From: Arachnia propionica
GTDB taxonomy: Bacteria > Actinomycetota > Actinomycetes > Propionibacteriales > Propionibacteriaceae
Assembly: GCF_037055325.1 (NCBI RefSeq)
Contig: NZ_CP146373.1
Location: forward strand, 1,736,001 to 1,800,000
Length of the DNA: 64,000 nt
Direction: 5' to 3'
Shown here: positions 1-64,000 of the stretch, one piece after another
How the letters are laid out: the number at the start of each line of letters is the position of its first letter
Numbering within the stretch: the stretch's first letter is position 1
Notes under the pieces: model-generated
Told to the model about the DNA's origin: nothing
What the model saw: only the letters and a program-made list of their open reading frames with translations
Database searches by the model: none
Made by a program: the position numbers and the translations under genes

Positions 1-2
1 TC

Positions 3-1271
3 CACCAGGAGCTGTCCCCCGTACCCGAGATGATGGTGGCGGAGAACATCTGGCTGGGCCGCGAGCCTCGTGGCCGGCTCGGGCTGCTCAGCCCCGCCGC
101 CATGTTCCGCAAGACCCGCGAACTCTTCGACGAATGGAAGATCAACATCGACCCGAAGGCCCGGATGAAGGACCTGACGGTGTCGAAGCAGCAGATGGTC
201 GAGATCGCCAAGGCCATCAGCTACGACGCGAAGATCATCATCATGGACGAACCCACCTCGGCCATTCCGGAACGCGAGGTGGCACACCTGCACGGGATGA
301 TCAAACGCCTCACCGATTTCGGCGTCGCCATCATCTACATCACCCACAAGATGGACGAGGTCTTTCGGATCTCCGATGACATCACCGTCTTCCGCGATGG
401 CAAGCACGTGGGCTCCTACCCGGCGAAGGAACTCGACCGCGACAAGCTCATCAAACTGATGGTGGGCCGCGAGCTAACGGACCTGTTCCCGAAGGAGGAG
501 GCCGAGATCGGCGATGTGGTGCTCTCGGTGCAGGGCCTCACCCGGGGCTCTGTGGTCAAGGACGTCAGCTTCGAACTGCACCGGGGCGAGATCCTTGGGC
601 TCGCGGGGCTGATGGGCGCGGGCCGCACCGAGGTGCTGGAAACCATCTTCGGCATCGAGAAAGCCGATTCCGGGGAGGTTGTCCTCAACGGCAAAACGCT
701 GAGGATCAAACAGCCTTCGGACGCCATCCGGGCTGGCATGGCGCTGCTGACGGAGGACCGCAAACTGAACGGCATCATGGGGGTGCTGTCGGTGCGCGAC
801 AACATCACGGCCGCGGCCCTGCCGCGTTACAGCCCCCGCGGTGTTCTTCGCGTCGGCGAGATGCGGAAAGACTCCGAGGACCAGCGTGAGAAGCTGCGCA
901 TCAAGACCCCGTCGTTGAGCCAGCTGATCAAGAACCTCTCGGGCGGTAACCAGCAGAAGGCGCTGATTTCTCGTTGGTTGCTGACCGTCCCGGACGTCTT
1001 GATGATCGACGAACCCACCCGCGGCATCGACGTGGGCGCGAAATCCGAGATCCACCGTCTCATGTCCATGCTGGCCCAGGAGGGCAAGGCAATCATCATG
1101 GTCTCCTCCGAGCTGCCAGAAGTGCTCGGCATGAGTGACCGCATCCTCGTGATGCACGAGGGACGCATCTCCGGTGAACTCTCCCGCGAGGAGGCCAACC
1201 AGGAGTCCGTCATGCACCTGGCAACCGGCGGCGACGAGGTCGCCGCGAGCGAAGGAAACCCCAATGACTGA
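3..1271 (+). CDS. Sugar ABC transporter ATP-binding protein, MglA/RbsA type (5' end missing)
   Basis: Cytoplasmic ATPase that energises monosaccharide import with the permease directly downstream. The reading frame is open to the left edge (HQELSPVPE precedes the first Met at 30), so about 85 N-terminal residues with the first Walker A lie outside. Two ABC cassettes are fused, as in RbsA/MglA: the first shows its Walker B ([10 protein letters not shown]). The second has a degenerate Walker A region ([10 protein letters not shown]), an intact signature (LSGGNQQK) and Walker B ([14 protein letters not shown]). The second-cassette sequence is closest in my reading to MglA, so galactose, inositol or a related sugar is plausible; the substrate is not determinable here. 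The stop overlaps the permease start by 8 bp, indicating a coupled operon. Confidence 0.93.
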
Positions 1272-2244
1272 AACCGCACCCGCCACTCGTTCGAGCCTCA
1301 ATTTCGAAGAGTTCCTGAAGAAATACTCGATCGTCTTCATCCTGATCGGATTCGTGATCCTGCTCGGCATCATCACCGAGGGCCGGTTCCTGCAGCTGCA
1401 GAACCTCCTCAACGTCATCGTGCAGGTGGCTCCCATCGGCATCATCGGCCTCGGCATGATGGCGGCGATCATCACCAAGGGCATCGACCTGTCGGTCGGT
1501 GCCACCGCGGCCCTCGCCGCCGTCGTCGCCGCGTCCCTGGCTCAGCCTCCGGGCCCCAACACCTTCTTCCCCGGCCTGCCCGCCCTGCCGATCTTCGTGT
1601 CCGTGCTGGCGGCGCTGGTGGTGGGCACACTGGTCGGCACCATCGTCGGCAGCCTGGTGGCGGCCTTCCGGATCCCGCCGTTCGTCGCCACCCTCGGCAT
1701 GATGACCGCCGCCCGTGGAGCCGCGAACCTGTATACCGACGGTCGTCCGATCTCCGGAACCGCATGGAACTTCAACCTCATCGGACAGGGGATCACCCCC
1801 ATCATCATCCTGGCGCTCGCCGCCGGCGTGATGTGGTTCGTGCTGAACCGGACCCGTTTCGGACGTCACGTCTACGCCATCGGCGGCAACGAGATGGCCG
1901 CGAAGGTTTCCGGGATCTCGGTGCCGAAGACGCACCTCAAGATCTACGCCCTGATCGGTCTGTTGGCCGGGCTGGCGGGCGTGATCCTGACCGCCCGTAC
2001 CGGCTCCGGCTCCCCGGCTTACGGCACCATGATGGAGCTCGATGTCATCACCGCCACCGTCATCGGCGGCACCTCTTTCAACGGCGGTATCGGCACCGTC
2101 TGGGGTGTCATGGTCGGTACCCTCATCATCGGCGTCATCAACAACGGCCTCAGCCTGTTGAACGTCTCCCCGTACTGGCAGATGGTGGTCAAGGGCGGAA
2201 TCATCGTCATCGCCATCATCATCGACGAACGCAAGAACAGGTAG
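1264..2244 (+). CDS. Sugar ABC transporter permease, MglC/RbsC type
   Basis: Integral membrane subunit of the same importer, 326 aa, the usual size for BPD_transp_2 permeases. The ATG at 1264 lies inside the end of the ATPase gene; earlier in-frame starts would add sequence overlapping the ATPase. It has about eight to ten hydrophobic segments and the family signatures [16 protein letters not shown] and [15 protein letters not shown], and the C-terminal [17 protein letters not shown] is typical of MglC-like permeases. No periplasmic sugar-binding protein gene is seen downstream, so it should lie upstream of the window. The operon ends at the hairpin beginning at 2283. Confidence 0.93.
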
Positions 2245-2282
2245 CGCTGAGGGCCTCAGCGTCCGTCGTCGCAACCGCATCC

Positions 2283-2322
2283 GTGAGGGGGTGTGTCGCA
2301 TACACGCGACACACCCCCTCAC
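2283..2322. terminator. Perfect 17-bp hairpin between convergent genes
   Basis: GTGAGGGGGTGTGTCGC and its exact reverse complement flank a 6-nt loop. It sits between the end of the permease (+) and the end of the next gene (-), so it probably terminates transcription from both sides. No long T-run follows. Confidence 0.75.
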
Positions 2323-2329
2323 CGCACCG

Positions 2330-2908
2330 CTAGAAACCTTTCCGCGCGGCCTTTTTCAGCCGCTTGGCCTCCTTCTCCACCAGAACGCGGGTCTCCCTGT
2401 TGAGGGGGCATGCCTGTTCCAGATCCTTGGGCTTGACCGCTTGCATCTGCTCCACCCTGTGGCCCTGGGCTTCCACGGCCTTCACGACGACCTCCAGGGC
2501 CTTCTCGGCGAAGAGGTTCTTGTTGGCGCTCTCGTAGCGTTGTTCGACGGAGATGACGACGTCGGTGAGAGCCGGTTCGAGGGGACGGGCGGCCAGGATG
2601 GCGTACTGTTCCCCCATGTGTTCCCGGATGCCGGGGATCAGGCTGAAATCTTCCGGAAACAGATCGGTCAAGTTCGGTTTCCAACCCGACTTCTCCCCCC
2701 GGCTCATGACGTGCACCACCCACGGGGAGTCGCCACGCAGAGCGGGTTGCCACTGGATCTTCGCGTCCCGGTACCTGGTTCCCCACTTCAGGCCACCCAG
2801 GCTCGCTCGGGCGAGCTCCACGAGGGGAACCGGGTCGATTCCCCGAACGACCATCCTCGCGGTGGGGTTGGCGTCGAGCATCCCCCATAGTCTGAACCGA
2901 TCAGCCAT
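2330..2908 (-). CDS. Hypothetical protein, about 192 aa
   Basis: No family recognised. The frame continues to a GTG at 2941, but the Met at 2908 (MADRFRLWG) looks the more natural start; neither has a strong ribosome-binding site. The protein is soluble, with no signal peptide or membrane segment, a Trp-rich middle (GLKWGTRYRDAKIQWQ) and a basic C-terminus (EKEAKRLKKAARKGF). Coding by frame and composition is convincing. Confidence 0.6.
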   Translation of the reverse strand: MADRFRLWGMLDANPTARMVVRGIDPVPLVELARASLGGLKWGTRYRDAKIQWQPALRGDSPWVVHVMSRGEKSGWKPNLTDLFPEDFSLIPGIREHMGEQYAILAARPLEPALTDVVISVEQRYESANKNLFAEKALEVVVKAVEAQGHRVEQMQAVKPKDLEQACPLNRETRVLVEKEAKRLKKAARKGF

Positions 2909-3110
2909 TTTCTTGAGTCCGTTGGAAACAGTCCGGACCACCAGCCCGGTGCAGGGACCAGCTCATCCCGGAGGACGGTTTGTCTCGGAAATTCTTCACG
3001 CCCGGAAGGTGGTCGTTGACCTGGCGGTCCAGCACCTGTCGTGCGAGTTCCAGGTTGTGGTAGTCGACGTGCATGGGCGGCTCCGGTCTCATGGGCGGCT
3101 TAGGGCGCAA
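2901..3110 (-). other. Possible small ORF upstream of the hypothetical gene
   Basis: A 69-codon frame (MHVDYHNLELARQ near its start) overlaps the beginning of the 2330-2908 gene in another frame. It may be a 5' portion of that gene separated by a frameshift, or chance. The rest of 3111-3343 holds no recognisable gene and probably contains the promoter of the next operon. Confidence 0.25.
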
Positions 3111-3343
3111 TGTTGGCGCCGACGACGATGCATCATTCTATCGGCGTGACCGGCTGGTGGGGGTGAGTTACACCATTTACGAAAGACCCTCCGTCATCCT
3201 GCGCTCGTGATCGAATGCCGGAGGTTCGGGACCTCGTCGATGGGCCCATAAAGCCTTGGTGTGCAGGGCTCACCGCTTCAGCACGACCCGTCTAGCACCT
3301 ATGATGTATGCGACCTCAAATTTCATCCCTGCAGGAGCATCAG

Positions 3344-3961
3344 ATGTCGCATCCCACGTATGGGGGAACTGGCAGCACCCCCTCTGCCGAAGAATCGAAC
3401 AGCACCGCCTCTGCGCCCCAGACGGCCCAGCCAGTCGGCAACGGCGCCGCCGCCCCGCCCGCAGGGGCTTATTCCGCCACCTCGGCCCCAGCCGGTGAAG
3501 CGGGAAGCGATGGATACGGCGCGGGTGGCGACGGATACAGCTACGACAAGAATCAGACGGATCAGACCGAGAAGACGATGCGAGACGAAGCGAGTCCCGC
3601 CAACTACGATCTCGCCAAGCAGTTCGAACACATGCACGACGCCCAGACGGAGAAAAAGTGGGGCGTCGAGGACGCTGCCGTCGCCTACAGAAAGAGCTAC
3701 CAGCAGAACCTGCTCGTCATGCGAGACGAGTTCAAGACATTGGGGGAGCGCATCGACAAGTTCGTCGAGGCCCTCCAGGACACCGTCAAGGCCATGGAGA
3801 ACGACGAGCAGGACGCCGAAGCCATCCAGGCGAACCTGCAGACAAAGCTCCAGGCGGCAGCGATGCCTTCCACCACCACGACCGGCCCAGGCCCCTACAC
3901 CTACAACGCGCCCACGGCTTCCCTCCCCCCGATCAACACCTCCACGTCCCAGGAAGGCTGA
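3344..3961 (+). CDS. Probable ESX-associated helical protein, 205 aa
   Basis: Start chosen at ATG 3344 because AGGAG lies about 8 nt upstream; a Met 12 codons earlier lacks this. Residues 1-75 are low-complexity (Ser, Ala, Gly, Pro). Residues about 90-180 are predicted long amphipathic helices (YDLAKQFEHMHDAQTEKKWG, then MRDEFKTLGERIDKFVEAL), resembling the helical hairpins of ESX substrates. There is no signal peptide. The stop is 4 bp before the next gene, and the pair is followed by a subtilase, as in ESX loci. No named family recognised; the role as a type VII substrate or partner is inference. Confidence 0.7.
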   Translation: MSHPTYGGTGSTPSAEESNSTASAPQTAQPVGNGAAAPPAGAYSATSAPAGEAGSDGYGAGGDGYSYDKNQTDQTEKTMRDEASPANYDLAKQFEHMHDAQTEKKWGVEDAAVAYRKSYQQNLLVMRDEFKTLGERIDKFVEALQDTVKAMENDEQDAEAIQANLQTKLQAAAMPSTTTTGPGPYTYNAPTASLPPINTSTSQEG

Positions 3962-3965
3962 CACC

Positions 3966-5525
3966 ATGTCAGGAAACGTCTGCACGGCCTCAGACAGCCC
4001 CTACTACGACAGGCTGCGAAACGTCTCGGAGCTGATCAGCTTCGTTGATGGCATATTCGACACCATGAACCAATTCCAGGTGGATGCCGCCCTCGAGAGG
4101 GCGCGCAAATTGGTGACGGATGTCAAGAAGAATCCCGGCCTCACCGGAAAGGTCGGGGAGATGATCGACAAGCAGCTCGGCAGCTACCTGAGCGCCTACG
4201 ATCTGCACGAGAAGAACATCAAGCACCTCGAGGAAAGCCACGAGGCCGCCCGCAAGGCCATATCCGATGCCGGGGAGACCTTCCGCAATCTCTCCCCGGA
4301 GCTGCTCTCCCCCCTGGAATCGGGCATCAAGAACATCACCGAGAAGGTGGAGTGGGCGGGTGTTCTCATGCCCGTGGAAAAGTACCTCGAGGGAGTCTCC
4401 CAGCAGAACAACCTGAAACGCGAGGAGCTCTCCAAGAAGGCCTTGGACGTCATGGCCAAGAGCTTGAAAGGCAACCGCCCTGAGGTCAAGCCCTATCAGG
4501 AAGACGCTCCCGATACACAGAAGAACTGGCAGAGGGGTGGCGACGAGTCCGGTGGAGGCAGCATTCCCGGCGGTGGCGGCGCTGGTGGAGGCAGCATTCC
4601 CGGCGGTGGCGGCGCTGGTGGAGGCAGCATTCCCGGCGGTGGCGGCGCTGGTGGGGGCAGCATTCCCGGCGGTGGCGGCGCTGGTGGGGGCAGCATTCCC
4701 GGCGGTGGCGGAGCGGGTGTGATTTCCGGAATCGGAGTGGGAGGAGCCGGTGCTGCCGCCGCGGCGAAGTACGCCTCCGGCCTGCATTCGGGAGCCGACG
4801 GCATCATGCGCACCACCTCTCCGGTCGCATCCGGCGGGGTGGGATCCTTCAAGGACGCCCAATGGCCCCAGGACGCACTCAAGTACCCCATCAACTCCCG
4901 CATGACCGCCGACGGCCCGGTGGGCGGATACCTGCCCGCAGATGTGGGCAACGCCAATGACCCCCGGTGGCGTTCTGACTACTCGCATCCCGCCATCGGG
5001 TCGGTGGGTGAACCCAAGGCCGGTATCGCGGGTGGAATGCTCACGCCGGGCATCGGCGCCATCGCGGGCGGTGGTGCCGGAGCCCTGGCGGCCCGCGGCA
5101 TGGGTGCCCTCGGCGCCGGCGGAATCGGTGGCATCGGCGGTGCCGGGAGTATCGCTGGCATCGGTGGTGTCGGTGGCATTGGTGGCATCGGTGGTGTCGG
5201 CGGCACGGGGGTTGGCGGCACGGGGGTTGGCGGCACAACCGGTGGCCTGACGGGAACGACCGCTGCGAACGCGGCCCGCGCGGGAGCCGCGAGTGGAGCA
5301 GCATCCGGTGCCGCGGCCCGCGGTGGCGCCGGAATGGGCGCCTTCGGCGCCGGCGGTGGCGCGGGGAGCGGCAAGGACAACAAGAAGTCCCGCAACCTGG
5401 TGGGCTACCAGGTGGTGCGCATCGACGACGACGAGGACGCCGCTGCCGTGGATCCCTCCCTCTTCGGCGCCGGTGATGCCTCTTCCTTGCAGCCCTTGGA
5501 CACCAAGGAACAGGACAAGTGGTGA
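3966..5525 (+). CDS. Probable ESX-associated Gly-rich protein, 519 aa
   Basis: ATG 3966 follows AGGAAGG and is 4 bp after the upstream stop. Residues 1-185 are helical and charged (VDAALERARKLVTDVKKNPG), like the N-terminal hairpin of PPE or EspB-like substrates. Residues about 195-250 carry five tandem GGGSIPGGGGA units. Residues 345-470 are a second Gly/Ala/Ile-rich stretch (GIGGIGGVGG), and the tail is acidic (RIDDDEDAAAVDPSLF). It has no classical signal peptide. It is probably a secreted or surface type VII substrate; this rests on context and architecture, not on a recognised domain. Confidence 0.7.
   Translation: MSGNVCTASDSPYYDRLRNVSELISFVDGIFDTMNQFQVDAALERARKLVTDVKKNPGLTGKVGEMIDKQLGSYLSAYDLHEKNIKHLEESHEAARKAISDAGETFRNLSPELLSPLESGIKNITEKVEWAGVLMPVEKYLEGVSQQNNLKREELSKKALDVMAKSLKGNRPEVKPYQEDAPDTQKNWQRGGDESGGGSIPGGGGAGGGSIPGGGGAGGGSIPGGGGAGGGSIPGGGGAGGGSIPGGGGAGVISGIGVGGAGAAAAAKYASGLHSGADGIMRTTSPVASGGVGSFKDAQWPQDALKYPINSRMTADGPVGGYLPADVGNANDPRWRSDYSHPAIGSVGEPKAGIAGGMLTPGIGAIAGGGAGALAARGMGALGAGGIGGIGGAGSIAGIGGVGGIGGIGGVGGTGVGGTGVGGTTGGLTGTTAANAARAGAASGAASGAAARGGAGMGAFGAGGGAGSGKDNKKSRNLVGYQVVRIDDDEDAAAVDPSLFGAGDASSLQPLDTKEQDKW
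4550..4716 (+). repeat. Five tandem 33-bp repeats inside the Gly-rich gene
   Basis: The unit encodes GGGSIPGGGGA. Units differ only by a GGA/GGG alternation, so the array is recent and could vary in copy number in frame. Confidence 0.85.
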
Positions 5526-6697
5526 CCTTCCGCAGGAAAATCCTGCGCCGGGCAGGAGCGTTGGCGACCTTTGCGTCGCTGGCGCTCCCCCTGGTGGGTG
5601 TTCCCGCCGCGGTGGCCGACGATGCAATCACCCATCAGGACTACGCCGACATGCTGGGGCTCAAGGACCTCCACGCTAAGGGTTACACCGGCAAGGGTGT
5701 GACCATCGCCTATATTGAGAACGCCCCTGACATGAGTGTCCCCGAATTGCAGGGGGCGAATATCGAGCAGCGCAAGACGCCGTGCGATTTCGAGCCGAAC
5801 CCGACCCTGACGTCTCACTCGACGATTGTCGCCTCGATTCTGGGGAACAAAGACTGGGGTTGGGCGCCCGAGGCCAAGATCGTCAACTACACGGCTCACC
5901 TCATGAAAAACCGGGACCTTCCCGGACAGAAGTGCTCGGATGACCCGAACACGGACAACAACGTCAACGCGCAGATCAACCGGGCCCTCAACGATGGGGT
6001 GGACATCATCAGCCTGTCCGTGGCCGGCCCCGATCAGGGAGAAGCCTCAGTAATGGCCAGAGCCGCACAACTGGGGGTACCCATCATCGCCGGCGCCGAC
6101 AACACCGGTACTGAGCAAAACATAAGCTATGGAACCCTCAATACCGTGGTTGCGGTTGGCGCCACTGATCTGACTGGAAAACGCTCAGATTTCTCCTCCT
6201 ACGGGGACCACCTGACCATCATGGCCCCGGGAGAAGGAATCACTGATCGCGAACCCGATGCGAATGGAAATCTGACAAAAATCATCCCAAATGCAAAAGG
6301 TACATCTCTCTCCACTCCCATGGTGACAGGCCTACTGGCCCTGGGAAAGCAGAAGTGGCCGAATGCCACCGGAAATCAGCTGATCCGTTCCCTCATCAAC
6401 ACCGCCAACAACAACGGGCAGGGATGGACCAAGGAGTACGGGTGGGGGCTGATCGATCCGGTGAAGTTCCTCACCGAGGATCCGACCTCCTTGGAGGATA
6501 GCAACCCCCTGTGGGAGAAAATTCCCGGCGCCCTGCCCAATCAGCAGACGCTGGCTGACTACCAAGATGGCCTGATAGATCCAGTCAATCTCCCGGCGGA
6601 CAGCTCCTACGTGTATCGCGGAGTGGATGACGCCATTGTCGCCAACTACCCCGACATCTCCGAATACGCCACCTCTCCCCGCTACCACAAGAAGTAG
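5522..6697 (+). CDS. Secreted subtilisin-like (S8) protein with altered catalytic residues
   Basis: GTG 5522 overlaps the upstream stop (GTGA). Residues 1-32 are a signal peptide (RRAGALATFASLALPLVGVPAAVA). The fold signatures of S8 peptidases follow. His is kept near residue 98 (TSHSTIVASIL) and Ser near 262 (GTSLSTPMVTG). The usual Asp of the DTG motif is Glu (IAYIENAPD, about 66), and the oxyanion Asn motif reads GADN (about 190) instead of AGN. There is no C-terminal membrane helix, unlike mycosins. It could be a weak or inactive protease, or a chaperone for the two upstream proteins. A true mycosin with a normal triad is encoded at 36835. Confidence 0.85.
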   Translation: MTFRRKILRRAGALATFASLALPLVGVPAAVADDAITHQDYADMLGLKDLHAKGYTGKGVTIAYIENAPDMSVPELQGANIEQRKTPCDFEPNPTLTSHSTIVASILGNKDWGWAPEAKIVNYTAHLMKNRDLPGQKCSDDPNTDNNVNAQINRALNDGVDIISLSVAGPDQGEASVMARAAQLGVPIIAGADNTGTEQNISYGTLNTVVAVGATDLTGKRSDFSSYGDHLTIMAPGEGITDREPDANGNLTKIIPNAKGTSLSTPMVTGLLALGKQKWPNATGNQLIRSLINTANNNGQGWTKEYGWGLIDPVKFLTEDPTSLEDSNPLWEKIPGALPNQQTLADYQDGLIDPVNLPADSSYVYRGVDDAIVANYPDISEYATSPRYHKK

Positions 6698-6715
6698 CGT
6701 GTTCTGCGAGTAATT

Positions 6716-6753
6716 GATGGGTGCGACCCGGTGGTCGCACCCATCTTTTATTT
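6716..6753 (+). terminator. Rho-independent terminator
   Basis: A perfect 13-bp stem (GATGGGTGCGACC) with loop CGGT is followed by TTTTATTT. It ends the 3344-6697 operon. Confidence 0.9.
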
Positions 6754-6848
6754 CGTCCAGGACAGGTCGATCAGTAAGCGTATGAACGGAGAAACCCCGG
6801 AGCGATAGTCGGTGACCTCCGTCCCGGGCGGGACCACCGTCGGTCGAA

Positions 6849-7322
6849 TCACCCCACCACGATGAGCGTGCGCGTCACCGGGGCTCCATTGTCCTTTTCC
6901 GCGTTCGCCAAGGTCAGCACGTAGGCCTTCCCCGTGCTGAAAGGAGACTCGCCCGTGGCCACGGTCCAGGCCGACCAGTGGGTACAGTCCTGCGAAGTGC
7001 ACAGGTCAAGGGTGCCGTCCTTGAATCGCCAGTTCGTCGCCTTCGACATGTAGAGCAGGGTCTCGGACGGCCCGGTGACGGTACCGTCGGAGTTCAGCCG
7101 GAAGGGTTTGTCCTTCAGTTCCTCGTACCGATCCTGCAATACCAGGTCCTTGTCGAGGAACTCCTTAACGAGGCCATCGACTTCTCCCGCCGCCCCGTTG
7201 CCCGCTCCCCCTTGCGACGCGGGTGCCGATGGTCCGCCCGAGGAGCAGGCCGACAGGGACAGGCTCAGCACAACCACTGAAGCTGCCGTAGCCAGGCCAC
7301 GTACGATCCTGCCCAGGTTCAT
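6849..7322 (-). CDS. Hypothetical lipoprotein, 157 aa
   Basis: Start set at ATG 7322, which gives a proper lipoprotein signal (MNLGRIVRGLATAASVVVLS) ending in the lipobox LSAC|SSGG. A Ser/Gly/Ala linker follows, then a small domain with two Cys (DLCTSQDC) and a C-terminal beta-rich stretch. It is probably anchored to the outer face of the membrane. No family recognised; the neighbours give no clear role. Confidence 0.8.
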   Translation of the reverse strand: MNLGRIVRGLATAASVVVLSLSLSACSSGGPSAPASQGGAGNGAAGEVDGLVKEFLDKDLVLQDRYEELKDKPFRLNSDGTVTGPSETLLYMSKATNWRFKDGTLDLCTSQDCTHWSAWTVATGESPFSTGKAYVLTLANAEKDNGAPVTRTLIVVG

Positions 7323-7655
7323 CACTGCCTCCAACACTGCGTACTCGTTGGGGACCGCCACGGCAACGCGCACGCGCGGCCTTTCTGGTGTGGAGTCTAG
7401 CCACCGAACAGGTCCTCGGAGCCGACATTCGGCAACTTCGCGAAGAACCACCAGATTTCCAGACCCCGTCCCGGCAGCCCCGACGGGGCTTCACCGCACG
7501 CTGCCGCGCCCCATCCCGCGCGCCTGAAGAAATTCTGTGGACCTGCCCCACCCGCCTCTGCGGACCACTTACAATTATCCGTGGAGCTTGTCTCGAGCAG
7601 TGTGCTCTCGGATGGGTGTTTTGTTGATTGTTGTATGTTTTTGGGAGGGTGTGTG
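7323..7655. promoter_or_regulatory. Intergenic region upstream of the toxin operon
   Basis: No gene seen. A -10-like TACAAT lies at 7570-7575, about 80 bp before the EspC-like gene, and is a candidate promoter for the toxin operon. GGGAGGGT at 7643-7650 is the ribosome-binding site. Confidence 0.3.
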
Positions 7656-8066
7656 GTGGATGGGCTTCAGGTTTCTCCTGAGGGTTTACGTTCCCATGCC
7701 GGCCACTTGGGGCAGGTCAGTGACGCGGTAGGACAAGCCCTTGACGCGGCCGGACAAGCAAGTATCTCCGATGGCTGCCTGGGGATGATGATCGGCCCTT
7801 TAATCACACCACCATTACTCCTAGTCGAAGAACTAGCTAGATTAGCGATCTCGTCTTCCGGAGACGCGGTAGAAAGACTGGCCACCCAAGTCCAGGAAGT
7901 CGCAGCAGATTTCGAAGCCTCCGAAACCGGCACCATGCACGATTTCCGCAACACCGACATCCCCACCCACACCACCCACGGCTCCCCCACCACCGCCACA
8001 CCATCTACTACAGGCGGTGCGGGTCGCGGCTACAGCGCACACTTGGCAGCCCGGATGGGCGGGTGA
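7656..8066 (+). CDS. EspC/WXG100-like type VII partner protein, 136 aa
   Basis: Start is GTG 7656 (or 7653), placed by GGAGG 7-12 nt upstream and by the family-like N-terminus VDGLQVSPEGLRSHAGHL. Residues 1-95 match the pattern of ESX-1 EspC/DUF2580-type helical hairpins: hydrophobic heptads, a Gly-rich turn near 45, then LATQVQEVAADFEASE. The tail is Thr/Pro-rich. It ends 6 bp before the toxin gene, so it is probably the small co-secreted partner or chaperone that delivers the toxin to the ESX machine. Confidence 0.7.
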   Translation: MDGLQVSPEGLRSHAGHLGQVSDAVGQALDAAGQASISDGCLGMMIGPLITPPLLLVEELARLAISSSGDAVERLATQVQEVAADFEASETGTMHDFRNTDIPTHTTHGSPTTATPSTTGGAGRGYSAHLAARMGG

Positions 8067-8072
8067 TCAAGC

Positions 8073-10853
8073 ATGCCGGAAACAAATCCCCTGGTCGCCG
8101 AACGCAAAGACACCACCACGCCTCTGGCAGGAACCTTTCTCCTCGAAGACGGCGAAGCCCTCGTCCAAGCCATCAACGACAAAGACTGGGTAGCAGGCGG
8201 CCTCGCCGTGGTCGGCGGAGCGTTCGACGCCGCCGCAGCCGCATCCGACCCCATCGGCACCCTCATCGCCATGGGCCTGGGCTGGGTCCTCGACCACGTC
8301 CAACCCTTCAACACCTGGCTTGAACAACTCACCGGCGACGCCGACCAAGTCAAAGCCCACGCCGCCACCTGGAAGAACGTCCAAAAACACCTCCAGGCCA
8401 CCGCCGAGACCATGGCCTCCCACGTCACCACCGACCTGGCCGACATGAACGGCCGCACCATCACCGCCTACCAAGGCGCAGCCGGCGACATAACACGCGT
8501 CATCAACGCAGCCGGCACCTGGGCCGGCGCCATCGGCACCGCCCTCGAGGTCACCGCTTTCATCGTCCAATTCGTCCACGACTTCGTCCGCGACGCCATC
8601 AGCGAAGTCGTCGGCTCCATCCTCTCCTACGCCGCAGAACTCATCGCCACCTTCGGCCTAGCCTGGCCCATCGTCGCCGAACAAATCGCCACCCGCATCG
8701 CATCCCTCATCGGCCAAGTCGGCCGCAACGTCAAAAACCTCGTCACCAGCGCCCGCAACCTCGTCAAGAAACTCACCGACCTCAAAACCCTCTTCCACAC
8801 CCTCAAAAACAAAATCGACGACCTCTTCCGCAAAGGAGACAACCCCGGTAACACCGGCCAAAACACCAGCAAAACCGCTGACAACGCGAACTCCACAACC
8901 GGCAGCGGGGGTGCAGACCATCCCGGTGAAAGCACGGGTTCTGGCGGTGGCGCAGGCCCCACCGGTGGAAACAGCGGAACAGGCAACACCGGCTCCTCAG
9001 GTAACAGTACCCATCCGGGCGGGGCCAGCGGCGGACCTACCACCCCCACGGGCAGCGGTGCCGATTACTCCAAAGGAACCCCCCACCCCTCAGACGGAAA
9101 AACCAACAACACCGCCCCCACGGATGGGGCGCCGGCTCCCTCGGCTGGTTCCCACCCCGGCAGTTCACATGCTTCCATGACCGCCGACAGCGCACCCTCA
9201 ACCAACAACAGCACAACCCTCACAGGCAGCGGTGCCGATTACTCCAAAGGAACCCCCCACCCCTCAGACGGAAAAACCAACAACACCGCCTCCGCTGGTG
9301 TGGCATCAAACTCTTCTGTGGGAGCCACTTCTCCCGGAGAACCTTCCATCCGCTCCAATGAAAACCTCGGCAGCCCGGACCTGGCGTACACCAGCCAGGC
9401 TCACCCCTCGAGCCGCAACATTGACAACGCAGTTCCTGTCGGCGCGACCGCACACTCCTCTGTAGGAGCCACTTCCCCCGGAGGACCTTCCTCTCATTCC
9501 AGCGAAAACCTCGGCAGCTCAAGTCTTGGGGGCGGCAACAGCACCCACCACCCTACCGGAGGCGCCAACACACACCTCACCGACAACAACGTCACATCCC
9601 CACACAACAGCTCCCCTCACACGCATGACGGCACCGGACACACCAGCGGAAGCAGCGGAGCAGGCAGCACCGGCTCTCCAGGAAGCAGCACCCATCCAAG
9701 CGGAACCAGCAGCGGATCCACCACCCCCACCACAGGCCCAGCCCACACAGGCGGAAACACCAACCCAACCAGCGGACCAAACACCCCCACCCACACTGAC
9801 GGCTCACACGCCACAATGACAGCCGACAACGCACCCTCGACCAACAACAGCACCACCCACACAGGCAACACCACAACCCCAGACGGACCCCCCGGACACA
9901 CCACCGGAGAACCCACCACCCCCAAACGCGCCCTCGACGACGACCCCACCACACGCCCAACCGACCCCGTCACAGCAGAACCCCGCCACGCCGACGAACC
10001 CCCCGAAACCAGCAGCGGCGGCGGCGGAGACGACGGAAACAACCACGGCGGCGGCGGAGACGACGGAAACAACCACGGCGGCGGCGGAGACGACGGAAAC
10101 AACCACGGAGACGACGGAGACAACCACAACAACCACGGCGACGACGGAAACAACCACGGCGACGGCGGAGACGACCACAACAACCATCACGGCTCCGGCG
10201 ATGACATAGATCCTGAAGTCGAGAGGCTCCGGAGCCAAACCCCGGAAACCATCGATGATGCTCTGAAGCTAATTCGGGAGCCCAAACCTTACAACGGGAC
10301 TGACGCAGATATCGGAAAGGCCATGGATGACAGCACCAGGCTGGTTGACAACCCCAAGGAGATTTTCGGAACCACGGACGGAAAACCCAATTCGTACAAC
10401 GACTGGGCCAAGGAGTACCTTGACGAAAAAGGGAAATCCAAGTGGCCAGATCCGGAGCATCTTCCTGTCGAAAATGGATTGGACAAAACGAAAGGCATCG
10501 AAAGATACAACAGCATTGATGACTATATATCAAATCACGGCAACAGAGTTGATCGCGTAGGAGGGCCTTTTGGATCCTTCCTCGGCGGAATTGATGATGG
10601 CCGAGTTGCCACCTTCGGGGAACGCGCGATTTCTCCAGAATCGGTGAAACAACCATACTATCAGTATGAGCTCACGGGAAACTTGCCCGAAGGATACAGA
10701 ATAGACAGAGGGGTCGTTTATCCTTGGCACGGAGCTCCCGGAGGAGCATCACAGGTCCAGATTTTTAACCGCTCTGGAATAGCTTTGAGCGTCAGCGAGC
10801 TACTAGACAAGGGAATTCTGAGGGGGGCAACCGATTTTGTTGGACTGTCTTGA
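8073..10853 (+). CDS. CpnT-like polymorphic toxin with C-terminal TNT (NAD glycohydrolase) domain, 926 aa
   Basis: Three parts. Residues 1-250 form a helical WXG100-like translocation domain (TWKNVQKHLQATAETMASHV; ALEVTAFIVQFVHDFVRD). Residues about 260-710 are a Thr/Pro/Gly/Asn linker with an internal 70-bp direct duplication (9049-9118, 9223-9291) and three 30-bp GGGGDDGNNH units. Residues about 712-926 are a TNT domain (DUF4237 type) with DRVGGPFGSF, ERAISPESV, PYYQYEL and a final WHGAPGGASQ; the Gln of the last motif is conserved in this fold. TNT enzymes cleave NAD+ in target cells. The immunity gene overlaps its last 17 bp. Third-position GC is lower in the TNT part than in the linker, consistent with tip exchange. 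Confidence 0.85.
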   Translation: MPETNPLVAERKDTTTPLAGTFLLEDGEALVQAINDKDWVAGGLAVVGGAFDAAAAASDPIGTLIAMGLGWVLDHVQPFNTWLEQLTGDADQVKAHAATWKNVQKHLQATAETMASHVTTDLADMNGRTITAYQGAAGDITRVINAAGTWAGAIGTALEVTAFIVQFVHDFVRDAISEVVGSILSYAAELIATFGLAWPIVAEQIATRIASLIGQVGRNVKNLVTSARNLVKKLTDLKTLFHTLKNKIDDLFRKGDNPGNTGQNTSKTADNANSTTGSGGADHPGESTGSGGGAGPTGGNSGTGNTGSSGNSTHPGGASGGPTTPTGSGADYSKGTPHPSDGKTNNTAPTDGAPAPSAGSHPGSSHASMTADSAPSTNNSTTLTGSGADYSKGTPHPSDGKTNNTASAGVASNSSVGATSPGEPSIRSNENLGSPDLAYTSQAHPSSRNIDNAVPVGATAHSSVGATSPGGPSSHSSENLGSSSLGGGNSTHHPTGGANTHLTDNNVTSPHNSSPHTHDGTGHTSGSSGAGSTGSPGSSTHPSGTSSGSTTPTTGPAHTGGNTNPTSGPNTPTHTDGSHATMTADNAPSTNNSTTHTGNTTTPDGPPGHTTGEPTTPKRALDDDPTTRPTDPVTAEPRHADEPPETSSGGGGDDGNNHGGGGDDGNNHGGGGDDGNNHGDDGDNHNNHGDDGNNHGDGGDDHNNHHGSGDDIDPEVERLRSQTPETIDDALKLIREPKPYNGTDADIGKAMDDSTRLVDNPKEIFGTTDGKPNSYNDWAKEYLDEKGKSKWPDPEHLPVENGLDKTKGIERYNSIDDYISNHGNRVDRVGGPFGSFLGGIDDGRVATFGERAISPESVKQPYYQYELTGNLPEGYRIDRGVVYPWHGAPGGASQVQIFNRSGIALSVSELLDKGILRGATDFVGLS
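9049..9291 (+). repeat. Pair of about 70-bp direct repeats in the toxin linker
   Basis: 9049-9118 and 9223-9291 differ by very few bases and both encode GSGADYSKGTPHPSDGKTNN. They can change linker length without breaking the frame. Confidence 0.8.
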
Positions 10854-11895
10854 ACGACTCATCACCACCCTCACAGACACAGACATAGGGGTTTACAAAA
10901 AAGAAGATTTTCTGTCCTTCAGCCGGGAACAAAACGTTCGCGGCGTCTTGTTCTGGGACACCGACGGCCTGTACCACATCGGATACCAGACGAGACGAGA
11001 CGACACCCCCACCGCCACTCTAAGCACCCCACACCAAGACGTGGCCCTACGCTGGCTAATTTGCCGCATCACCAACAGATACCGCGAGAAACAGAAATGG
11101 CCCTACCTCCTACCCTTGCGAAACATCCCCGGATTCGCGAACGGCTGGACAGCCGAACAAACCTCCGAACAAACCGTGCTCTACAGCATCAAAGCCACCG
11201 GACGCCTCATCCGACCCAACGGCACCCCGGTCGCGATGGACATGACCACCACCTTCCCCCACGCACCAGAACTCGCGGCCCTCTCCCACCTCATGCACCT
11301 AACCCCCGACCAAGTCCTGGACGCCTACCTCACCCCCAACGGCGAACCCCTAAACCACCTCCTCGAACACGGAAACCCCGTCGCCACCATGGGGCAGGAT
11401 TTCCAACACCTGACCCAAGCCCGGGGTGGCCACACCACACCCTGCGAGGACGGTTTCATCTTCCCAAACACATACTCTGACTGGGTTCCACATTTCTGGA
11501 TCGAGGACGGCTGCTGGCGCTTCGGCCACACCGAACGCGGCGAGAAAAGACCAGCAGAAATACTGAGCACCGACCGCGACATAGTACTGCGCTGGATAGC
11601 CCTCGAACTACTAAATATCGTACGCTTCAACAAAGGATGGCCAAGCATCCTCACCTACAAAACCAACCCAACCCTCCTACCCGGATGGCAGGTCCAAAAA
11701 CTATACGACGACTACGGGCGCCTCATCAGCCCAGACAACATCCACCTACCAATGGTCATGCGCACAGTCTTCCCCCGTCACGAAAACCTCAACACACTCT
11801 CACACCTCATGCCCCTCACCCTCACACAAGAAATCAACAGTCTCCTGACAAAAGACGGCGGACACCTGCACTCCATGCTCGAACCAAATCCCTGA
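10837..11895 (+). CDS. Tandem Imm61-like immunity protein for the TNT toxin, 352 aa
   Basis: Starts at TTG 10837, preceded by GAGGGGGGC and aligned with the ATG of the paralogue at 19143; overlaps the toxin gene by 17 bp. Two Imm61-like domains (about 1-180 and 185-350) share the pattern: WD..G..HIGY or WIEDGCWRFGHTERG, an Arg-Trp helix (VALRWLICRI, IVLRWIALEL), a WP..L strand, and a final LSHLM motif with an acidic GG ending. Cytosolic, no signal. Expected to bind and block the TNT domain of the gene it overlaps. Nearly identical in DNA to 38575-39654. Family assignment from pattern, not from a search. Confidence 0.75.
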   Translation: MLDCLERLITTLTDTDIGVYKKEDFLSFSREQNVRGVLFWDTDGLYHIGYQTRRDDTPTATLSTPHQDVALRWLICRITNRYREKQKWPYLLPLRNIPGFANGWTAEQTSEQTVLYSIKATGRLIRPNGTPVAMDMTTTFPHAPELAALSHLMHLTPDQVLDAYLTPNGEPLNHLLEHGNPVATMGQDFQHLTQARGGHTTPCEDGFIFPNTYSDWVPHFWIEDGCWRFGHTERGEKRPAEILSTDRDIVLRWIALELLNIVRFNKGWPSILTYKTNPTLLPGWQVQKLYDDYGRLISPDNIHLPMVMRTVFPRHENLNTLSHLMPLTLTQEINSLLTKDGGHLHSMLEPNP

Positions 11896-11944
11896 GGGGT
11901 TGTACAGCGCGCACACCGCGCGACCCTCCAGAATGACGTGACGA

Positions 11945-12451
11945 TCACCACGATACGAATGAACTGAGACACGGGGCACCGTCGGATTTCCTGTATGATT
12001 CCAAAACTTCATCATAAGACGACCGCATCAGGTAGGAATACTCCACGAGGTGCCGGCACTGTGGAAAGATAGTCCTCACCTCTGCAGGAATTCGTTCGCC
12101 TTCCAAAATCAGACATCCCGTCAGCAAGGTCAGCTGACCAACTTGCCATTCGGGCCCCAAAGTCTCAATAGTATTAGGCAGATTAATAGCTGGGAGTTCC
12201 AGCGCAGCCCGGGCGTCGATCGCGATCCGGCTTGCTGCCCATTTGTACGTGAGCTGATCGTACGGACTCCACATGGTCGGGACACGTTCCCGACCTCGCT
12301 CGCTGTACCCATAGAACCATTCATCATCCGTGCGCCACAAATGATGCGCATAAAGCCCGCCGTTCCAACTCATGGAATGCCCGTCGGGAGCGTCTGTCAC
12401 CTCTGCACCGGCTTCTGATGCGTAAGATACCAGCTCATCCATGATTGACAT
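11945..12451 (-). CDS. Single-domain Imm61-like immunity protein, 168 aa
   Basis: One Imm61-like domain: SMSWNGG, WFYGYSERGRE, a helix with KWAASRIAI, then TIFPQCRHLVEYSYLM. Its ATG at 12451 overlaps the stop of the upstream fusion gene (TGATG), so the two are translationally coupled. It converges on the immunity gene ending at 11895. A paralogue is at 39673. It probably neutralises the TNT module of its own operon. Confidence 0.7.
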   Translation of the reverse strand: MSIMDELVSYASEAGAEVTDAPDGHSMSWNGGLYAHHLWRTDDEWFYGYSERGRERVPTMWSPYDQLTYKWAASRIAIDARAALELPAINLPNTIETLGPEWQVGQLTLLTGCLILEGERIPAEVRTIFPQCRHLVEYSYLMRSSYDEVLESYRKSDGAPCLSSFVSW

Positions 12452-13827
12452 CAGGAATCTCCTTCCAGAATGTGCAGGTCAATACACTCTTCAGCTGTCA
12501 ACAGGATCTCGCCGACTTGAAAGAGCACTTGACGCGCGCCGCCCGGTTGGCCGAACCACGGAGCAATGATGCCACTGACCAAGGTCACATACGGCGGTAG
12601 ATCCAGCAGACGGTACCGATAGTAGGGTTCTTTCACCGCGCTCGGAGGAAGTGACCGTTGCTCGAAGGAATAGGGTTTAGGACCAGGCACTGCGCAGAAA
12701 TAGCTGCCACGGGGGTCGCCCACTCGGTCGAGACGATCTCCATACTGAGCAACATAGTCCAACACGCTCTGGTTACTGCGTTTCGGCCCAGAATCGACGA
12801 CCTCGCGCAGCAGGCCGCCATCTTCGGCCAAGAAAGAATCAACCACCTGCTCCAAGTCCAGGTTCATCAGATGCGACAACACATCCAAGGCATTGACCCA
12901 GTAAGCGTGCAGGATAACCTCGGTCGCATCGCCTCCGGGCCCTATCAAAATTCCGTGTCGATCGCCCAGCTGCTGCTGACTCCAGCCGGGCGCCATCACC
13001 GGCTTCCAGTATCCCGCCATAATCTGCGGCCAGCCGCGGCTGCGACGCACACCGTTCAACCATTCATAGGCAATCCAACGGAGTACCAGATCGCGGTCGA
13101 CGCTGACGAGATCCATGGTACGTTCCTCACCGCGTTCGGTGTGACCAAAACACCAGCAGCCATCTTCTATCCAGACGTGCAACACCATGCCCGGCACCGA
13201 CCAGTGAAAACCATCCTCGTCCGCAACCACCCGGAAATCAACGGCTGCTACCATCCGTCGAAAACCTTCTCCCATAACCGCCACCGGGTTCTCTGACTCC
13301 ACCAAGAACTCCAGGGCGCCGCCCTCCGGGGTGAGATAGGAATCCAGCACTTGGTCGGGACTCAAGTCCATGAGATGCGACAGGGCCGCCAATTCGACAG
13401 CTGACGGGAATGCGGTAAGCATCTGCCCCTCCACCGACACCCCGTCAGGCCGGATCAGCTGACCCATCGCCCGGATGCCACGTTTCTCACTATCCTCCGA
13501 AACGCGGCTCGCACTCCAACCTCTCGCGAACCCCGGCACCGCTCGCAGCGGCAACAACCATGGCCACCCCATCCGGTACCGGTACTGATTCGCAACGCAA
13601 CAAATCAACCACCGCAACGCCATGTCACGATCAGCGGTGGAAAAAGTTGCGACGGGCTTTTGATCCACCCAGTCCATATGATCTACACGCCACTTCCCGA
13701 CGCTCTCCCAGAAAACGACGGTACGCGCGTTACTCTCACGTCCGATAAGCCGGAAGCCTCCGGCATCAAACACGGACACGCCTGCATTGTTGAGTACCGA
13801 CACCAGCCGCTCGAAACAATCAGACAC
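12451..13827 (-). CDS. Imm61-Imm61-TNT fusion protein, 458 aa
   Basis: GTG 13827 (MSDCFERL) matches the start of the 10837 immunity protein. Two Imm61-like domains occupy residues 1-190 and 190-345. A C-terminal piece of a TNT domain, about 350-458, follows in frame: YVAQYGDRLDRVGDPRGSYF, EQRSLPPSAV, EPYYRYRLL, PWFGQPGGARQ. The N-terminal third of a normal TNT domain is missing. Immunity preceding toxin in one chain is unusual. The same architecture at 40179-41558 argues against a sequencing error. It overlaps the upstream orphan TNT gene by 8 bp and couples to the downstream immunity gene. Confidence 0.75.
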   Translation of the reverse strand: MSDCFERLVSVLNNAGVSVFDAGGFRLIGRESNARTVVFWESVGKWRVDHMDWVDQKPVATFSTADRDMALRWLICCVANQYRYRMGWPWLLPLRAVPGFARGWSASRVSEDSEKRGIRAMGQLIRPDGVSVEGQMLTAFPSAVELAALSHLMDLSPDQVLDSYLTPEGGALEFLVESENPVAVMGEGFRRMVAAVDFRVVADEDGFHWSVPGMVLHVWIEDGCWCFGHTERGEERTMDLVSVDRDLVLRWIAYEWLNGVRRSRGWPQIMAGYWKPVMAPGWSQQQLGDRHGILIGPGGDATEVILHAYWVNALDVLSHLMNLDLEQVVDSFLAEDGGLLREVVDSGPKRSNQSVLDYVAQYGDRLDRVGDPRGSYFCAVPGPKPYSFEQRSLPPSAVKEPYYRYRLLDLPPYVTLVSGIIAPWFGQPGGARQVLFQVGEILLTAEECIDLHILEGDS

Positions 13828-14347
13828 GTTCCCGCACCTCCTCCAGAAGACCCAACCCTGTCAGTTCCTCGACGCTGACCAGCTGATTGCTGGAGTCACG
13901 AAACAGCACCTGCTGGCCTCCTCCCCGGGCTCCATGGGCGCAAACCACCTGGCCCGTCTCGATCCGCCAGCCGGATGACATCTCCCGTCCCGCCACACGA
14001 TACCTGTGGTAAGGAAGCCTCGCAGCGTTCGGGCTAATGGAGCGTTCCGCGAAAGCCGCAGGGCGCAGACCGCTGACGACGAAGAGATATGCTCCACGCG
14101 GATCGCCGACTCGATCCAGTCGGACTCCATATCTCTCCAAGTAGTCATCGACCCGCCAGAACGTCTCGACCGTACTAGAGTCCATGCCATCCCGCACGTT
14201 GCCGTCGCCCTCATAGGGCCAGATTTCATCACCATTGGCGTTGCGACAGTCGGCGGTCCACTGGTTGTAGGAGCGGGGCTTACCATCTGCCCCGGCGCCG
14301 AAATGCCACCGCGGCTCGTCGATTAAACTGGCACTATCTTTCACCAT
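13820..14347 (-). CDS. Orphan TNT toxin module, 175 aa
   Basis: A stand-alone TNT domain without secretion signal or helical N-terminus. ATG 14347 has GAAAGG upstream, so it is a real translation start and not just a toxin fragment. Motifs: DEPRWHFGAG, SYNQWTADC, LDRVGDPRGAYLF, ERSISPNAA, LPYHRYRV and ARGGGQQVLF. It is followed by the immunity-TNT fusion with 8 bp overlap. It could act as a donor of toxin tips for the full-length toxin, or be made in the cytoplasm with its immunity protein. Confidence 0.75.
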   Translation of the reverse strand: MVKDSASLIDEPRWHFGAGADGKPRSYNQWTADCRNANGDEIWPYEGDGNVRDGMDSSTVETFWRVDDYLERYGVRLDRVGDPRGAYLFVVSGLRPAAFAERSISPNAARLPYHRYRVAGREMSSGWRIETGQVVCAHGARGGGQQVLFRDSSNQLVSVEELTGLGLLEEVRERV

Positions 14348-14870
14348 CCCGTGCTACCTTTCTGCACCCGTGCTCATAAAAGTAGATTTGGTTGTACCAA
14401 CTCTACGACCTCCACGCCCAGCAGAGCGACCAGACCCTCACACTGAAACTTATTCGCAAGGTTGGGCTGTGATCCAGGTAAATCCCTGCGATCCGCTTGC
14501 CTTCCGGTGATTTGCCGATCTTCTTGACAGGAAAACTTACCTTGGCGAGCGCTAGCGATTGGCGTCAAGGGCGGAAGCAAGGAGCAAGCGATCGTGTACT
14601 CCACATGGGCTTGGGTCATTCCAGGGCCGTTCTGGAAGGACCACGCCCAAGCTCTTCAGCGATGGCACCTGCGGCAGGGCTGGTGCACGGTGAGCCAGGC
14701 ACGTCCTCTGGATCGCGATACTCGAAAGCCAGCCGCCCACTTATGCTCTCTACAAGCGCCACAGACAGGCGCAAAAGCTGCCTCGCACTGTACCGAACTC
14801 CAGACTAAGGTGACACAACAGGCTCATCTCTGCACCCTTGGCACCGCGGCCACGGAAGCCCGGCACCACA
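14348..14870. other. Gene-free stretch with probable insertion-element debris
   Basis: Only short unconvincing frames are present (for example 14374-14619 minus). No domain recognised. It lies between the orphan TNT operon and the IS3 remnant and is probably decayed mobile DNA; it must also contain the promoter of the 14347 gene. Confidence 0.3.
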
Positions 14871-16162
14871 TCAGTACGTGGTATCGACAGTAAGGACTTT
14901 GGACCGCGCTGGGTTTGATGGAGGTTTTCCCTGTTTGATTCCGACCGGCAGGTTGTGGTCGTGTTGTACAGCATAGAACGTGTTCTCGAACTCGACGGGC
15001 GGGACGTCGTCGAGATAGCCGTGGAGGCGCTGCGTGTTGTGCCAGTGCACCCATCCAAGCGTCGCGAGTTCGAGGTCCTCGACCCTCTTCCATGGTCCGG
15101 ATCGGGCGGGTCCGCGGACGAGTTCGGCCTTGTAGTACCCGTTCACCGTCTCGGCCAGAGCGTTGTCATACGAATCGCCGACCGACCCGATCGAGGGTGC
15201 CGCACCGATCTCTGCCAGACGTTCGCCGTAGCGAATCGAGGTGAACTTAAGATCCCGCGTCGCTATGACACCTCAGATCATCATGGCGGCGCGGGACCTG
15301 CGGGCCATCTCAATCGTGTCGAGGGCCATCTCGGTGCGCATATGCGACGCGACCCGCCAGCCCACGATCATCCGGGAGAACGCGTCGACGATGAAACACA
15401 CGTAGGCGACACCCACCCAGGTGGGTACGAACGTCCACTCGGTCACCCAGAGCCGGTTCGGAGCGGTCGCGGTGAACTCCCGCCGCACACCAGATCAGGG
15501 TGCCGCGCCGACGCTGGCTGCGACCTTGTGGTCTTCACTCGCTTCGAACGCCGTGCGCCCTCGATACCGGCGGCACGCATCAATCGTGCCGTCTGATCGC
15601 GACCGATGACGACCCCCGCTCGGCGCGCTGTCTTCCAGAGCTTACAGACCCCTGTAGACGCGGTAGCTGGCCTCCCAGAGTTCGATCAACTGCAGGATCA
15701 GCGCCTCGTCCCGCCGGGCACGAATAGACAGCTCGCGGGCCTTGGCGGCGTAGTAACTGCTCGGAGCCACCTGCAACACTCTGCAGATGAACTCGACTCC
15801 GAGCCTGCGGCCTTCAACCAGGTCGTCCTTGTTCGCGTCGATGAACGTGACTACTTCCGGTAGTGGCGGCCTGGCTCCACCCCGAAGAAAGACGCCGCCC
15901 GTTTCAACACCTCGTTGGCCCGCCGCAACTCTCAGACCTCTTGCTCAAGCTCCTTCACACGCTGCGCCTGCGCCGACCTCACACCCGCAGTGACACCATC
16001 ATCGATATCGGCCTGCTTCACCCACGCCCGCACGGACTCAACCCCGTAACCCAGCTGCGTCGCGACGCGCTTCACCATCCCCCGTGTGACACCAAGCTCC
16101 GCTCGCAGCGTCCTGACCATCCGCACCACGGCGGCCTTCTCCTCCTCACAGTAGCGACGCAT
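14871..16162 (-). pseudogene. Decayed IS3-family transposase (orfA plus orfB)
   Basis: OrfA is readable at 15932-16162 (RRYCEEEKAAVVRMVRTLRA and YGVESVRAWVKQADID). OrfB pieces are at 15273-15488 (NRLWVTEWTFVPTWVGVAYV, FIVDAFSRMIVGWR) and 14871-15146 (LVRGPARSGPWK, LGWVHWHNTQRLHGYL). The pieces are in different frames with stops between, so it is inactive. The order and sequences match common actinobacterial IS3 elements. Confidence 0.85.
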
Positions 16163-16288
16163 CGTCGGCTTCCCAATTCACCATTTCCTTCGGCATAACT
16201 CCATCCTCATTCCCAAAACCAAGAGCCTCCAAGAAACCCAGGACGGTTCACTGCACACGGTGATTCGCTTGGAGGTGAGAGCGCTGAA

Positions 16289-16672
16289 ATGTATGACATA
16301 CGTGGAGCACAGCCAGAACCTGGAGTAACCAACCCACGGCCCAAAGAAGATGGGCATGTTGATCCTGAGGAATTCACCAACGCAGCTTACGATACCTTGG
16401 GGGAAAGATTGCGCCAGGAACCCCCAGGTACAGTAGCGATCGTAGGAGTTGACTGGGACGTTCCCAAAGTTTCTCGCGACGAGGCAGGAGGGCACTGGTT
16501 TAATGCTTACGTAGATGATAGCGGAAACCTTCGCTGGGCCGATGAACAGTTCGGGATAACCGCCGACTGGCCTCCTAGATATGATGATGATATCTGGAAT
16601 TTAGATGCGATGATTCGAAATTCACAAGAATCCGAGTGGAGAGGATTGGACCTTGGAAAACAAGACAGATAA
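16289..16672 (+). pseudogene. C-terminal remnant of a papain-fold-like toxin, 127 aa
   Basis: The motif AGGHWFNAYVDDSGNLRWAD followed by DWPP and an acidic stretch resembles the His-containing half of papain-fold (Tox-PL-like) polymorphic toxin domains. The Cys-containing half and any secretion domain are missing, and IS3 debris lies immediately upstream. GGAGG is 13 nt before the ATG. Two further decayed copies of this pair occur at 20340-20791 and 38164-38526. Family assignment is tentative. Confidence 0.5.
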
Positions 16673-16916
16673 AGAAATATTTGACTTTTTTGCCGACTGG
16701 TATTCAAGAAACGTAAATGCCTCAACCCGACTCCATCCAAATGACTGGGAAGTCATTCCATACAAGGACGCTCACATTGTGAAGCCGAGCGGGAATAAGA
16801 GAACGAGTTATATGCATCTCGTCAGAGACGGCGATTGCATCGGATTCTCCGTGACCTTCCTCTCTTTGGCGAAGGCGTATCAGAAACTTCTCGAACGCAA
16901 GAACTCACAAGAATAG
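16653..16916 (+). CDS. Putative immunity protein for the papain-like toxin, 87 aa
   Basis: Starts at TTG 16653 (GAGAGGA upstream), overlapping the toxin remnant by 20 bp, the layout expected of a toxin-immunity pair. Small soluble alpha/beta protein with NDWEVIPYKDAHIVKPSG and SYMHLVRDGDCIGFS. Related copies at 20519-20791 and in the remnant at 38164-38526. No named family recognised. Confidence 0.55.
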   Translation: MENKTDKEIFDFFADWYSRNVNASTRLHPNDWEVIPYKDAHIVKPSGNKRTSYMHLVRDGDCIGFSVTFLSLAKAYQKLLERKNSQE

Positions 16917-17018
16917 GAATTCAAAGGACGCCACCCCGTCACTACAAACCTCCAGCAAAGAGGGTCCGAACTTTACTTCGCGCGAAGAGACGCGAAAAGA
17001 AGAAACATTTCACGCGAT

Positions 17019-17913
17019 GAGGCTTATTCACAGAACGGCCAGCTGCCATTAGAGACGCATCCTGAATAAATAGATTGGGCGGCTCGTTTCAGATAGAATA
17101 GGTGTTGAATAAAACATTAACGAAACGAGCCGCTGAATGTATAATAGCACAGGCCTAGTTGACGATCAGTTCAACGCCCTCTACGAGTGCCTCAAGGCGG
17201 CAATACGCAACAGCCTTAAACAAGACAAAAACCCGGTGCGGATTCCGACAGTTCTAGGTATCATAGGAGCACTCGAGGTGACGTTGAAGTATCTGAGACG
17301 AAACCGCGTCCAGGCTGAGCTTGCTGAAAGTCACAGCGTGTCTCAATCCACCATCAGCCGGGCCATCACCGCTGTAACAGGACTGTTGGCTGACTGTCTA
17401 GCAGAAGAGCGTCCGAGCCTGGGGCAGGTACCCAAGGACACCGCCCTCCTGATCGACGGTACGCTCCTGCCCTGCTGGAGATGGAAAGCCGAGAAGACTA
17501 TCTTCTCAGGCAAGCGCCGCCACAGTGGTGTCAACGTTCAAGTCATCACTGACACCCACGGACGCCTCCAGTGGATCTCACCCATCCTCGATGGGAGTAT
17601 CCATGACGTTAAAGCATTCGATACCCACGAAATCCTGAGGCACCTAAAAGCTAGAAACATCATCGCTGACAAAGGCTACATCGGCCGCGGACTCCACACC
17701 CCGGCCAGGGCCCAACCCGGACGAAAACTAACCGGGCTGGAAAAAGACTATAACCAACGAATCAACCACATCAGATGGCCCATCGAACGAGCTATCGCGC
17801 ACCTCAAAACCTGGCGCATCCTCCACACCATCTATCGCCGCCCATACTCAACATTCCAAACCAAAGTCAACGCCATCACAGGGATCATCTTTGGGATTCT
17901 GTGAATAAGCCTC
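17019..17913 (+). mobile_element. IS5-like insertion sequence, 895 bp
   Basis: Bounded by the inverted repeat GAGGCTTATTCACAGAA and its complement, with a 3-bp duplication GAT on both sides. It contains one intact transposase ORF whose stop lies within the right inverted repeat. It appears complete. Confidence 0.85.
17137..17904 (+). CDS. IS5-like DDE transposase, 255 aa
   Basis: DDE_Tnp_4-type transposase: an N-terminal helix-turn-helix (HSVSQSTISRAITAV), then Asp in LLIDGTLLPCW, Asp in DGSIHDVKAFD and Glu in WPIERAIAHLKTWR. Full length for the family and uninterrupted, so the element may be active and could mobilise the related MITEs in this window. Confidence 0.9.
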   Translation: MYNSTGLVDDQFNALYECLKAAIRNSLKQDKNPVRIPTVLGIIGALEVTLKYLRRNRVQAELAESHSVSQSTISRAITAVTGLLADCLAEERPSLGQVPKDTALLIDGTLLPCWRWKAEKTIFSGKRRHSGVNVQVITDTHGRLQWISPILDGSIHDVKAFDTHEILRHLKARNIIADKGYIGRGLHTPARAQPGRKLTGLEKDYNQRINHIRWPIERAIAHLKTWRILHTIYRRPYSTFQTKVNAITGIIFGIL

Positions 17914-17986
17914 GATGGCTTGCATTGTAATTTTGAAGGCTTTACGGAGGCGGCGATATTCGACGCAGAAAACAACCAGGCGACCC

Positions 17987-18055
17987 TTCACAGACGACAC
18001 ATCGACCAGCAGATCCCTAGTCAAATCACACTCGAGGATAGCCGCGCAAGTTATT
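17987..18055. repeat. Degraded MITE copy
   Basis: Contains TCACAG..ACATCGACCAGC, CCTAGTC and CTCGAGGATAGC at the same spacing as the better-preserved elements at 50326 and 57608; both ends are eroded. Confidence 0.45.
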
Positions 18056-18517
18056 TAAAGAGGCGCGCATCGACAAGGGGATGGCAGCCTGTTCTTGTCG
18101 CGCGTCAGACTATGCGGCAGGGCTGTTATGCAGAAAGAAAGTCACTGAGTAGTCGATCAGATGGCGAATAGCCGAGTTCATGGAGGCCGGCAGGACCACT
18201 CTGGTGGCTGGCTGGTTCGGTCCGTCGTCTCGGGAAGAGTAGCTAGAGGCCAAGGGCGCCAAGTTGCCCCAGACACTAGGCCAGGCAGACCTTGGAGGTC
18301 AGAGCGTGGAACAAGTCGACTGGAGGCCGACTGGGCATTTCGAAGACCTCAAGGTGATCCGCATGAAAGCGGACATATTGACCGTGAGGCTCTGCCAGCT
18401 CTTCGACATGCCCGAGCAGACCTGGCGCCGCTCGCAGGCCAAGGGCCCGCACCGAGGGCTCCCTAGCCGCCACAATGGCGGAGACAACCACAACAAGACG
18501 TTACAGACCCCGAACTG
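18056..18517. other. Debris between IS element and TNT module
   Basis: Contains a short transposase-like stretch (DLKVIRMKADILTVRLCQLF at about 18340-18400) and, just before the TNT module, a frameshifted trace of the main toxin's Asn/His/Gly linker (NGGDNHNK). This shows the following module was once the tip of a full-length toxin. Confidence 0.4.
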
Positions 18518-19159
18518 GTGAGGCTCCGAGACCGACCCTCGGAAACCATCGATGACGTCAGGCAGGTCAACGAAGAACTGCCATCGCACTACACTGGAGA
18601 ACATGCCGAGGTAGGGAAAGCGCTGGACGACGGCTACGGATTGATTGAGGATCCGACTCACCACTTCGGAACCAATCCAGAAACGGACCTACCCAACTCT
18701 TATAACGACCAGGCGGAGAAATACCGACGCAACGAAACGGATTGCTATTGGCCAGAAAGCGACCCCGACGGTCCGGTAACCAATGGGATGAATTCTGGTT
18801 CGATCGAAAATGAATACAAGATCGACAATTACATCGAGAAATATGGTGACCGCATAGATCGCGTAGGAGATCCAGGAGGAAAATATTTTGGGGCCATCGA
18901 TGGAGACCACGTATCTAGCTTTTCGGAAAGATCTATCGATCCCAGATCTGCCTGCAAGCCTTATTACCAGTATAAGCTCACAGGATACTGGCCAGAGGGC
19001 TACAGGATCGAAACGGGAATCGTCGCTCCATGGCACGACTCACCAGGCGGCGCACGGCAAGTACAAATCTACAATGATTCAAACCGCGCCGTGAGTGCAG
19101 AAGAAGCATTAAAAGAAGGAATTTTAAGAGGAGATACCAACTATGACGGATTGCATTAG
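18518..19159 (+). CDS. Orphan TNT toxin module, 213 aa
   Basis: Complete TNT domain: SETIDDVRQVNEELP, then IDRVGDPGGKYF, ERSIDPRSACKPYYQYKL and SPGGARQVQIY. It aligns along its length with the tip of the 8073 toxin. It has no WXG-like region; the frame upstream is closed and the linker trace is frameshifted. GTG 18518 is only the first usable start and has a weak ribosome-binding site, so the gene may be a severed toxin tip. The immunity gene overlaps its end by 17 bp, exactly as in the main toxin. Confidence 0.65.
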   Translation: MRLRDRPSETIDDVRQVNEELPSHYTGEHAEVGKALDDGYGLIEDPTHHFGTNPETDLPNSYNDQAEKYRRNETDCYWPESDPDGPVTNGMNSGSIENEYKIDNYIEKYGDRIDRVGDPGGKYFGAIDGDHVSSFSERSIDPRSACKPYYQYKLTGYWPEGYRIETGIVAPWHDSPGGARQVQIYNDSNRAVSAEEALKEGILRGDTNYDGLH

Positions 19160-20188
19160 CAGATTGATCACATCCTTGCGTGAGGTTGAGGTTCGCGCTC
19201 ATGATGACAAGGGGTTTCTGAGTATTCACCGCGGACGAAACATAAATAACGTCCGCTTCTGGGGCACAGAGGAGGCATGGAATTTTGGCTATCTACGCTG
19301 GCCCATGGAACCAACAGCAGCTCTCGCCACTCCCGATCGCGATGTCGCGCTTCGCTGGCTCATCTGCTGCACCGGCAACCTGTATCGCAAGAAGCAGGAA
19401 TGGCCCTTCCTCCTTCCCCTCCGAACCATTTCCGAATTCGCGAGCGGCTGGACAGCCGAACAAACCTCTGAACAAACCGTGGTCTACAGTGTCAAAGCCA
19501 CCGGTCGTCTCATCCGACCCAACGGCACCCCGGTCGACATGGACATGACCACCACCTTCCCCCACGCCCCGGAACTCGCGGCCCTCTCCCACCTCATGCA
19601 CCTAACCCCCGACCAGGTCCTGGACGCCTACCTCACCCCCGACGGCGGCCCCCTGAACCATCTCCTCGAACACGGAGACCCCGTCACCAACCAAGGTGCA
19701 GACTTCAAGCGAATGGTCGACGCCCACACCGAACCTGCATCGGTACACACAGAAGGCTTCACCATAGACTGGAACAAACACTTCTGGCTCGAGGACGGCT
19801 GCTGGCACTACGGAACCACAGAACGCAGCGAAAGCAGAAGCGAAGACATCTCCAGCCCCCATCAAGACTTGGTGCTTCGCTGGGCCGCATTTGAAACCCT
19901 GAACATCTTCCGCAGAAGGAAAAAATGGCCACTACTCTTCACTAGCCCTCTCCCGAAAATCGCCATGGGCTGGACTGTGAAAGAAACACACAACAGGACC
20001 CGCGGCACCTTGGTCTCCCCGGAAGGAACCGTCTTGGAGATGGTCCTGAAAGCACTCATGTCAAGCCCTTGGAAGTTGAACGTATATTCTCATCTCGCAC
20101 CAGCACTCCTGAGCAGATCATCGACAATTTCCTGCTGGAGGATGGCGGCTCCTTCCGAAATTACCTCGCCACACCGCCATCCTCCTAG
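19143..20188 (+). pseudogene. Tandem Imm61-like immunity gene with a 3' frameshift
   Basis: ATG 19143 with AAGAGGAG upstream. The two Imm61-like domains parallel the 10837 protein (WNFGYLRWPM; FASGWTAEQTSEQ; FWLEDGCWHYGTTER; LSHLM). Near 20097-20103 a single-base shift moves the last segment (TPEQIIDNFLLEDGGSF) to another frame that stops at 20188. In the uncorrected frame the protein runs to 20327 with a meaningless tail, total 394 aa. The first domain and most of the second are intact, so some activity may remain. Confidence 0.65.
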
Positions 20189-20243
20189 ACAGGAACCCAC
20201 AAGTGACACATTGACTCCGCCCCACGGCATCAAATACCACACT

Positions 20244-20322
20244 AAGGCTTATACACAAGCCATCTTCGAGTCATTAAAACACCTAGCCAAGTCGCGCCTA
20301 GCGGCAACCGTGAGTGAGCCTA
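20244..20322. repeat. Degraded MITE-like element
   Basis: About 79 bp bounded by AAGGCTTATACACA and TGTGAGTGAGCCTA-like ends (reads GTGAGTGAGCCTAC), matching the terminal motif and length of the MITE family. Internal similarity is weak. Confidence 0.35.
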
Positions 20323-20334
20323 CATAAAAGAAAC

Positions 20335-20518
20335 GGATCCAGCCGAAAAACTTCGGGAGACCATTGGTTCAATACCTACGTGGAGGAGAACGGCAGGATC
20401 CGCTGAGAAGACAAAAATGGGAATGATTGGAGACTAGCCTCCAAAATATGGCTATAATATCCGGACCGTAGATGTCATGATTCAACATTCGATAGACTCC
20501 AAGGGGAAGGAGTGGACC
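20335..20518 (+). pseudogene. Second remnant of the papain-like toxin
   Basis: Reads GDHWFNTYVEENGRIR then a stop, followed by a trace matching the last residues of the 16289 toxin (VDVMIQHS versus LDAMIRNS). Only the last third of the domain is present and it is interrupted. Confidence 0.5.
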
Positions 20519-20791
20519 TTGGAACTGAGCAAAGAGACCAAAGAAAAAGTATTCAAGGCTTTCAGTGCTTGGCGGGCGAGAAAAAATCCCGCCGCTCGTG
20601 TAACCTCCCTGAACGACTGGAGCATTGGTCGATATAAAGAAGTTTTCATCATAGCTCGCAGCGGGGGGCGAAGGGGAAACTGCCTGTATTTCGTGAAAGA
20701 TGATAAATGCGTTGAGTTTTCCCCCGCCTTCGCGGATATCGATTCGATATATCAGGTATTCCTCCAAGACGAGGAACCCGAGAAAAGCTAG
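20519..20791 (+). CDS. Putative immunity protein, paralogue of 16653-16916, 90 aa
   Basis: TTG 20519 is chosen because it aligns with the TTG start of the 16653 paralogue; an ATG at 20477 would add residues that belong to the toxin remnant. Shared features: an N-terminal charged helix (SKETKEKVFKAFSAW), LNDWSIGRYKEVFII and CLYFVKDDKCVEFSP. It survives although its toxin is broken, as expected for protection against toxin from neighbours. Confidence 0.5.
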   Translation: MELSKETKEKVFKAFSAWRARKNPAARVTSLNDWSIGRYKEVFIIARSGGRRGNCLYFVKDDKCVEFSPAFADIDSIYQVFLQDEEPEKS

Positions 20792-20793
20792 AG

Positions 20794-20944
20794 CGTCAAG
20801 AAACCCAGCCCTTGGCGCCGAGGCCACAGAAGCCCTGCCCATCGACACCACATATTGCGAACGCTTCACCACGCCGATAACCTAGAAGAAAGGCAATCGA
20901 TCGAAGTATCATCCCGAACACACCTCGAGGGACACGAGAAGTTG
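20794..20944 (+). pseudogene. 3' fragment of an ART-like gene
   Basis: Nearly identical to the 3' end of the gene at 23664-24254 (TTYCERFTTPI, RSKYHPEHTSRDTRS) with internal stops. It shows that the cassette at 23664-25228 was duplicated here and the first gene mostly lost. Confidence 0.6.
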
Positions 20945-21394
20945 ATGAATGCATTCACACGTGACGATTTCGTGACATGGATGGAAAGGCTTGCCCATGT
21001 GCCGTGGCCGATGACCCTCGACGCTTTCACCAATCTTGCTCCAGAACTGGACTGGACTTTCACTGGCTATCAGTACAGCTTCACAGCAGACTTCGCTATA
21101 GGCACACGAAAAGTGGTGGTCATCGACAATAAAGCAGGCGACGTCCACACGATCTCCTTTGTTCTAGCCAAACCCGCTCTGGAAGGGGTGGAACTACTCT
21201 CCAAGCTGAACGATCTTTTTAGCGGCTATGTCGCAGCCGCTTCGGAAACTTGGGGACCACCCATACGGACAGTACAGGGAAGAAACCCCGTAGCAGCTTG
21301 GACTCTCCCGCAAGCCTGCATCGCGGAGATCACCAGAAGCGAAGAGAAGATCCATGCGAAATTTCTCACACCTCAAGGAGCAAGGTTCTACTAG
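20945..21394 (+). CDS. DUF6301-like protein, copy 1, 149 aa
   Basis: Start ATG 20945 (MNAFTRDDFVTWMERL), matching copy 2 at 24254. Pattern of a small actinobacterial family near type VII effectors: an N-terminal helix, WTFTGYQYSF, a basic beta strand (TRKVVVIDNKAGDV) and a Trp-containing C-terminal strand. The family name is my best guess. Soluble. It sits directly before a TY-Chap gene and is probably an effector-specific chaperone or immunity factor. Confidence 0.6.
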   Translation: MNAFTRDDFVTWMERLAHVPWPMTLDAFTNLAPELDWTFTGYQYSFTADFAIGTRKVVVIDNKAGDVHTISFVLAKPALEGVELLSKLNDLFSGYVAAASETWGPPIRTVQGRNPVAAWTLPQACIAEITRSEEKIHAKFLTPQGARFY

Positions 21395-21581
21395 ACGCCC
21401 ATTCCCTTTCATCGCCCGCGAGCAGTATTCAGTGAGGTCTCATGATTTGGCAAGAGTTTGAAGTAAATCTTTTCTCCACAATAACAAATTTCACCGCTCG
21501 GACGATCTTGATCATTGGCGCATCGGACAGACACGGGAAAACCGGAGTTCCCTTCGCGCAGTTCGCCGGAATCAATGCCCT

Positions 21582-22485
21582 GAGGCTTATTCATAGGGGT
21601 GTTTTGGCTTTCTCCAACTAACGCTTTATCCGAGGGGGATGTGGGGGCGGCTTGCCCGATCTGAGACAATTCAAAGTGTTCTACTACAAAGACTCTCAGA
21701 TGAAAGACAAGCCGCTGCCGTGAATACTACCACGATCCTTGAGCGTGATCAGATCCTTGACCTGTGTGAACTGATCCACACATCCCATTCCGGAAACCTA
21801 TCCGGCAGCAGGATCCCGTGCCCTAGGCTTGTTCCGCTGTATCCAAATCACTGTGTTAACACTCAGACACAACCTCACCCAAGAGTTACTGGCCGACATC
21901 CACACAGTTTCCCAAGCCACCATCTCGAGGGTGATTACGGTTTACACTCCCTTGATCGCCGAGGCCCTCCAAGCCTGGGTGCCCGGCACGGGGGACCTCG
22001 ACCCTGACCGTCAGTACATCATCGACGGTACTCTGGCGCCCTGCTGGTCGTGGCACGACCGTCCCGAACTGTACTCAGGCAAACACCACACCACAGGAGT
22101 GAACCTGCAAGTGGCCTGCACCCTGACCGGACAGCTCGCCTGGATCTCCCCACCCCTGCCAGGTAGTGTGCATGATGCAAAGGCCATCACAGAATCCGGA
22201 TTCCTCACAACCCTCAATGGTCAAAGTCATATCGGGGACAAGGGCTACATCGGATTGGGAATGATCACCCCCGCGAAGAAACCCGCCCATGGTGAACTCA
22301 CCAACACCGATAAAAGAAACAACACGACCATCAACCGCATCCGCTACCTCATCGAACGCGTCATCACGAACCTCAAAACCTGGCGTGTCCTCCACACCGA
22401 TTACCGCCGCCCCTACAACACCTTCGAAACCACAATACAAGCCGTCACCGGACTCATCTTCGCCTACACCCCATGAATAAGCCTC
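21582..22485 (+). mobile_element. IS5-like insertion sequence with frameshifted transposase, 904 bp
   Basis: Ends are GAGGCTTATTCATAGGGG and its near complement (CCCCATGAATAAGCCTC). A 3-bp duplication CCT is at 21579-21581 and 22486-22488. Same terminal motif as the 17019 element but a different, related transposase. Confidence 0.88.
21720..22476 (+). pseudogene. Frameshifted IS5-like transposase
   Basis: The N-terminus is in one frame (NTTTILERDQILDLCELIHT, from about 21720) and the catalytic part in another from about 21826 (FRCIQITVLTLRHNLTQELL). DDE residues are present: YIIDGTLAPCW, GSVHDAKAI, YLIERVITNLKTWR. The frame change is in 21780-21826, where the intact sequence would read like the remnant at 23077. 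A programmed frameshift is possible but no slippery run is evident. Confidence 0.75.
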
Positions 22486-22849
22486 CCTGTATGGAGGGAA
22501 TACGGACCTCGTGGCCGCGATTTGTGGCGAGAATGTCCCGGGGGACATGGCAACCTTCACACCCCAGCAACGTGATGATCTGGAGCAGCTCGGGTTCACT
22601 CCGTCCGACGATGGGGTGACATGGCAGCGAAGGCTTCCGTGGCCAGCAATGAGTCGTGTCATTTGGGACACTGTCCAGGCAAGCACCCTGCGTCTACGAG
22701 ATATTGGCGGCATCGAATCACCCGATCAGCTAACTTACAAGGCATGGCGCTACCCCAGCGACAGCACCAAAAATGCAAACGACATCGGCGACAAGAAACT
22801 CCACATTCCTGAACTTAGAATCCCGCGAGAGCAGCAATAATTGCAGCAT

Positions 22850-23070
22850 CGCACGCGCCGCAGCCACACCTTGCTCGCCTCAACCCAGATGGCTGCAAAG
22901 AATACGGTTTCCTTAATGGCCTTCGCATCATGAGGAAGCAGGAAGAGCCGGGCAATGTTTCGAACCAAGGCACAAGCCACCTGCAGGCTCACTCCCGTCT
23001 TCTGATGCTTACCTGAGTACGGCTCAGGGATACTCGCGCCACGACCAGCAAGGCACCAAAGTACTGTCAA
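22850..23070 (-). pseudogene. Internal fragment of an IS5-like transposase
   Basis: Reads PYSGKHQKTGVSLQVACALV then HDAKAIKETVF, matching the middle of the 21720 transposase, with flanking parts lost. Confidence 0.6.
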
Positions 23071-23071
23071 T

Positions 23072-23494
23072 GAGGCTTATTCATGGGGTGTAGACGAAGA
23101 TGAGTCCGGTGACGGCTTGTATTGTGGTTTCGTGTAGACCGCCACCACTCTCGAGATGGTGGCTTGGGAGACCATGTGGATGTCGGCCAGCAACTCCTGG
23201 GTGAGATTGTGTCTAAGCATTAACAAAATGGATCTGGATACAGCGAAACAACCCCAAGGTGCGAGATCTTGCTGCCGGATAGGTTTCCGGAACGGGATGT
23301 ATGGATCAGTTCGCACAGGTTGAGGATCTGGTTGCGGTCAAGGCTTGTGGTAACATTCATGGCAGCGGCTTGTCTTTTATCTGAGGGTTTTTTCTACACC
23401 TTGAATTGTCTCAGATTAGGCAAGCCGCCCTCACATCCCCCTTAGGACAAAGCGCTAGCTGAAGAAAACCAAAACACCCCTATGAATAAGCCTC
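23072..23494 (-). mobile_element. Internally deleted IS5-like element, 423 bp
   Basis: Both ends carry the GAGGCTTATTCAT inverted repeat. The interior keeps the transposase N-terminal region (LRHNLTQELLADIHMVSQ) and jumps to its C-terminus (TKPQYKPSPD is the C-terminal region in another frame). It is the 21582 element in opposite orientation with the catalytic core deleted. Confidence 0.75.
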
Positions 23495-23508
23495 ATGGTT
23501 TGCATATA

Positions 23509-23587
23509 GAGGATTATTCACAGCTATCCTCACGATGTGTCTGACTAGAGTTTTCGCTGGTTGACGCGCCGTCTGTGAATAACCCTC
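23509..23587. repeat. MITE, 79 bp, flanked by ATA
   Basis: Ends GAGGATTATTCACAG and CTGTGAATAACCCTC; flanked on both sides by ATA. Reverse-complemented, the interior shares ACCAGCGAAA and CTAGTCAGACA with the copies at 50326 and 57608. Non-coding. Confidence 0.75.
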
Positions 23588-23663
23588 ATAGCCCTCTTTA
23601 CCCAAGGGGCACAACAGCTAGGATACCCCACAGGGTTATCAGCTAACCTCTCAGGAGCCATGC

Positions 23664-24254
23664 ATGACAAACCAGACCCCGCCCTCCCACACTCATGAGC
23701 CCACACCCGAGGAACGTCTGGCCAACGCCATCGAAGGCATACGTCACCTACCTCCTGTTGGTGGCGTCACTTTCCGCGGCATCACTACCCCTCGCGCAAC
23801 AGCCCCAAGCGTTCTGGTCACTCAGAACATCACAGCCACCAGCCGCGACCTGACCGTGGCCACCATCGGCCTGACCAGCCCTGGCATCGCAGCCGTCATC
23901 CTCCATACCGGAAGGGACGTAACCCCGCTCTCAGCAGTACCTCAAGCCCAAGAAGTAGCGCTGCTTCCCGGCACCGTCCTCTTCACCGGACGTTTCGTAG
24001 AAATCGCCGGGCATACCCTTGAAATCGTCGAACAACTCCTTCCCACCGACGACGGCCAATGGACCTCATCCACCACCACGGAAGGCCTTACTCGACTCAC
24101 CCAAGCCGTCGCCACCGCGATCAACAATGCCACAGGACAGCCCTGCCCCATCAACACCGCATATTGCGAACGCTTCACCACACCAATAGCCTACAAGAAA
24201 GACAAGCGATCGAAGTATCATCCCGAACACACCTCGAGGGACACGAGAAGTTGA
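23664..24254 (+). CDS. Possible ADP-ribosyltransferase-fold protein, 196 aa
   Basis: The order of short motifs resembles R-S-E ADP-ribosyltransferases: Arg in GGVTFRGITTP (about 38), a Ser-containing strand ATSRDLTVATIGL (about 60), then QEVALLPGTVLF (about 95) where the catalytic Glu would sit before the usual LLPGT. The first Glu of a canonical ExE motif is absent. No secretion domain. Its stop overlaps the start of the next gene (TGATG), so the three genes 23664-25228 are a unit. This may be an effector tip with its partners; homology is uncertain. Confidence 0.45.
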   Translation: MTNQTPPSHTHEPTPEERLANAIEGIRHLPPVGGVTFRGITTPRATAPSVLVTQNITATSRDLTVATIGLTSPGIAAVILHTGRDVTPLSAVPQAQEVALLPGTVLFTGRFVEIAGHTLEIVEQLLPTDDGQWTSSTTTEGLTRLTQAVATAINNATGQPCPINTAYCERFTTPIAYKKDKRSKYHPEHTSRDTRS

Positions 24255-24691
24255 TGAATGCATTCACACGTGACGATTTCGTGACATGGATGGAAAGGCT
24301 TGCCCATGTGCCGTGGCCGATGACCCTCGACGCTTTCACCGATCTTGCTCCAGAACTGGGCTGGACTTTCACTGGCTATCAGTACAGCTTCACAGCCGGA
24401 AAACGGGACGTGGTGGTCCTAAAGAACAGAGCGGGAGACGTCCGATCAATCTCCTTTATTCTGGTCAAACCCGCCTTGGAAGGCATCGCCCTACGGGCCG
24501 CCCTGAACGATTCCTTTATTGACTACGTCACCTCTGCTTCACAGGCTTGGGGGAAACCGATCCGAGCCATCCCAGAGAAGAACCCCATGATAGCTTGGTC
24601 TCTCCCTTTGAGTGGAATAGCAGAAGTCACCAGGAACACCAACAAAGTTTACACAACATTCATCACACCGCAGGGAACAGCCCCCTGCTAG
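24254..24691 (+). CDS. DUF6301-like protein, copy 2, 145 aa
   Basis: The first 40 residues are nearly identical to copy 1 (MNAFTRDDFVTWMERLAHV); the rest has diverged (TAGKRDVVVLKNRAGDVRSI, IPEKNPMIAWSL). Coupled by a TGATG overlap to the ART-like gene upstream and followed 45 bp later by a TY-Chap gene. Conserved start and diverged end suggest recombination between copies or specialisation to different partners. Confidence 0.6.
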   Translation: MNAFTRDDFVTWMERLAHVPWPMTLDAFTDLAPELGWTFTGYQYSFTAGKRDVVVLKNRAGDVRSISFILVKPALEGIALRAALNDSFIDYVTSASQAWGKPIRAIPEKNPMIAWSLPLSGIAEVTRNTNKVYTTFITPQGTAPC

Positions 24692-24736
24692 CAGGGTCAG
24701 CATGTACCCGACACGCCACAACCATCGAGAGCTTCC

Positions 24737-25228
24737 ATGATCTGGTCAGATTTTGAAACACGCCTCTTCGTAACGATAACGGATCTCGCGTCGCGGACGG
24801 TCTTGATCATCGGCGCACGGGATGATCAAGGAAAAACAGGATTCCCTTTCGTACAATTCGCCGGTCTTAACGCCCTGTACGGAGGAAATGACGACATCAT
24901 AGCTGAGCTCTGTGGGGAAAATGTTCCTGAAGACATGGCAATCTTCACAGCCCAGCAACGCGATGACTTGGAACGCCTCGGTTTCGCTCCAGCCGAAGAC
25001 GGGTCAACAACGTGGCGCCAGAACCTCCCTTGGCCCACCCCGAGCCGCATCATCATGAACACCGTTCAAGCAAGCACCCTACGCCTTCGAGACATCGGTG
25101 GAATCCCATCACCCGACGACCTCACCTACCAGGCTTGGCGCTACCCCAGCAGAACACCAGATTTGGAACACGATCCCGGGGATATGAACCTCCACATTCC
25201 CGAACTTGGAATCCCGCGAGAACAATAA
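24737..25228 (+). CDS. TY-Chap domain protein (intact), 163 aa
   Basis: Matches the pattern of TY-Chap (type III/YbjN-like chaperone fold) proteins found near actinobacterial secretion genes: PFVQFAGLNALYGG, AELCGENVPEDM, FTAQQRDDLERLGF, and LRLRDIGGIPSPDDLTYQAW. Soluble and acidic. The interrupted paralogue is at 21442. Probable role: chaperone or immunity partner for the gene at 23664; inferred from position. Confidence 0.7.
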   Translation: MIWSDFETRLFVTITDLASRTVLIIGARDDQGKTGFPFVQFAGLNALYGGNDDIIAELCGENVPEDMAIFTAQQRDDLERLGFAPAEDGSTTWRQNLPWPTPSRIIMNTVQASTLRLRDIGGIPSPDDLTYQAWRYPSRTPDLEHDPGDMNLHIPELGIPREQ

Positions 25229-25561
25229 GGATGTCCAGCGCTCAAAGCCCACTCTCCTCTCCTGCTGCCACCGCATTCTGAGCAACGCCGCCGGTGACAT
25301 GCCGTACGGCGATCCGCCACGTTCACACGCCATCGCGTCTGAAGGTGGGATGTCGCGCATTCCTCCCGAGGAGAGAAGATGCCAATCAAACATCTCTCGA
25401 CGCACCTGAGCGGCTGCCATCCCAGTACACTACGAACAAGGCCCGATTGACGTCGAGGACACCGGGTCACCTTCCTCACACAACACAATCGTCCGACACA
25501 CAAGCACACAAGCCGATGACACGCGACCCGACTGATCCATCCCGAAAGGAGAACCATCACG
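25229..25561. other. Gene-free intergenic stretch
   Basis: No convincing frame on either strand. It lies between the accessory toxin region and the first gene of the ESX core and presumably carries the latter's promoter; no clear -10/-35 pair picked out. Confidence 0.3.
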
Positions 25562-25963
25562 ATGGACCCATTCGACCAACGCCTGGCACAACTGGACGTG
25601 GACATCGAGGCCGCACATCAACGAGCCGCCGCAGCCACGGCTTTCCGGCAAGGCACGGAGAAGGTGCGCGGCAGAAGCAGCGTGGACGGCATCGAGGTAA
25701 CCGTCGACTCAGCCGGCACCCTCATCGACCTCGACCTCGGGCAAGACCTGGCATGGGCCCGGAAAGCGATCCTGGAGGCCTACCAGAAGGCCCGGCAAGA
25801 AGCGGGACGCGCAGTCGTCACACTGGCCCAGGAAAACCTCGGCGAGGACGACCCCTCCATCTCCCGACTCCAGGAGGTCTACGGCATCACCGACGAACCC
25901 GAACGGCCCGAGGACGGCGGCACCCCCCGGGTGGGTGTGTGGCGTCCCGGTGGGTCACTCTGA
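25562..25963 (+). CDS. YbaB/EbfC-like protein of an ESX locus, 133 aa
   Basis: ATG 25562 after GAAAGGAG. N-terminal coiled helix (FDQRLAQLDVDIEAAHQRAA), central strands GIEVTVDSAGTLIDLDLG and a second helix (AILEAYQKARQEAGRAVVTL), the layout of YbaB/EbfC proteins such as EspL of ESX loci. The C-terminus is Pro/Gly-rich. Adjacent to eccC; probably a structural or chaperone component of the ESX system, inferred from family and position. Confidence 0.75.
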   Translation: MDPFDQRLAQLDVDIEAAHQRAAAATAFRQGTEKVRGRSSVDGIEVTVDSAGTLIDLDLGQDLAWARKAILEAYQKARQEAGRAVVTLAQENLGEDDPSISRLQEVYGITDEPERPEDGGTPRVGVWRPGGSL

Positions 25964-25977
25964 CCAACGTCCTGGCG

Positions 25978-26002
25978 CGTCCCGCCCAGGGCGGACGGGA
26001 CG
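25978..26002. terminator. Possible bidirectional hairpin
   Basis: CGTCCCGCCC and GGGCGGACGGGACG can pair with a small bulge between the convergent YbaB-like and eccC genes. No T-run. Confidence 0.35.
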
Positions 26003-26012
26003 TCGTCCCGGC

Positions 26013-29000
26013 TCAGGTGTTCGGCTCCGACCACACCAGCTGGGCCAAGAAATTACCCGCGTCACGTGAGATCACCTGGGCGCGACCCGCATCCAGCTTC
26101 ATGGGCTTGATCCTGCCGATGATCGCACCCTCATCCGGACTGCCTGACATGAGAATGCCGGTCGTCCCCAAATCCCTCATCGCCTGAAGCACCGGTTCGA
26201 AGGCCGCCCGGGAAGCACCACCCATACGACGAACCACCATGACGTGCAGGCCGACATCCTGGGCCTGCGCCATCAACGGCTGCAGTACCGCCACCGGGTT
26301 GCGTCCCTGCAACGCCACCAGGTCGTAGTCGTCGACCAGGACCCAGGCCTCAGCGCCCGTCCACCAGGAACGGTCACGCAGCTGCTTCGATGTGACCTTG
26401 TCGTTCGGCATGCGCGTCTTCAGGTATTCGGCCAGGCCGCCGAGGTTCTCCTCGGCCTCGTCCTTGTTCGTCATGTACGCGGCAAGGTATTCCTCCGGCA
26501 CCTGATCCAACAACGAACGCCGATAGTCCACCACGAAGATCTGCGCGTCCTTTGGGCTGTGCGTGCGCACCACTTCCTGGGCGATCGAACGCAGGAATGT
26601 CGTCTTGCCCGCCTTCGCGTCGCCGAACAAGAACAGGTGGCTCTCCTGACGAGGATGGAACATGAACGGGCCGAGGCGGGACTCCTCCACCCCCAGCACG
26701 AGCCCCTGCGCAGCAGCCGGCTGATCCAGCAGTTCCTTGACCGTGATCCGTCCAGGTAGCAGCCGCAGCTTCGGTCCCGGCTTCGTGGCCTTCGCGATGG
26801 CTTCGAGGGTCGTCGCCACGCCCTTACCGAGGGTCGAGGGGTCGTGATCGCCGTCAGCACGAGGCAGCGCCACCAGGACGTGGTGAGTGCCCACCTCCTG
26901 GCCGCGACCGGGACGCTCCAGGGGAACCCCTGCCGCCACCTTCCGGTTGAACTTCGTGTCACTGGCGTCGCCGAGCCTCAGCTCCAGCCGCGACCCGAGA
27001 GCATCCGCCACCTGCTGACGGAAATCCGCCCACCGGTTGGAAGACACCATCACGTGCACCCCGAACGACAGGGCACGCGCCATCAGCGCCATCACGCGCA
27101 TGTCCAGGCCCTCGATGTCGGTTTTCATGGCGGCCCATCCGTCGATCACGAGGAACACATCCCCGTAGCCGTCGTCGAACCGTCCCTGCCGGTAGGTGTC
27201 CATCGAGTCGATGCGATTCGCGCGGAAATACTTCTCGCGATCATTCATGATGCCCTCGATCTCGGCCATCATCCGGTTGATCACGTCCGGGCGGTCACGG
27301 GTCGCCACACCCGCTATGTGGGCCGCACCCTCGAAGGGTGTGAAGGTGCCACCGCCCAGATCCAGGACGTAGAACTGCACCTCTTTCGGGGTGTGCACCA
27401 GGCTCAGCGCCATCACCACCGACCGCAGAGTGGTCGACTTGCCCGTCAACGGCCCGCCGACCACAGCGAAATGGCCATTGGCGCCGGAGAAGTCGAACTC
27501 CAGAATGTCGCGGCGCTGCTCCAAGGGAAGGTCCACGATCCCGACAGGGATGCACAACGGCCCGCGGGCCCGCCAGGACGGAGAAATCAACCCCAGCTCC
27601 GGGACCACCGTGAGGTCCTTCATCATCGAGTCCATCGTGTCCGACACGTCCAGCGGCGGCAGCCACACCTGATGGGCCGGCATGCCCTTGCCCTTCATCC
27701 GGGCGACGGCTATATCCATCTGGGTCATGTCGTCCCACTTTTCGTCGCCGGGTTTCACAACCGGACCGCTGGGGACGACGGGCTCCTCCACGGGCTCCTC
27801 CTCCTTGACGACCAGCTCGGTCGTGAAGGGCAGGATCGTGACCGGACCCGTGCTCCCCCCTTCCCGAGCCACGGTCTCCGCCTTCCGGGTGGGGGGTGGG
27901 GCGGCCACGTAGGAGGCTCGGAAACGGATCATCTGGTCCGTGCCCGGTTTCAGGTAGCCGACGCCGGGGTAGGACGGTAGCTCGTAGGCGTCGGGCACAC
28001 CCAGGACGTCACGCGACTCGCTCGCGGAGAAGGTGCGCAAACCGATCCGGTAGGACAGGTGCGAGTCCAGGCCCTTCAGGCGTCCCGCCTCCAGGCGCTG
28101 CGAGGACAGCAGCAGGTGGATCGACATCGAACGTCCCAGCCGCCCGATCGCGACGAACAGATCCACGAACTCGGGTTTCGCACTCAGCAGCTCCGAGAAC
28201 TCGTCGAGGATCAGGAACAGTGCGGGCATGGGCGGGAAGTCGTGCTTTCCCGCGATCCGGTCCGCCTCGTAGTCGGTGACGTTGGCGTAGTTGCCTGCGT
28301 CACGCAGCACCTCCTGCCGACGCACCATCTCACCACGCAGGGCGTCCTGCATGCGGTCCACCAGAGACAGCTCCGATTCCAGGTTCGAGATCATGGCCGA
28401 CACGTGGGGCAGATCCGACATGCCCGCGAAGGTCGCGCCGCCCTTGAAGTCAACCAGGACGAAGTTCAACTGCTCCGGCGAATGCGTCAACGCCATCGCC
28501 AACACCAGCGTTCGCAGCACCTCGGACTTGCCGGAACCAGTAGCACCGACCAGCAGGCCGTGCGGGCCCATGCCCTGTTGCGCCGATTCCTTGATGTCGA
28601 GGGCCACCGGGACACCCTCAGGGGTCACCCCGAAGGGCACCTTCAGCCGATCGCGACCCTCACGCCGCTTCCACTGCCTGTCCGGGTCGAAGTCGCGGAT
28701 GTCGCCGCAGCCCAGCAGCTCCGTCAAGTCCTGGGAACGTTTCGGATCGGACTTGCCAACCGGGGACTCCGATTCGGGACGTTCCTCGGTGACCCACGGG
28801 GCCATGCGCCGCGCGACCGCCTCGGCCTGCGCCTCCCCCATGACGTCCGGGGTGGCGATGATGGGTTCCTGGTCGAGGAGCAGCAGCTCCATCTGCCCGC
28901 GGTCCCCGTCCTCCTGCCCGGGATGCAGGATCATGCGCAGAGTCGACCGGGAAGTCATCGGTCCCCAGGACGTCATGGTCCGCACGACCGTCACGCCCTC

Positions 29001-29999
29001 GGTCCCCCCGAAACCGCCGAGGGTGCTGTTGACCGGAAGGTCCATGCCGTCGAGGATCAGGAAAAGATGCGGCCACGCCGTCGCCTCCGAACGTGCCCGG
29101 AACGTGCCGCGATCCGTGTACTCCTCACCGAGCATTTCCTCCAGCTCGCCGGGACCGGTGACCACCATGCGGGCCGGCCCCAGGGCATCGCTGACCTGCG
29201 TGGAGCGGGCGTGGGGCAGCCACTTGACCCATTCCCAGTGTTTCCGGTTCGCCTCGGAGCACACGACCGCGACACGCAGGGCCTGCGGGGAGGCGAAGGT
29301 CGTCATGTGCATGAGCATGGCCCGCACCTGCGAGCGCGTCGCACCGGCCGGACCGGCGACGTCGACGTGACTGAAGTCGCCGAGCATGACGCCGAAGGGC
29401 ATCTCGTCAACCATCGAGTGTGAGTCGATGAACCGCCGCATCGCGGAATGACACACCACGTCAGGCTTGGCGAGGGGGGCGATTTCCGGCTCAACGAGCT
29501 CCATCGCTAGCGACTGCGAGGAGGTACCCAGCCGCACCTGCATGGCCATCATGTCGCCCGCCTCCCGTTCCCACAGGCGGGTGCCTTCCTGGGCGATCAG
29601 CACCAACGCATCCGGTGAGGGCAGATGCCAACCGATGTAGGCGCGCTGCTTGCGGGTGACGATGCGCACGGTCGTGCGGGTCTCGCTCAGATAGGTCAGG
29701 TATTCGCGACGCAGGGTGTCGATCTTCTGCCGGTGCCCGGAGACCTGGCGATAGATGTTGAACCCCACCATCGACAGCATGGCGACGATCATGCCACCCC
29801 CCATGAGCAGCATCCTGGTGTTCTGTCCCTGGGACATCGCCATGAACACCATGACGCCCATCGAACCCATCATCGGGATAACGGTCATCAAAACGCTTCC
29901 CATGCCCGCAGCCTCGGGCTGATCGGGGGGCGCCTGGATGTCGATCTGCCCGGTGGGAAGATCAGGGGCCTTAGCCTCACCCTGCTTGGTCTGGGCCAT
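26013..29999 (-). CDS. eccC: EccC, FtsK/SpoIIIE-type motor ATPase of the ESX secretion system, 1328 aa
   Basis: Start set at ATG 29999 (MAQTKQGEAK); the frame extends 32 codons further but that part lies in the promoter region. Two membrane helices lie at about 38-80 (SVLMTVIPMMGSMGVMVFMA; MLLMGGGMIVAMLSMVGF). Three FtsK-like ATPase domains follow, with Walker A motifs GATGSGKS (about 485), GGPLTGKS (about 845) and GDAKAGKT (about 1125). The first domain has a full Walker B (PALFLILDEFSELL). As in other ESX systems the first domain should drive transport and the last should bind the WXG100 signal. EccCa and EccCb are fused. Divergent from the EccD-like gene at 30146. Confidence 0.95.
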   Translation of the reverse strand: MAQTKQGEAKAPDLPTGQIDIQAPPDQPEAAGMGSVLMTVIPMMGSMGVMVFMAMSQGQNTRMLLMGGGMIVAMLSMVGFNIYRQVSGHRQKIDTLRREYLTYLSETRTTVRIVTRKQRAYIGWHLPSPDALVLIAQEGTRLWEREAGDMMAMQVRLGTSSQSLAMELVEPEIAPLAKPDVVCHSAMRRFIDSHSMVDEMPFGVMLGDFSHVDVAGPAGATRSQVRAMLMHMTTFASPQALRVAVVCSEANRKHWEWVKWLPHARSTQVSDALGPARMVVTGPGELEEMLGEEYTDRGTFRARSEATAWPHLFLILDGMDLPVNSTLGGFGGTEGVTVVRTMTSWGPMTSRSTLRMILHPGQEDGDRGQMELLLLDQEPIIATPDVMGEAQAEAVARRMAPWVTEERPESESPVGKSDPKRSQDLTELLGCGDIRDFDPDRQWKRREGRDRLKVPFGVTPEGVPVALDIKESAQQGMGPHGLLVGATGSGKSEVLRTLVLAMALTHSPEQLNFVLVDFKGGATFAGMSDLPHVSAMISNLESELSLVDRMQDALRGEMVRRQEVLRDAGNYANVTDYEADRIAGKHDFPPMPALFLILDEFSELLSAKPEFVDLFVAIGRLGRSMSIHLLLSSQRLEAGRLKGLDSHLSYRIGLRTFSASESRDVLGVPDAYELPSYPGVGYLKPGTDQMIRFRASYVAAPPPTRKAETVAREGGSTGPVTILPFTTELVVKEEEPVEEPVVPSGPVVKPGDEKWDDMTQMDIAVARMKGKGMPAHQVWLPPLDVSDTMDSMMKDLTVVPELGLISPSWRARGPLCIPVGIVDLPLEQRRDILEFDFSGANGHFAVVGGPLTGKSTTLRSVVMALSLVHTPKEVQFYVLDLGGGTFTPFEGAAHIAGVATRDRPDVINRMMAEIEGIMNDREKYFRANRIDSMDTYRQGRFDDGYGDVFLVIDGWAAMKTDIEGLDMRVMALMARALSFGVHVMVSSNRWADFRQQVADALGSRLELRLGDASDTKFNRKVAAGVPLERPGRGQEVGTHHVLVALPRADGDHDPSTLGKGVATTLEAIAKATKPGPKLRLLPGRITVKELLDQPAAAQGLVLGVEESRLGPFMFHPRQESHLFLFGDAKAGKTTFLRSIAQEVVRTHSPKDAQIFVVDYRRSLLDQVPEEYLAAYMTNKDEAEENLGGLAEYLKTRMPNDKVTSKQLRDRSWWTGAEAWVLVDDYDLVALQGRNPVAVLQPLMAQAQDVGLHVMVVRRMGGASRAAFEPVLQAMRDLGTTGILMSGSPDEGAIIGRIKPMKLDAGRAQVISRDAGNFLAQLVWSEPNT

Positions 30000-30145
30000 T
30001 CCCAAAGTACTCCCCGTCTCGTGTGGTCTGATCACGTCGTATGGTCTAGGTACCGTCGAAGCCGGCACCCATACTATCGTCATACGATGGGTCACACTTC
30101 GGCCCGAGCCGCCCAGATCACCGATCCAGCACCATGGAGGAACGC
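30000..30145. promoter_or_regulatory. Divergent promoter region eccC / eccD-like
   Basis: A 146-bp intergenic region separating divergent starts. TACTAT at 30072-30077 is a -10 candidate for the plus-strand operon. GGAGG just before ATG 30146 fixes that start. Confidence 0.4.
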
Positions 30146-31480
30146 ATGTCCACGCCTCTCGCGTCGACCACGGTCCTGCACGGCATGTCCAAGCGTGACG
30201 TCGCTGTCCCGGTCGGAACGACGGTGGCCTCCCTGATGCGCATGTTGGAGATCGATCCGACGTCCATGACCCTCGCCCACCCGGACGGCACCCCGGTAGG
30301 GCTGGAGCAGGTCATCGGCCCCGATCTGCCGTCCGGCGCCGTGCTGACTCTGAGCGGCAGCGTCGAAAGCGCCACCATCGCCAAACAGGTCGCAACCCGT
30401 GCCGCCTCGCCCTGGCTGCGACCCACCCTGGTTCTCGTCGTGTTCCTCACTCTGATGACGAGCATCGAGACGGCCTGCCTGATCGGCCCCGCCCTCGGGT
30501 GGTGGTTCGTTCCAGTGGCCCTGAGGGTGACGGCAGCCGTGATCTGCGCAGTGACGGTGGCTGTTTCGCTGCGGTGGTGGCGACTCCGCAACACCGCCCC
30601 AGGTCTCCTGGCCACCACGACGCTGATCGGTATCTGCGGGACAGCCGCCCTGCCGCCCTCCACGATTTTTCTCTCACAACTGGCGGTCGCGGTGACCACC
30701 TGGACAGCGCTGATGGCAGCACTGTGCATCTGGTTGATCGACAAATCGGCTCTCAGCGCCACCCTCGCAGCCGTGTGGGGAGCGGTCAGTCTTCTGGCGT
30801 CGTTCGTCATCATGTGGGACATTCCCATCACCATGGTCGCCCCCCTGGTCATGGCAGTGGCCACGATCGCGGTCTCGACCATTCCAAGTTTCGCGTTCCG
30901 TATCCCGGAGACCCAGTTGCTGGACCTACCCACCGTCACCACGTCCGCACCGACCGTGCGGGCTCCGCAGGTCGCACCACCCTCCCCCATCACCGCCGGC
31001 AAGATCCGCCGCACAATCAGCGAGGCCACGGCCCGTGATCAGTTGCTGCTCATCGTGTGCTGCAGCGCCGTCGGCATAACCGCCTTCCCGGCCTCACGCA
31101 CGATGGGCGCCGATCAGTGGACCGGAGTCGTCGGCACCGTCATGATGGTCACCGCATTCCTGAGCATGGCGCTGGTGCCCCGTGCCCGACGCGACAGGCT
31201 GGGACGGATCCTGCCCCGGATCAGTGCCCTGCTGATCCTCATCGCGACGCTGACCACGCCCAGCACATCCCAGGCCCTGGGGTCGCAGATCACCACCTTG
31301 ATCCTGACCATCATGGCAGCGACACTCAGCATCGCCGCCACGGCGCTCGCCAAGGCACGTCCCTCAGCGCTGATCGGGCGCATGGCCGACATCACACAGA
31401 CGTTCTCCGTGTTCCTTCTCCTACCAGCAGCGGTCTACGCCGCCGGGCTGTTCGATCTCGTCCGACAGATGACATCATGA
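30146..31480 (+). CDS. EccD-like membrane protein (paralogue 1), 444 aa
   Basis: ATG 30146 preceded by GGAGG. Residues 1-80 form a ubiquitin-like (YukD) domain (VLHGMSKRDVAVPVGTTVAS; PDGTPVGLEQVIGPDLPSG). About 11 membrane helices follow, six before and five after a cytoplasmic loop near 265-300. This is the EccD architecture; EccD lines the membrane vessel of the ESX pore. A second EccD-like protein is at 34137, so one of them may be a specialised partner. The stop overlaps the next start (ATGA). Confidence 0.8.
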   Translation: MSTPLASTTVLHGMSKRDVAVPVGTTVASLMRMLEIDPTSMTLAHPDGTPVGLEQVIGPDLPSGAVLTLSGSVESATIAKQVATRAASPWLRPTLVLVVFLTLMTSIETACLIGPALGWWFVPVALRVTAAVICAVTVAVSLRWWRLRNTAPGLLATTTLIGICGTAALPPSTIFLSQLAVAVTTWTALMAALCIWLIDKSALSATLAAVWGAVSLLASFVIMWDIPITMVAPLVMAVATIAVSTIPSFAFRIPETQLLDLPTVTTSAPTVRAPQVAPPSPITAGKIRRTISEATARDQLLLIVCCSAVGITAFPASRTMGADQWTGVVGTVMMVTAFLSMALVPRARRDRLGRILPRISALLILIATLTTPSTSQALGSQITTLILTIMAATLSIAATALAKARPSALIGRMADITQTFSVFLLLPAAVYAAGLFDLVRQMTS

Positions 31481-33048
31481 CCCAGACCTACCCAGCCCAG
31501 TACCTTCCCCAGACCGGGTTCCCCTCGCCCGGGCCCGACCTCCTGCCGACCACGACATCCACGGCCCCCACCGGGGTTCTCGCTCCCGCCAGCGGGGCGA
31601 AACTCGCGTGTGCCTACCTGACGGATGCGGTCTGTGTCGCAGCCGTTGCCGGCCTGGTCTGGCTGCTGTTCCCCTCTCTGGTCATAACCGGCATTGTCGT
31701 GCTCCAGATGGCGGTGGTGTTCAGCCTGCTCCGCGCCCGCACGGGTCGCACGCCCGGCGCCCTGCTCACCCGCACTGCGGCTGTCACCGAGGGCACGTCC
31801 CGAGCTCCCGGCCTGAAACGTCAGCTGGTCCGCTCGATGCTGATGACCTTGCTCCACATCACTGCATTGGGTCCCCTGATCAGCATCCTCTTGGGTCGCG
31901 ACGGCCAGGACTGGATGGATCGCATCTGCGGTACTGCCTCGGCAGATCTGCGTAAACCCGCCATCACGGCGGAACAGACACACACCCAGAGCGCTTTCTC
32001 CCCGTACGGAGATTTCGCCGCTGCACAGGCCTTCACCCCCGGCCACGACGCCGCCGTCCCGAACCCGTCCTTCACCAATCCGGCATCCCCGTTCCCGCAG
32101 AGCGCACCCATCGCGAACCCCGTGACACCACCGACTACGCCACAGTGGCCCTGGGCGGGAGCCCCTCAGGCGCAGGGACCCTGGGATCTTCCGAGCGCTC
32201 CTCAGCCAATTCCCCCCGTCGATAATGGCTACAACGCTGCAGCACCACTGACTTCTTGGGAACAGCCATCCCCACAGGCACCCGTCGCTGCGCCACCGGC
32301 GCCCTGGGGACAGCCGGCGCCACAGGCCTTCCAGAGCCAACCCAGTGCTCCTCAGCCGCCTGTCTGGCGGAGCACTGCGGCACCTCAGGCAGCTCCGTCT
32401 CAGGAACCGGTCGGTGGTGGATCCGCCGGCACGGGAGGCACATCCGCCACCGGCACCCCGCCGCCTTCGACACCCGGAAGGGCTGCCGTCAACCACGACG
32501 AAGCCTTGGAAGCGCGTCACAACGCTACCCAGAATCGTCCGGCACCGGCCACGTCCGAGCCCGCTGCCCCCTCCACGGTTGAGGAGGCAGCGCCACTACC
32601 CAAGGCACATCAGCTGTCGGGTCCGCGCCGCGCCGCCGCCCAGGCCCCCGACATCACCCAAACCCACTCCGTCCGGACTCCTCAGCATTCCGCGGCCTCT
32701 CCGGCAAGCGCCGCCAACGATGAACCCGTGGCATGGCTGGTGGTCGACTCGGGGCAGCGGGAGAAGATCGACGCCGTCCTGGTAATCGGTCGCGAACCCA
32801 GCAATGCTGCTGCGGGAGAGCGACTGGTTGCCCTTCCTGATCCCACCCGCTCGCTTTCACGCACCCACATGCGCGTCGGGGTCACCGACACCGGCCCCTG
32901 GGTGGAGGATGCCTTCTCCACCAATGGGGTCACGATCCGCACGGCAGAGAACATAGTGACCCGTCTGGAGAGCAGCAAACGCACCCCGGTTCCGTTCGGC
33001 ACAACCCTCATCCTGGGGGAACGAACGATGAAAATCGTGGACGCGTGA
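31477..33048 (+). CDS. RDD-FHA membrane protein of the ESX locus, 523 aa
   Basis: ATGA overlap with the EccD-like gene. Residues 30-160 are an RDD domain with membrane helices (GAKLACAYLTDAVCVAAVAG, the second near residue 68, RTPGALLTRTAAV). Residues 170-415 are a Pro/Ala/Gln-rich cytoplasmic linker. Residues 420-523 are an FHA domain (VLVIGREPS, SRTHMRVGV, STNGVTI) that binds phosphothreonine peptides. Probably couples the secretion system to Ser/Thr kinase signalling; no kinase is in the window. RDD-FHA proteins are recurrent in ESX-4-like loci. Confidence 0.85.
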   Translation: MTQTYPAQYLPQTGFPSPGPDLLPTTTSTAPTGVLAPASGAKLACAYLTDAVCVAAVAGLVWLLFPSLVITGIVVLQMAVVFSLLRARTGRTPGALLTRTAAVTEGTSRAPGLKRQLVRSMLMTLLHITALGPLISILLGRDGQDWMDRICGTASADLRKPAITAEQTHTQSAFSPYGDFAAAQAFTPGHDAAVPNPSFTNPASPFPQSAPIANPVTPPTTPQWPWAGAPQAQGPWDLPSAPQPIPPVDNGYNAAAPLTSWEQPSPQAPVAAPPAPWGQPAPQAFQSQPSAPQPPVWRSTAAPQAAPSQEPVGGGSAGTGGTSATGTPPPSTPGRAAVNHDEALEARHNATQNRPAPATSEPAAPSTVEEAAPLPKAHQLSGPRRAAAQAPDITQTHSVRTPQHSAASPASAANDEPVAWLVVDSGQREKIDAVLVIGREPSNAAAGERLVALPDPTRSLSRTHMRVGVTDTGPWVEDAFSTNGVTIRTAENIVTRLESSKRTPVPFGTTLILGERTMKIVDA

Positions 33049-33294
33049 GAAACACCAAAAGCTCGAGACCCCTCTCCCAGCTCCCCTTTCACAACGGTCG
33101 TGGTGACCTTGTGCCCGGAGAAAAGAAAAACCGCCCGCCTGATGGGCGGACGGGACAATAATCCCTGACAAGAATGCGTCCACGACCAGCGGGACGAAAC
33201 CATCCCTCGCGGAGCTACCTACCCTCATGAGATGTCGCGCGAGACAGCACAAAGATGGGGCAGGAGCTCTCGCTCCCGCCCCATCTTTCAGCGG
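33049..33294. terminator. Intergenic region with convergent terminator (33251-33288)
   Basis: AAAGATGGGGCAGGAG pairs with CTCCCGCCCCATCTTT, giving A-tracts and T-tracts on either side of a GC stem, so it terminates both convergent operons. A weaker hairpin CCGCCC...GGGCGG lies near 33129-33150. Confidence 0.8.
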
Positions 33295-33588
33295 TCAGGC
33301 CTCGAAACGGCTCGCGTTCCTGGATTCGGTGTTCTGGTACTGAACACCAGCCTCCCCGACTTTCCCGTGCAGGTCCTGAAGGATGCTGTGCATATCGGCC
33401 ATCTTCTGATCCCACTTGGCCTTGGAAGCCTGGTAGGCCTGCTGGGCCTGGCCGTCCCAGCTGCCGTACAGCTTCTTGACCTCACCATCCAGGGTATCCA
33501 AGGAGGTCTGAATCTTGTTCGACTCGTTCTGGACGTCGGTTGCAAGCTGCTGAATGGCGGAAAAAGATACCTTGATGTCTTCGCTCAT
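33295..33588 (-). CDS. WXG100 protein (EsxA/EsxB-like), 97 aa
   Basis: Classic size and motifs: two helices separated by the turn SWDGQ (WxG, about residue 43) and a C-terminal YQNTE matching the YxxxE/D ESX secretion signal. Cotranscribed with the WXG-like gene at 33615, 26 bp apart, giving an Esx heterodimer that is the probable core substrate of the ESX system here. Confidence 0.93.
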   Translation of the reverse strand: MSEDIKVSFSAIQQLATDVQNESNKIQTSLDTLDGEVKKLYGSWDGQAQQAYQASKAKWDQKMADMHSILQDLHGKVGEAGVQYQNTESRNASRFEA

Positions 33589-33614
33589 TGATGTGTCTCC
33601 TTTGCTCCGAAAAA

Positions 33615-33929
33615 TCAGCCCATGCGGGACGAGATGCTCTGGAAGGTCGACTGGTGCTCGTCTTCAGCCGCATTGTAATCGGTCTGCGTGGAGCGCAGGT
33701 TGGCCTCGAAGTTGTTCAACTCATTGTTGACTCCCTCGGCAGATTCCCGCCAGCGAGCAACTGTCTCAAGCATCGCCCTGGAGGCGGGGCTTTCCCAGCC
33801 ACCGCGCACGGCCTGCGCGGACGAATCGACTGCGCTGATGCTCGACTGCACTTCGTTGCGAGCCGTCGCGCTGGCGTCGGCACCAGCAAGAATTGCGCCT
33901 GCACCTGCGCTATACGAGTTACTTGACAT
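33615..33929 (-). CDS. WXG100-like partner protein, 104 aa
   Basis: ATG 33929 follows GGAGGATGTAC. Two helices around GGWESPASR, where Ser replaces the Gly of WxG; C-terminal helix NNFEANLRSTQTDYNAAEDE contains a YxxxE-like signal. Small, acidic, no signal peptide: partner of the 97-aa WXG100 protein. An upstream in-frame Met at 33992 lacks a ribosome-binding site. Confidence 0.88.
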   Translation of the reverse strand: MSSNSYSAGAGAILAGADASATARNEVQSSISAVDSSAQAVRGGWESPASRAMLETVARWRESAEGVNNELNNFEANLRSTQTDYNAAEDEHQSTFQSISSRMG

Positions 33930-34136
33930 GTACATCCTCCAGTGAGATGGGTGCGGTGCGACCGACAGTTTCTGCCGCGCCGTTGATGACACTGAAGACT
34001 TTACTGCACGATCGGGTCAGGCTCCCAGACAGTCCGGTGGGATACAGACGTCACCCCCGGAGGAAGTAACCTTGAGCGCGGACCTCGTTACAGTACCCAC
34101 ACGACGAACCCCAGCTTCAACAGACAAAGGAACCCG
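33930..34136. promoter_or_regulatory. Divergent promoter region esx pair / eccD-eccB-mycP
   Basis: A 207-bp intergenic region between divergent genes, no ORF. It must carry both promoters; AAAGGA before ATG 34137 is the ribosome-binding site of eccD. Confidence 0.4.
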
Positions 34137-35450
34137 ATGCCTTCAACCGGAAGCTCCAGCGCCGGCGCCCTCATGCCAGTTTCACTGGCCATGAGTGGCA
34201 GCACCGTCGACATGTCGGTCCCACCCAATGTCGCCCTGGCCGAGCTGGTCCCCGCCATGGTCAAGGCTCTGGGACCGCTGGATTCTGGAACTGCCACGAA
34301 GGGTTTCACGGTCCGCACATCCGATGGCCACGCTCTCAACCAGTCACGGACGCTGCCCGATCAAGAGGTGCGTCCCGGCGCGGTTCTCACTATCGAACCG
34401 ATGGGCAGCAACGCCCAGGACCAGCGATATGACGACCTCATCGAGGCCGTCGGAACAGCGGTTGCCGACAACTCGACGCCGTGGAAGAAAACCAATTCCG
34501 TCCAGCTCTCGGCGCACGCCTCAGCCGCTCTGGTGCTGCTCGCGGCCCTGCTCCTGGTCACCGGCACCCACGAGCCGATCCTGACGGCGGTGATCGGCGT
34601 CAGCGGAGCGCTCCTGACCACCCTGGCAACCGCGATCGTGGCGCGGATGCCGGATCGTCCCGGGGCACTCTCCCTGGGGCACACCACACCCATCCTGATC
34701 GCCTGCGCCGCCTTCGCGATCGCCCCGGGGGATTGGTCCGCGCTTCCCCTGGCGATGGCCGGGGCCGGCCTGTTGACCGGCGCCACGGCCCTTCTCGTGC
34801 TTCCCCCGGAGCTGAGCATCTCCATGACAGCACCCATGTCAGCGGGTGTTTCCTTCTGTCTCGTCGGTCTCATGGTGTACCTCATGAACCTGCGTCCTGA
34901 CCGCGCGGCCAGCCTGGTCATGGCTCTGCTGGTCGTGATCACGCTCAGCGCCCCATGGGTGGCCCTGGCGCGGATGCCCGTCACCATCAACACGGACGGG
35001 GAGGACGAGAAGATCGACCCGACACAGGTGTACTCCCACGTCGGTGGCGCACGTGTGCTGGTCATCTCGTTGAAGGCCGGATGTTCCGCGGCCATGGTGG
35101 TCTTGTCCCCGCTGCTCACCACCTCGCCCACCACCGTCACCCTGCTGGCCTGCATCGGTGTGGCACTGATGCTCTCCACCCGGTCGCTACGGTCTCCGGT
35201 GGAGGTGCTCATCGGCGTGCTCACGGGCATGTTCCTGACCATTTTCGCCGCCATCTCAACCACAAAGGTGATCCCCTCGGCCCTGCCGTGGACCCTCGGC
35301 ACGATCATCCTGGCAGCGGTCCTGCTGCTGGCGACCAATGTGGTGTCACAGAAGTTGCGTCCCTGGCTGACCCGGCTGGCGGATGCGGCAGGGATCCTGG
35401 CTCTGTTGGCAATCCTGCCGCTGACCGCTTTGGTCTGGGGAGTTCTCTGA
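34137..35450 (+). CDS. eccD: EccD, ESX membrane channel component (paralogue 2), 437 aa
   Basis: Residues 12-90 are the ubiquitin-like domain (GSTVDMSVPPNVALAELVPA; LPDQEVRPGAVLTI). About 11 membrane helices follow, with a cytoplasmic loop near 280-300 (INTDGEDEKIDPTQVYSH). Its place at the head of eccD-eccB-mycP marks it as the canonical EccD. The stop overlaps the eccB start (TGATG). Confidence 0.88.
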   Translation: MPSTGSSSAGALMPVSLAMSGSTVDMSVPPNVALAELVPAMVKALGPLDSGTATKGFTVRTSDGHALNQSRTLPDQEVRPGAVLTIEPMGSNAQDQRYDDLIEAVGTAVADNSTPWKKTNSVQLSAHASAALVLLAALLLVTGTHEPILTAVIGVSGALLTTLATAIVARMPDRPGALSLGHTTPILIACAAFAIAPGDWSALPLAMAGAGLLTGATALLVLPPELSISMTAPMSAGVSFCLVGLMVYLMNLRPDRAASLVMALLVVITLSAPWVALARMPVTINTDGEDEKIDPTQVYSHVGGARVLVISLKAGCSAAMVVLSPLLTTSPTTVTLLACIGVALMLSTRSLRSPVEVLIGVLTGMFLTIFAAISTTKVIPSALPWTLGTIILAAVLLLATNVVSQKLRPWLTRLADAAGILALLAILPLTALVWGVL

Positions 35451-36838
35451 TGCCGTCGAACAAGGAGATCCTGGAGGCCCAACGTTACAACCGCCGCCGC
35501 CTGATCACGGCGTTCACGTCGGGGATACCAGGCGGGCGTGAGCTAGAGTCCAAATCGCCCTTCATCCCCCTGATTGTGGGCAGTGTCGTCGTCGCCATCA
35601 TGCTGGGGGTCGGGGTCGTCATGAGCCGCTTCGCTCCCACCCTTCCCCAGGACTGGCAGGATTCCACCCTCATCGTTGTCAAGGGCACCGGGGCGAGGTA
35701 CTACACAATCCAGGGCGTTCTGCGTCCGGTCACCAACATCACCTCCGCCCGTCTGTTGTCGGAAGCCGGCAAGTACAAGACCAGCGAGGTGCCCGCTTCT
35801 ACCATCGACGGCATCAGGCGCGGCTCCCAGATCGGCATCACCGGCATCCCGGACGACGTTCCCAAGGCCGATCAGCTTCACTCGGACCAGTGGTTTTCCT
35901 GCGACATCTCCGGGAAGCCACACACGTGGGTGGCTCAGCTTCCAGCGGCGCGAACCGTCCGGGGCAGCGCCCTGGTCAAGTCTCAGGACGGTGATGTATT
36001 TCTGATCTCCAACGGCCTCAGACACAAGATCCCCAGCGGACTGACCCCCAACCCGCTGTACGCCCTGGGCCTGGATTCCGTCGCCCCGACCACGGTCAAT
36101 TCGCAGTGGCTCTCCCTCTTCGAGCCAGGCTCGGACCTGAACTTCCTCAACCTCGAGGGCAACGGTCGGCCTGTCAACGGGATGCCCCCGTCGCTAAGTG
36201 CGGCAACCATCGGAAGCGTCATCGAGGTCAAGAGCGGCGACTCCACCAGACGGTACGTCGTCATCGGCGACAAGAAGGCCACGCAGCTGACGAACCTCAC
36301 CGACAAGCTCTACAAGACGGGAACTCCGCTCAACGCCACACTCGATGACATCTCGAAGATCGACATCGTCAGCATCGACGCAGCCAACATTTCCCCAGCC
36401 GACTGGCCGAAGAGCATCGACGACACCATGCCAGCAGGCTCCCTGCCGTGCGCCCAGCTCGCGAAAAAACCCGACAACTCCTCCACTTCCGTGCTCTACT
36501 CGATGACCAGCCAGGACCTCACCGAGGCCCTCCCGAAACAGCAGGAAAGCAAAGGCGGGAACTCCAACAACTCGTTGAATCCGCCAACGGCCACCTCGGT
36601 CCGGGGCGGGTCGGGTGCGCTGATCCGCACCACGTCCGGCGGTAGCCTCGGCGTGGTCTCCTTGGTATCCGATCTGGGAACCCTCCACGGCATCGGTTCC
36701 CCAGCTGACGACACCCTGAAGCGCCTGGACTACGACGCGAGCAATGCGTACGAAGTCCCTGCCCCGTGGGCAGCGCTGATTCCCGAGGGAGAGGCATTGA
36801 ATCCCGGGAAAGTCTGGGACACGGTGAAGGAACAATGA
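35450..36838 (+). CDS. eccB: EccB, ESX core component, 462 aa
   Basis: A short cytoplasmic N-terminus (MPSNKEILEAQRYNRRRLIT) resembles the conserved start of EccB proteins. One membrane helix at about 38-62 (IPLIVGSVVVAIMLGVGVVM) precedes a large extracytoplasmic domain with GTGARYYTIQGVLRPVTNIT and two Cys (WFSCDISG, SLPCAQLA) that probably form the disulfide typical of EccB. Size fits the family. Overlaps eccD and mycP by the ATGA-type coupling seen throughout this operon. Confidence 0.92.
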   Translation: MPSNKEILEAQRYNRRRLITAFTSGIPGGRELESKSPFIPLIVGSVVVAIMLGVGVVMSRFAPTLPQDWQDSTLIVVKGTGARYYTIQGVLRPVTNITSARLLSEAGKYKTSEVPASTIDGIRRGSQIGITGIPDDVPKADQLHSDQWFSCDISGKPHTWVAQLPAARTVRGSALVKSQDGDVFLISNGLRHKIPSGLTPNPLYALGLDSVAPTTVNSQWLSLFEPGSDLNFLNLEGNGRPVNGMPPSLSAATIGSVIEVKSGDSTRRYVVIGDKKATQLTNLTDKLYKTGTPLNATLDDISKIDIVSIDAANISPADWPKSIDDTMPAGSLPCAQLAKKPDNSSTSVLYSMTSQDLTEALPKQQESKGGNSNNSLNPPTATSVRGGSGALIRTTSGGSLGVVSLVSDLGTLHGIGSPADDTLKRLDYDASNAYEVPAPWAALIPEGEALNPGKVWDTVKEQ

Positions 36839-38154
36839 CGAACCGGTACTCGCGTTCCCGTCAATGGCGGGACACAACCGTCCGGACCCTAGCCAGCGGG
36901 GTCTGCGGTCTGGTGATGGCAGCGATGTCTGCGGTCCCCGCACGGGCAGACCACGCTCTGGTGCCTGCGAAGGTCGTCGAGGAGAACAGCACCACACCCA
37001 CGCCCAGCCAATGCACGCTCGACAAACCAACCCTGATGCCCCAGCGCCCACCAGCACTCGATCAGCTCGGCATCGAGGATGCGTGGAAGATTTCACGCGG
37101 CAACAAGGTGATCGTGGCGGTGGTCGACGCCGGTGTGGATGGCAACAACGTCCACTTCAAGAACAAAAACGTGCTCCTGCCAGGTTACGACATGATGGAG
37201 GGCGGGGACGGAAGCAGTGCCGTGGACCCACATGGCACCGCGATTGCGGGACAGATCAGCGCCCGGGAGGTCGAGGGTTCCGGACTGATTGGTGTGGCAC
37301 CGGAATCCCAGATCCTGCCGGTTCGGGTACACGTGAAGGCGAATGACAAGGCGGAGGTCGAGAAGACCCGCGGACCGGAGCCCACCCACACCGCCACGGG
37401 AATCCAGTGGGCCGCCGACAACGGTGCGAAGGTGATCGTCGTGGCCCTGTCCTCCTCCGTCGACAATCCGTCGCTGAAGAGTGCCACGGAGTACGCCACC
37501 AGCCGAGGCGCCCTCGTGGTTGCGTCGGCTGGCAACCTGGATCCCCAGACCCCTGCGAAGCAACACAACGTGCCGCAATACCCGGCGGCCTACTCCGATG
37601 CGTTGGCGGTGACAGGAGTCGACACCACCGGAGCCCCGTCGGACGCCGTAATACACGGCCCACATATCGACGTGGCAGCACCGGGCATGAACGTGCTCAC
37701 GACCTTCATGGGTGCTGGAGACTGCGTGCTCTCCGGGGACAAGCCGTCCACCTCATACGCCGCCGGGTATGTGGGTGGGGTCGCCGCACTGGTGGCTGCT
37801 GCCCATCCGGACGAGACCCCGGCGGACTGGAAGTATCGGATCCTGGCCACTGCCCTGCGACCTACACGCTCCATGCGTGACAACACAATCGGCTGGGGTC
37901 TGATTGCGCCGTACGACGCCCTCACCTTCACCAACGATGGAGCCATGCCCGGTCCTCCGAACCCGCGTTTCTCAACCTCAGCGACGCAGGAGGCGCCCAC
38001 CATGACACCTCCCTCCCCGCAGAAGGATCAAAGACCGATGCGCACGATGGTTCTGGGAATCATCGCTGGAATCGGCTGTCTGGGGACTCTCGCTGCCCTG
38101 GCTGCTTCCCGTCTGCGTTCGCAGGATGCACCGCGCAGGAAACCACGCCGATAG
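36835..38154 (+). CDS. mycP: MycP, mycosin protease of the ESX system, 439 aa
   Basis: ATG 36835 overlaps the eccB stop. Signal peptide 1-42 (LASGVCGLVMAAMSAVPARA). The S8 catalytic set is complete: Asp in VAVVDAGVD (about 97), His in DPHGTAIAGQ (about 132), Asn in VASAGNLDP and Ser in STSYAAGYVGGVAALV (about 306). A C-terminal membrane helix (VLGIIAGIGCLGTLAALAAS, about 406-428) and basic tail anchor it. Mycosins stabilise the ESX complex and process substrates. Contrast with the altered 5522 protein. Confidence 0.95.
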   Translation: MTNRYSRSRQWRDTTVRTLASGVCGLVMAAMSAVPARADHALVPAKVVEENSTTPTPSQCTLDKPTLMPQRPPALDQLGIEDAWKISRGNKVIVAVVDAGVDGNNVHFKNKNVLLPGYDMMEGGDGSSAVDPHGTAIAGQISAREVEGSGLIGVAPESQILPVRVHVKANDKAEVEKTRGPEPTHTATGIQWAADNGAKVIVVALSSSVDNPSLKSATEYATSRGALVVASAGNLDPQTPAKQHNVPQYPAAYSDALAVTGVDTTGAPSDAVIHGPHIDVAAPGMNVLTTFMGAGDCVLSGDKPSTSYAAGYVGGVAALVAAAHPDETPADWKYRILATALRPTRSMRDNTIGWGLIAPYDALTFTNDGAMPGPPNPRFSTSATQEAPTMTPPSPQKDQRPMRTMVLGIIAGIGCLGTLAALAASRLRSQDAPRRKPRR

Positions 38155-38163
38155 CCCCCTTTC

Positions 38164-38526
38164 GTGGTCCTTCTGGAGATATTGCGTCAGGAACCTCCAC
38201 GAACAACAGCAAGAATAGGAATCGACCGAGACGCTCCCAGACTTTCTCGAAAGGTGGACCCCTCAACCCGCATCCATCCACATGACTGGAAAATCGCTCC
38301 ATATAAAGATGCGTACGTCGTGACGCCAAGCGGACCCGGGAGAACGAGTTATATGCAATATCATCAGGGATGGCGATTGCATCGGATTTTCCTCGCCCCT
38401 CCTCTCCTTAGAGTCGGCGCATCAGAAGCTTCTCGAACACAGGAAATCACGAGAAAGAAATTTCGGAGGATACCACCCTTATCACGATGGACACCTCAAG
38501 TTTTAACTCTAAAGGAAACGCTTTGA
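38164..38526 (+). pseudogene. Third remnant of the papain-like toxin/immunity pair
   Basis: One open frame of 120 codons joins a toxin trace (LEILRQEPPRTTARIGIDRD, matching LRQEPPGTVAIVGVDWD at 16289) directly to an immunity trace (STRIHPHDWKIAPYKDAYVV, then frameshifted). The HWFN catalytic region is deleted. Not expected to be functional. Confidence 0.6.
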
Positions 38527-38591
38527 GCGTCAGCAAACTATTGAACGAAGGAATTCTGAGGGGAGCCACCGATTTTGTTGGACTGCCTTGA
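38521..38591 (+). pseudogene. C-terminal tail of a lost TNT toxin
   Basis: LSVSKLLNEGILRGATDFVG corresponds to the last residues of the 8073 toxin (LSVSELLDKGILRGATDFVG) and overlaps the immunity gene by 17 bp as there. Everything upstream of the tail is gone. Confidence 0.75.
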
Positions 38592-39654
38592 ACGACTCAT
38601 CACCACCCTCACAGACACAGACATAGGGGTTTACAAAAAAGAAGATTTTCTGTCCTTCAGCCGGGAACAAAACGTTCGCGGCGTCTTGTTCTGGGACACC
38701 GACGGCCTGTACCACATCGGATACCAGACGAGACAAGACGACACCCCCACCGCCACTCTAAGCACCCCACACCAAGACGTGGCCCTACGCTGGCTAATTT
38801 GCCGCATCACCAACAGATACCGCGAGAAACAGAAATGGCCCTACCTCCTTCCCCTGCGAAACATCCCCGGATTCGCGAACGGCTGGACAGCCGAACAAAC
38901 CTCCGAACAAACCGTGCTCTACAGCATCAAAGCCACCGGACGCCTCATCCGACCCAACGGCACCCCGGTCGCGATGGACATGACCACCACCTTCCCCCAC
39001 GCACCAGAACTCGCGGCCCTCTCCCACCTCATGCACCTAACCCCCGACCAAGTCCTGGACGCCTACCTCACCCCCAACGGCGAACCCCTAAACCACCTCC
39101 TCGAACACGGAAACCCCGTCGCCACCATGGGGCAGGATTTCCAACACCTGACCCAAGCCCGGGGTGGCCACACCACACCCTGCGAGGACGGTTTCATCTT
39201 CCCAAACACATACTCTGACTGGGTTCCACATTTCTGGATCGAGGACGGCTGCTGGCGCTTCGGCCACACCGAACGCGGCGAGAAAAGACCAGCAGAAATA
39301 CTGAGCACCGACCGCGACATAGTACTGCGCTGGATAGCCCTCGAACTACTAAATATCGTACGCTTCAACAAAGGATGGCCAAGCATCCTCACCTACAAAA
39401 CCAACCCAACCCTCCTACCCGGATGGCAGGTCCAAAAACTATACGGCCACTACCAACACAGTAACCACGGACGCCTCATCAGCCCAGACAACATCCACCT
39501 ACCAATGGTCATGAGCACCGTCTTCCCCCGTCACGAAAACCTCAACACACTCTCACACCTCATGCCCCTCACCCTCACACAAGAAATCAACAGTCTCCTG
39601 ACAAAAGACGGCGGACACCTGCACGGCCACCTCGATCGAAAAGAAAGTTCCTGA
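38575..39654 (+). CDS. Tandem Imm61-like immunity protein (second copy), 359 aa
   Basis: TTG start and ribosome-binding site as at 10837. Almost identical to that gene (first 290 codons with only scattered changes); differs near residue 290, where GHYQHSNHG replaces DDYG, and at the C-terminus. Its own toxin survives only as a tail, so it is an extra or orphan immunity gene. Converges on the 39673 gene. Confidence 0.75.
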   Translation: MLDCLERLITTLTDTDIGVYKKEDFLSFSREQNVRGVLFWDTDGLYHIGYQTRQDDTPTATLSTPHQDVALRWLICRITNRYREKQKWPYLLPLRNIPGFANGWTAEQTSEQTVLYSIKATGRLIRPNGTPVAMDMTTTFPHAPELAALSHLMHLTPDQVLDAYLTPNGEPLNHLLEHGNPVATMGQDFQHLTQARGGHTTPCEDGFIFPNTYSDWVPHFWIEDGCWRFGHTERGEKRPAEILSTDRDIVLRWIALELLNIVRFNKGWPSILTYKTNPTLLPGWQVQKLYGHYQHSNHGRLISPDNIHLPMVMSTVFPRHENLNTLSHLMPLTLTQEINSLLTKDGGHLHGHLDRKESS

Positions 39655-39672
39655 AACGTTGTGAGCCCGGCA

Positions 39673-40179
39673 TCACCATGCCAGGAATGATCCGAGTCGC
39701 GGACTTCCGTCGGGCGCACGATAGGAAGCCAGTACTTCGTCGTAGGGCAGGCGAATCAGATGTGAGAACTCGACGAGACTCCGGCACCGAGGGAAAGTTG
39801 TTCTCAGCGACATGGGGATCTGTTCGCCCTCCAAACTCAGGCTTCCCGTCAGTGGGGTCTGTTGAACAAGTCCCCACCCGACCCCCAGGGTTTCGATCGC
39901 TGCGGGCAGAATGATCTGAGGCAGCTCCCGCGCTTCTCGGGCGTCGAGTGCGATCCGACTGACCGCCCACTTGTAGACGATCTGATCATGCGTGCTCCAC
40001 ATGGTCGGAATGCGCTCGTCGCCTCGCTCGCTATACCCGTAGAGCCATTCATCATCCGCGCGCCACAGGTGGTGTGAATAGAATCCGCCATTCCATGTCA
40101 TGGAATACCCACCGGGGGTTTCTGCCACCTGAGCTCCAGATTCCGACGCGTAGGCAACCAATTCGTCCATGATGGACAT
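39673..40179 (-). CDS. Single-domain Imm61-like immunity protein (second copy), 168 aa
   Basis: Same length as the 11945-12451 protein and about two-thirds identical by eye (MSIMDELVAYASESGAQV; WLYGYSERGDERIPTMWS; VEFSHLIRLPYDEVLASY). TGATG overlap with the upstream fusion gene. Expected to neutralise the TNT modules of this operon. Confidence 0.7.
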   Translation of the reverse strand: MSIMDELVAYASESGAQVAETPGGYSMTWNGGFYSHHLWRADDEWLYGYSERGDERIPTMWSTHDQIVYKWAVSRIALDAREARELPQIILPAAIETLGVGWGLVQQTPLTGSLSLEGEQIPMSLRTTFPRCRSLVEFSHLIRLPYDEVLASYRAPDGSPRLGSFLAW

Positions 40180-41558
40180 CAGGCATCTCCTTCCAGAATG
40201 CGCAGGTCAATGCATTCCTCGGCTGTCAAGAGAATTTCACCGATGCGGAAGAACACCTGACGGGCACCGCCCGGTTGACCGAACCAGGGGGGAATGATGC
40301 TGGTCACCACGTTCACCTCGGGAGGCAGATCCAGCAGCCGGTACCGGTAGTAGGGCTCCTTCACCACGCTAGGCGGAAGGGAACGTTGTTCGAAGGCGTA
40401 AGGTTCCGGACCGGGCACCGCACAGAAGTAGCTGCCACGCGGGTCGCCCACTTGGTCGAGACGGTCGCCGTACTGCGCGACGTATTCCAGAGCGACCGGG
40501 TTGCGACGCCGGATTCCTGGGTCGACGACCTCGCACAGCAATCCACCGTCCTCGGACAGGAAGGAATCGACCACCTGATCCAGTTTCAGATTCATCAGGT
40601 GCGACAACACGTCCAGAGCGTGAGGTCGGTTCCCGCGCAGGATCATTTCGGTTCCGGACCCCGTGATCCCTGTCAGGATCCTGCGATTTCCCAGCTGTTG
40701 CTGACTCCAGCCGGGCGCCGTCTCCGCCTCCCAGTATCCGGTCATGATCCGCGGCCATCCCCTGCTAGATCGCACATCGTTCAGCCATCCGAAGGCCATC
40801 CAGCGCAACACCATGCCCAATTCAGGACTGGCGATTTCTGCACTACGTTGCTCGCCACGTTCGGTGTGGCCAAAGCACCAACATCCGTCCTCGATCCAGA
40901 GGTGGGAGACCCATCCGGTCTCCGCGGCGTGAAAACCGTCTTCGTCAGGAACCATCCGGAGTTCACGGGCGGCTGCCATGCGTTGAAAAGCCTCTCCTGT
41001 GTCCACCAGCGAATCACTCGTCTCCACCATGCGCTCCAGGACACCGCCGTTCGAGTCGAGGTAGGCGTCCAGGACCTGGTCGGGACTCAGGTCCATCAGG
41101 TGGGACAGGACCGCCACCTCGAGGGCGGTCGGAAGAGTGGTGAGCATTCGCACATCAACTGGTCCTTTTCCCAGACGAACCGGTCGTGCCCACACCCGAA
41201 TGTCTGCGGTCTCAGAGGTTGAGGCCTCCGGAACCGGCTCAACACCCCACCCCCATGCGATTTCCGGTGCTGCCCGCAACGAAAGCAGCCACGGCCATCC
41301 CTGTGCACGGCGGTACTGGTTGGCGACGCGACAGATCAGCCACCGCAGTGCCGCGTCACGATCCGCAGCGGTCAGAACGGCGACGCGCTCCTGGTCCACT
41401 CGATCCAGATGACCGACGTGCCACGTTCCTTCGTCCTCCCAGAACATGACGGTACGGGCGTTTCGTTCGCCCCCTATGAGCAGACCATCCTCACGGTCAT
41501 GTACCGGCACACCCACATCGTTCAGGGCACACTTCAGCCGCTCCACGCAATCAGGCAC
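40179..41558 (-). CDS. Imm61-Imm61-TNT fusion protein (second copy), 459 aa
   Basis: GTG 41558 (MPDCVERL) aligns with the first copy's start; the frame extends further but overlaps the orphan TNT gene. Two Imm61-like domains (WHVGHLDRVDQERVAVL; SHLWIEDGCWCFGHTERGE) are followed by the same C-terminal TNT piece (GDPRGSYFCAVPGPEPYAFE, EQRSLPPSVVKEPYYRYRLL, GQPGGARQVFF). The Arg of the DRVG motif is Gln here (LDQVG). The TNT part is about 80% identical to the first copy, so the fusion predates the duplication and has been kept open in both. Confidence 0.75.
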   Translation of the reverse strand: MPDCVERLKCALNDVGVPVHDREDGLLIGGERNARTVMFWEDEGTWHVGHLDRVDQERVAVLTAADRDAALRWLICRVANQYRRAQGWPWLLSLRAAPEIAWGWGVEPVPEASTSETADIRVWARPVRLGKGPVDVRMLTTLPTALEVAVLSHLMDLSPDQVLDAYLDSNGGVLERMVETSDSLVDTGEAFQRMAAARELRMVPDEDGFHAAETGWVSHLWIEDGCWCFGHTERGEQRSAEIASPELGMVLRWMAFGWLNDVRSSRGWPRIMTGYWEAETAPGWSQQQLGNRRILTGITGSGTEMILRGNRPHALDVLSHLMNLKLDQVVDSFLSEDGGLLCEVVDPGIRRRNPVALEYVAQYGDRLDQVGDPRGSYFCAVPGPEPYAFEQRSLPPSVVKEPYYRYRLLDLPPEVNVVTSIIPPWFGQPGGARQVFFRIGEILLTAEECIDLRILEGDA

Positions 41559-42075
41559 GTTCCCGCACTTCCTCCAGGAGACCTGTTTCCAGCAGTTCTT
41601 CGACGCTGAGAAGACCTTTTCCGGCGTCGCGGAACAGCACCTGACGTCCCCCGCCACGGCCTCCGACGGCGGGAACCACCCGCCCGGTCTCGATGCGCCA
41701 CGCTGGCGGCAGTTCCTGACCGGTCACTCGATACCGATGGTAGGGCAGCTTGGCTGCGGCCGGTTCGAGGGAACGTTCTGCGAAAACGACGGGGTGCGGA
41801 GTGTCGACCCCGAAGAGGTATGCCCCGTGCGGTCCTCCGACGCGGTCCATTCTGGGCCCGTATTTCTCCAGGTATTCCCCGGTCCCCCAGAACGTCTCAA
41901 CGCTTGCGGGATCCATGCCGTCTTGCACCGCGCCATCGCCCTCGTAGGCCCAGATGCTGTCACCGTTGGCGTCGCAGCAGTCTGCGACCCATTGGTTGTA
42001 GGAGCGAGGCTGGCCTTCCGCTCCGGCGCCGAAGTGCCACCGTGGATCGTCGATCAAACGAGAGCTGTCCTTCAT
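41551..42075 (-). CDS. Orphan TNT toxin module (second copy), 174 aa
   Basis: ATG 42075 after GGAGAACC (MKDSSRLIDDPRWHF). Same motifs as the 13820 module: SYNQWVADC, MDRVGGPHGAYLFG, ERSLEPAAAKLPYHRYRV, RGGGRQVLF. No secretion domain. Overlaps the fusion gene by 8 bp. First gene of a three-gene minus-strand operon. Confidence 0.75.
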   Translation of the reverse strand: MKDSSRLIDDPRWHFGAGAEGQPRSYNQWVADCCDANGDSIWAYEGDGAVQDGMDPASVETFWGTGEYLEKYGPRMDRVGGPHGAYLFGVDTPHPVVFAERSLEPAAAKLPYHRYRVTGQELPPAWRIETGRVVPAVGGRGGGRQVLFRDAGKGLLSVEELLETGLLEEVRERA

Positions 42076-42210
42076 GGTTCTCCAGGGTGTGTCTTTCCGG
42101 AACGAGGTGACCGCACAACAGTAGCGCCGCCGCGTGGAGTGGCATCCGCGGATCACGCCACTCCACGGGCCCCGCAATCAGGGCAAGGCCGACTGGATGC
42201 GCACACGTCG

Positions 42211-42245
42211 AGGGCCCCGGCGACTTGTCCGGTCGCCGGGGCCCT
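42211..42245 (-). terminator. Terminator of mmsA
   Basis: A perfect 14-bp GC stem (AGGGCCCCGGCGAC) with a 7-nt loop lies 25 bp past the mmsA stop. A second 11-bp hairpin (CGTGGAGTGGC) is at 42133-42167, in front of the orphan TNT operon. Confidence 0.75.
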
Positions 42246-42269
42246 GCGCTGCTGTTCAGGCCGGAGTGG

Positions 42270-43766
42270 TCACTCCTCGCGCTGGAAGCTCATCGTCGCG
42301 GCGTACGCACCGGACTCCGAGGGCCACCGGGTGGTGATGGCCTTGGCGCGGGTGTAGAAGTGCACGCCCTCGGGGCCGTGGATGTGGGTGTCGCCCAGCA
42401 GCGATTCCTTCCATCCACCGAACGAGTAGTACGCCACCGGGGTGGGGATGGGCACGTTGACGCCCACCATGCCGGCCTCGACGTCCAGCTGGAAACGTCG
42501 GGCGTAGCCGCCGTCGTTGGTGAAGATCGCCGCGCCGTTGCCGAACTCGCTGGCGTTGACGATCTCGATGGCCTCCGCGTAGTTCTTGGCGTCGACGATG
42601 CACAGCACCGGGCCGAAGATCTCTTCCTTGTAGGCGGGGGCGTCGAGCGGGACGTGGGTGAGGACGGTGGGGCCGAGCCAGAAGCCGCCCTCGTAGCCCT
42701 CGACCTTCAGGCCGCGACCGTCGAGCGCCACCTTCGCTCCACGCTTCTCGGCGTCGTCGATGAGCCCGACGATGCGGTCGCGGGCCTTGGCGGTGATGAC
42801 CGGACCCATCTGGACGCCCTCATCGAGACCGAAACCGACCTTGATCTTCGCGCCATTGGCGGCAACCAGTTCGGCGAGCTTGTCGGCAACACCACCGACC
42901 GCCACCACGACGGGCAGCGCCATGCAGCGTTCACCTGCCGCACCGAAGGCGGCGGCGGCGATGTGCTGGGCGGCGAATTCGAGGTCCGCGTCGGGCAGGA
43001 CGATGGCGTGGTTGTTCGCGCCACCGAGAGCGTGGACGCGCTTGCCGTGGGCGACGCCCGTGTCCTGAATGACGTGCGCCACCGGGGTGGAGCCGACGAA
43101 GGAGATGGCGTCGATCCCGGGGTGGGTGAGGATGTTGGAGACCAGCTCGCGGTCACCGGCGAGGACGTTGAACACGCCGTCGGGCAGGCCGGCCTCCTTG
43201 TAGAGGCGGGCGATGATCAGCGATGCGGTGGGCGTCGGGGAGGCGGGCTTCAGGATGAAGGCGTTGCCGGTGGCCACGGCGATGGGGTGCATCCACATCG
43301 GCACCATGACGGGGAAGTTGAAGGGGCAGATGCCCGCGACCACGCCGACGGGCTGGCGGATGGTGTGGATGTCGACGCCGGTGGAGATGTCGTAGGAGTA
43401 TTCGCCCTTCAGCGCGACGTTGATACCGCAGGCGAAGTCGAGGGTTTCGCGTCCGCGCTGGATCTCGCCGATGGCGTCGGAGTAGTCCTTGCCGTGTTCC
43501 TCGACGATCGCCTTGGCCAGCTCGTCCTGGTGGGCGAGCACCAGCTCGCGCATCTTGAACATGATGGCGGTGCGCTTGGCGAGGGAAACCTTGGCCCATT
43601 TCTTCTGGGCCGCCTTGGCGCTGGCGACGGCGTGGTCGAGGTCGGCTGGGCTGGCCGACATCAGCTCACCGATGACCTTGCCGGTGGCGGGGTTCTCGAC
43701 GGGAATCATGTGGGAAGGCTGACCCTCGTAGGGGGCGCCGTCGATCCAGTGGGTGATTGTGGTCAT
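42270..43766 (-). CDS. mmsA: Methylmalonate-semialdehyde dehydrogenase (CoA-acylating), 498 aa
   Basis: ATG 43766 has GGGAGAGG upstream. Aldehyde dehydrogenase fold with family motifs: NFPVMVPMWMHPIAVATGNA, FVGSTPVAHVIQDTGVAHGK, LGGANNHAIVLPDAD and the active-site Cys in GAAGERCMALPV. The PFNFPVMVPMWM and GERCMA patterns point to MmsA/IolA, which makes propionyl-CoA or acetyl-CoA with NAD+ in valine, thymine or inositol catabolism. Single gene, no catabolic neighbours. The importer at 1-2.2 kb is too distant to link. IolA would be an alternative name. Confidence 0.9.
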   Translation of the reverse strand: MTTITHWIDGAPYEGQPSHMIPVENPATGKVIGELMSASPADLDHAVASAKAAQKKWAKVSLAKRTAIMFKMRELVLAHQDELAKAIVEEHGKDYSDAIGEIQRGRETLDFACGINVALKGEYSYDISTGVDIHTIRQPVGVVAGICPFNFPVMVPMWMHPIAVATGNAFILKPASPTPTASLIIARLYKEAGLPDGVFNVLAGDRELVSNILTHPGIDAISFVGSTPVAHVIQDTGVAHGKRVHALGGANNHAIVLPDADLEFAAQHIAAAAFGAAGERCMALPVVVAVGGVADKLAELVAANGAKIKVGFGLDEGVQMGPVITAKARDRIVGLIDDAEKRGAKVALDGRGLKVEGYEGGFWLGPTVLTHVPLDAPAYKEEIFGPVLCIVDAKNYAEAIEIVNASEFGNGAAIFTNDGGYARRFQLDVEAGMVGVNVPIPTPVAYYSFGGWKESLLGDTHIHGPEGVHFYTRAKAITTRWPSESGAYAATMSFQREE

Positions 43767-44108
43767 GTACCTCTCCCTGGTTTCTGGGGCATTCAGGCTG
43801 GTCCGGCGGATTGCGTCGTCCCCACCGGCAGCAGTGCCGACTGCACCGCGTTCGGGTCCGTCCAGTCCGCTGGCCCGACGACCGGAGCCGCCGGGAGCTT
43901 TGTATACACAATAACCCTCCGACGCGGGATGCGCCACCTTGTATGCAGTCGGGATCGCCCGGGAAAGTCGGGTCCCGGCGAACCACCACCGCGGGTCGTG
44001 GAACTTTGTGCTGACAACCGGCGGGACGTTTCATGAGAACTTCCTCACGAAGATCTGCGCCATTCCTCATCCTCATGGGGTTCACTTGAATCATTCGGAA
44101 GGAGAAGC
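43767..44108. promoter_or_regulatory. Intergenic region upstream of mmsA with possible GntR-type sites
   Basis: No gene seen. TTTGTATACACAA (about 43899) and CTTGTATGCAG (about 43939) resemble TTGTATACAA-type GntR operators and lie 130-180 bp before mmsA. Their role is a guess. Confidence 0.3.
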
Positions 44109-44564
44109 ATGATGAAGTCGGAGCGAGACCGCCTCACCCTCACCCTGGTGGGCATAGGCGCTGCGGGACTGCTGACGGCTGGGCTGTTGTTCCAGCTCGC
44201 GCACCCGACGGAGCCCGAGAGCACCTCACCGGCAATTGTCGTCTCCCCCGCGACGGCCAGCCTCTCGCCGGAGCCTTCCCCCAGCGAGCCCCCGGCGCCG
44301 ACGGAGAATTCCTCGCCCGAACCGACGGTCCCCGCCGCGACGGAGACCACCGCGGCCACGCCGCCTCCAGAAACGACTGGCGCCGCACCTCGGACCACGA
44401 CCCGGGCCACGAGCGCCCCGTCCACCACGAGTCGCGCGAGGACCACCACGGTGGCCCCCGCACCCCCGAAGAAGGTCGGCGACGACGATGATGACGACGA
44501 CAGGAAGACCACGACGAGGACGACCAAGAAGGACAGCGACGACGACGACCGCGACGACGACTGA
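44109..44564 (+). CDS. Small membrane-anchored Pro/Thr-rich protein with acidic tail, 151 aa
   Basis: GGAAGGAG precedes ATG 44109. One hydrophobic segment (about 10-30, LTLVGIGAAGLLTAGLLFQL), then a Pro/Ser/Thr-rich extracytoplasmic stretch (35-115), then runs of Asp with Lys/Arg (DDDDDDDRKTTT). Probably a cell-envelope protein. No family recognised; the composition makes homology searches unreliable. Confidence 0.65.
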   Translation: MMKSERDRLTLTLVGIGAAGLLTAGLLFQLAHPTEPESTSPAIVVSPATASLSPEPSPSEPPAPTENSSPEPTVPAATETTAATPPPETTGAAPRTTTRATSAPSTTSRARTTTVAPAPPKKVGDDDDDDDRKTTTRTTKKDSDDDDRDDD

Positions 44565-44679
44565 TCGCTGAGCCCGGTTCACCGGCCCCTGCCCCAGAGA
44601 CCCACGTGGTCGCAGACAGGCTCCACGTCTCACCGGCCCCACCATTCTGTTGTCAGGGCAGCGCCGGGGGGAGCCAAGG

Positions 44680-46554
44680 ATGTCGAAACGGTCCACGCGA
44701 TCATTCGACCCCGGCACGTCGGTGTGGTGGTTGCTCTTGCCGCTCGTCGGGGCCATCGTGGGCGCCGCAATCCCCCTCCTTAGCCCCCTCGGCGGGGTGT
44801 GGAATGTGCTCGGTCCACTTCTGGGAGCCTTTGTGGGCGTTGTCGCGGATTTCACGCCGCAGGTTAGGGACTGGATCTCGACACGGGCGCGCAACAAATG
44901 GATCGCCGAGGTGTCTGGTGATTCCGGCCCGATCGGCAAGGCACATCTGGATTCGCTGCGCATTCACAGGTCTGACAGGGAGGTCGATGACTACGTCCGC
45001 CGCGATGTGCACGACAAGCTTCACGATTTTCTGAAAGACCGCGCCCCCGTCCTGGTGGAGGGCCCGTCGATGGCTGGCAAGACCCGCCTCGTGGTCCAGG
45101 TGCTCCGCGAGGAATGGCCCGACGCCCGTGTCCTGTTTCCCAAGAGCGAAGACGACGTGGAGAAGCTGCTGAAAAATTGGCGAAGGCCCATTCGCGGCGC
45201 CATCATTTTCCTCGACGAACTGGAACGCTTCCTGGGCAAAGAGGAGTTCACGCTCGGGGTCCTGAACACGTGGATCGATGATTCCTGCACCGTGGTGGCC
45301 ACCACGACCCGCATGAACTACACCAGATGGCGTGCAGAGCTGGACAGCAAGTTCCCCGGCTGGGAGATCGTCAACAGATTCCACCCGCTTCCCCTCGAAG
45401 CCAAGCTGTCCGACGATGAACTGATTGCGGTGGGGAGCACGAGCTACGCCGGGGATCTGGCATCCATTGAGCAGCTCGGGCTCGGTCGCGTGCTCGGCAG
45501 GGCCGAGGACATACGCCGACGGTTCACGTCGGCACTCGACAGCCACCAGGGCCGGGCCGGCCTGGTGAAGGCCGCGGTGGACTGGAGCCGTGTCGGCCTG
45601 GGGTCCGCGAGCAAAGAGGCCCTCCTCACGCTGGCGAAAACCTACGACGACGATCTCTGGGAGGATCCCGACTGGGAGACAGAATGGTCCTGGGTGATCG
45701 GCAAAACCACCGATGCGCCACTCGTGCTGCGCACCGGAAAGGACGCCTGGGAAGCCCTGGACCTCATAGTGGAGGAGGCGGACTGGCCCCTAACCGAGAC
45801 CACGCTGACGACCATGGCCACCTGCCCACACACAGCACGCCAAGCCGTGACGCTGGTTTTTGAAATGCACTCCAGAAACCTGCTGACAGGGGATACGGTG
45901 ACGGAGAACCTCGTGCAAGAAGCAGCAGACCTGGTACAAGAAATCTCTTCCGCAAATCCCTCCGACGCCAATCTTCTCGGCATCTACGCGTCCTTCCTCA
46001 GCGCCATTCACCAGAAATATGACCGCGCCGAGGAAATCTACGAGCAAGCCATCAAAGCCGACCCCAACAACGTCAATATCCTAGGCATCTACGCCATCTT
46101 CCTCACCACCACTCGCCAGAAATATGACCGCGCCGAAGAAATCTACGAACAAGCCATCAAAGCCGACCCCAACAATGCCATTATCCTCCGGAATTATTCT
46201 CAGTTTCTGTTCTTAACGGGCCGGGATGAGAAAGGGATGGAGTTTGCCGAGCGCACGCCGAGACTTGCCAGGCAGGGTCAGGAAGCGCTGTGTGCGGAGT
46301 GTCACTTCTATTTGTTCATGCACTCCCCGCGGCACCGAATCACGTCGGGGAGGGCACTCAAGGCCCTGCTGGCCGATGGGGTCACAACCGGCGACTGGTC
46401 GTTTGAGGGAAACCTGGAACGCCTCAGACAGGAGGAAGACCCCCGGTATGAGCTCGCCCGGGCGGTCGCCGAGGCGCTGCGAACCGGCGATACGAGCGCG
46501 CTGAATGACTTCGAGGAATGGCGCGACCTCGATCTTCCGGACCGGGAGGAATAG
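44680..46554 (+). CDS. Membrane-anchored STAND-like ATPase with TPR repeats, 624 aa
   Basis: ATG 44680 after GGGGGAGCC. Two N-terminal hydrophobic segments (15-55: VWWLLLPLVGAIVGAAIPLL; GPLLGAFVGVVADF) precede a P-loop ATPase: Walker A LVEGPSMAGKT (about 128), Walker B AIIFLDELE (about 182), sensor-like VVATTTRMNYTRW. Helical region 290-420, then two TPRs of 35 residues containing the identical YDRAEEIYEQAIKADPNN. A C-terminal helical domain follows. STAND ATPases are often signalling or defence switches. No effector domain recognised, so the role is open. Confidence 0.75.
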   Translation: MSKRSTRSFDPGTSVWWLLLPLVGAIVGAAIPLLSPLGGVWNVLGPLLGAFVGVVADFTPQVRDWISTRARNKWIAEVSGDSGPIGKAHLDSLRIHRSDREVDDYVRRDVHDKLHDFLKDRAPVLVEGPSMAGKTRLVVQVLREEWPDARVLFPKSEDDVEKLLKNWRRPIRGAIIFLDELERFLGKEEFTLGVLNTWIDDSCTVVATTTRMNYTRWRAELDSKFPGWEIVNRFHPLPLEAKLSDDELIAVGSTSYAGDLASIEQLGLGRVLGRAEDIRRRFTSALDSHQGRAGLVKAAVDWSRVGLGSASKEALLTLAKTYDDDLWEDPDWETEWSWVIGKTTDAPLVLRTGKDAWEALDLIVEEADWPLTETTLTTMATCPHTARQAVTLVFEMHSRNLLTGDTVTENLVQEAADLVQEISSANPSDANLLGIYASFLSAIHQKYDRAEEIYEQAIKADPNNVNILGIYAIFLTTTRQKYDRAEEIYEQAIKADPNNAIILRNYSQFLFLTGRDEKGMEFAERTPRLARQGQEALCAECHFYLFMHSPRHRITSGRALKALLADGVTTGDWSFEGNLERLRQEEDPRYELARAVAEALRTGDTSALNDFEEWRDLDLPDREE

Positions 46555-46596
46555 CTCGGGCGGTTTCGGCACGGGCTTTCACCCAGGGGATCACGC

Positions 46597-46613
46597 CCGG
46601 CTCAACCGGCTTC
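46597..46613. repeat. Intergenic repeat motif CCGGCTCAACCGG (three sites)
   Basis: CCGGCTCAACCGGCTTC here, TCGGCTCAACCGGCTTC at 57938 and CCGGCTCAACCGGATTC at 60217, all between genes. Partly palindromic, like small REP elements. Confidence 0.5.
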
Positions 46614-46636
46614 ATGCGGGCAGCCCGGAATGCCGG

Positions 46637-48016
46637 TCAGGTGGCGAGGATCCATGCCGCGGTGGCCCAGGCCTCGGTTTCCAGCGACCGCTCCGCCTCT
46701 GCTGGGGGCGGTTCCTCCCAGCCGGGCGGGGGTTCGGGTTCCCGGGGCCGGGGCGGCGGGGATGCGATGCGGATGGTTCCCTGCGCGGCGACCAGGTACT
46801 GGTATCCGGCCGGGGAGATCCAGTGGAAGATGCCCGGTTCGGGTTGGGTCAGGTGCCAGCCGCCGTGGGTTTTCACCCGGTGCGTGAATCTCGACAACGG
46901 CCCGAGGTTTCCCCACCTGGTCTGGCCCGGACCGCCGTCGTCGGCGTAGGGGATGGTGTGGTCCAGGTCGCAGCTCCGTGACGGCGTCGCCCCGTAGGGG
47001 AACACGTCGTGCGGCATGAGGGTTTCGACCGCCGTGCGCAGCGACACAGAAGGATGGTGTGGGGTCTCGGGGCTGATGGCCCAGGGATCCACGACGGGCC
47101 GGACCGTCACCCGCGAACCGGCCAGGAACTCGGGGATCCGAGCGGTCAGGAGAGCACCCCAGCGCTCCACCACGGCGGCACCCGATGCGACAGGACTCGA
47201 ACCTGCGATCCCACCGGCCCCATCCGTCGGCTCCACGAGCCCGAGGGCGGGGTCGGTGGCGTTCACGTGCACCACCACGGTGGCCGCGGGCAGCGCGTCC
47301 TGACCGCTCACCCGCCGGGCCAGAACACCGACCGCGGCGGCGCGCCGCTGCCTCATGTCGCCCTCCTCGGCGGGCAAGGTCCGGGCGACGGCGGTGAGGG
47401 CGTGATCGAACGCGACGCCGTCGGCGGCGTCCACGATGCCCCAGATCGTGCAGTGCCCGTCGGTGATCCCGGAGACCTCCACGTCCCGGCGGTGGCGTTC
47501 CGCCTCGGCCCGCTCCGCGGCGACCGCGGGATCGGCCTCCACGATCCACCGATCAATGTGCTTGAGGATCCGCTGCCACGACCAGACCTTCATCGCCCAG
47601 GCGAGCTGCCGATCCAGCCACTCCACCGCCTTCACGCCCAGCACGGCGGCCCGGTTGGTGACGTCAACCACCTGCCACCACCGCAGCTCCCCGCCCAGGA
47701 AGGCCTCCCACAGCCGCGGGAACCTGAAGCGCACATCCAGCACGTCGGCGATCCTCTGCAGCGCCGAACCGGTGGAGATCCCGAGGATCCCGGCAATCTC
47801 GGCGGCGAGGAACTCCCCCACCCCGGGGGTGCCCGCGTGACCGGGAAAGATCACGCGCTCCATCCCCTCGAACACCGCTTCCTGATCAACCTCGTAGAGT
47901 TCGGCGGCCTTCGCCACGGCCACCACCGCGGCGACCTCGGCGGCCCGGGCATGGCGATTCGCCTCATCAAGCGCGGCAAAAGCCTCTGTCACACACCCGG
48001 GAACCATCTCGAACAT
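46637..48016 (-). CDS. DUF222 / HNH endonuclease-like protein (13E12 type), 459 aa
   Basis: ATG 48016 chosen (MFEMVPGCVTEAF). A DUF222 helical region (about 20-250) is followed by an HNH motif: CDLDHTIPYADDGG, GNLGPLSRFTHRVKTHGGW. Such proteins are abundant, often multicopy, in actinobacteria; their biological role is unclear. Convergent with the STAND gene. Confidence 0.88.
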   Translation of the reverse strand: MFEMVPGCVTEAFAALDEANRHARAAEVAAVVAVAKAAELYEVDQEAVFEGMERVIFPGHAGTPGVGEFLAAEIAGILGISTGSALQRIADVLDVRFRFPRLWEAFLGGELRWWQVVDVTNRAAVLGVKAVEWLDRQLAWAMKVWSWQRILKHIDRWIVEADPAVAAERAEAERHRRDVEVSGITDGHCTIWGIVDAADGVAFDHALTAVARTLPAEEGDMRQRRAAAVGVLARRVSGQDALPAATVVVHVNATDPALGLVEPTDGAGGIAGSSPVASGAAVVERWGALLTARIPEFLAGSRVTVRPVVDPWAISPETPHHPSVSLRTAVETLMPHDVFPYGATPSRSCDLDHTIPYADDGGPGQTRWGNLGPLSRFTHRVKTHGGWHLTQPEPGIFHWISPAGYQYLVAAQGTIRIASPPPRPREPEPPPGWEEPPPAEAERSLETEAWATAAWILAT

Positions 48017-48269
48017 ACATACGATTATACCCAACCTCGCTCCCACGCAGAAGCTATGTTCGATAACCGTTCGATAACTTCTTCGCAAGGCTGGGCTGCG
48101 GTCGCCGTGGTTTCGACACGACCCGCTCGATACGCCACCAGGCCTTGTTCACGGGCGGCGTGCCTGTCAGCAAAATCCCTGGTCAAGAAACACTTGAAGA
48201 TAGCTGTGAGTAAACCTGAACCATATTCCAGGTATCTCACTGCTGCCCACAAAACCATGTCAGTCCATT
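48017..48269. other. Intergenic stretch with a degraded MITE (48140-48218)
   Basis: AGGCCTTGTTCACGG, TCAGCAAAATCCCTGGTCA, CACTTGAAGATAGCTGTGAG and TAAACCT occur in the same order and spacing as in the MITEs at 50326 and 57608 (about 79 bp). A short repeat-like AACTTCTTCG...GGTTTCGACAC at 48075-48120 recurs at 57850-57920. Confidence 0.5.
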
Positions 48270-50237
48270 TTATTGTTGTTCGAGTGTGTTGGTGACCCAG
48301 TTGATCAGATGTTTCGTGTCCACGCGGGTGCCGGTGTTGTGGGTGCCGTTGGGGTCGTACCAGAGGGTGGTGTGTCCGCCGAGTGTTCGGGTGTGGAGTG
48401 TCCAGGTGAGTCCTTGGCGGGGGTTGACGCGGGTGTCTTTGGCGGAGATGGCTATCAGGGTTGGTGGTGGGGTGGTGGTGAGTTTGCGTAGGGGGGAGAG
48501 TTTCTCGAGGGTGTGTCGGTGGTGGGGGTTGTGTTGGGGGTCGCCCCATTCGTCGTGGTCGGCTTGTTCGGTGAGTGAGGGGTGGTGGAGGAGTGATTCG
48601 AGGGGGTCTATGTAGCCGTTGACGATCACGGCGGCGTCGATGTGTGTTGTGTGGTCGGCGAGGAGGGATGCGGTGAGGAATCCTCCGGCTGATGCGCCGA
48701 TGACGCATATTGTGGTGGCGGTTGCTGCTCCTCGTCCGGAGCGTAGCCATTGAATTGCTGTGACGGTGTCGGTGAGGGAGCGGTCGCGTCTGTCTTGGGA
48801 GCCGGCGTGGTGGCGTTGGGGGTCTCCTCCTCCTCGGACGTGGGGGGTTGCTACGGCGTAGCCGCGGTTTAGCCAGTGACCGAGTTCCGGGTCGGCGTCG
48901 AGGTCGATGTCGAGTCCGTAGGCTCCGTAGACCATGACGATGACTGGTCCGTGGAAGGTGGCCGAGTCTCCGTGCCATCGGATGTCGAGGTCGAACTGGT
49001 ATCCGTCGGGGGATGTGATGCGTTCTCGTGTGGCCTGGATGACTGGTCGGGGTTGCCGGTTCGTGGGGTTGAGTACTTGTCCGGTGCCGTCGAGGTACCA
49101 GGTGGTGGGGGGTGTTCCCACGATCATTTCGGCGATGACGAACCCGGTAGAGGTTGCGCCGGGGCTTGGGGTCAGCTGGAACATTCCTGGGGTAGTGAGC
49201 AGCCTGCGGGGCTCAGCGGTGGTTGCGGGTGTCAACGCTATCCACAGCAGGTCCTCGGTGTGACAGGTGCCCTGTGTCTGGCTGATACGCGCGAGTACGG
49301 CTTCATGGGCACCGATGAGGTGGTGGAGTTTTCCCTGCCCGGCCGCCACCCGCCACCGATTCTGTACCTGGCCGTCGCTGATGTGGCTGGCCTCGATACG
49401 CCACTGGTGAGCGTCATTGACCGCGTGGATGAGCACATACCCGTCCTCCAGGGGGGCGACATCGAACAGGTCGGGATCATGCACCGACTCTGGCATGGCA
49501 ATGGGCTGCAGCTGCGGGGCGGTGAGGTCGAAGATCTGCCAGATTCTGTTACTGCGAACACCGTGACCGACTTTGACGAAACGCCGCACGGAACACGCTT
49601 TGATGCTGACCCCACCGGCGGGTCCCTCGGCAAGTACCCGCGGAGGATCATCCAGACGGGTCGTGGTGACCGGTAGCAGGCGGGCCCTGGCCCTGCCCGG
49701 CTCGTTGGGATGCGGTTCCACGAACACCACAACCGGTTTGTCTGCCTGACACAGCGCCACGTCAGGGTACAGTCCCACCAGTACGAGTTCGGGTTCTGGA
49801 TCACCCCACCGGTGAACCGCCACCGCGTAGCGTTCCCGCTCAGGGTCGCCCAGAAGACGACACCACCACCCCAATTCCATCGACAGGTCACGCCTGCCCG
49901 TCACCCAGCCCGGCAGCTCCTCGATGTCGTTTTCCCCGGTAACCACAGGGGCACCAACCGGATGCTGCTCCACCGGATCCGAGATGAACTGCCCTACCAG
50001 GTCCCCACCATCCCCCGCGGCCAGACGTAACCAGCCCCCAGCCAACGGCACCACCTCACCACCAGCATCCCGCTGCTCACCCAAGTCGCGCCCACCCTCA
50101 CCGTTCTGGTTCTCGAGTGTGGTGATGTCTTGGCCGTGTTCTTCCAACAACTGCATGAGTGTGGCGTCATCAACCTCCATCCACTGACTCCACGAAGAGG
50201 AAGAACCACCCACAACCCGGCCTACAGGAATATCCAT
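48270..50237 (-). CDS. lanP: S9-family oligopeptidase of the lanthipeptide cluster (candidate leader protease), 655 aa
   Basis: ATG 50237 follows GAGAGGGAAG. A beta-propeller-like N-terminal region (about 20-400) is followed by an alpha/beta-hydrolase domain. Catalytic residues: Ser in IGASAGGFL, Asp in SAKDTRVNP, His in PNGTHNTG. The GASAGG nucleophile elbow is closer to oligopeptidase B (basic-residue specific) than to prolyl oligopeptidase (GGSNGG). S9 proteases remove leaders in some class III lanthipeptide pathways (FlaP). The precursors have a KRR before the core and no Pro, consistent with basic-residue cleavage. No signal peptide. Confidence 0.8.
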   Translation of the reverse strand: MDIPVGRVVGGSSSSWSQWMEVDDATLMQLLEEHGQDITTLENQNGEGGRDLGEQRDAGGEVVPLAGGWLRLAAGDGGDLVGQFISDPVEQHPVGAPVVTGENDIEELPGWVTGRRDLSMELGWWCRLLGDPERERYAVAVHRWGDPEPELVLVGLYPDVALCQADKPVVVFVEPHPNEPGRARARLLPVTTTRLDDPPRVLAEGPAGGVSIKACSVRRFVKVGHGVRSNRIWQIFDLTAPQLQPIAMPESVHDPDLFDVAPLEDGYVLIHAVNDAHQWRIEASHISDGQVQNRWRVAAGQGKLHHLIGAHEAVLARISQTQGTCHTEDLLWIALTPATTAEPRRLLTTPGMFQLTPSPGATSTGFVIAEMIVGTPPTTWYLDGTGQVLNPTNRQPRPVIQATRERITSPDGYQFDLDIRWHGDSATFHGPVIVMVYGAYGLDIDLDADPELGHWLNRGYAVATPHVRGGGDPQRHHAGSQDRRDRSLTDTVTAIQWLRSGRGAATATTICVIGASAGGFLTASLLADHTTHIDAAVIVNGYIDPLESLLHHPSLTEQADHDEWGDPQHNPHHRHTLEKLSPLRKLTTTPPPTLIAISAKDTRVNPRQGLTWTLHTRTLGGHTTLWYDPNGTHNTGTRVDTKHLINWVTNTLEQQ

Positions 50238-50325
50238 CACTTCCCTCTCATACGTCACAACTCATCAACACATTCACCAGCAAACCCCATCGACCAGAAC
50301 ACATTCAAGAATACCCATGAACAAA

Positions 50326-50405
50326 GAAGCTTATTCACAGGCAACACCTCGACCAGCGAAACCACTAGTCAGACAACACTTGAGGACGGCTATGAATTAA
50401 GCCTC
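50326..50405. repeat. MITE, 80 bp, inside the lanthipeptide operon
   Basis: Ends GAAGCTTATTCACAG and TATGAATTAAGCCTC, flanked by AAA on both sides. Interior CGACCAGCGAAACCACTAGT. It separates the exporter gene from the protease gene. Confidence 0.75.
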
Positions 50406-50434
50406 AAAACCCCTTCTGCCTGTTTGATGTTTCA

Positions 50435-52426
50435 TCAGGCTGCGACGAGAGACCGGAACAGTGCGGAGCGTCGGTGTACCTCGGCGGGCGGCCCGAACTC
50501 AACCAACCGCCCCTTATCCAACACCAACACCAGGTCGGCGATGTTCATGCCGAAATGGCCGTGTCCGGCAGCGAAAGTGGTGATCCCACCCATCGTGGTT
50601 CGAATGAGGTTCATAATCTGTTCCCGGTTCACAACATCAAGACCCGAGGTAATCTCATCCAACAACAACATCCGAGGCTGACCAACAAGGGTCCTAGCTA
50701 TCGCCAACCGCTGCCGCTCACCACCAGAAAACGCATACGCTGACTCCCCCACCGGGGTGTCCAACCCGCCCTCACGAGCACTGATCGTCTCACCCAAACC
50801 AACCTGATGAATGATCTCCCAACACCGATCATCATCAATATCACGCCCCAACAACAAATTGTCACGCACCGTCCCACTAAACAACGGACACGCCTGCTCG
50901 ATGTAACCGACCTGACGCCGGTACTCATCATCATCATGCTCACCAAGCGGCACCCGATCCACCATGATCGCCCCCTCGGTGGGAACAATGAACTTCTCCA
51001 ACAACGACAACACCGTCGACTTACCCGAACCCGACGAACCAGTCATCGCCACCCACGAACCAGCCGGAACACTGAACGTCACCCCCGCCAACGCATACTC
51101 ACGATTCCCACCACCCGCCTGCGGGTACCGCACCGACACATCACGGAAACCAACCTCACCCACCAAACCAGCCCTCACAGGCACACCACCAACCTCGGCA
51201 ACAACTGGCTGCTTAACCTGGACCCGAGAGGCAGGCTGATCCGTCACCGCACGCAAATCAATAATCCGCTGCAAAGCCCCCAAACACTCCGCCATGTCCA
51301 TCACAGTTCCCGCGCTCCCAGTGATCGGAGTGATGATCAACATCATATACATGAAAAACGACACCAACTGCTCAACAGACAAAACCCCCGCCTGCACCCG
51401 CACCACCGCAATACACACAACCACCAACAACGTCGCCTGCACACAAATCGTGACCACCGGAGTCATGAAAGCATGCGCCCGATCCCCCCGATTCGACGCC
51501 TCGAGAAGCTCACCACTCGACTTATCCAAACGCCGCACAGCAAACCTATCAGCCACGAAAGCCCTCAACGTCAACACCGAATCCAACGCCCTGGTCACCT
51601 CCGCAACATACGCCCCCTGAGCCTCCTGACGATGAAACGAAAACGATGTCAACCTATTCGAAATGACAATAATGAAAACCAAACACACCACCGTCAACCC
51701 AACCGCAGAAATGGTGAGCACCGGATCCAACACAGCCATCTGGAACAACGCCCCCACCACCATCACAACCCCACCCAAAGCCTGCACAGGCCCCTGACTG
51801 AAAACCTTACTCAAATGCTCCGAATCAATACTGCACCGAGCAACCAAATCAGCCGTAGGATGCTGCACAAGCTTATCCGCAGGAACCCGCAAAGCAATCG
51901 CAGCAGACTCATCCCGGAAAGCACGCACCGTACGATTACCAGCCTTCGCACCCACAACATTCACAACAGCCGTAATCCCGGAAGCAAAAACAGCCAACCC
52001 AGCCAAAAACACCCCATACGGAAGCGCAGCCAAAAAACCCCCACTCTGCAACACCCCCACAATCGACCCCGCCAACAAAGGCTGCGCCAACGACACAAGA
52101 GACGACAAAACCGTACCAACAAAAATCAGAACCAACGCCCGCGGCTCCAACCGCAAAACCCTCACCAAACGACGAAGACCACCCCTCGGCGGATCAGCAA
52201 GAAAATTGGCGACCGGCTCACCGCCCCGAGAGCGACCGCGCGGCTCTCTGTCGGGAGCTGGATCCCAAGATTCTTCGGTCAATGGCATCCGAGACTCTGG
52301 CAGAGTCCGAGGAATTTCAGGCATAGCGCGTCGGGGAACCATGCCACGGCCGAACGAGTCTGCACGTAACGAGTCCAGCCGTTTCGCCAAGCCCGAAGCC
52401 ACAGCAACTCCCCTGTCTCTACCCAT
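50435..52426 (-). CDS. lanT: ABC exporter (membrane domain plus ATPase) of the lanthipeptide cluster, 663 aa
   Basis: ATG 52426 after GGTGGAG. Residues 1-85 are a charged Pro/Arg-rich extension. Six membrane helices lie between about 95 and 375. The nucleotide-binding domain (about 430-660) has Walker A GSSGSGKST, signature FSGGERQR, Walker B MLLLDEITSGLD and an H-loop with AAGHGHFG. There is no N-terminal C39 peptidase, so leader removal must be separate. It lies between precursors and protease, so its likely cargo is the mature or near-mature peptide. Confidence 0.88.
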   Translation of the reverse strand: MGRDRGVAVASGLAKRLDSLRADSFGRGMVPRRAMPEIPRTLPESRMPLTEESWDPAPDREPRGRSRGGEPVANFLADPPRGGLRRLVRVLRLEPRALVLIFVGTVLSSLVSLAQPLLAGSIVGVLQSGGFLAALPYGVFLAGLAVFASGITAVVNVVGAKAGNRTVRAFRDESAAIALRVPADKLVQHPTADLVARCSIDSEHLSKVFSQGPVQALGGVVMVVGALFQMAVLDPVLTISAVGLTVVCLVFIIVISNRLTSFSFHRQEAQGAYVAEVTRALDSVLTLRAFVADRFAVRRLDKSSGELLEASNRGDRAHAFMTPVVTICVQATLLVVVCIAVVRVQAGVLSVEQLVSFFMYMMLIITPITGSAGTVMDMAECLGALQRIIDLRAVTDQPASRVQVKQPVVAEVGGVPVRAGLVGEVGFRDVSVRYPQAGGGNREYALAGVTFSVPAGSWVAMTGSSGSGKSTVLSLLEKFIVPTEGAIMVDRVPLGEHDDDEYRRQVGYIEQACPLFSGTVRDNLLLGRDIDDDRCWEIIHQVGLGETISAREGGLDTPVGESAYAFSGGERQRLAIARTLVGQPRMLLLDEITSGLDVVNREQIMNLIRTTMGGITTFAAGHGHFGMNIADLVLVLDKGRLVEFGPPAEVHRRSALFRSLVAA

Positions 52427-52583
52427 TACTCCACCCTCAAGCCGGTTGGAAAATATCTAAAATATTTTTCACAATAAATACAGATGGATAACGACACACA
52501 ACTCTCACCACAGCCCACCCATTCAACGGACATCTCCCTCAATTAATCAGCAAAGAAATAATTTTAAAAGCCGGGGAAACTCT
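52427..52583. other. AT-rich gap between exporter and last precursor copy
   Basis: No gene. Markedly AT-rich for this genome (AAATATTTTTCACAATAAAT near 52457). It may hold a promoter for the exporter gene. Confidence 0.3.
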
Positions 52584-52658
52584 TCAACTTTCACCAGATA
52601 GTCGTCTCCTTTGGACATCCTCGACGACATCGGTCTGAAGGTTCAAAACGTTGGCCAT
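52584..52658 (-). CDS. Degenerate fifth lanthipeptide precursor (leader only), 24 aa
   Basis: Same ribosome-binding site (GGAGGAGGTG) and leader MANVLNLQTDVVE as the intact copies, then diverges to DVQRRRLSGES and stops. It has no Cys, so no (labionin) ring can form. The divergence coincides with the end of the repeat array, so the core was probably lost at the array edge. It may be silent or a decoy. Confidence 0.6.
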   Translation of the reverse strand: MANVLNLQTDVVEDVQRRRLSGES

Positions 52659-52910
52659 GGTTTTCACCTCCTCCCACACATTGCACTGACCAGACAATTG
52701 GGATATGCTCTCCAGCGCCGCCTAGTTCAAGAACCGACTCGAGCGGCACTCATCGAACCAGAGACGGACGGTTGGCGAACGGCGACACCCATCGCCAACC
52801 ACCCGCCACATACGGGAAACCAGAGTCGAAACCCCGATCAAGGTCACCACTTCACCCATCCAGGCAAACCAGCTTCCTCGCTCCCCTGCTGCGTGGTACA
52901 TGCTGAACTA

Positions 52911-53009
52911 TCATCCCCAGCAAACCCACCGGCTGACCCAACTGGACCGCCTCTTGGTTTCCTGGGTCACCTCGACGACATCGGTCTGAAGATTCAAAAC
53001 GTTAGCCAT
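52911..53009 (-). CDS. lanA: Class III lanthipeptide precursor, copy 4, 32 aa
   Basis: Identical peptide to copies 1-3 (see 53970-54068). The ribosome-binding site GGAGGAGGTGACAAATC is unchanged. The spacer downstream of it is the slightly diverged one leading to the degenerate copy. Confidence 0.85.
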   Translation of the reverse strand: MANVLNLQTDVVEVTQETKRRSSWVSRWVCWG

Positions 53010-53263
53010 GATTTGTCACCTCCTCCCACACACTGCACTGACCAGACAATTGGGATATGCTCTCCAGCGCCGCCTAGTTCAAGAACCGACTCGAGCGGCA
53101 CTCAACGAACCAGAGGACAGGTGGTTGGCGAACGGCGACACCCATCGCCAACCACCCGCCACATACGGGAAACCAGAGTCGAAACCCCGATCAAGGTCAC
53201 CACTTCACCCATCCAGGCAAACCAGCTTCCTCGCTCCCCTGCTGCGTGGTACATGCTGAACTA

Positions 53264-53362
53264 TCATCCCCAGCAAACCCACCGGCTGACCCAACTGGAC
53301 CGCCTCTTGGTTTCCTGGGTCACCTCGACGACATCGGTCTGAAGATTCAAAACGTTAGCCAT
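53264..53362 (-). CDS. lanA: Class III lanthipeptide precursor, copy 3, 32 aa
   Basis: Identical in DNA and protein to copies 1 and 2, including ribosome-binding site and spacer. Confidence 0.85.
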   Translation of the reverse strand: MANVLNLQTDVVEVTQETKRRSSWVSRWVCWG

Positions 53363-53616
53363 GATTTGTCACCTCCTCCCACACACTGCACTGACCAGAC
53401 AATTGGGATATGCTCTCCAGCGCCGCCTAGTTCAAGAACCGACTCGAGCGGCACTCAACGAACCAGAGGACAGGTGGTTGGCGAACGGCGACACCCATCG
53501 CCAACCACCCGCCACATACGGGAAACCAGAGTCGAAACCCCGATCAAGGTCACCACTTCACCCATCCAGGCAAACCAGCTTCCTCGCTCCCCTGCTGCGT
53601 GGTACATGCTGAACTA

Positions 53617-53715
53617 TCATCCCCAGCAAACCCACCGGCTGACCCAACTGGACCGCCTCTTGGTTTCCTGGGTCACCTCGACGACATCGGTCTGAAGATT
53701 CAAAACGTTAGCCAT
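53617..53715 (-). CDS. lanA: Class III lanthipeptide precursor, copy 2, 32 aa
   Basis: Identical in DNA and protein to copies 1 and 3, including ribosome-binding site and spacer. Confidence 0.85.
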   Translation of the reverse strand: MANVLNLQTDVVEVTQETKRRSSWVSRWVCWG

Positions 53716-53969
53716 GATTTGTCACCTCCTCCCACACACTGCACTGACCAGACAATTGGGATATGCTCTCCAGCGCCGCCTAGTTCAAGAACCGACTCGA
53801 GCGGCACTCAACGAACCAGAGGACAGGTGGTTGGCGAACGGCGACACCCATCGCCAACCACCCGCCACATACGGGAAACCAGAGTCGAAACCCCGATCAA
53901 GGTCACCACTTCACCCATCCAGGCAAACCAGCTTCCTCGCTCCCCTGCTGCGTGGTACATGCTGAACTA

Positions 53970-54068
53970 TCATCCCCAGCAAACCCACCGGCTGACCCAA
54001 CTGGACCGCCTCTTGGTTTCCTGGGTCACCTCGACGACATCGGTCTGAAGATTCAAAACGTTAGCCAT
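53970..54068 (-). CDS. lanA: Class III lanthipeptide precursor, copy 1, 32 aa
   Basis: ATG 54068 has a near-ideal ribosome-binding site (GGAGGTGACAAATC). The N-terminus MANVLNLQTDVVE fits the class III leader motif (hydrophobic-x-x-Leu-Gln) and the known labyrinthopeptin A2 leader start MASILELQ. The C-terminus KRRSSWVSRWVCWG contains Ser23-x2-Ser26-x3-Cys30, the labionin pattern. Labyrinthopeptin A2 has the comparable SDWSLWEC. LanKC should phosphorylate and eliminate both Ser, then cyclise them with the single Cys. Cleavage after the Arg pair would give a Trp-rich 11-residue product. It is the first of four identical copies and lies 86 bp after lanKC. Confidence 0.88.
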   Translation of the reverse strand: MANVLNLQTDVVEVTQETKRRSSWVSRWVCWG

Positions 54069-54099
54069 GATTTGTCACCTCCTCTCACTGGTTTTCAGT

Positions 54100-54150
54100 A
54101 TTGGATTTGGGTAGCTCACCCACCGTCCCTCGTTGTTGAGGGGGGTTGGG
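54100..54150 (-). terminator. Possible attenuator hairpin between lanKC and the first precursor
   Basis: On the minus strand CCCAACCCCCCTC pairs imperfectly with GAGGGACGGTGGG around AACAAC. It could partly separate lanKC transcription from the precursors. Only weak T content follows. Confidence 0.35.
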
Positions 54151-54153
54151 GAG

Positions 54154-56790
54154 CTAGTGACTCGGTACGACCCCGATGAGGTCGCGTGTTTCCGAGCCAA
54201 GCTGTGAAATCGCCGGCTGCTGTAACAGCCCGGCCGTGCGGGCACTGATCGGCAAACCCACATAGGGTTGCCGGGATTGGTAGGCGTGCAGCGCCAGCGC
54301 GACCCCAGCAGCACCGGTACCCAGATCAGAACTGAGACGAATCAACCCCTCACCGACCACCAAGGCATGCTCGTCGTGGGTCAGGAGACTGTCGAGCAAC
54401 AAACCCGCCTGCCGATCAGCCTCTACCCGGCATTGTTCTCCGGCGGCTGTCAGCGTGACCAGGATGCCAGCGCGACCGTGATCCAAACCCGGATAGATGT
54501 AAAACTCCGAGGAGCAGGCTTTGATGATCCCGTCACGTTCCTGCGATGTCAGTACCGGTTCACCCGTGACGCGTTCAAGCGCTGAAGCGATCAGCAACAC
54601 ACCAGCAGACCCCCACTCGGTGTAGGGAAGCACCCGATTCTTGGATGGGTCATCGATCATCACCTCACCAGTAGCCATGGTCACACACGCATCCAGATCC
54701 GCACGCAACCGAACCCTCGCCCTGACAAGAGGCTCCTCAGCGCCGGTGACGGCATGGGCAACCAGGTCCGTCAACGCAACCCCAGTCAATCCCCAGAACA
54801 AACCCCGACGACGACACAACACAGCCCACGCTGATCCATCCGGAGTGAGGCAGGCATCCAACCTGCGATACGCCGCAACCGCACGATCCATCAACCCCGA
54901 ATCCCCGCTGGTTTTCGCCACCTCCAAAGCAGCCAAGATCACTCCCGCCTGACCCGCAGCCAGATCCAACCTACGACGCCCCAAAGCCGACTCAAGCGCC
55001 TTCCCGGCAGCAGCCACAGCATCCTGGTGGGCGTCCACCTCGCTGAGCGTCAACGCCACCCCGGCCACACCATTCAACAACCCCGGAGCCTCCCGCCCCG
55101 GCCACTCCCGAGCGGTCTTACGCAACGCCTCCACATCACCATCAGCAGGAACAACACCCACACGCTGCTGAGCCAGCACCACACCAGCACGCCCGGTCGT
55201 GATCACCTCATGAACACCCGCCGCCAGCTGGCTGATATCACCAGGAAACGCCCCATCCGGACCAAACTGCCGCGACCATTCAATCCCACTCAACAACCCA
55301 GCAATCCCAGAATCCACACTCAACCGCTGTGATGGCACACCCACAGTGACATCACTAGCCGTCACCGGACGAACACCAGCCGCATAGCGGCCCTCCACCA
55401 ACGCCAACTGCTCAGCCGCCCGTTCGCCATACACCTCGCGAACCCTGTGGCGACACCGCTCCCAAAACGCCGGCGACACCGCCTCAATCTCAAAATCAGG
55501 ACAATACAGCATCATGATGCAGCGAGCCACCGCAAACCAGTCAGCCTGCCTAGCATCCGCCGACTTGTCAGCACAATACTGAAACACCCTGACACCAGGC
55601 TCACGCGGCGAGTCCACCCTGCTGGCATCCTCCAAATCAAGCATCGTCACCGCCCCATCATCAGACACCAACACATTCCCAGGATGAAGATCACCAAACG
55701 CCCACCCACGCTGATGAATCCTTTCAACAACACCAATCAGCTGATCCACAATAGCCACCACCTGACGGGCATACTCCACCGGATCACTCTCCTGCAAACG
55801 GTCATTGTGTGACATCCACGACGTCAACGTCGCACCAGGGATGTAGTCCACCTCCAAATAGCGATGCTCCCACGCGGTGAACACCCCCCGAAGCTGCTGC
55901 ACACCCTTCACACCAACAAGATCCCGCAGCACCTCCTCCTCAACTAACTGACGCTGCAACGCACACCGATTCCTACCATCCAACCCGGCATGCGGCCTAG
56001 CCTCCCGAAGAATCCTGACCTCACCATCAGGCAACTCCGCACGATACACCCCACCCGCATTACTGAAACTCAACGGCTTGATACTCACAAAATCATCCAA
56101 CCGAGACTCACACGACTGCCGTGATGCCTCATACGCCGCCCGAAGAAACTCCGGAACCTCCACCCCATCAGGAATCACAACACGCGGATCACGATGATCC
56201 GGAATCAACCGCATATCACGAGGATCAACAATCGACTCAACCAGCTCATCATCCACATCAGGAGCCTGCATCCCCAGGAACGCCCCATACCGAACGAACA
56301 CAGGAGCATCCGGAACATACCGAAGATCAGACAGAATATAAGGCCCCTCCTGACCCCTCAACACACCAGCCAAAACACCCAGCAACTCACCCAACTGGCC
56401 ATCATCATCCGGATAAATCGTAATGAACTTACCCGCCGCACCACGAGCCTGATTCTTCGACGACGACTCCATCAACTCCGCCAACGTTGGCAAGAACTTA
56501 AACGAAACCCCAGCCTCCACACACACCCTCGTAGTCCGCGCCAACGTCTCCACAGCACACTCAGGAGTCGCCGACACATGAACCTTCCACCCCTGCAACC
56601 GAGGCTCCCAATCCCGAGGCGACCACCCCTCCCAACCGCCCCCACACTGCACCAACCACCCAGCCGGCAACTCCACCGACTGCAACCGCCGATCCAACGA
56701 ACCACCCTGCACCTCAGCAAACGGCCTCGGCCGACCATAAAAAGGCGAACCCTTCACCGCACCCTGAAAATACTCAACACGCACAGCCAT
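54154..56790 (-). CDS. lanKC: LanKC, class III lanthipeptide synthetase, 878 aa
   Basis: Trifunctional enzyme: N-terminal lyase-like region (1-220: MAVRVEYFQGAVKGSPFYGR; KFLPTLAELMESSSKNQARG, typical of class III/IV; GKFITIYPDDD), Ser/Thr kinase-like domain (225-500; catalytic loop WAFGDLHPGNVLV about 365, metal site MLDLEDAS), and C-terminal LanC-like cyclase (520-878: PGLLNGVAGVALTL, LDLAAGQAGVILA, LDHGRAGILVTLTA). The zinc-ligand Cys-His motifs of class II/IV cyclases are absent, indicating class III. It installs lanthionine or labionin via phosphorylated Ser/Thr. AAGGGGAAG precedes ATG 56790. No regulator is adjacent. Confidence 0.93.
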   Translation of the reverse strand: MAVRVEYFQGAVKGSPFYGRPRPFAEVQGGSLDRRLQSVELPAGWLVQCGGGWEGWSPRDWEPRLQGWKVHVSATPECAVETLARTTRVCVEAGVSFKFLPTLAELMESSSKNQARGAAGKFITIYPDDDGQLGELLGVLAGVLRGQEGPYILSDLRYVPDAPVFVRYGAFLGMQAPDVDDELVESIVDPRDMRLIPDHRDPRVVIPDGVEVPEFLRAAYEASRQSCESRLDDFVSIKPLSFSNAGGVYRAELPDGEVRILREARPHAGLDGRNRCALQRQLVEEEVLRDLVGVKGVQQLRGVFTAWEHRYLEVDYIPGATLTSWMSHNDRLQESDPVEYARQVVAIVDQLIGVVERIHQRGWAFGDLHPGNVLVSDDGAVTMLDLEDASRVDSPREPGVRVFQYCADKSADARQADWFAVARCIMMLYCPDFEIEAVSPAFWERCRHRVREVYGERAAEQLALVEGRYAAGVRPVTASDVTVGVPSQRLSVDSGIAGLLSGIEWSRQFGPDGAFPGDISQLAAGVHEVITTGRAGVVLAQQRVGVVPADGDVEALRKTAREWPGREAPGLLNGVAGVALTLSEVDAHQDAVAAAGKALESALGRRRLDLAAGQAGVILAALEVAKTSGDSGLMDRAVAAYRRLDACLTPDGSAWAVLCRRRGLFWGLTGVALTDLVAHAVTGAEEPLVRARVRLRADLDACVTMATGEVMIDDPSKNRVLPYTEWGSAGVLLIASALERVTGEPVLTSQERDGIIKACSSEFYIYPGLDHGRAGILVTLTAAGEQCRVEADRQAGLLLDSLLTHDEHALVVGEGLIRLSSDLGTGAAGVALALHAYQSRQPYVGLPISARTAGLLQQPAISQLGSETRDLIGVVPSH

Positions 56791-57607
56791 TTACTTCTTC
56801 CCCTTGTCTTCCAAACAGGTTTAATGATTTGCCGAGCATCGATCACTAATTTTCCTCGCATCCAAACGAAAAGAACGTTTGATCTTTCATACAACTAGCA
56901 TGGCATCATCCCCGTTTTCTGCCCCTCGAAGAAAACCACATGTCGTAAAATTATATGCCCCCTCTTGAGAGCACAAAGATCGCTCTCCTGAGCCATTCAG
57001 AAACCTCGCGAGAGATTTCTATTTTGCTACACCCCCATTTCTGATGATTGACATCTCACTTGACTCCAACCCTAGCATGGGTCGAAATCGTAGCAACAGC
57101 TCCTAAAGGACAGGATTGCTAGCCAAAAGTTACTCCATCGAGCAAACCTCACGGAGCACCAACCGCAACGCACCCGGACGCCTTTCTATTCAGTTTCACA
57201 TCTTCACATCAACACACTCTACAAGCCCATGTCAACCCCCACGAGGCCATCAAACCAAATTCACCCCGAGGTCACCCATGATTCACGGAAGATCCCCACC
57301 CAATTCACCCCATCCGCCGCACCTTATTCACGACCCTTAACAAACAATTGCCAACCCGAAGAATCTCCCCGACTAGGGGTTTCACTGACAACTAGACATC
57401 TTTTCGTTGAGGATTCATCAAATTGATTTGAGCAATCAATTTTTCAGTCAACTTGGCGATCGATTCTTCATCACACAGCGTGGGCATGATGCCGGAACAT
57501 CACCCTCTGTCCTCAAGGCGGCTGTTCAGTTGAGTACGAAACACACGCAAGCACCTTAACGCTCGTTAACTAACCAAGGGTATTGCAACGAAATGGCACC
57601 AGTCCTT
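56791..57607. promoter_or_regulatory. AT-rich region upstream of the lanthipeptide operon
   Basis: About 800 bp without a convincing gene on either strand and with lower GC than the flanks. It must hold the lanKC promoter. No regulator gene and no obvious operator recognised. Confidence 0.4.
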
Positions 57608-57686
57608 GAAGCTTATTCACGGACAACACCTCGGCCAGAGAAACCCCTAGTCAGACAATGTTTGAGGGCGGCTATGAATAAGCCTC
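57608..57686. repeat. MITE, 79 bp, flanked by CTT
   Basis: Ends GAAGCTTATTCACGG and CTATGAATAAGCCTC with CTT at 57605-57607 and 57687-57689. Interior CAACACCTCGGCCAGAGAAA and CTAGTCAGACAA match the 50326 copy. It marks the upstream border of the lanthipeptide region. The following 300 bp to the response regulator hold no gene, only short intergenic repeats. Confidence 0.8.
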
Positions 57687-57991
57687 CTTGGTCAAGGAAA
57701 CCAGTTGCTGGCGCGACGGATCTGGCACTGCATGTCCCAGCCACCTCGACAGCGCGGCACACCAAAGGCCCTATCCGCACACCCGGAAACTATATCGAAC
57801 TTACATACGTTTCTAATTGGTCTCGCTCATACATAGAGGCCGGCTCGGTAACTTCTTCGTGGGGTCGGAGGACTTGTGGTCAGGTCCCCAGACACGGTCA
57901 CCATGGTTTTCGACACACCCAGCTCCTTCGTCGCCGGTCGGCTCAACCGGCTTCGAGACACGACATCCAGTCGACTTGGGGGACGACCCCC

Positions 57992-58657
57992 TCACACCAG
58001 GCGGTAGCCCATCCCCCGGACTGTTTCGAAGCGTTGCTTGCCCAGTTTGTTGCGCAGGTAGGAGACGTAGACGTCGACGACGTTCGAGCCGGGATCGAAA
58101 TCGAAGCCCCACACGTTGCTGAGGAGCTGCTCACGGCTGAGCACCTGGCCCGGGTTGCGCAGGAACACCTCCGCCAGGGTGAACTCGCGGGCCGATAAAT
58201 CCACCCACTGGCCGTCGACCTGGGCGCGACGGGTGCGGTAGTCCAGCACCAGGCCGCGATGCTCCAGGTGATTCGCGGATGTCCTGGCGGGTTCGGGTTC
58301 GGCCCTGAGCCGCAACCGGATCCGGGCCAGCAGCTCCTCAAAGGAGAAGGGTTTCGGCATGTAGTCGTCGGCGCCACCCTCTAGTCCCGCCACCCGGTCG
58401 GCCACCGACGAGCGGGCCGTGAGCATGATCACCGGTGTCGCCACGCCCTGCCCGCGGATGCGTTCCAGCACCTCGAACCCGTCGATGTCCGGCAGTCCGA
58501 CGTCCAGAATGATCAACGCGAAGTCGCCGTGCACCGCCAGCGTGGCCCCCGTCTCACCGGAGGGTGTGGTCTCGGATGTGAATCCCGCCGACTTCAACCC
58601 CTTGGCTATGAATCCTGCGATCCTGGGTTCGTCCTCGATGATCAATATACTGCTCAC
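57992..58657 (-). CDS. OmpR-family response regulator, 221 aa
   Basis: GTG 58657 overlaps the kinase stop (GTGA) and has GAGGGAA upstream. Receiver domain 1-115 with the acidic pair IIEDEP, phospho-acceptor Asp in LIILDVGLPDIDGFE and Lys in YMPKPFSFEELL. A winged-helix DNA-binding domain (125-221) carries SAREFTLAEVFLRNPG and the terminal VDVYVSYLRNKLG...VRGMGYRLV. Partner of the kinase at 58654. The target genes are unknown; its nearness to the lanthipeptide operon is suggestive only. Confidence 0.93.
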   Translation of the reverse strand: MSSILIIEDEPRIAGFIAKGLKSAGFTSETTPSGETGATLAVHGDFALIILDVGLPDIDGFEVLERIRGQGVATPVIMLTARSSVADRVAGLEGGADDYMPKPFSFEELLARIRLRLRAEPEPARTSANHLEHRGLVLDYRTRRAQVDGQWVDLSAREFTLAEVFLRNPGQVLSREQLLSNVWGFDFDPGSNVVDVYVSYLRNKLGKQRFETVRGMGYRLV

Positions 58658-60156
58658 TGCTGTGGTTCCCTCGATTCGGATGCGCCCTCCGGGAGTGGCC
58701 CGATGGGCGAGGCGTGGGGACTCGCGGGGTTCATCGGAACCCGCAGCGTGAACACCGATCCGCTCTTCGGTACGGATTCGATGTCCAGGTGCCCACCATG
58801 GGCCTCCACGATACTGTCGACGATGTTGAGCCCCAATCCTGACCCCGATGCCCGCTGCGCCGCAGCCGCCGTCCGGGCAAACCGTTGCCGCACCGTGGCA
58901 GTTTCCTCCGGTGTCATGCCGATGCCCTGGTCGCGCACCCACAGCAGCACCGACGTGTCTTCGACCCGGGACCCGATGCCGATCCGGGTTCCCTCGTCGG
59001 AGTATTTGACGGCGTTGGCGGCGAGTTGGAGCCACGCCTGGGTGATTCGCATCGGGTCCAGCACCGCCTGCACCATCGCGACGTGTTCCAGCTGCCAGTC
59101 GCGGTTCCCCAGCGCCTTCGACTTCTCCAACACCTGATCGGTCAGCTCGGCGACATCGCAGGTGACGGGGGTCACGAAATCACTCTGGGAGGCCTTCGCG
59201 AGCGTGAGGAGGTCATTGACGAGCACCCCCATGCGGTCGAGTTCATCGATGGCGAGTTCCCGGGTCTGGATGACGTCGGTGGGATCGTGCTGGTCGATCA
59301 ACTCGAGGTGTCCGCGCACCACCGTGATGGGGGTGCGCAGTTCGTGCCCGACGTCGTCGAGGAGCCGACGCTGCCCCTCGACCGCGCCCTGCACCCGGTC
59401 CAGCATCCGGTTGACGGCCTTCGCCAGGGCGGTCAGGTCGTCGTGGCCGCGCACAGGAACGCGGGTGGTCAGGTCGTGTTCGTCAATCTGGTCGGTAGTC
59501 AGCCGGAGCTCCCCGATCGGTCGCAGGAGCCTGCCGACGACCAACCACGTGGGGGCGATGAGCAACGCCACCGTCAGCGCCGCCGCCCCCGCGTAGAACG
59601 CCATGGACTGCTGCAGCTGAGCCCTCGCCTGATCCATGTCAATGACGCGCAGCAGGGTGGCACGCTGGTTGCCGATGATCACGCTCGCCACGAGCACCCG
59701 GTAGCTCGTCCTGGACGTCCGGACGAATTTGATGACGTTGTCGCCCCCCGCCAGGTTGTCCTGGACGGCTGCCAGGAGCTCGGGGTCATCCTCGGGTTTG
59801 ATCACATCCAGGGGGGTGATGAACTGGTGCACACCGTCGATGAACCCTGCCTCCCCGGAGTCGTGGCTGATGACGCTGCGGCTCATGAAGGTTTTCAGCA
59901 CGTTGGGGGCGGAGGTAAACGGTTTCCCGGTTTCAGGATCCACCCCTTTCGTGGCCAGCGCCCTCAATTCACCCTGCACCCGCTCCAGCTGCTCCTTGGT
60001 GGTGTCCCAGAGGTGCCGGTTCTGAAGGATCCCGACGATCGTCCCGGAGATGGTCAGCGCAATCCCGGCCACCAGCACGAGGGCGACCATGAACCTAGTG
60101 CGAATGGTCGGTCCGCCGCGACGCAGAAACCTCCTCATCCCCTCATTCTTGCCCAT
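58654..60156 (-). CDS. Sensor histidine kinase, 500 aa
   Basis: Two membrane helices (about 23-45, FMVALVLVAGIALTISGTIV, and about 188-210) enclose an extracytoplasmic sensor region. HAMP follows (RLLRPIGELRLTTDQIDEHD), then HisKA with the phospho-acceptor His in DDVGHELRTPITVVRGHLEL and an HATPase domain (QLAANAVKYS, WVRDQGIGM, GSGLGLNIVDSIVEAHGG). ATG 60156 has AGGGGA upstream; an alternative ATG is at 60138. Coupled to the response regulator. The signal is unknown. Confidence 0.93.
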   Translation of the reverse strand: MGKNEGMRRFLRRGGPTIRTRFMVALVLVAGIALTISGTIVGILQNRHLWDTTKEQLERVQGELRALATKGVDPETGKPFTSAPNVLKTFMSRSVISHDSGEAGFIDGVHQFITPLDVIKPEDDPELLAAVQDNLAGGDNVIKFVRTSRTSYRVLVASVIIGNQRATLLRVIDMDQARAQLQQSMAFYAGAAALTVALLIAPTWLVVGRLLRPIGELRLTTDQIDEHDLTTRVPVRGHDDLTALAKAVNRMLDRVQGAVEGQRRLLDDVGHELRTPITVVRGHLELIDQHDPTDVIQTRELAIDELDRMGVLVNDLLTLAKASQSDFVTPVTCDVAELTDQVLEKSKALGNRDWQLEHVAMVQAVLDPMRITQAWLQLAANAVKYSDEGTRIGIGSRVEDTSVLLWVRDQGIGMTPEETATVRQRFARTAAAAQRASGSGLGLNIVDSIVEAHGGHLDIESVPKSGSVFTLRVPMNPASPHASPIGPLPEGASESREPQQ

Positions 60157-60243
60157 TCACCATCCCCTGGAAGCCGGTCAAGCCGGGTCGCGGCGAACTT
60201 TTCCCCACCGGTCGGGCCGGCTCAACCGGATTCCAGGGCTGGT

Positions 60244-61551
60244 TCACCGTCCCAGGCCGTGGTAGTCCCAGCCCGAGGCGCGCCAGCGGGCCGGGTCGAG
60301 GGCGTTGCGACCGTCGATGATGGCGGGGCGACGCACCCAGGTCGCGACCTCGGACGGATCCAGCTCGACGTACTCGGCCCATTCGGTGAGCAGCAGCACC
60401 AGGTCGGCGTCTCGCAGCGCCTGGTGCGTGTCGGGTTCCGTGACGAGATCCGGATGCCGCCGGGCCGCGGCGTCGAGGGCCTTGGGGTCGGTGATGCTCA
60501 CCTGCGCGCCGAGCATGTGCAGGCGGTGGGCGATGTCGAGGGCGGGCGAGTCGCGGATGTCGTCGCTGTTGGGTTTGAACGCGGCCCCAAGCACGGTGAC
60601 CTTCGCCCCGGAGAGCTGGTCGCCGAGGCTGCGCAGCGCCAGATCGACCACCCGGTCGCGGCGACGCTGGTTGATGGCGTCAACCTCCCGCAGGAAGGAG
60701 ACGGCGTCGTGGACACCAAGTTCCTGGGCGCGGGCGACGAAAGCGCGGATGTCCTTGGGCAGGCAGCCGCCACCGAACCCCACCCCGGCCCCCAGGAATC
60801 GCCGACCGATGCGCTCGTCGTGCCCGAGGGCATCCGCCAGGGCGGTGACATCGCCGCCGGTGGCCTCGCACAGCTCCGCCATCGCGTTGATGAAACTGAT
60901 CTTGGTGGCCAGGAACGAGTTGGCGGCCACCTTCACCAGCTCCGCCGTCACGTAGTCGGTGACGATCTGCGGGATGCCGTCGACCAACAGCCGGGCGTAG
61001 ACCTCGTCGAGCCGGGTTCGTCCCAGCTCCGCGCGTGCAGGATCAGCGGACAGACCGTAGACGATGCGGTCGGGGTGAAGGGTGTCGGCGACGGCGAAAC
61101 CCTCACGCAGGAACTCGGGATTCCACACCAAGGCGATGTCTCGTTCCGCGAACCGATCCGCCAGGTGCACGGCTGTGCCGACGGGGACGGTGGACTTGCC
61201 CACCACCACCGATCCGGGTGCGGCCCCAGCCAGCAGGGTGGCGACGGCAGCGTCGACATAGCTGAGGTCCGCGGCCCCGGTGTCGGACTGGGGGGTGCCG
61301 ACGGCGATGAAGTGCAGATCCACGTCTGCCAGGTCGTCGCCGGGGGTGGTGGTGAACCGCAGCCTGCCGGTGCCGAGGGCCCGGGTGAGCAGCTCCTCGA
61401 AACCGGGTTCGTAGAACGGCGCCCGGCCCGCGGACAACGCCGCCACCTTGGTGTCATCGACGTCGATGCCAAGCACGTCATGGCCGAGTTCGGCCATGCA
61501 GGCGGCGTGAACGGCCCCCAGGTATCCGCAACCAACAACCGAGATCTTCAT
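60244..61551 (-). CDS. ugd: UDP-glucose/UDP-sugar 6-dehydrogenase, 435 aa
   Basis: Rossmann N-terminus MKISVVGCGYLGAVHAACMA, central ATKISFINAMAELCEATGGD and active-site Cys in GVGFGGGCLPKDIRAF, C-terminal LGAAFKPNSDDIRDSPALD. Oxidises UDP-glucose to UDP-glucuronate with two NAD+; product used for capsule, teichuronic acid or glycolipids. Full length. Next to the phosphotransferase-fold genes but not overlapping them (23-bp gap). Confidence 0.93.
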   Translation of the reverse strand: MKISVVGCGYLGAVHAACMAELGHDVLGIDVDDTKVAALSAGRAPFYEPGFEELLTRALGTGRLRFTTTPGDDLADVDLHFIAVGTPQSDTGAADLSYVDAAVATLLAGAAPGSVVVGKSTVPVGTAVHLADRFAERDIALVWNPEFLREGFAVADTLHPDRIVYGLSADPARAELGRTRLDEVYARLLVDGIPQIVTDYVTAELVKVAANSFLATKISFINAMAELCEATGGDVTALADALGHDERIGRRFLGAGVGFGGGCLPKDIRAFVARAQELGVHDAVSFLREVDAINQRRRDRVVDLALRSLGDQLSGAKVTVLGAAFKPNSDDIRDSPALDIAHRLHMLGAQVSITDPKALDAAARRHPDLVTEPDTHQALRDADLVLLLTEWAEYVELDPSEVATWVRRPAIIDGRNALDPARWRASGWDYHGLGR

Positions 61552-61574
61552 GTGTTTCTCCTCATTTCACGGGT

Positions 61575-62579
61575 TCACGGGATGACAGGGCCGGAGAACG
61601 CGAGGGTTTCCTCCACCCAGCGGGGCAGCCAGCCGGCCGATGGTGGCCGGAAGGCGTAGACGAAGGCGAGCCGCAGCCGGGAGGCCCGGTGGTATACGGC
61701 GATGCGTCCGGGAGTGGTGGGCAGGGAGCCGGCCAGGTCGCCCAGCAGCAGATCGAGGATGCGGTCGCGATCCTGCTGGGTGAGACGTCCCTGAATGTGT
61801 CGCAGCTCGACGTGGGCCCACAGATTCCCCAGGTCCAAGGCGGCCTCGCCGCGGGCCGCGGTATCGAAATCCAGCAGACCGAGGCTGTCGTCGTCCCACA
61901 GGAGTTGCTTGTCGTGGAGGTCGCGGTGGGTGAGCACGCGGGTGCCGTCGTCGCCGGTTCTGAGGTGCTGGCAGGTTTCCACGACCTCGGCGCCAAGCTG
62001 ATCCAGCAGCGGCAGCGCCCGGTGTTCCCGGGCGCGTTCGAACCACCGCCACAACACGTTCGCCTCGTCGTCTCCGGTGTGTTCCGGCAGCCCGGCGGGG
62101 CGCACGACCAGACCGGGCCAGGTCTCGACGAAACGTCGCCACCCGGGTAGCGCGTCACCGCCGAGGTCGTAAAAGGTGCGACCGGGCAGGAGCCCCAGCT
62201 CCACCCGTGACGGCGAGTGGGTCAGCACCCGGGCCGCGGTGATTCCGGAGCCGTTGCACAACTCCGCGACCTGCGAGGACTGCACCGCGACGGTGTTGGC
62301 GCGGCCCTGACGGGTGAACTTGATCGCCCGGTCGTCGGTCAGGACCACGGCCCGGCGGTGGAGTCGGTGCACCACGAGCCTGCCCACGATGCTGGGGGTC
62401 AGTTCCGGAAGTTTCGCATCGCAGGCGTGGCTGGTGATCCACACCTCGCCGTTCCGGTTGATCTTTCCCGCGCGGAGTGTTCCCGCGGAGGCGGCCATCT
62501 CAAAGGTGATCGAGCCGCCGCTACCGGGCCAGGCGCGCCGTACACCGTTGAGCGCACGGACTGTTGTCAGGGCTTTCAC
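61575..62579 (-). CDS. Phosphotransferase-fold (APH-like) protein, 334 aa
   Basis: GTG 62579 overlaps the upstream stop (GTGA). The kinase-like core has a Brenner-type motif THRDLHDKQLLW and the metal-binding DFDTAARGEAALDLG. Small-molecule kinase fold; substrate unknown. Paired with another APH-like protein, which suggests one pathway. Cytosolic. Confidence 0.8.
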   Translation of the reverse strand: MKALTTVRALNGVRRAWPGSGGSITFEMAASAGTLRAGKINRNGEVWITSHACDAKLPELTPSIVGRLVVHRLHRRAVVLTDDRAIKFTRQGRANTVAVQSSQVAELCNGSGITAARVLTHSPSRVELGLLPGRTFYDLGGDALPGWRRFVETWPGLVVRPAGLPEHTGDDEANVLWRWFERAREHRALPLLDQLGAEVVETCQHLRTGDDGTRVLTHRDLHDKQLLWDDDSLGLLDFDTAARGEAALDLGNLWAHVELRHIQGRLTQQDRDRILDLLLGDLAGSLPTTPGRIAVYHRASRLRLAFVYAFRPPSAGWLPRWVEETLAFSGPVIP

Positions 62580-63712
62580 GTCGCAACCTCCCGTATCCGA
62601 TCGAGATTCGCCGAGACCTGCTGTTTCCAGTCGCGGGAGGCGCGTCTCAGCGGGTCGGCGACCCGCAGAATCAAGGAGGCCGCGACCGCCCGTCGCAGCT
62701 GATCCTCGGGCGGCACCTGCCCGCCACCGTCGCGGTAGCCGTCGAGGAAGGCGGCATCGTCCAGGACCGCGAGGAAGGACCCCAGATCGACGGCGCGGGG
62801 CGCCAGGCAGGCGCGGTCGAAGTCGGTGAGCCACACCGTGTCGCCGGCGTGGGTGGTGAGCACCTGGTCGGGCGACAGGTCGCCGTGGGACAGCACCGGC
62901 ATCGCGGAGGCGGCCCCGGGAAGTTCCGCGACCACCCGGCGCATCCGCTCCGCCAGGTCCGGGGCCAGTTCGTCGAGCAGGGCGGCGTGGGCCAGTCCTT
63001 GGGCGACGGGGTCGGCGGTGCGGGCGGCGAGCGAACGGGCCAGGTCGCCGGGAACCTCGGCGGCGTGAAGCCGGGCGAGCATCGCCCCGGCAGCGCGAAC
63101 GGGATCGGAGGCGCCGTGGACGGGCTCGCGGTCAGCCTCGGGTGGGTTTCCGTCGAGGAGGTCGGCCAGGTCCAGGTCGCCGGTGAACGCGTGGACGCTG
63201 ACGCCGTCCAGGGTGCCGTCGTCGAGACGGCGGGGAGTTTCGACCACCCCCGCCATGAAACGGTCGAAGGCCACCCCCCTGTCCCGACTGGTCGCGACCC
63301 GCACCACGCGCCTCCCGTCGCGCACCACCATCCTGCGCAGCGGGTTGTAGCGCAGCACCTGCGACGCCTCCCAGCTCCCGAGTTTCCCGGACGCGGTGGC
63401 GGCTGCGATGCGCGTCAACAGTTTCGGGTCGGCGGGCAGCGAGCCGGTCTGCACCAGCAGCTCCCCGAGTTCGTGTTCACTGGTTTCCAAGCCCAGTTCA
63501 CCGGCTTCCCGGCTGGTCTGGGCGGCTTTGTTGTGGCTGATGGGCCACAGGAAACGCAGCCATCCGACCGGGTGGCCGGAGGCGTCGTCGAGGCCGACGA
63601 CCAGCGATGTGCGGGGTTTGATCCGCAGCCGAGCGGCCCGGACACGACGTCCTGCCTGGTCGCTGAGCCAGCCGGGATCGAGCACGCGGGCGACGAGTTG
63701 TTCGGTGTTCAT
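62576..63712 (-). CDS. Phosphotransferase-fold (APH-like) protein, 378 aa
   Basis: ATG 63712 overlaps the stop of the ABC ATPase gene (ATGA). Motifs: VLSHGDLSPDQVL (catalytic loop) and VWLTDFDRACLAPRAVDLGSF (metal binding). The N-terminal lobe includes RRMVVRDGRRVVRVATSRDRG, where a Lys is not obvious at the ATP site. Substrate unknown. Coupled operon with the ABC ATPase and the 334-aa paralogue; function may be linked to export or synthesis of an envelope compound. Confidence 0.8.
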   Translation of the reverse strand: MNTEQLVARVLDPGWLSDQAGRRVRAARLRIKPRTSLVVGLDDASGHPVGWLRFLWPISHNKAAQTSREAGELGLETSEHELGELLVQTGSLPADPKLLTRIAAATASGKLGSWEASQVLRYNPLRRMVVRDGRRVVRVATSRDRGVAFDRFMAGVVETPRRLDDGTLDGVSVHAFTGDLDLADLLDGNPPEADREPVHGASDPVRAAGAMLARLHAAEVPGDLARSLAARTADPVAQGLAHAALLDELAPDLAERMRRVVAELPGAASAMPVLSHGDLSPDQVLTTHAGDTVWLTDFDRACLAPRAVDLGSFLAVLDDAAFLDGYRDGGGQVPPEDQLRRAVAASLILRVADPLRRASRDWKQQVSANLDRIREVAT

Positions 63713-64000
63713 CGCGGGCTTCCTATCCTGATGGAGTCCATGTCGCGGCCGCTGGCCTGCACCCAAGCCCGGAACACGTCGCTGGTGGCGATGAGTTCCT
63801 CCGGGGAGGCGTCGAGCCGGATGCGTCCGTCCTCGATCCACACCACCCGCGTCGCCCTGAGCGCCACCTCGGCGTCGTGGGTGACGGCCAGGGTGGTGCG
63901 CCCCGCGGCGAGCCGGTCGATGGCGTCCAGAACCAGGCTCGCGGCCTCCGGGTCGAGGCCGGTGGTGGCCTCGTCGAGCACCACGACGGGTGAGCGGCGC
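63709..64000 (-). CDS. ABC transporter ATP-binding domain, C-terminal end (cut by window edge)
   Basis: Frame open to the right edge. Walker B and D-loop SPVVVLDEATTGLDPEAASL, H-loop TLAVTHDAEVAL, then a short tail ending RIGSPR. The start, Walker A and any membrane domain lie beyond 64000. Translationally coupled to the APH-like gene. Confidence 0.9.
   Translation of the reverse strand, partial: RRSPVVVLDEATTGLDPEAASLVLDAIDRLAAGRTTLAVTHDAEVALRATRVVWIEDGRIRLDASPEELIATSDVFRAWVQASGRDMDSIRIGSPR

What the first reader, a model, noticed from the sequence alone, without database searches (positions are those of the whole stretch)
48270..56790. Apparently complete class III lanthipeptide cluster with unannotatable 32-aa precursors
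Seen: LanKC without zinc ligands, exporter, S9 peptidase, and small genes with strong ribosome-binding sites encoding a MANVLNLQ leader and the SxxSxxxC core SWVSRWVC. Known: labyrinthopeptin A2 has leader MASILELQ and core motif SDWSLWEC, giving labionin. Inferred: the product is a minimal, single-labionin, three-Trp peptide of about 11 residues, shorter than the two-ring labyrinthopeptins. I do not know of a described compound with this core.
Basis: partly seen in the sequence, partly recalled or inferred. Interest (0 to 1): 0.9.

Follow-up and report, generated by a model that had tools for sequence, protein, structure and literature searches.

The report
One-ring class III lanthipeptide gene cluster
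A bacterium related to the mouth-dwelling Arachnia carries a complete-looking gene cluster for a very small, tryptophan-rich, single-ring peptide of a known antibiotic-like family; the ring count and the peptide-trimming enzyme are the unusual parts.

Summary
Confirmed and extended. Window 48270-56790 (minus strand) encodes a class III lanthipeptide cluster: LanKC (NF038151, 638.7 bits, cut-off 575), four identical 32-aa precursors in a 353-bp tandem repeat, a fifth copy whose core is lost, an ABC exporter and an S9 peptidase. The same genome holds a second cluster of the same layout with two-Cys cores. Of 70 distinct precursor-like ORFs in 34 loci only the window's and one doubtful ORF have a single Cys. 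The window LanKC sits inside a clade of two-Cys relatives, so the single ring looks secondarily derived. Single-motif class III peptides are known or predicted elsewhere (PMC8960859, PMC11251773; also 3 of 48 ORFs), so the kind is not new. Less expected is the peptidase: its P1 column reads Asp in 13 of 13 relatives, acidic as in oligopeptidase B, but Trp in 22 of 22 FlaP-type enzymes, and leaders differ with it: Lys/Arg next to the core against Pro. I infer cleavage after Lys/Arg. Ring chemistry, cut site, production and bioactivity are untested.

The parts
54154..56790 (-). LanKC, class III lanthionine synthetase (lyase, kinase, cyclase), 878 aa
   Evidence: NF038151 638.7 bits over cut-off 575; RamC_N 190.6 bits; PDB 8sap ThurKC E 3.7e-78 with lyase residues conserved; dN/dS 0.15-0.22 against L053, L052 and L022
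53970..54068 (-). precursor copy 1, 32 aa, leader MANVLNLQ..., core motif SWVSRWVC
   Evidence: RBS GAGGAGGTGA
53617..53715 (-). precursor copy 2, identical
53264..53362 (-). precursor copy 3, identical
52911..53009 (-). precursor copy 4, identical protein
52584..52658 (-). fifth copy: RBS and leader kept, core replaced by unrelated codons, no Cys (24 aa); degenerate
52619..54088 (.). 353-bp tandem array that carries the precursors, 4.2 copies, 99% matches
50435..52426 (-). ABC exporter, 663 aa, no C39 peptidase domain among its Pfam matches
   Evidence: Pfam PF00664 + PF00005
48270..50258 (-). S9 peptidase, catalytic S523/D608/H640, D567 in the P1-determining column; likely true start ATG at 50237
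   Evidence: Pfam PF00326; alignments; start region; predicted fold matches oligopeptidase B, PREPL and POP structures

Best explanation
The operon makes a minimal class III lanthipeptide. LanKC binds the LNLQ-type leader, phosphorylates and eliminates the core serines (SSWVSRWVCWG) and adds the single Cys to give one S-x2-S-x3-C ring system (labionin, or a plain lanthionine). The ABC exporter moves the peptide out, and the clustered S9 peptidase removes the leader by cutting after the Lys-Arg-Arg stretch next to the core, not after proline. The single ring arose from a two-ring ancestor by loss of the first ring, and the shortened gene was amplified to four identical copies. Shown by sequence: genes, motifs, conserved residues, co-occurrence, tree position, synteny with L053. 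Inferred: ring type, cut site, order of steps, export, production.
For: Class III family membership. Leader LxLQ and RBS in four copies. Window LanKC pairs with L053 (88/92) and lies in a group of four with L052 and L022 (100/99); L053 is at the same chromosomal site (two-component genes 87-88% and DUF222 gene 96% identical on either side) and shares the C-terminal WVCWG. S9 in the window's family: all 9 genomes with LanKC at E<=1e-100 also have the S9 at E<=1e-50, against 1 of the other 138. D567 in 13 of 13, and Lys/Arg within 6 residues of the core in 45 of 48 distinct precursors; Trp in 22 of 22 FlaP-type S9s, with leader Pro in 13 of 13 (order set) and 9 of 9 (class set) and no leader Lys/Arg in 13 of 13 and 7 of 9. 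The aligned residue Glu576 sets P1 basic specificity in oligopeptidase B (PMC3778648, passage read). The window precursor has no proline at all.
Against: No product has been seen. Human PREPL also has acidic residues at both positions (E-L-E-E-W-G) and, as I recall, is not a typical basic-specific peptidase, so the column alone does not prove specificity. D and Trp types are few lineages, so their match with leader type may be one or two evolutionary events, and the D type was seen only in the window's family. 38 of 48 D-type leaders also contain Pro, and 3 of 48 lack Lys/Arg near the core. In P. massiliense one cluster's S9 is frameshifted and the other is a remnant, so another protease can suffice or those clusters are dying. 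In G052 the S9 lies about 66 kb from LanKC. The S9 scores only 48.8 bits on the oligopeptidase B model, cut-off 1313, and FlaP-type enzymes hit that model too. The predicted fold does not separate oligopeptidase B, PREPL and POP. S9 dN/dS (0.28-0.34) is higher than that of LanKC and exporter.
Confidence: 0.7

Rival explanations
1. Same cluster, but the S9 peptidase is not the main leader protease: an AplP-like M1 or other host protease trims the leader, and the Lys/Arg near the core only helps LanKC or solubility.
For: AplP-like genes lie outside the clusters in known class III producers and AplP cuts leaders of several (PMC10885120, passages read); S9 broken in both P. massiliense clusters; S9 unlinked in G052. 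I did not look for AplP-like genes here.
Against: S9 is in 9 of 9 genomes with this LanKC subfamily and in 1 of the other 138; catalytic triad and D567 invariant in 10 of 10; leader type tracks the S9 P1 column.
Confidence: 0.2
2. The four short precursors are decay products: ring one was lost by deletion, the cluster makes no functional peptide, and the repeat is incidental.
For: A fifth copy with a destroyed core lies in the same array; the precursor is 8 residues shorter than that of the syntenic L053.
Against: Four copies keep leader, RBS and motif without a difference in the protein; dN/dS 0.15-0.22 for LanKC and 0.09-0.21 for the exporter against L053, L052 and L022 shows purifying selection, though over the whole lineage and not only since the shortening; single-motif cores work elsewhere (PMC8960859).
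Confidence: 0.1
3. The product carries a simple lanthionine plus dehydroalanine rather than a labionin.
For: The Sx2Sx3C motif gives a lanthionine in some class III peptides and labionin in others (PMC7268733, passage read). The mass is the same for both, so sequence and intact mass cannot tell.
Against: Characterised one-motif peptides of Pre_24 bear a labionin ring (PMC8960859, passages read), and ThurKC makes labionin (PMC10604976, passages read).
Confidence: 0.35

Closest known systems
Labyrinthopeptins (LabKC/LabA)
   Same: LanKC-type synthetase, LxLQ leader, S-x2-S-x3-C ring motif (labyrinthopeptin sequence recalled)
   Different: Labyrinthopeptins have two ring motifs; the window core has one. 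As I recall, no protease gene is in the lab cluster; here an S9 is present.
Flavipeptin (FlaKC/FlaA/FlaP, Kribbella flavida)
   Same: Class III cluster with an adjacent S9 peptidase
   Different: FlaP cuts after Pro(-12) (PMC10885120); the 15 FlaP-type S9s have ESNGG and Trp at the P1 column, and Pro leaders without Lys/Arg; window S9 has SAGG and Asp, and its precursor has no Pro.
Bacinapeptins / paenithopeptins (Pre_24, Firmicutes)
   Same: Only one S-x2-S-x2-5-C motif in the core (PMC8960859)
   Different: Firmicutes; M16B proteases cutting at a QAAD-type site (PMC10885120, PMC8960859).
Lipolanthines (microvionin type)
   Same: Single-Cys labionin-derived core (PMC11251773)
   Different: Carry fatty-acid/PKS tailoring (recalled, and noted in a passage of PMC7268733); no such domain among the 7 flanking window ORFs scanned.
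S. pneumoniae family III 3 with LanPB
   Same: Class III cluster with a prolyl oligopeptidase family protease (PMC7268733)
   Different: Its cut site is not given in the passages read; it also has a CAAX protease. Its S9 column was not examined here.

Membership tests
Class III lanthipeptide cluster (LanKC) | Synthetase passes the curated LanKC model | tested here: met
   NF038151 638.7 bits, cut-off 575; class IV model 300 of 650
Class III lanthipeptide cluster (LanKC) | Lyase residues K65, H67, K94, K108, K117, D152, R163, R191 of ThurKC conserved | tested here: met
   read by eye from the alignment to 8sap, chain offset +3, against PMC10604976
Class III lanthipeptide cluster (LanKC) | Cyclase lacks the zinc ligand set Cys-Cys-His | tested here: met
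   E725, D770, H771: both Cys gone, His kept; of 12 sequences with a cyclase (window included) 12 keep His and have E/D first, 10 have D second. Whether E-D-H binds a metal is open
Class III lanthipeptide cluster (LanKC) | Precursor with LxLQ leader and S-x2-S-x2-5-C core | tested here: met
Class III lanthipeptide cluster (LanKC) | Dehydrated, thioether-ringed product | not testable with these tools
   needs expression and mass spectrometry
FlaP-type prolyl oligopeptidase | Trp at the P1 column, ESNGG nucleophile, Pro in the leader | tested here: not met
   Asp, SAGG, no Pro in the precursor
Oligopeptidase B | Passes the curated equivalog model | tested here: not met
   48.8 bits, cut-off 1313
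Oligopeptidase B | Acidic residues at Glu576/Glu578 positions | tested here: met
   D567 and D569 align to E and D of OpB 7ne4 (the numbering to Glu576 is my count); D567 in 13 of 13. 'Works like OpB' is inferred; it is not filed as a member
Oligopeptidase B | Fold closer to OpB than to POP | tested here: inconclusive
   Model of mean pLDDT 71.7; Foldseek best hits OpB 7ne7 E 1.4e-27, PREPL 2.3e-27, POP 2bkl 1.6e-26
Oligopeptidase B | Cleavage after Lys/Arg | not testable with these tools
   needs enzyme assay

The most novel reading that the evidence does not exclude
The cluster's S9 enzymes are a second, basic-residue-cutting type of clustered class III leader protease, distinct from FlaP, whose P1 pocket and the leader's junction residue changed together; it would free a single-ring, three-Trp peptide in one cut at Lys-Arg-Arg and could resolve the published puzzle of FlaP-like genes beside precursors without leader proline (Brevibacterium, PMC5719810).
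Probability: 0.45. Interest if true: 0.6.

Novelty: new variant of a known kind. Interest (0 to 1): 0.45.

Why it matters
Leader removal is a poorly understood step for class III lanthipeptides and a common obstacle to making them in other hosts. A clustered protease that cuts after Lys/Arg right at the core would be a simple release tool, and the two enzyme types here give a one-residue test of what sets the cut site. The window peptide is also a small natural model for what one ring alone can do, with two-Cys sister precursors in the same genome as controls.

Tried and rejected
Considered and rejected: class IV or class II synthetase (models below cut-off); FlaP-type proline cleavage for this precursor (no Pro, Trp column absent); Rfam elements in 48000-58000 (0 matches at gathering score); promoter or terminator in the array (none of the 6 sites lies in it, and counts are near those of shuffles); a precursor beside the RamC_N-only locus L023 (none with an LxLQ leader in the list). 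The NCBIfam oligopeptidase B hit does not discriminate: FlaP-type S9s hit the same model, more strongly than the window's. The fold search does not discriminate either.

Results against the reading: single-Cys class III precursors are not unique to the window. In 40 loci from other orders 3 of 48 distinct precursor-like ORFs have one Cys (L126, L130, L155). The D-type S9 was found only in loci of the window's own family; 7 of those 40 loci have an S9 and all 7 are Trp-type. Two of 9 distinct Trp-type precursors from that set do carry Lys/Arg in the leader. In the order, no S9 was found in the 19 kb read of L098, L099 and L100. Rows dropped: I used 39 precursors out of the ORFs, leaving out alternative starts, an 82-aa ORF in L052 and a 34-aa single-Cys ORF in L060 (MADVLRLQ...); searches count that ORF. 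L100 gave no precursor-like ORF. The ORF filters need a leader pattern, an S/T motif and an RBS-like word, so odd precursors can be missed. The FlaP-type loci are 15 loci from 11 of the 37 f49 genomes matched; the class loci are 40 loci from 39 of the 56 other genomes matched.

The structure job finished late and was searched against the PDB only. One search contained an unrelated third row by mistake and was not used.

Full report
Observation. The finding is real. On the minus strand the order is lanKC (54154-56790), four identical precursor genes (starts 54068, 53715, 53362, 53009), a fifth copy with a destroyed core (52658-52584), an ABC exporter (50435-52426) and an S9 peptidase (48270-50258; the likely start is the ATG at 50237, behind GAGAGGGA). 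The precursor is MANVLNLQTDVVEVTQETKRRSSWVSRWVCWG. The copies lie in a 353-bp tandem repeat of 4.2 units; units 1 to 3, counted from the ATG, are identical in all 353 nt and unit 4 in its first 240. A motif of the form S/T-xx-S/T-x(2-5)-C turns up in many chance ORFs (46 of 575 small ORFs here; mean 36.65 in 20 simulated sequences), but leader and motif together occur 4 times here and 0 times in the simulations.

Enzymes. LanKC passes the NCBIfam class III model (638.7 bits, cut-off 575). Aligned to ThurKC (PDB 8sap, E 3.7e-78), it keeps all eight lyase residues named in PMC10604976 (passages read). At the three zinc-ligand positions of NisC, replaced in ThurKC by S726, F770 and D771, the window has E725, D770 and H771. 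So the two Cys ligands are gone but the His is kept; of 12 sequences with a cyclase domain, window included, 12 have E or D first and His third, and 10 have D second. Whether this set binds a metal is open. The mapping rests on a chain offset of 3 that I derived from the DFE motif. Against L053, L052 and L022, dN/dS is 0.15-0.22 for lanKC and 0.09-0.21 for the exporter; for the S9 it is 0.34 against L022 and 0.28 against L054.

The genome and its relatives. The window is 1736001-1800000 of a 3.31-Mb genome. A second cluster with the same gene order lies at 2.277-2.285 Mb: S9 76% and LanKC 84% identical, with four precursors (three distinct) whose cores carry two Cys. Exact matches to the precursor were found only in its own genome among 39 genomes of the genus.

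Ring count. I read precursor-like ORFs in 34 loci: 70 distinct peptides. Only the window's, and a doubtful 34-aa ORF in L060, have a single Cys. The LanKC tree of 11 rows puts the window with L053 (88/92) and inside a group of four with L052 and L022 (100/99); those three have cores with two or more Cys. L053 is at the same chromosomal site: the histidine kinase and response regulator on one side are 87-88% identical and the DUF222 gene on the other is 96% identical. Its core ends in the same WVCWG. The simplest reading is that ring one was lost and ring two kept, a difference of 8 residues; the DNA alignment of the cores is too poor to show the deletion itself. In 40 loci of other orders 3 of 48 distinct precursor-like ORFs also have one Cys, and the literature has such peptides: Pre_24 with bacinapeptins (PMC8960859, passages read) and 179 predicted single-Cys precursors plus lipolanthines (PMC11251773, passages read). 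So one ring is rare but not new. The latter paper holds that most single-Cys peptides are not degenerate versions of two-Cys ones; this case looks like an exception.

The peptidase. In the family sample of 147 genomes, LanKC at E<=1e-100 is in 9 and this S9 at E<=1e-50 in 10, with all 9 shared; the tenth (G138) is 72% complete. Three other family genomes carry more distant LanKC genes (G081, G061, G757): G081 has a divergent S9, while none was found in the 19 kb read in G061 and G757. Among the first 12 LanKC loci of the family the S9 is adjacent and intact in 9, broken in 2 (both in P. massiliense) and unlinked in 1, where it stands with an exporter and two more precursors about 66 kb away. 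The catalytic S523, D608 and H640 and the residue D567 are invariant in 10 of 10. D567 aligns with the first acidic residue of E-Y-D-E-W-G in oligopeptidase B; [quoted passage not shown] A predicted structure (mean pLDDT 71.7, pTM 0.63) finds oligopeptidase B first (7ne7, E 1.4e-27), then PREPL (2.3e-27), with prolyl endopeptidase 2bkl close behind (1.6e-26), so the fold confirms the S9 architecture but not the specificity.

A natural comparison. Their S9s have Trp at column 567 and ESNGG at the nucleophile in 15 of 15. In 40 further loci from other orders 7 have an S9, 7 of 7 with Trp, and all 9 distinct precursor-like ORFs there have leader Pro. By contrast column 567 is Asp in 13 of 13 loci of the window's type; 45 of their 48 distinct precursor-like ORFs (the doubtful L060 ORF included) have Lys or Arg within six residues of the core motif, 39 of them nowhere else in the leader, against 0 of 13 for the first Trp set. 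In the second Trp set 2 of 9 have leader Lys/Arg. Pro is also present in 38 of the 48, so Pro alone would not decide for those, but the window precursor has none. From this I infer a cut after Lys/Arg. It is an inference: the two types are few lineages, PREPL shows acidic residues at both positions too, and the enzyme does not pass the oligopeptidase B model.

Prior work. A 2017 study of Brevibacterium noted flaP-like genes in six of seven clusters while only one of six precursors had a leader Pro (PMC5719810, passage read). A basic-cutting S9 type could explain that; I did not examine those genes. Print searches, all in the one held library: Arachnia with lanthipeptide, 3 papers, 2 listed; passages of both read, neither describes a lanthipeptide cluster of Arachnia in what I saw. 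Pseudopropionibacterium with lanthipeptide, 0. Propionibacterium propionicum with lantipeptide, 1, passages read, no class III cluster described there. Class III lanthipeptide with oligopeptidase B, 0. The strings SWVSRWVC and MANVLNLQ had 0 occurrences in the 40 listed of 130 papers of a wider query; the other 90 were not shown. Supplementary tables of mining papers could not be read, so the precursor may be catalogued there. Identical precursor copies are known (13 in B. cereus) and so is a clustered prolyl oligopeptidase, LanPB (PMC7268733, passages read). Papers were read as passages found by term, except PMC8638593 (first of two parts of the text).

Verdict. An ordinary class III lanthipeptide cluster in kind, with two variations worth testing: a core reduced to one ring, in four identical copies, and an S9 leader peptidase whose conserved P1 residue and matching leader junction point to cutting after Lys/Arg.

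Noticed in passing
L023 (own genome 3176000-3195000), 6919-11573: A protein made of the RamC_N lyase domain alone (233 aa) is followed by an ABC ATPase and FtsX-type permease, a 186-aa orphan and an S9 C-terminal half; no LxLQ precursor was seen nearby. Remnant or a split system.
   Followed up: partly
L126 4109 (+), genome G333: A 28-aa single-Cys class III precursor (MYVLALQELDEEIVVDAPFSSISYFACH) with a Trp-type S9 and Pro two residues before the motif: an independent one-ring case.
   Followed up: partly
L096 5118 (+), genome G169: A class III precursor with a run of 18 serines before the Cys-containing end.
   Followed up: no
L052 and L053 (P. massiliense): The S9 gene is a 3' remnant in one cluster and frameshifted in the other, while lanKC and exporter stay open.
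   Followed up: partly
window 45965-46187: A 105-bp repeat inside a TPR protein gene (44650-46554), 2.1 copies.
   Followed up: no
window 46637-48088 (-): A DUF222 protein just downstream of the cluster, 96% identical at the same place in P. massiliense; the family is often linked to mobile repeats (recalled).
   Followed up: no
window 4551-5236 and 10016-10186: Short-period tandem repeats of 9-51 bp.
   Followed up: no
window 50001-58000: lanKC, array and exporter are lower in G+C (0.52-0.60 per kb) than the sequence at 44001-48000 and 58001-64000 (0.62-0.72), which may point to transfer.
   Followed up: no
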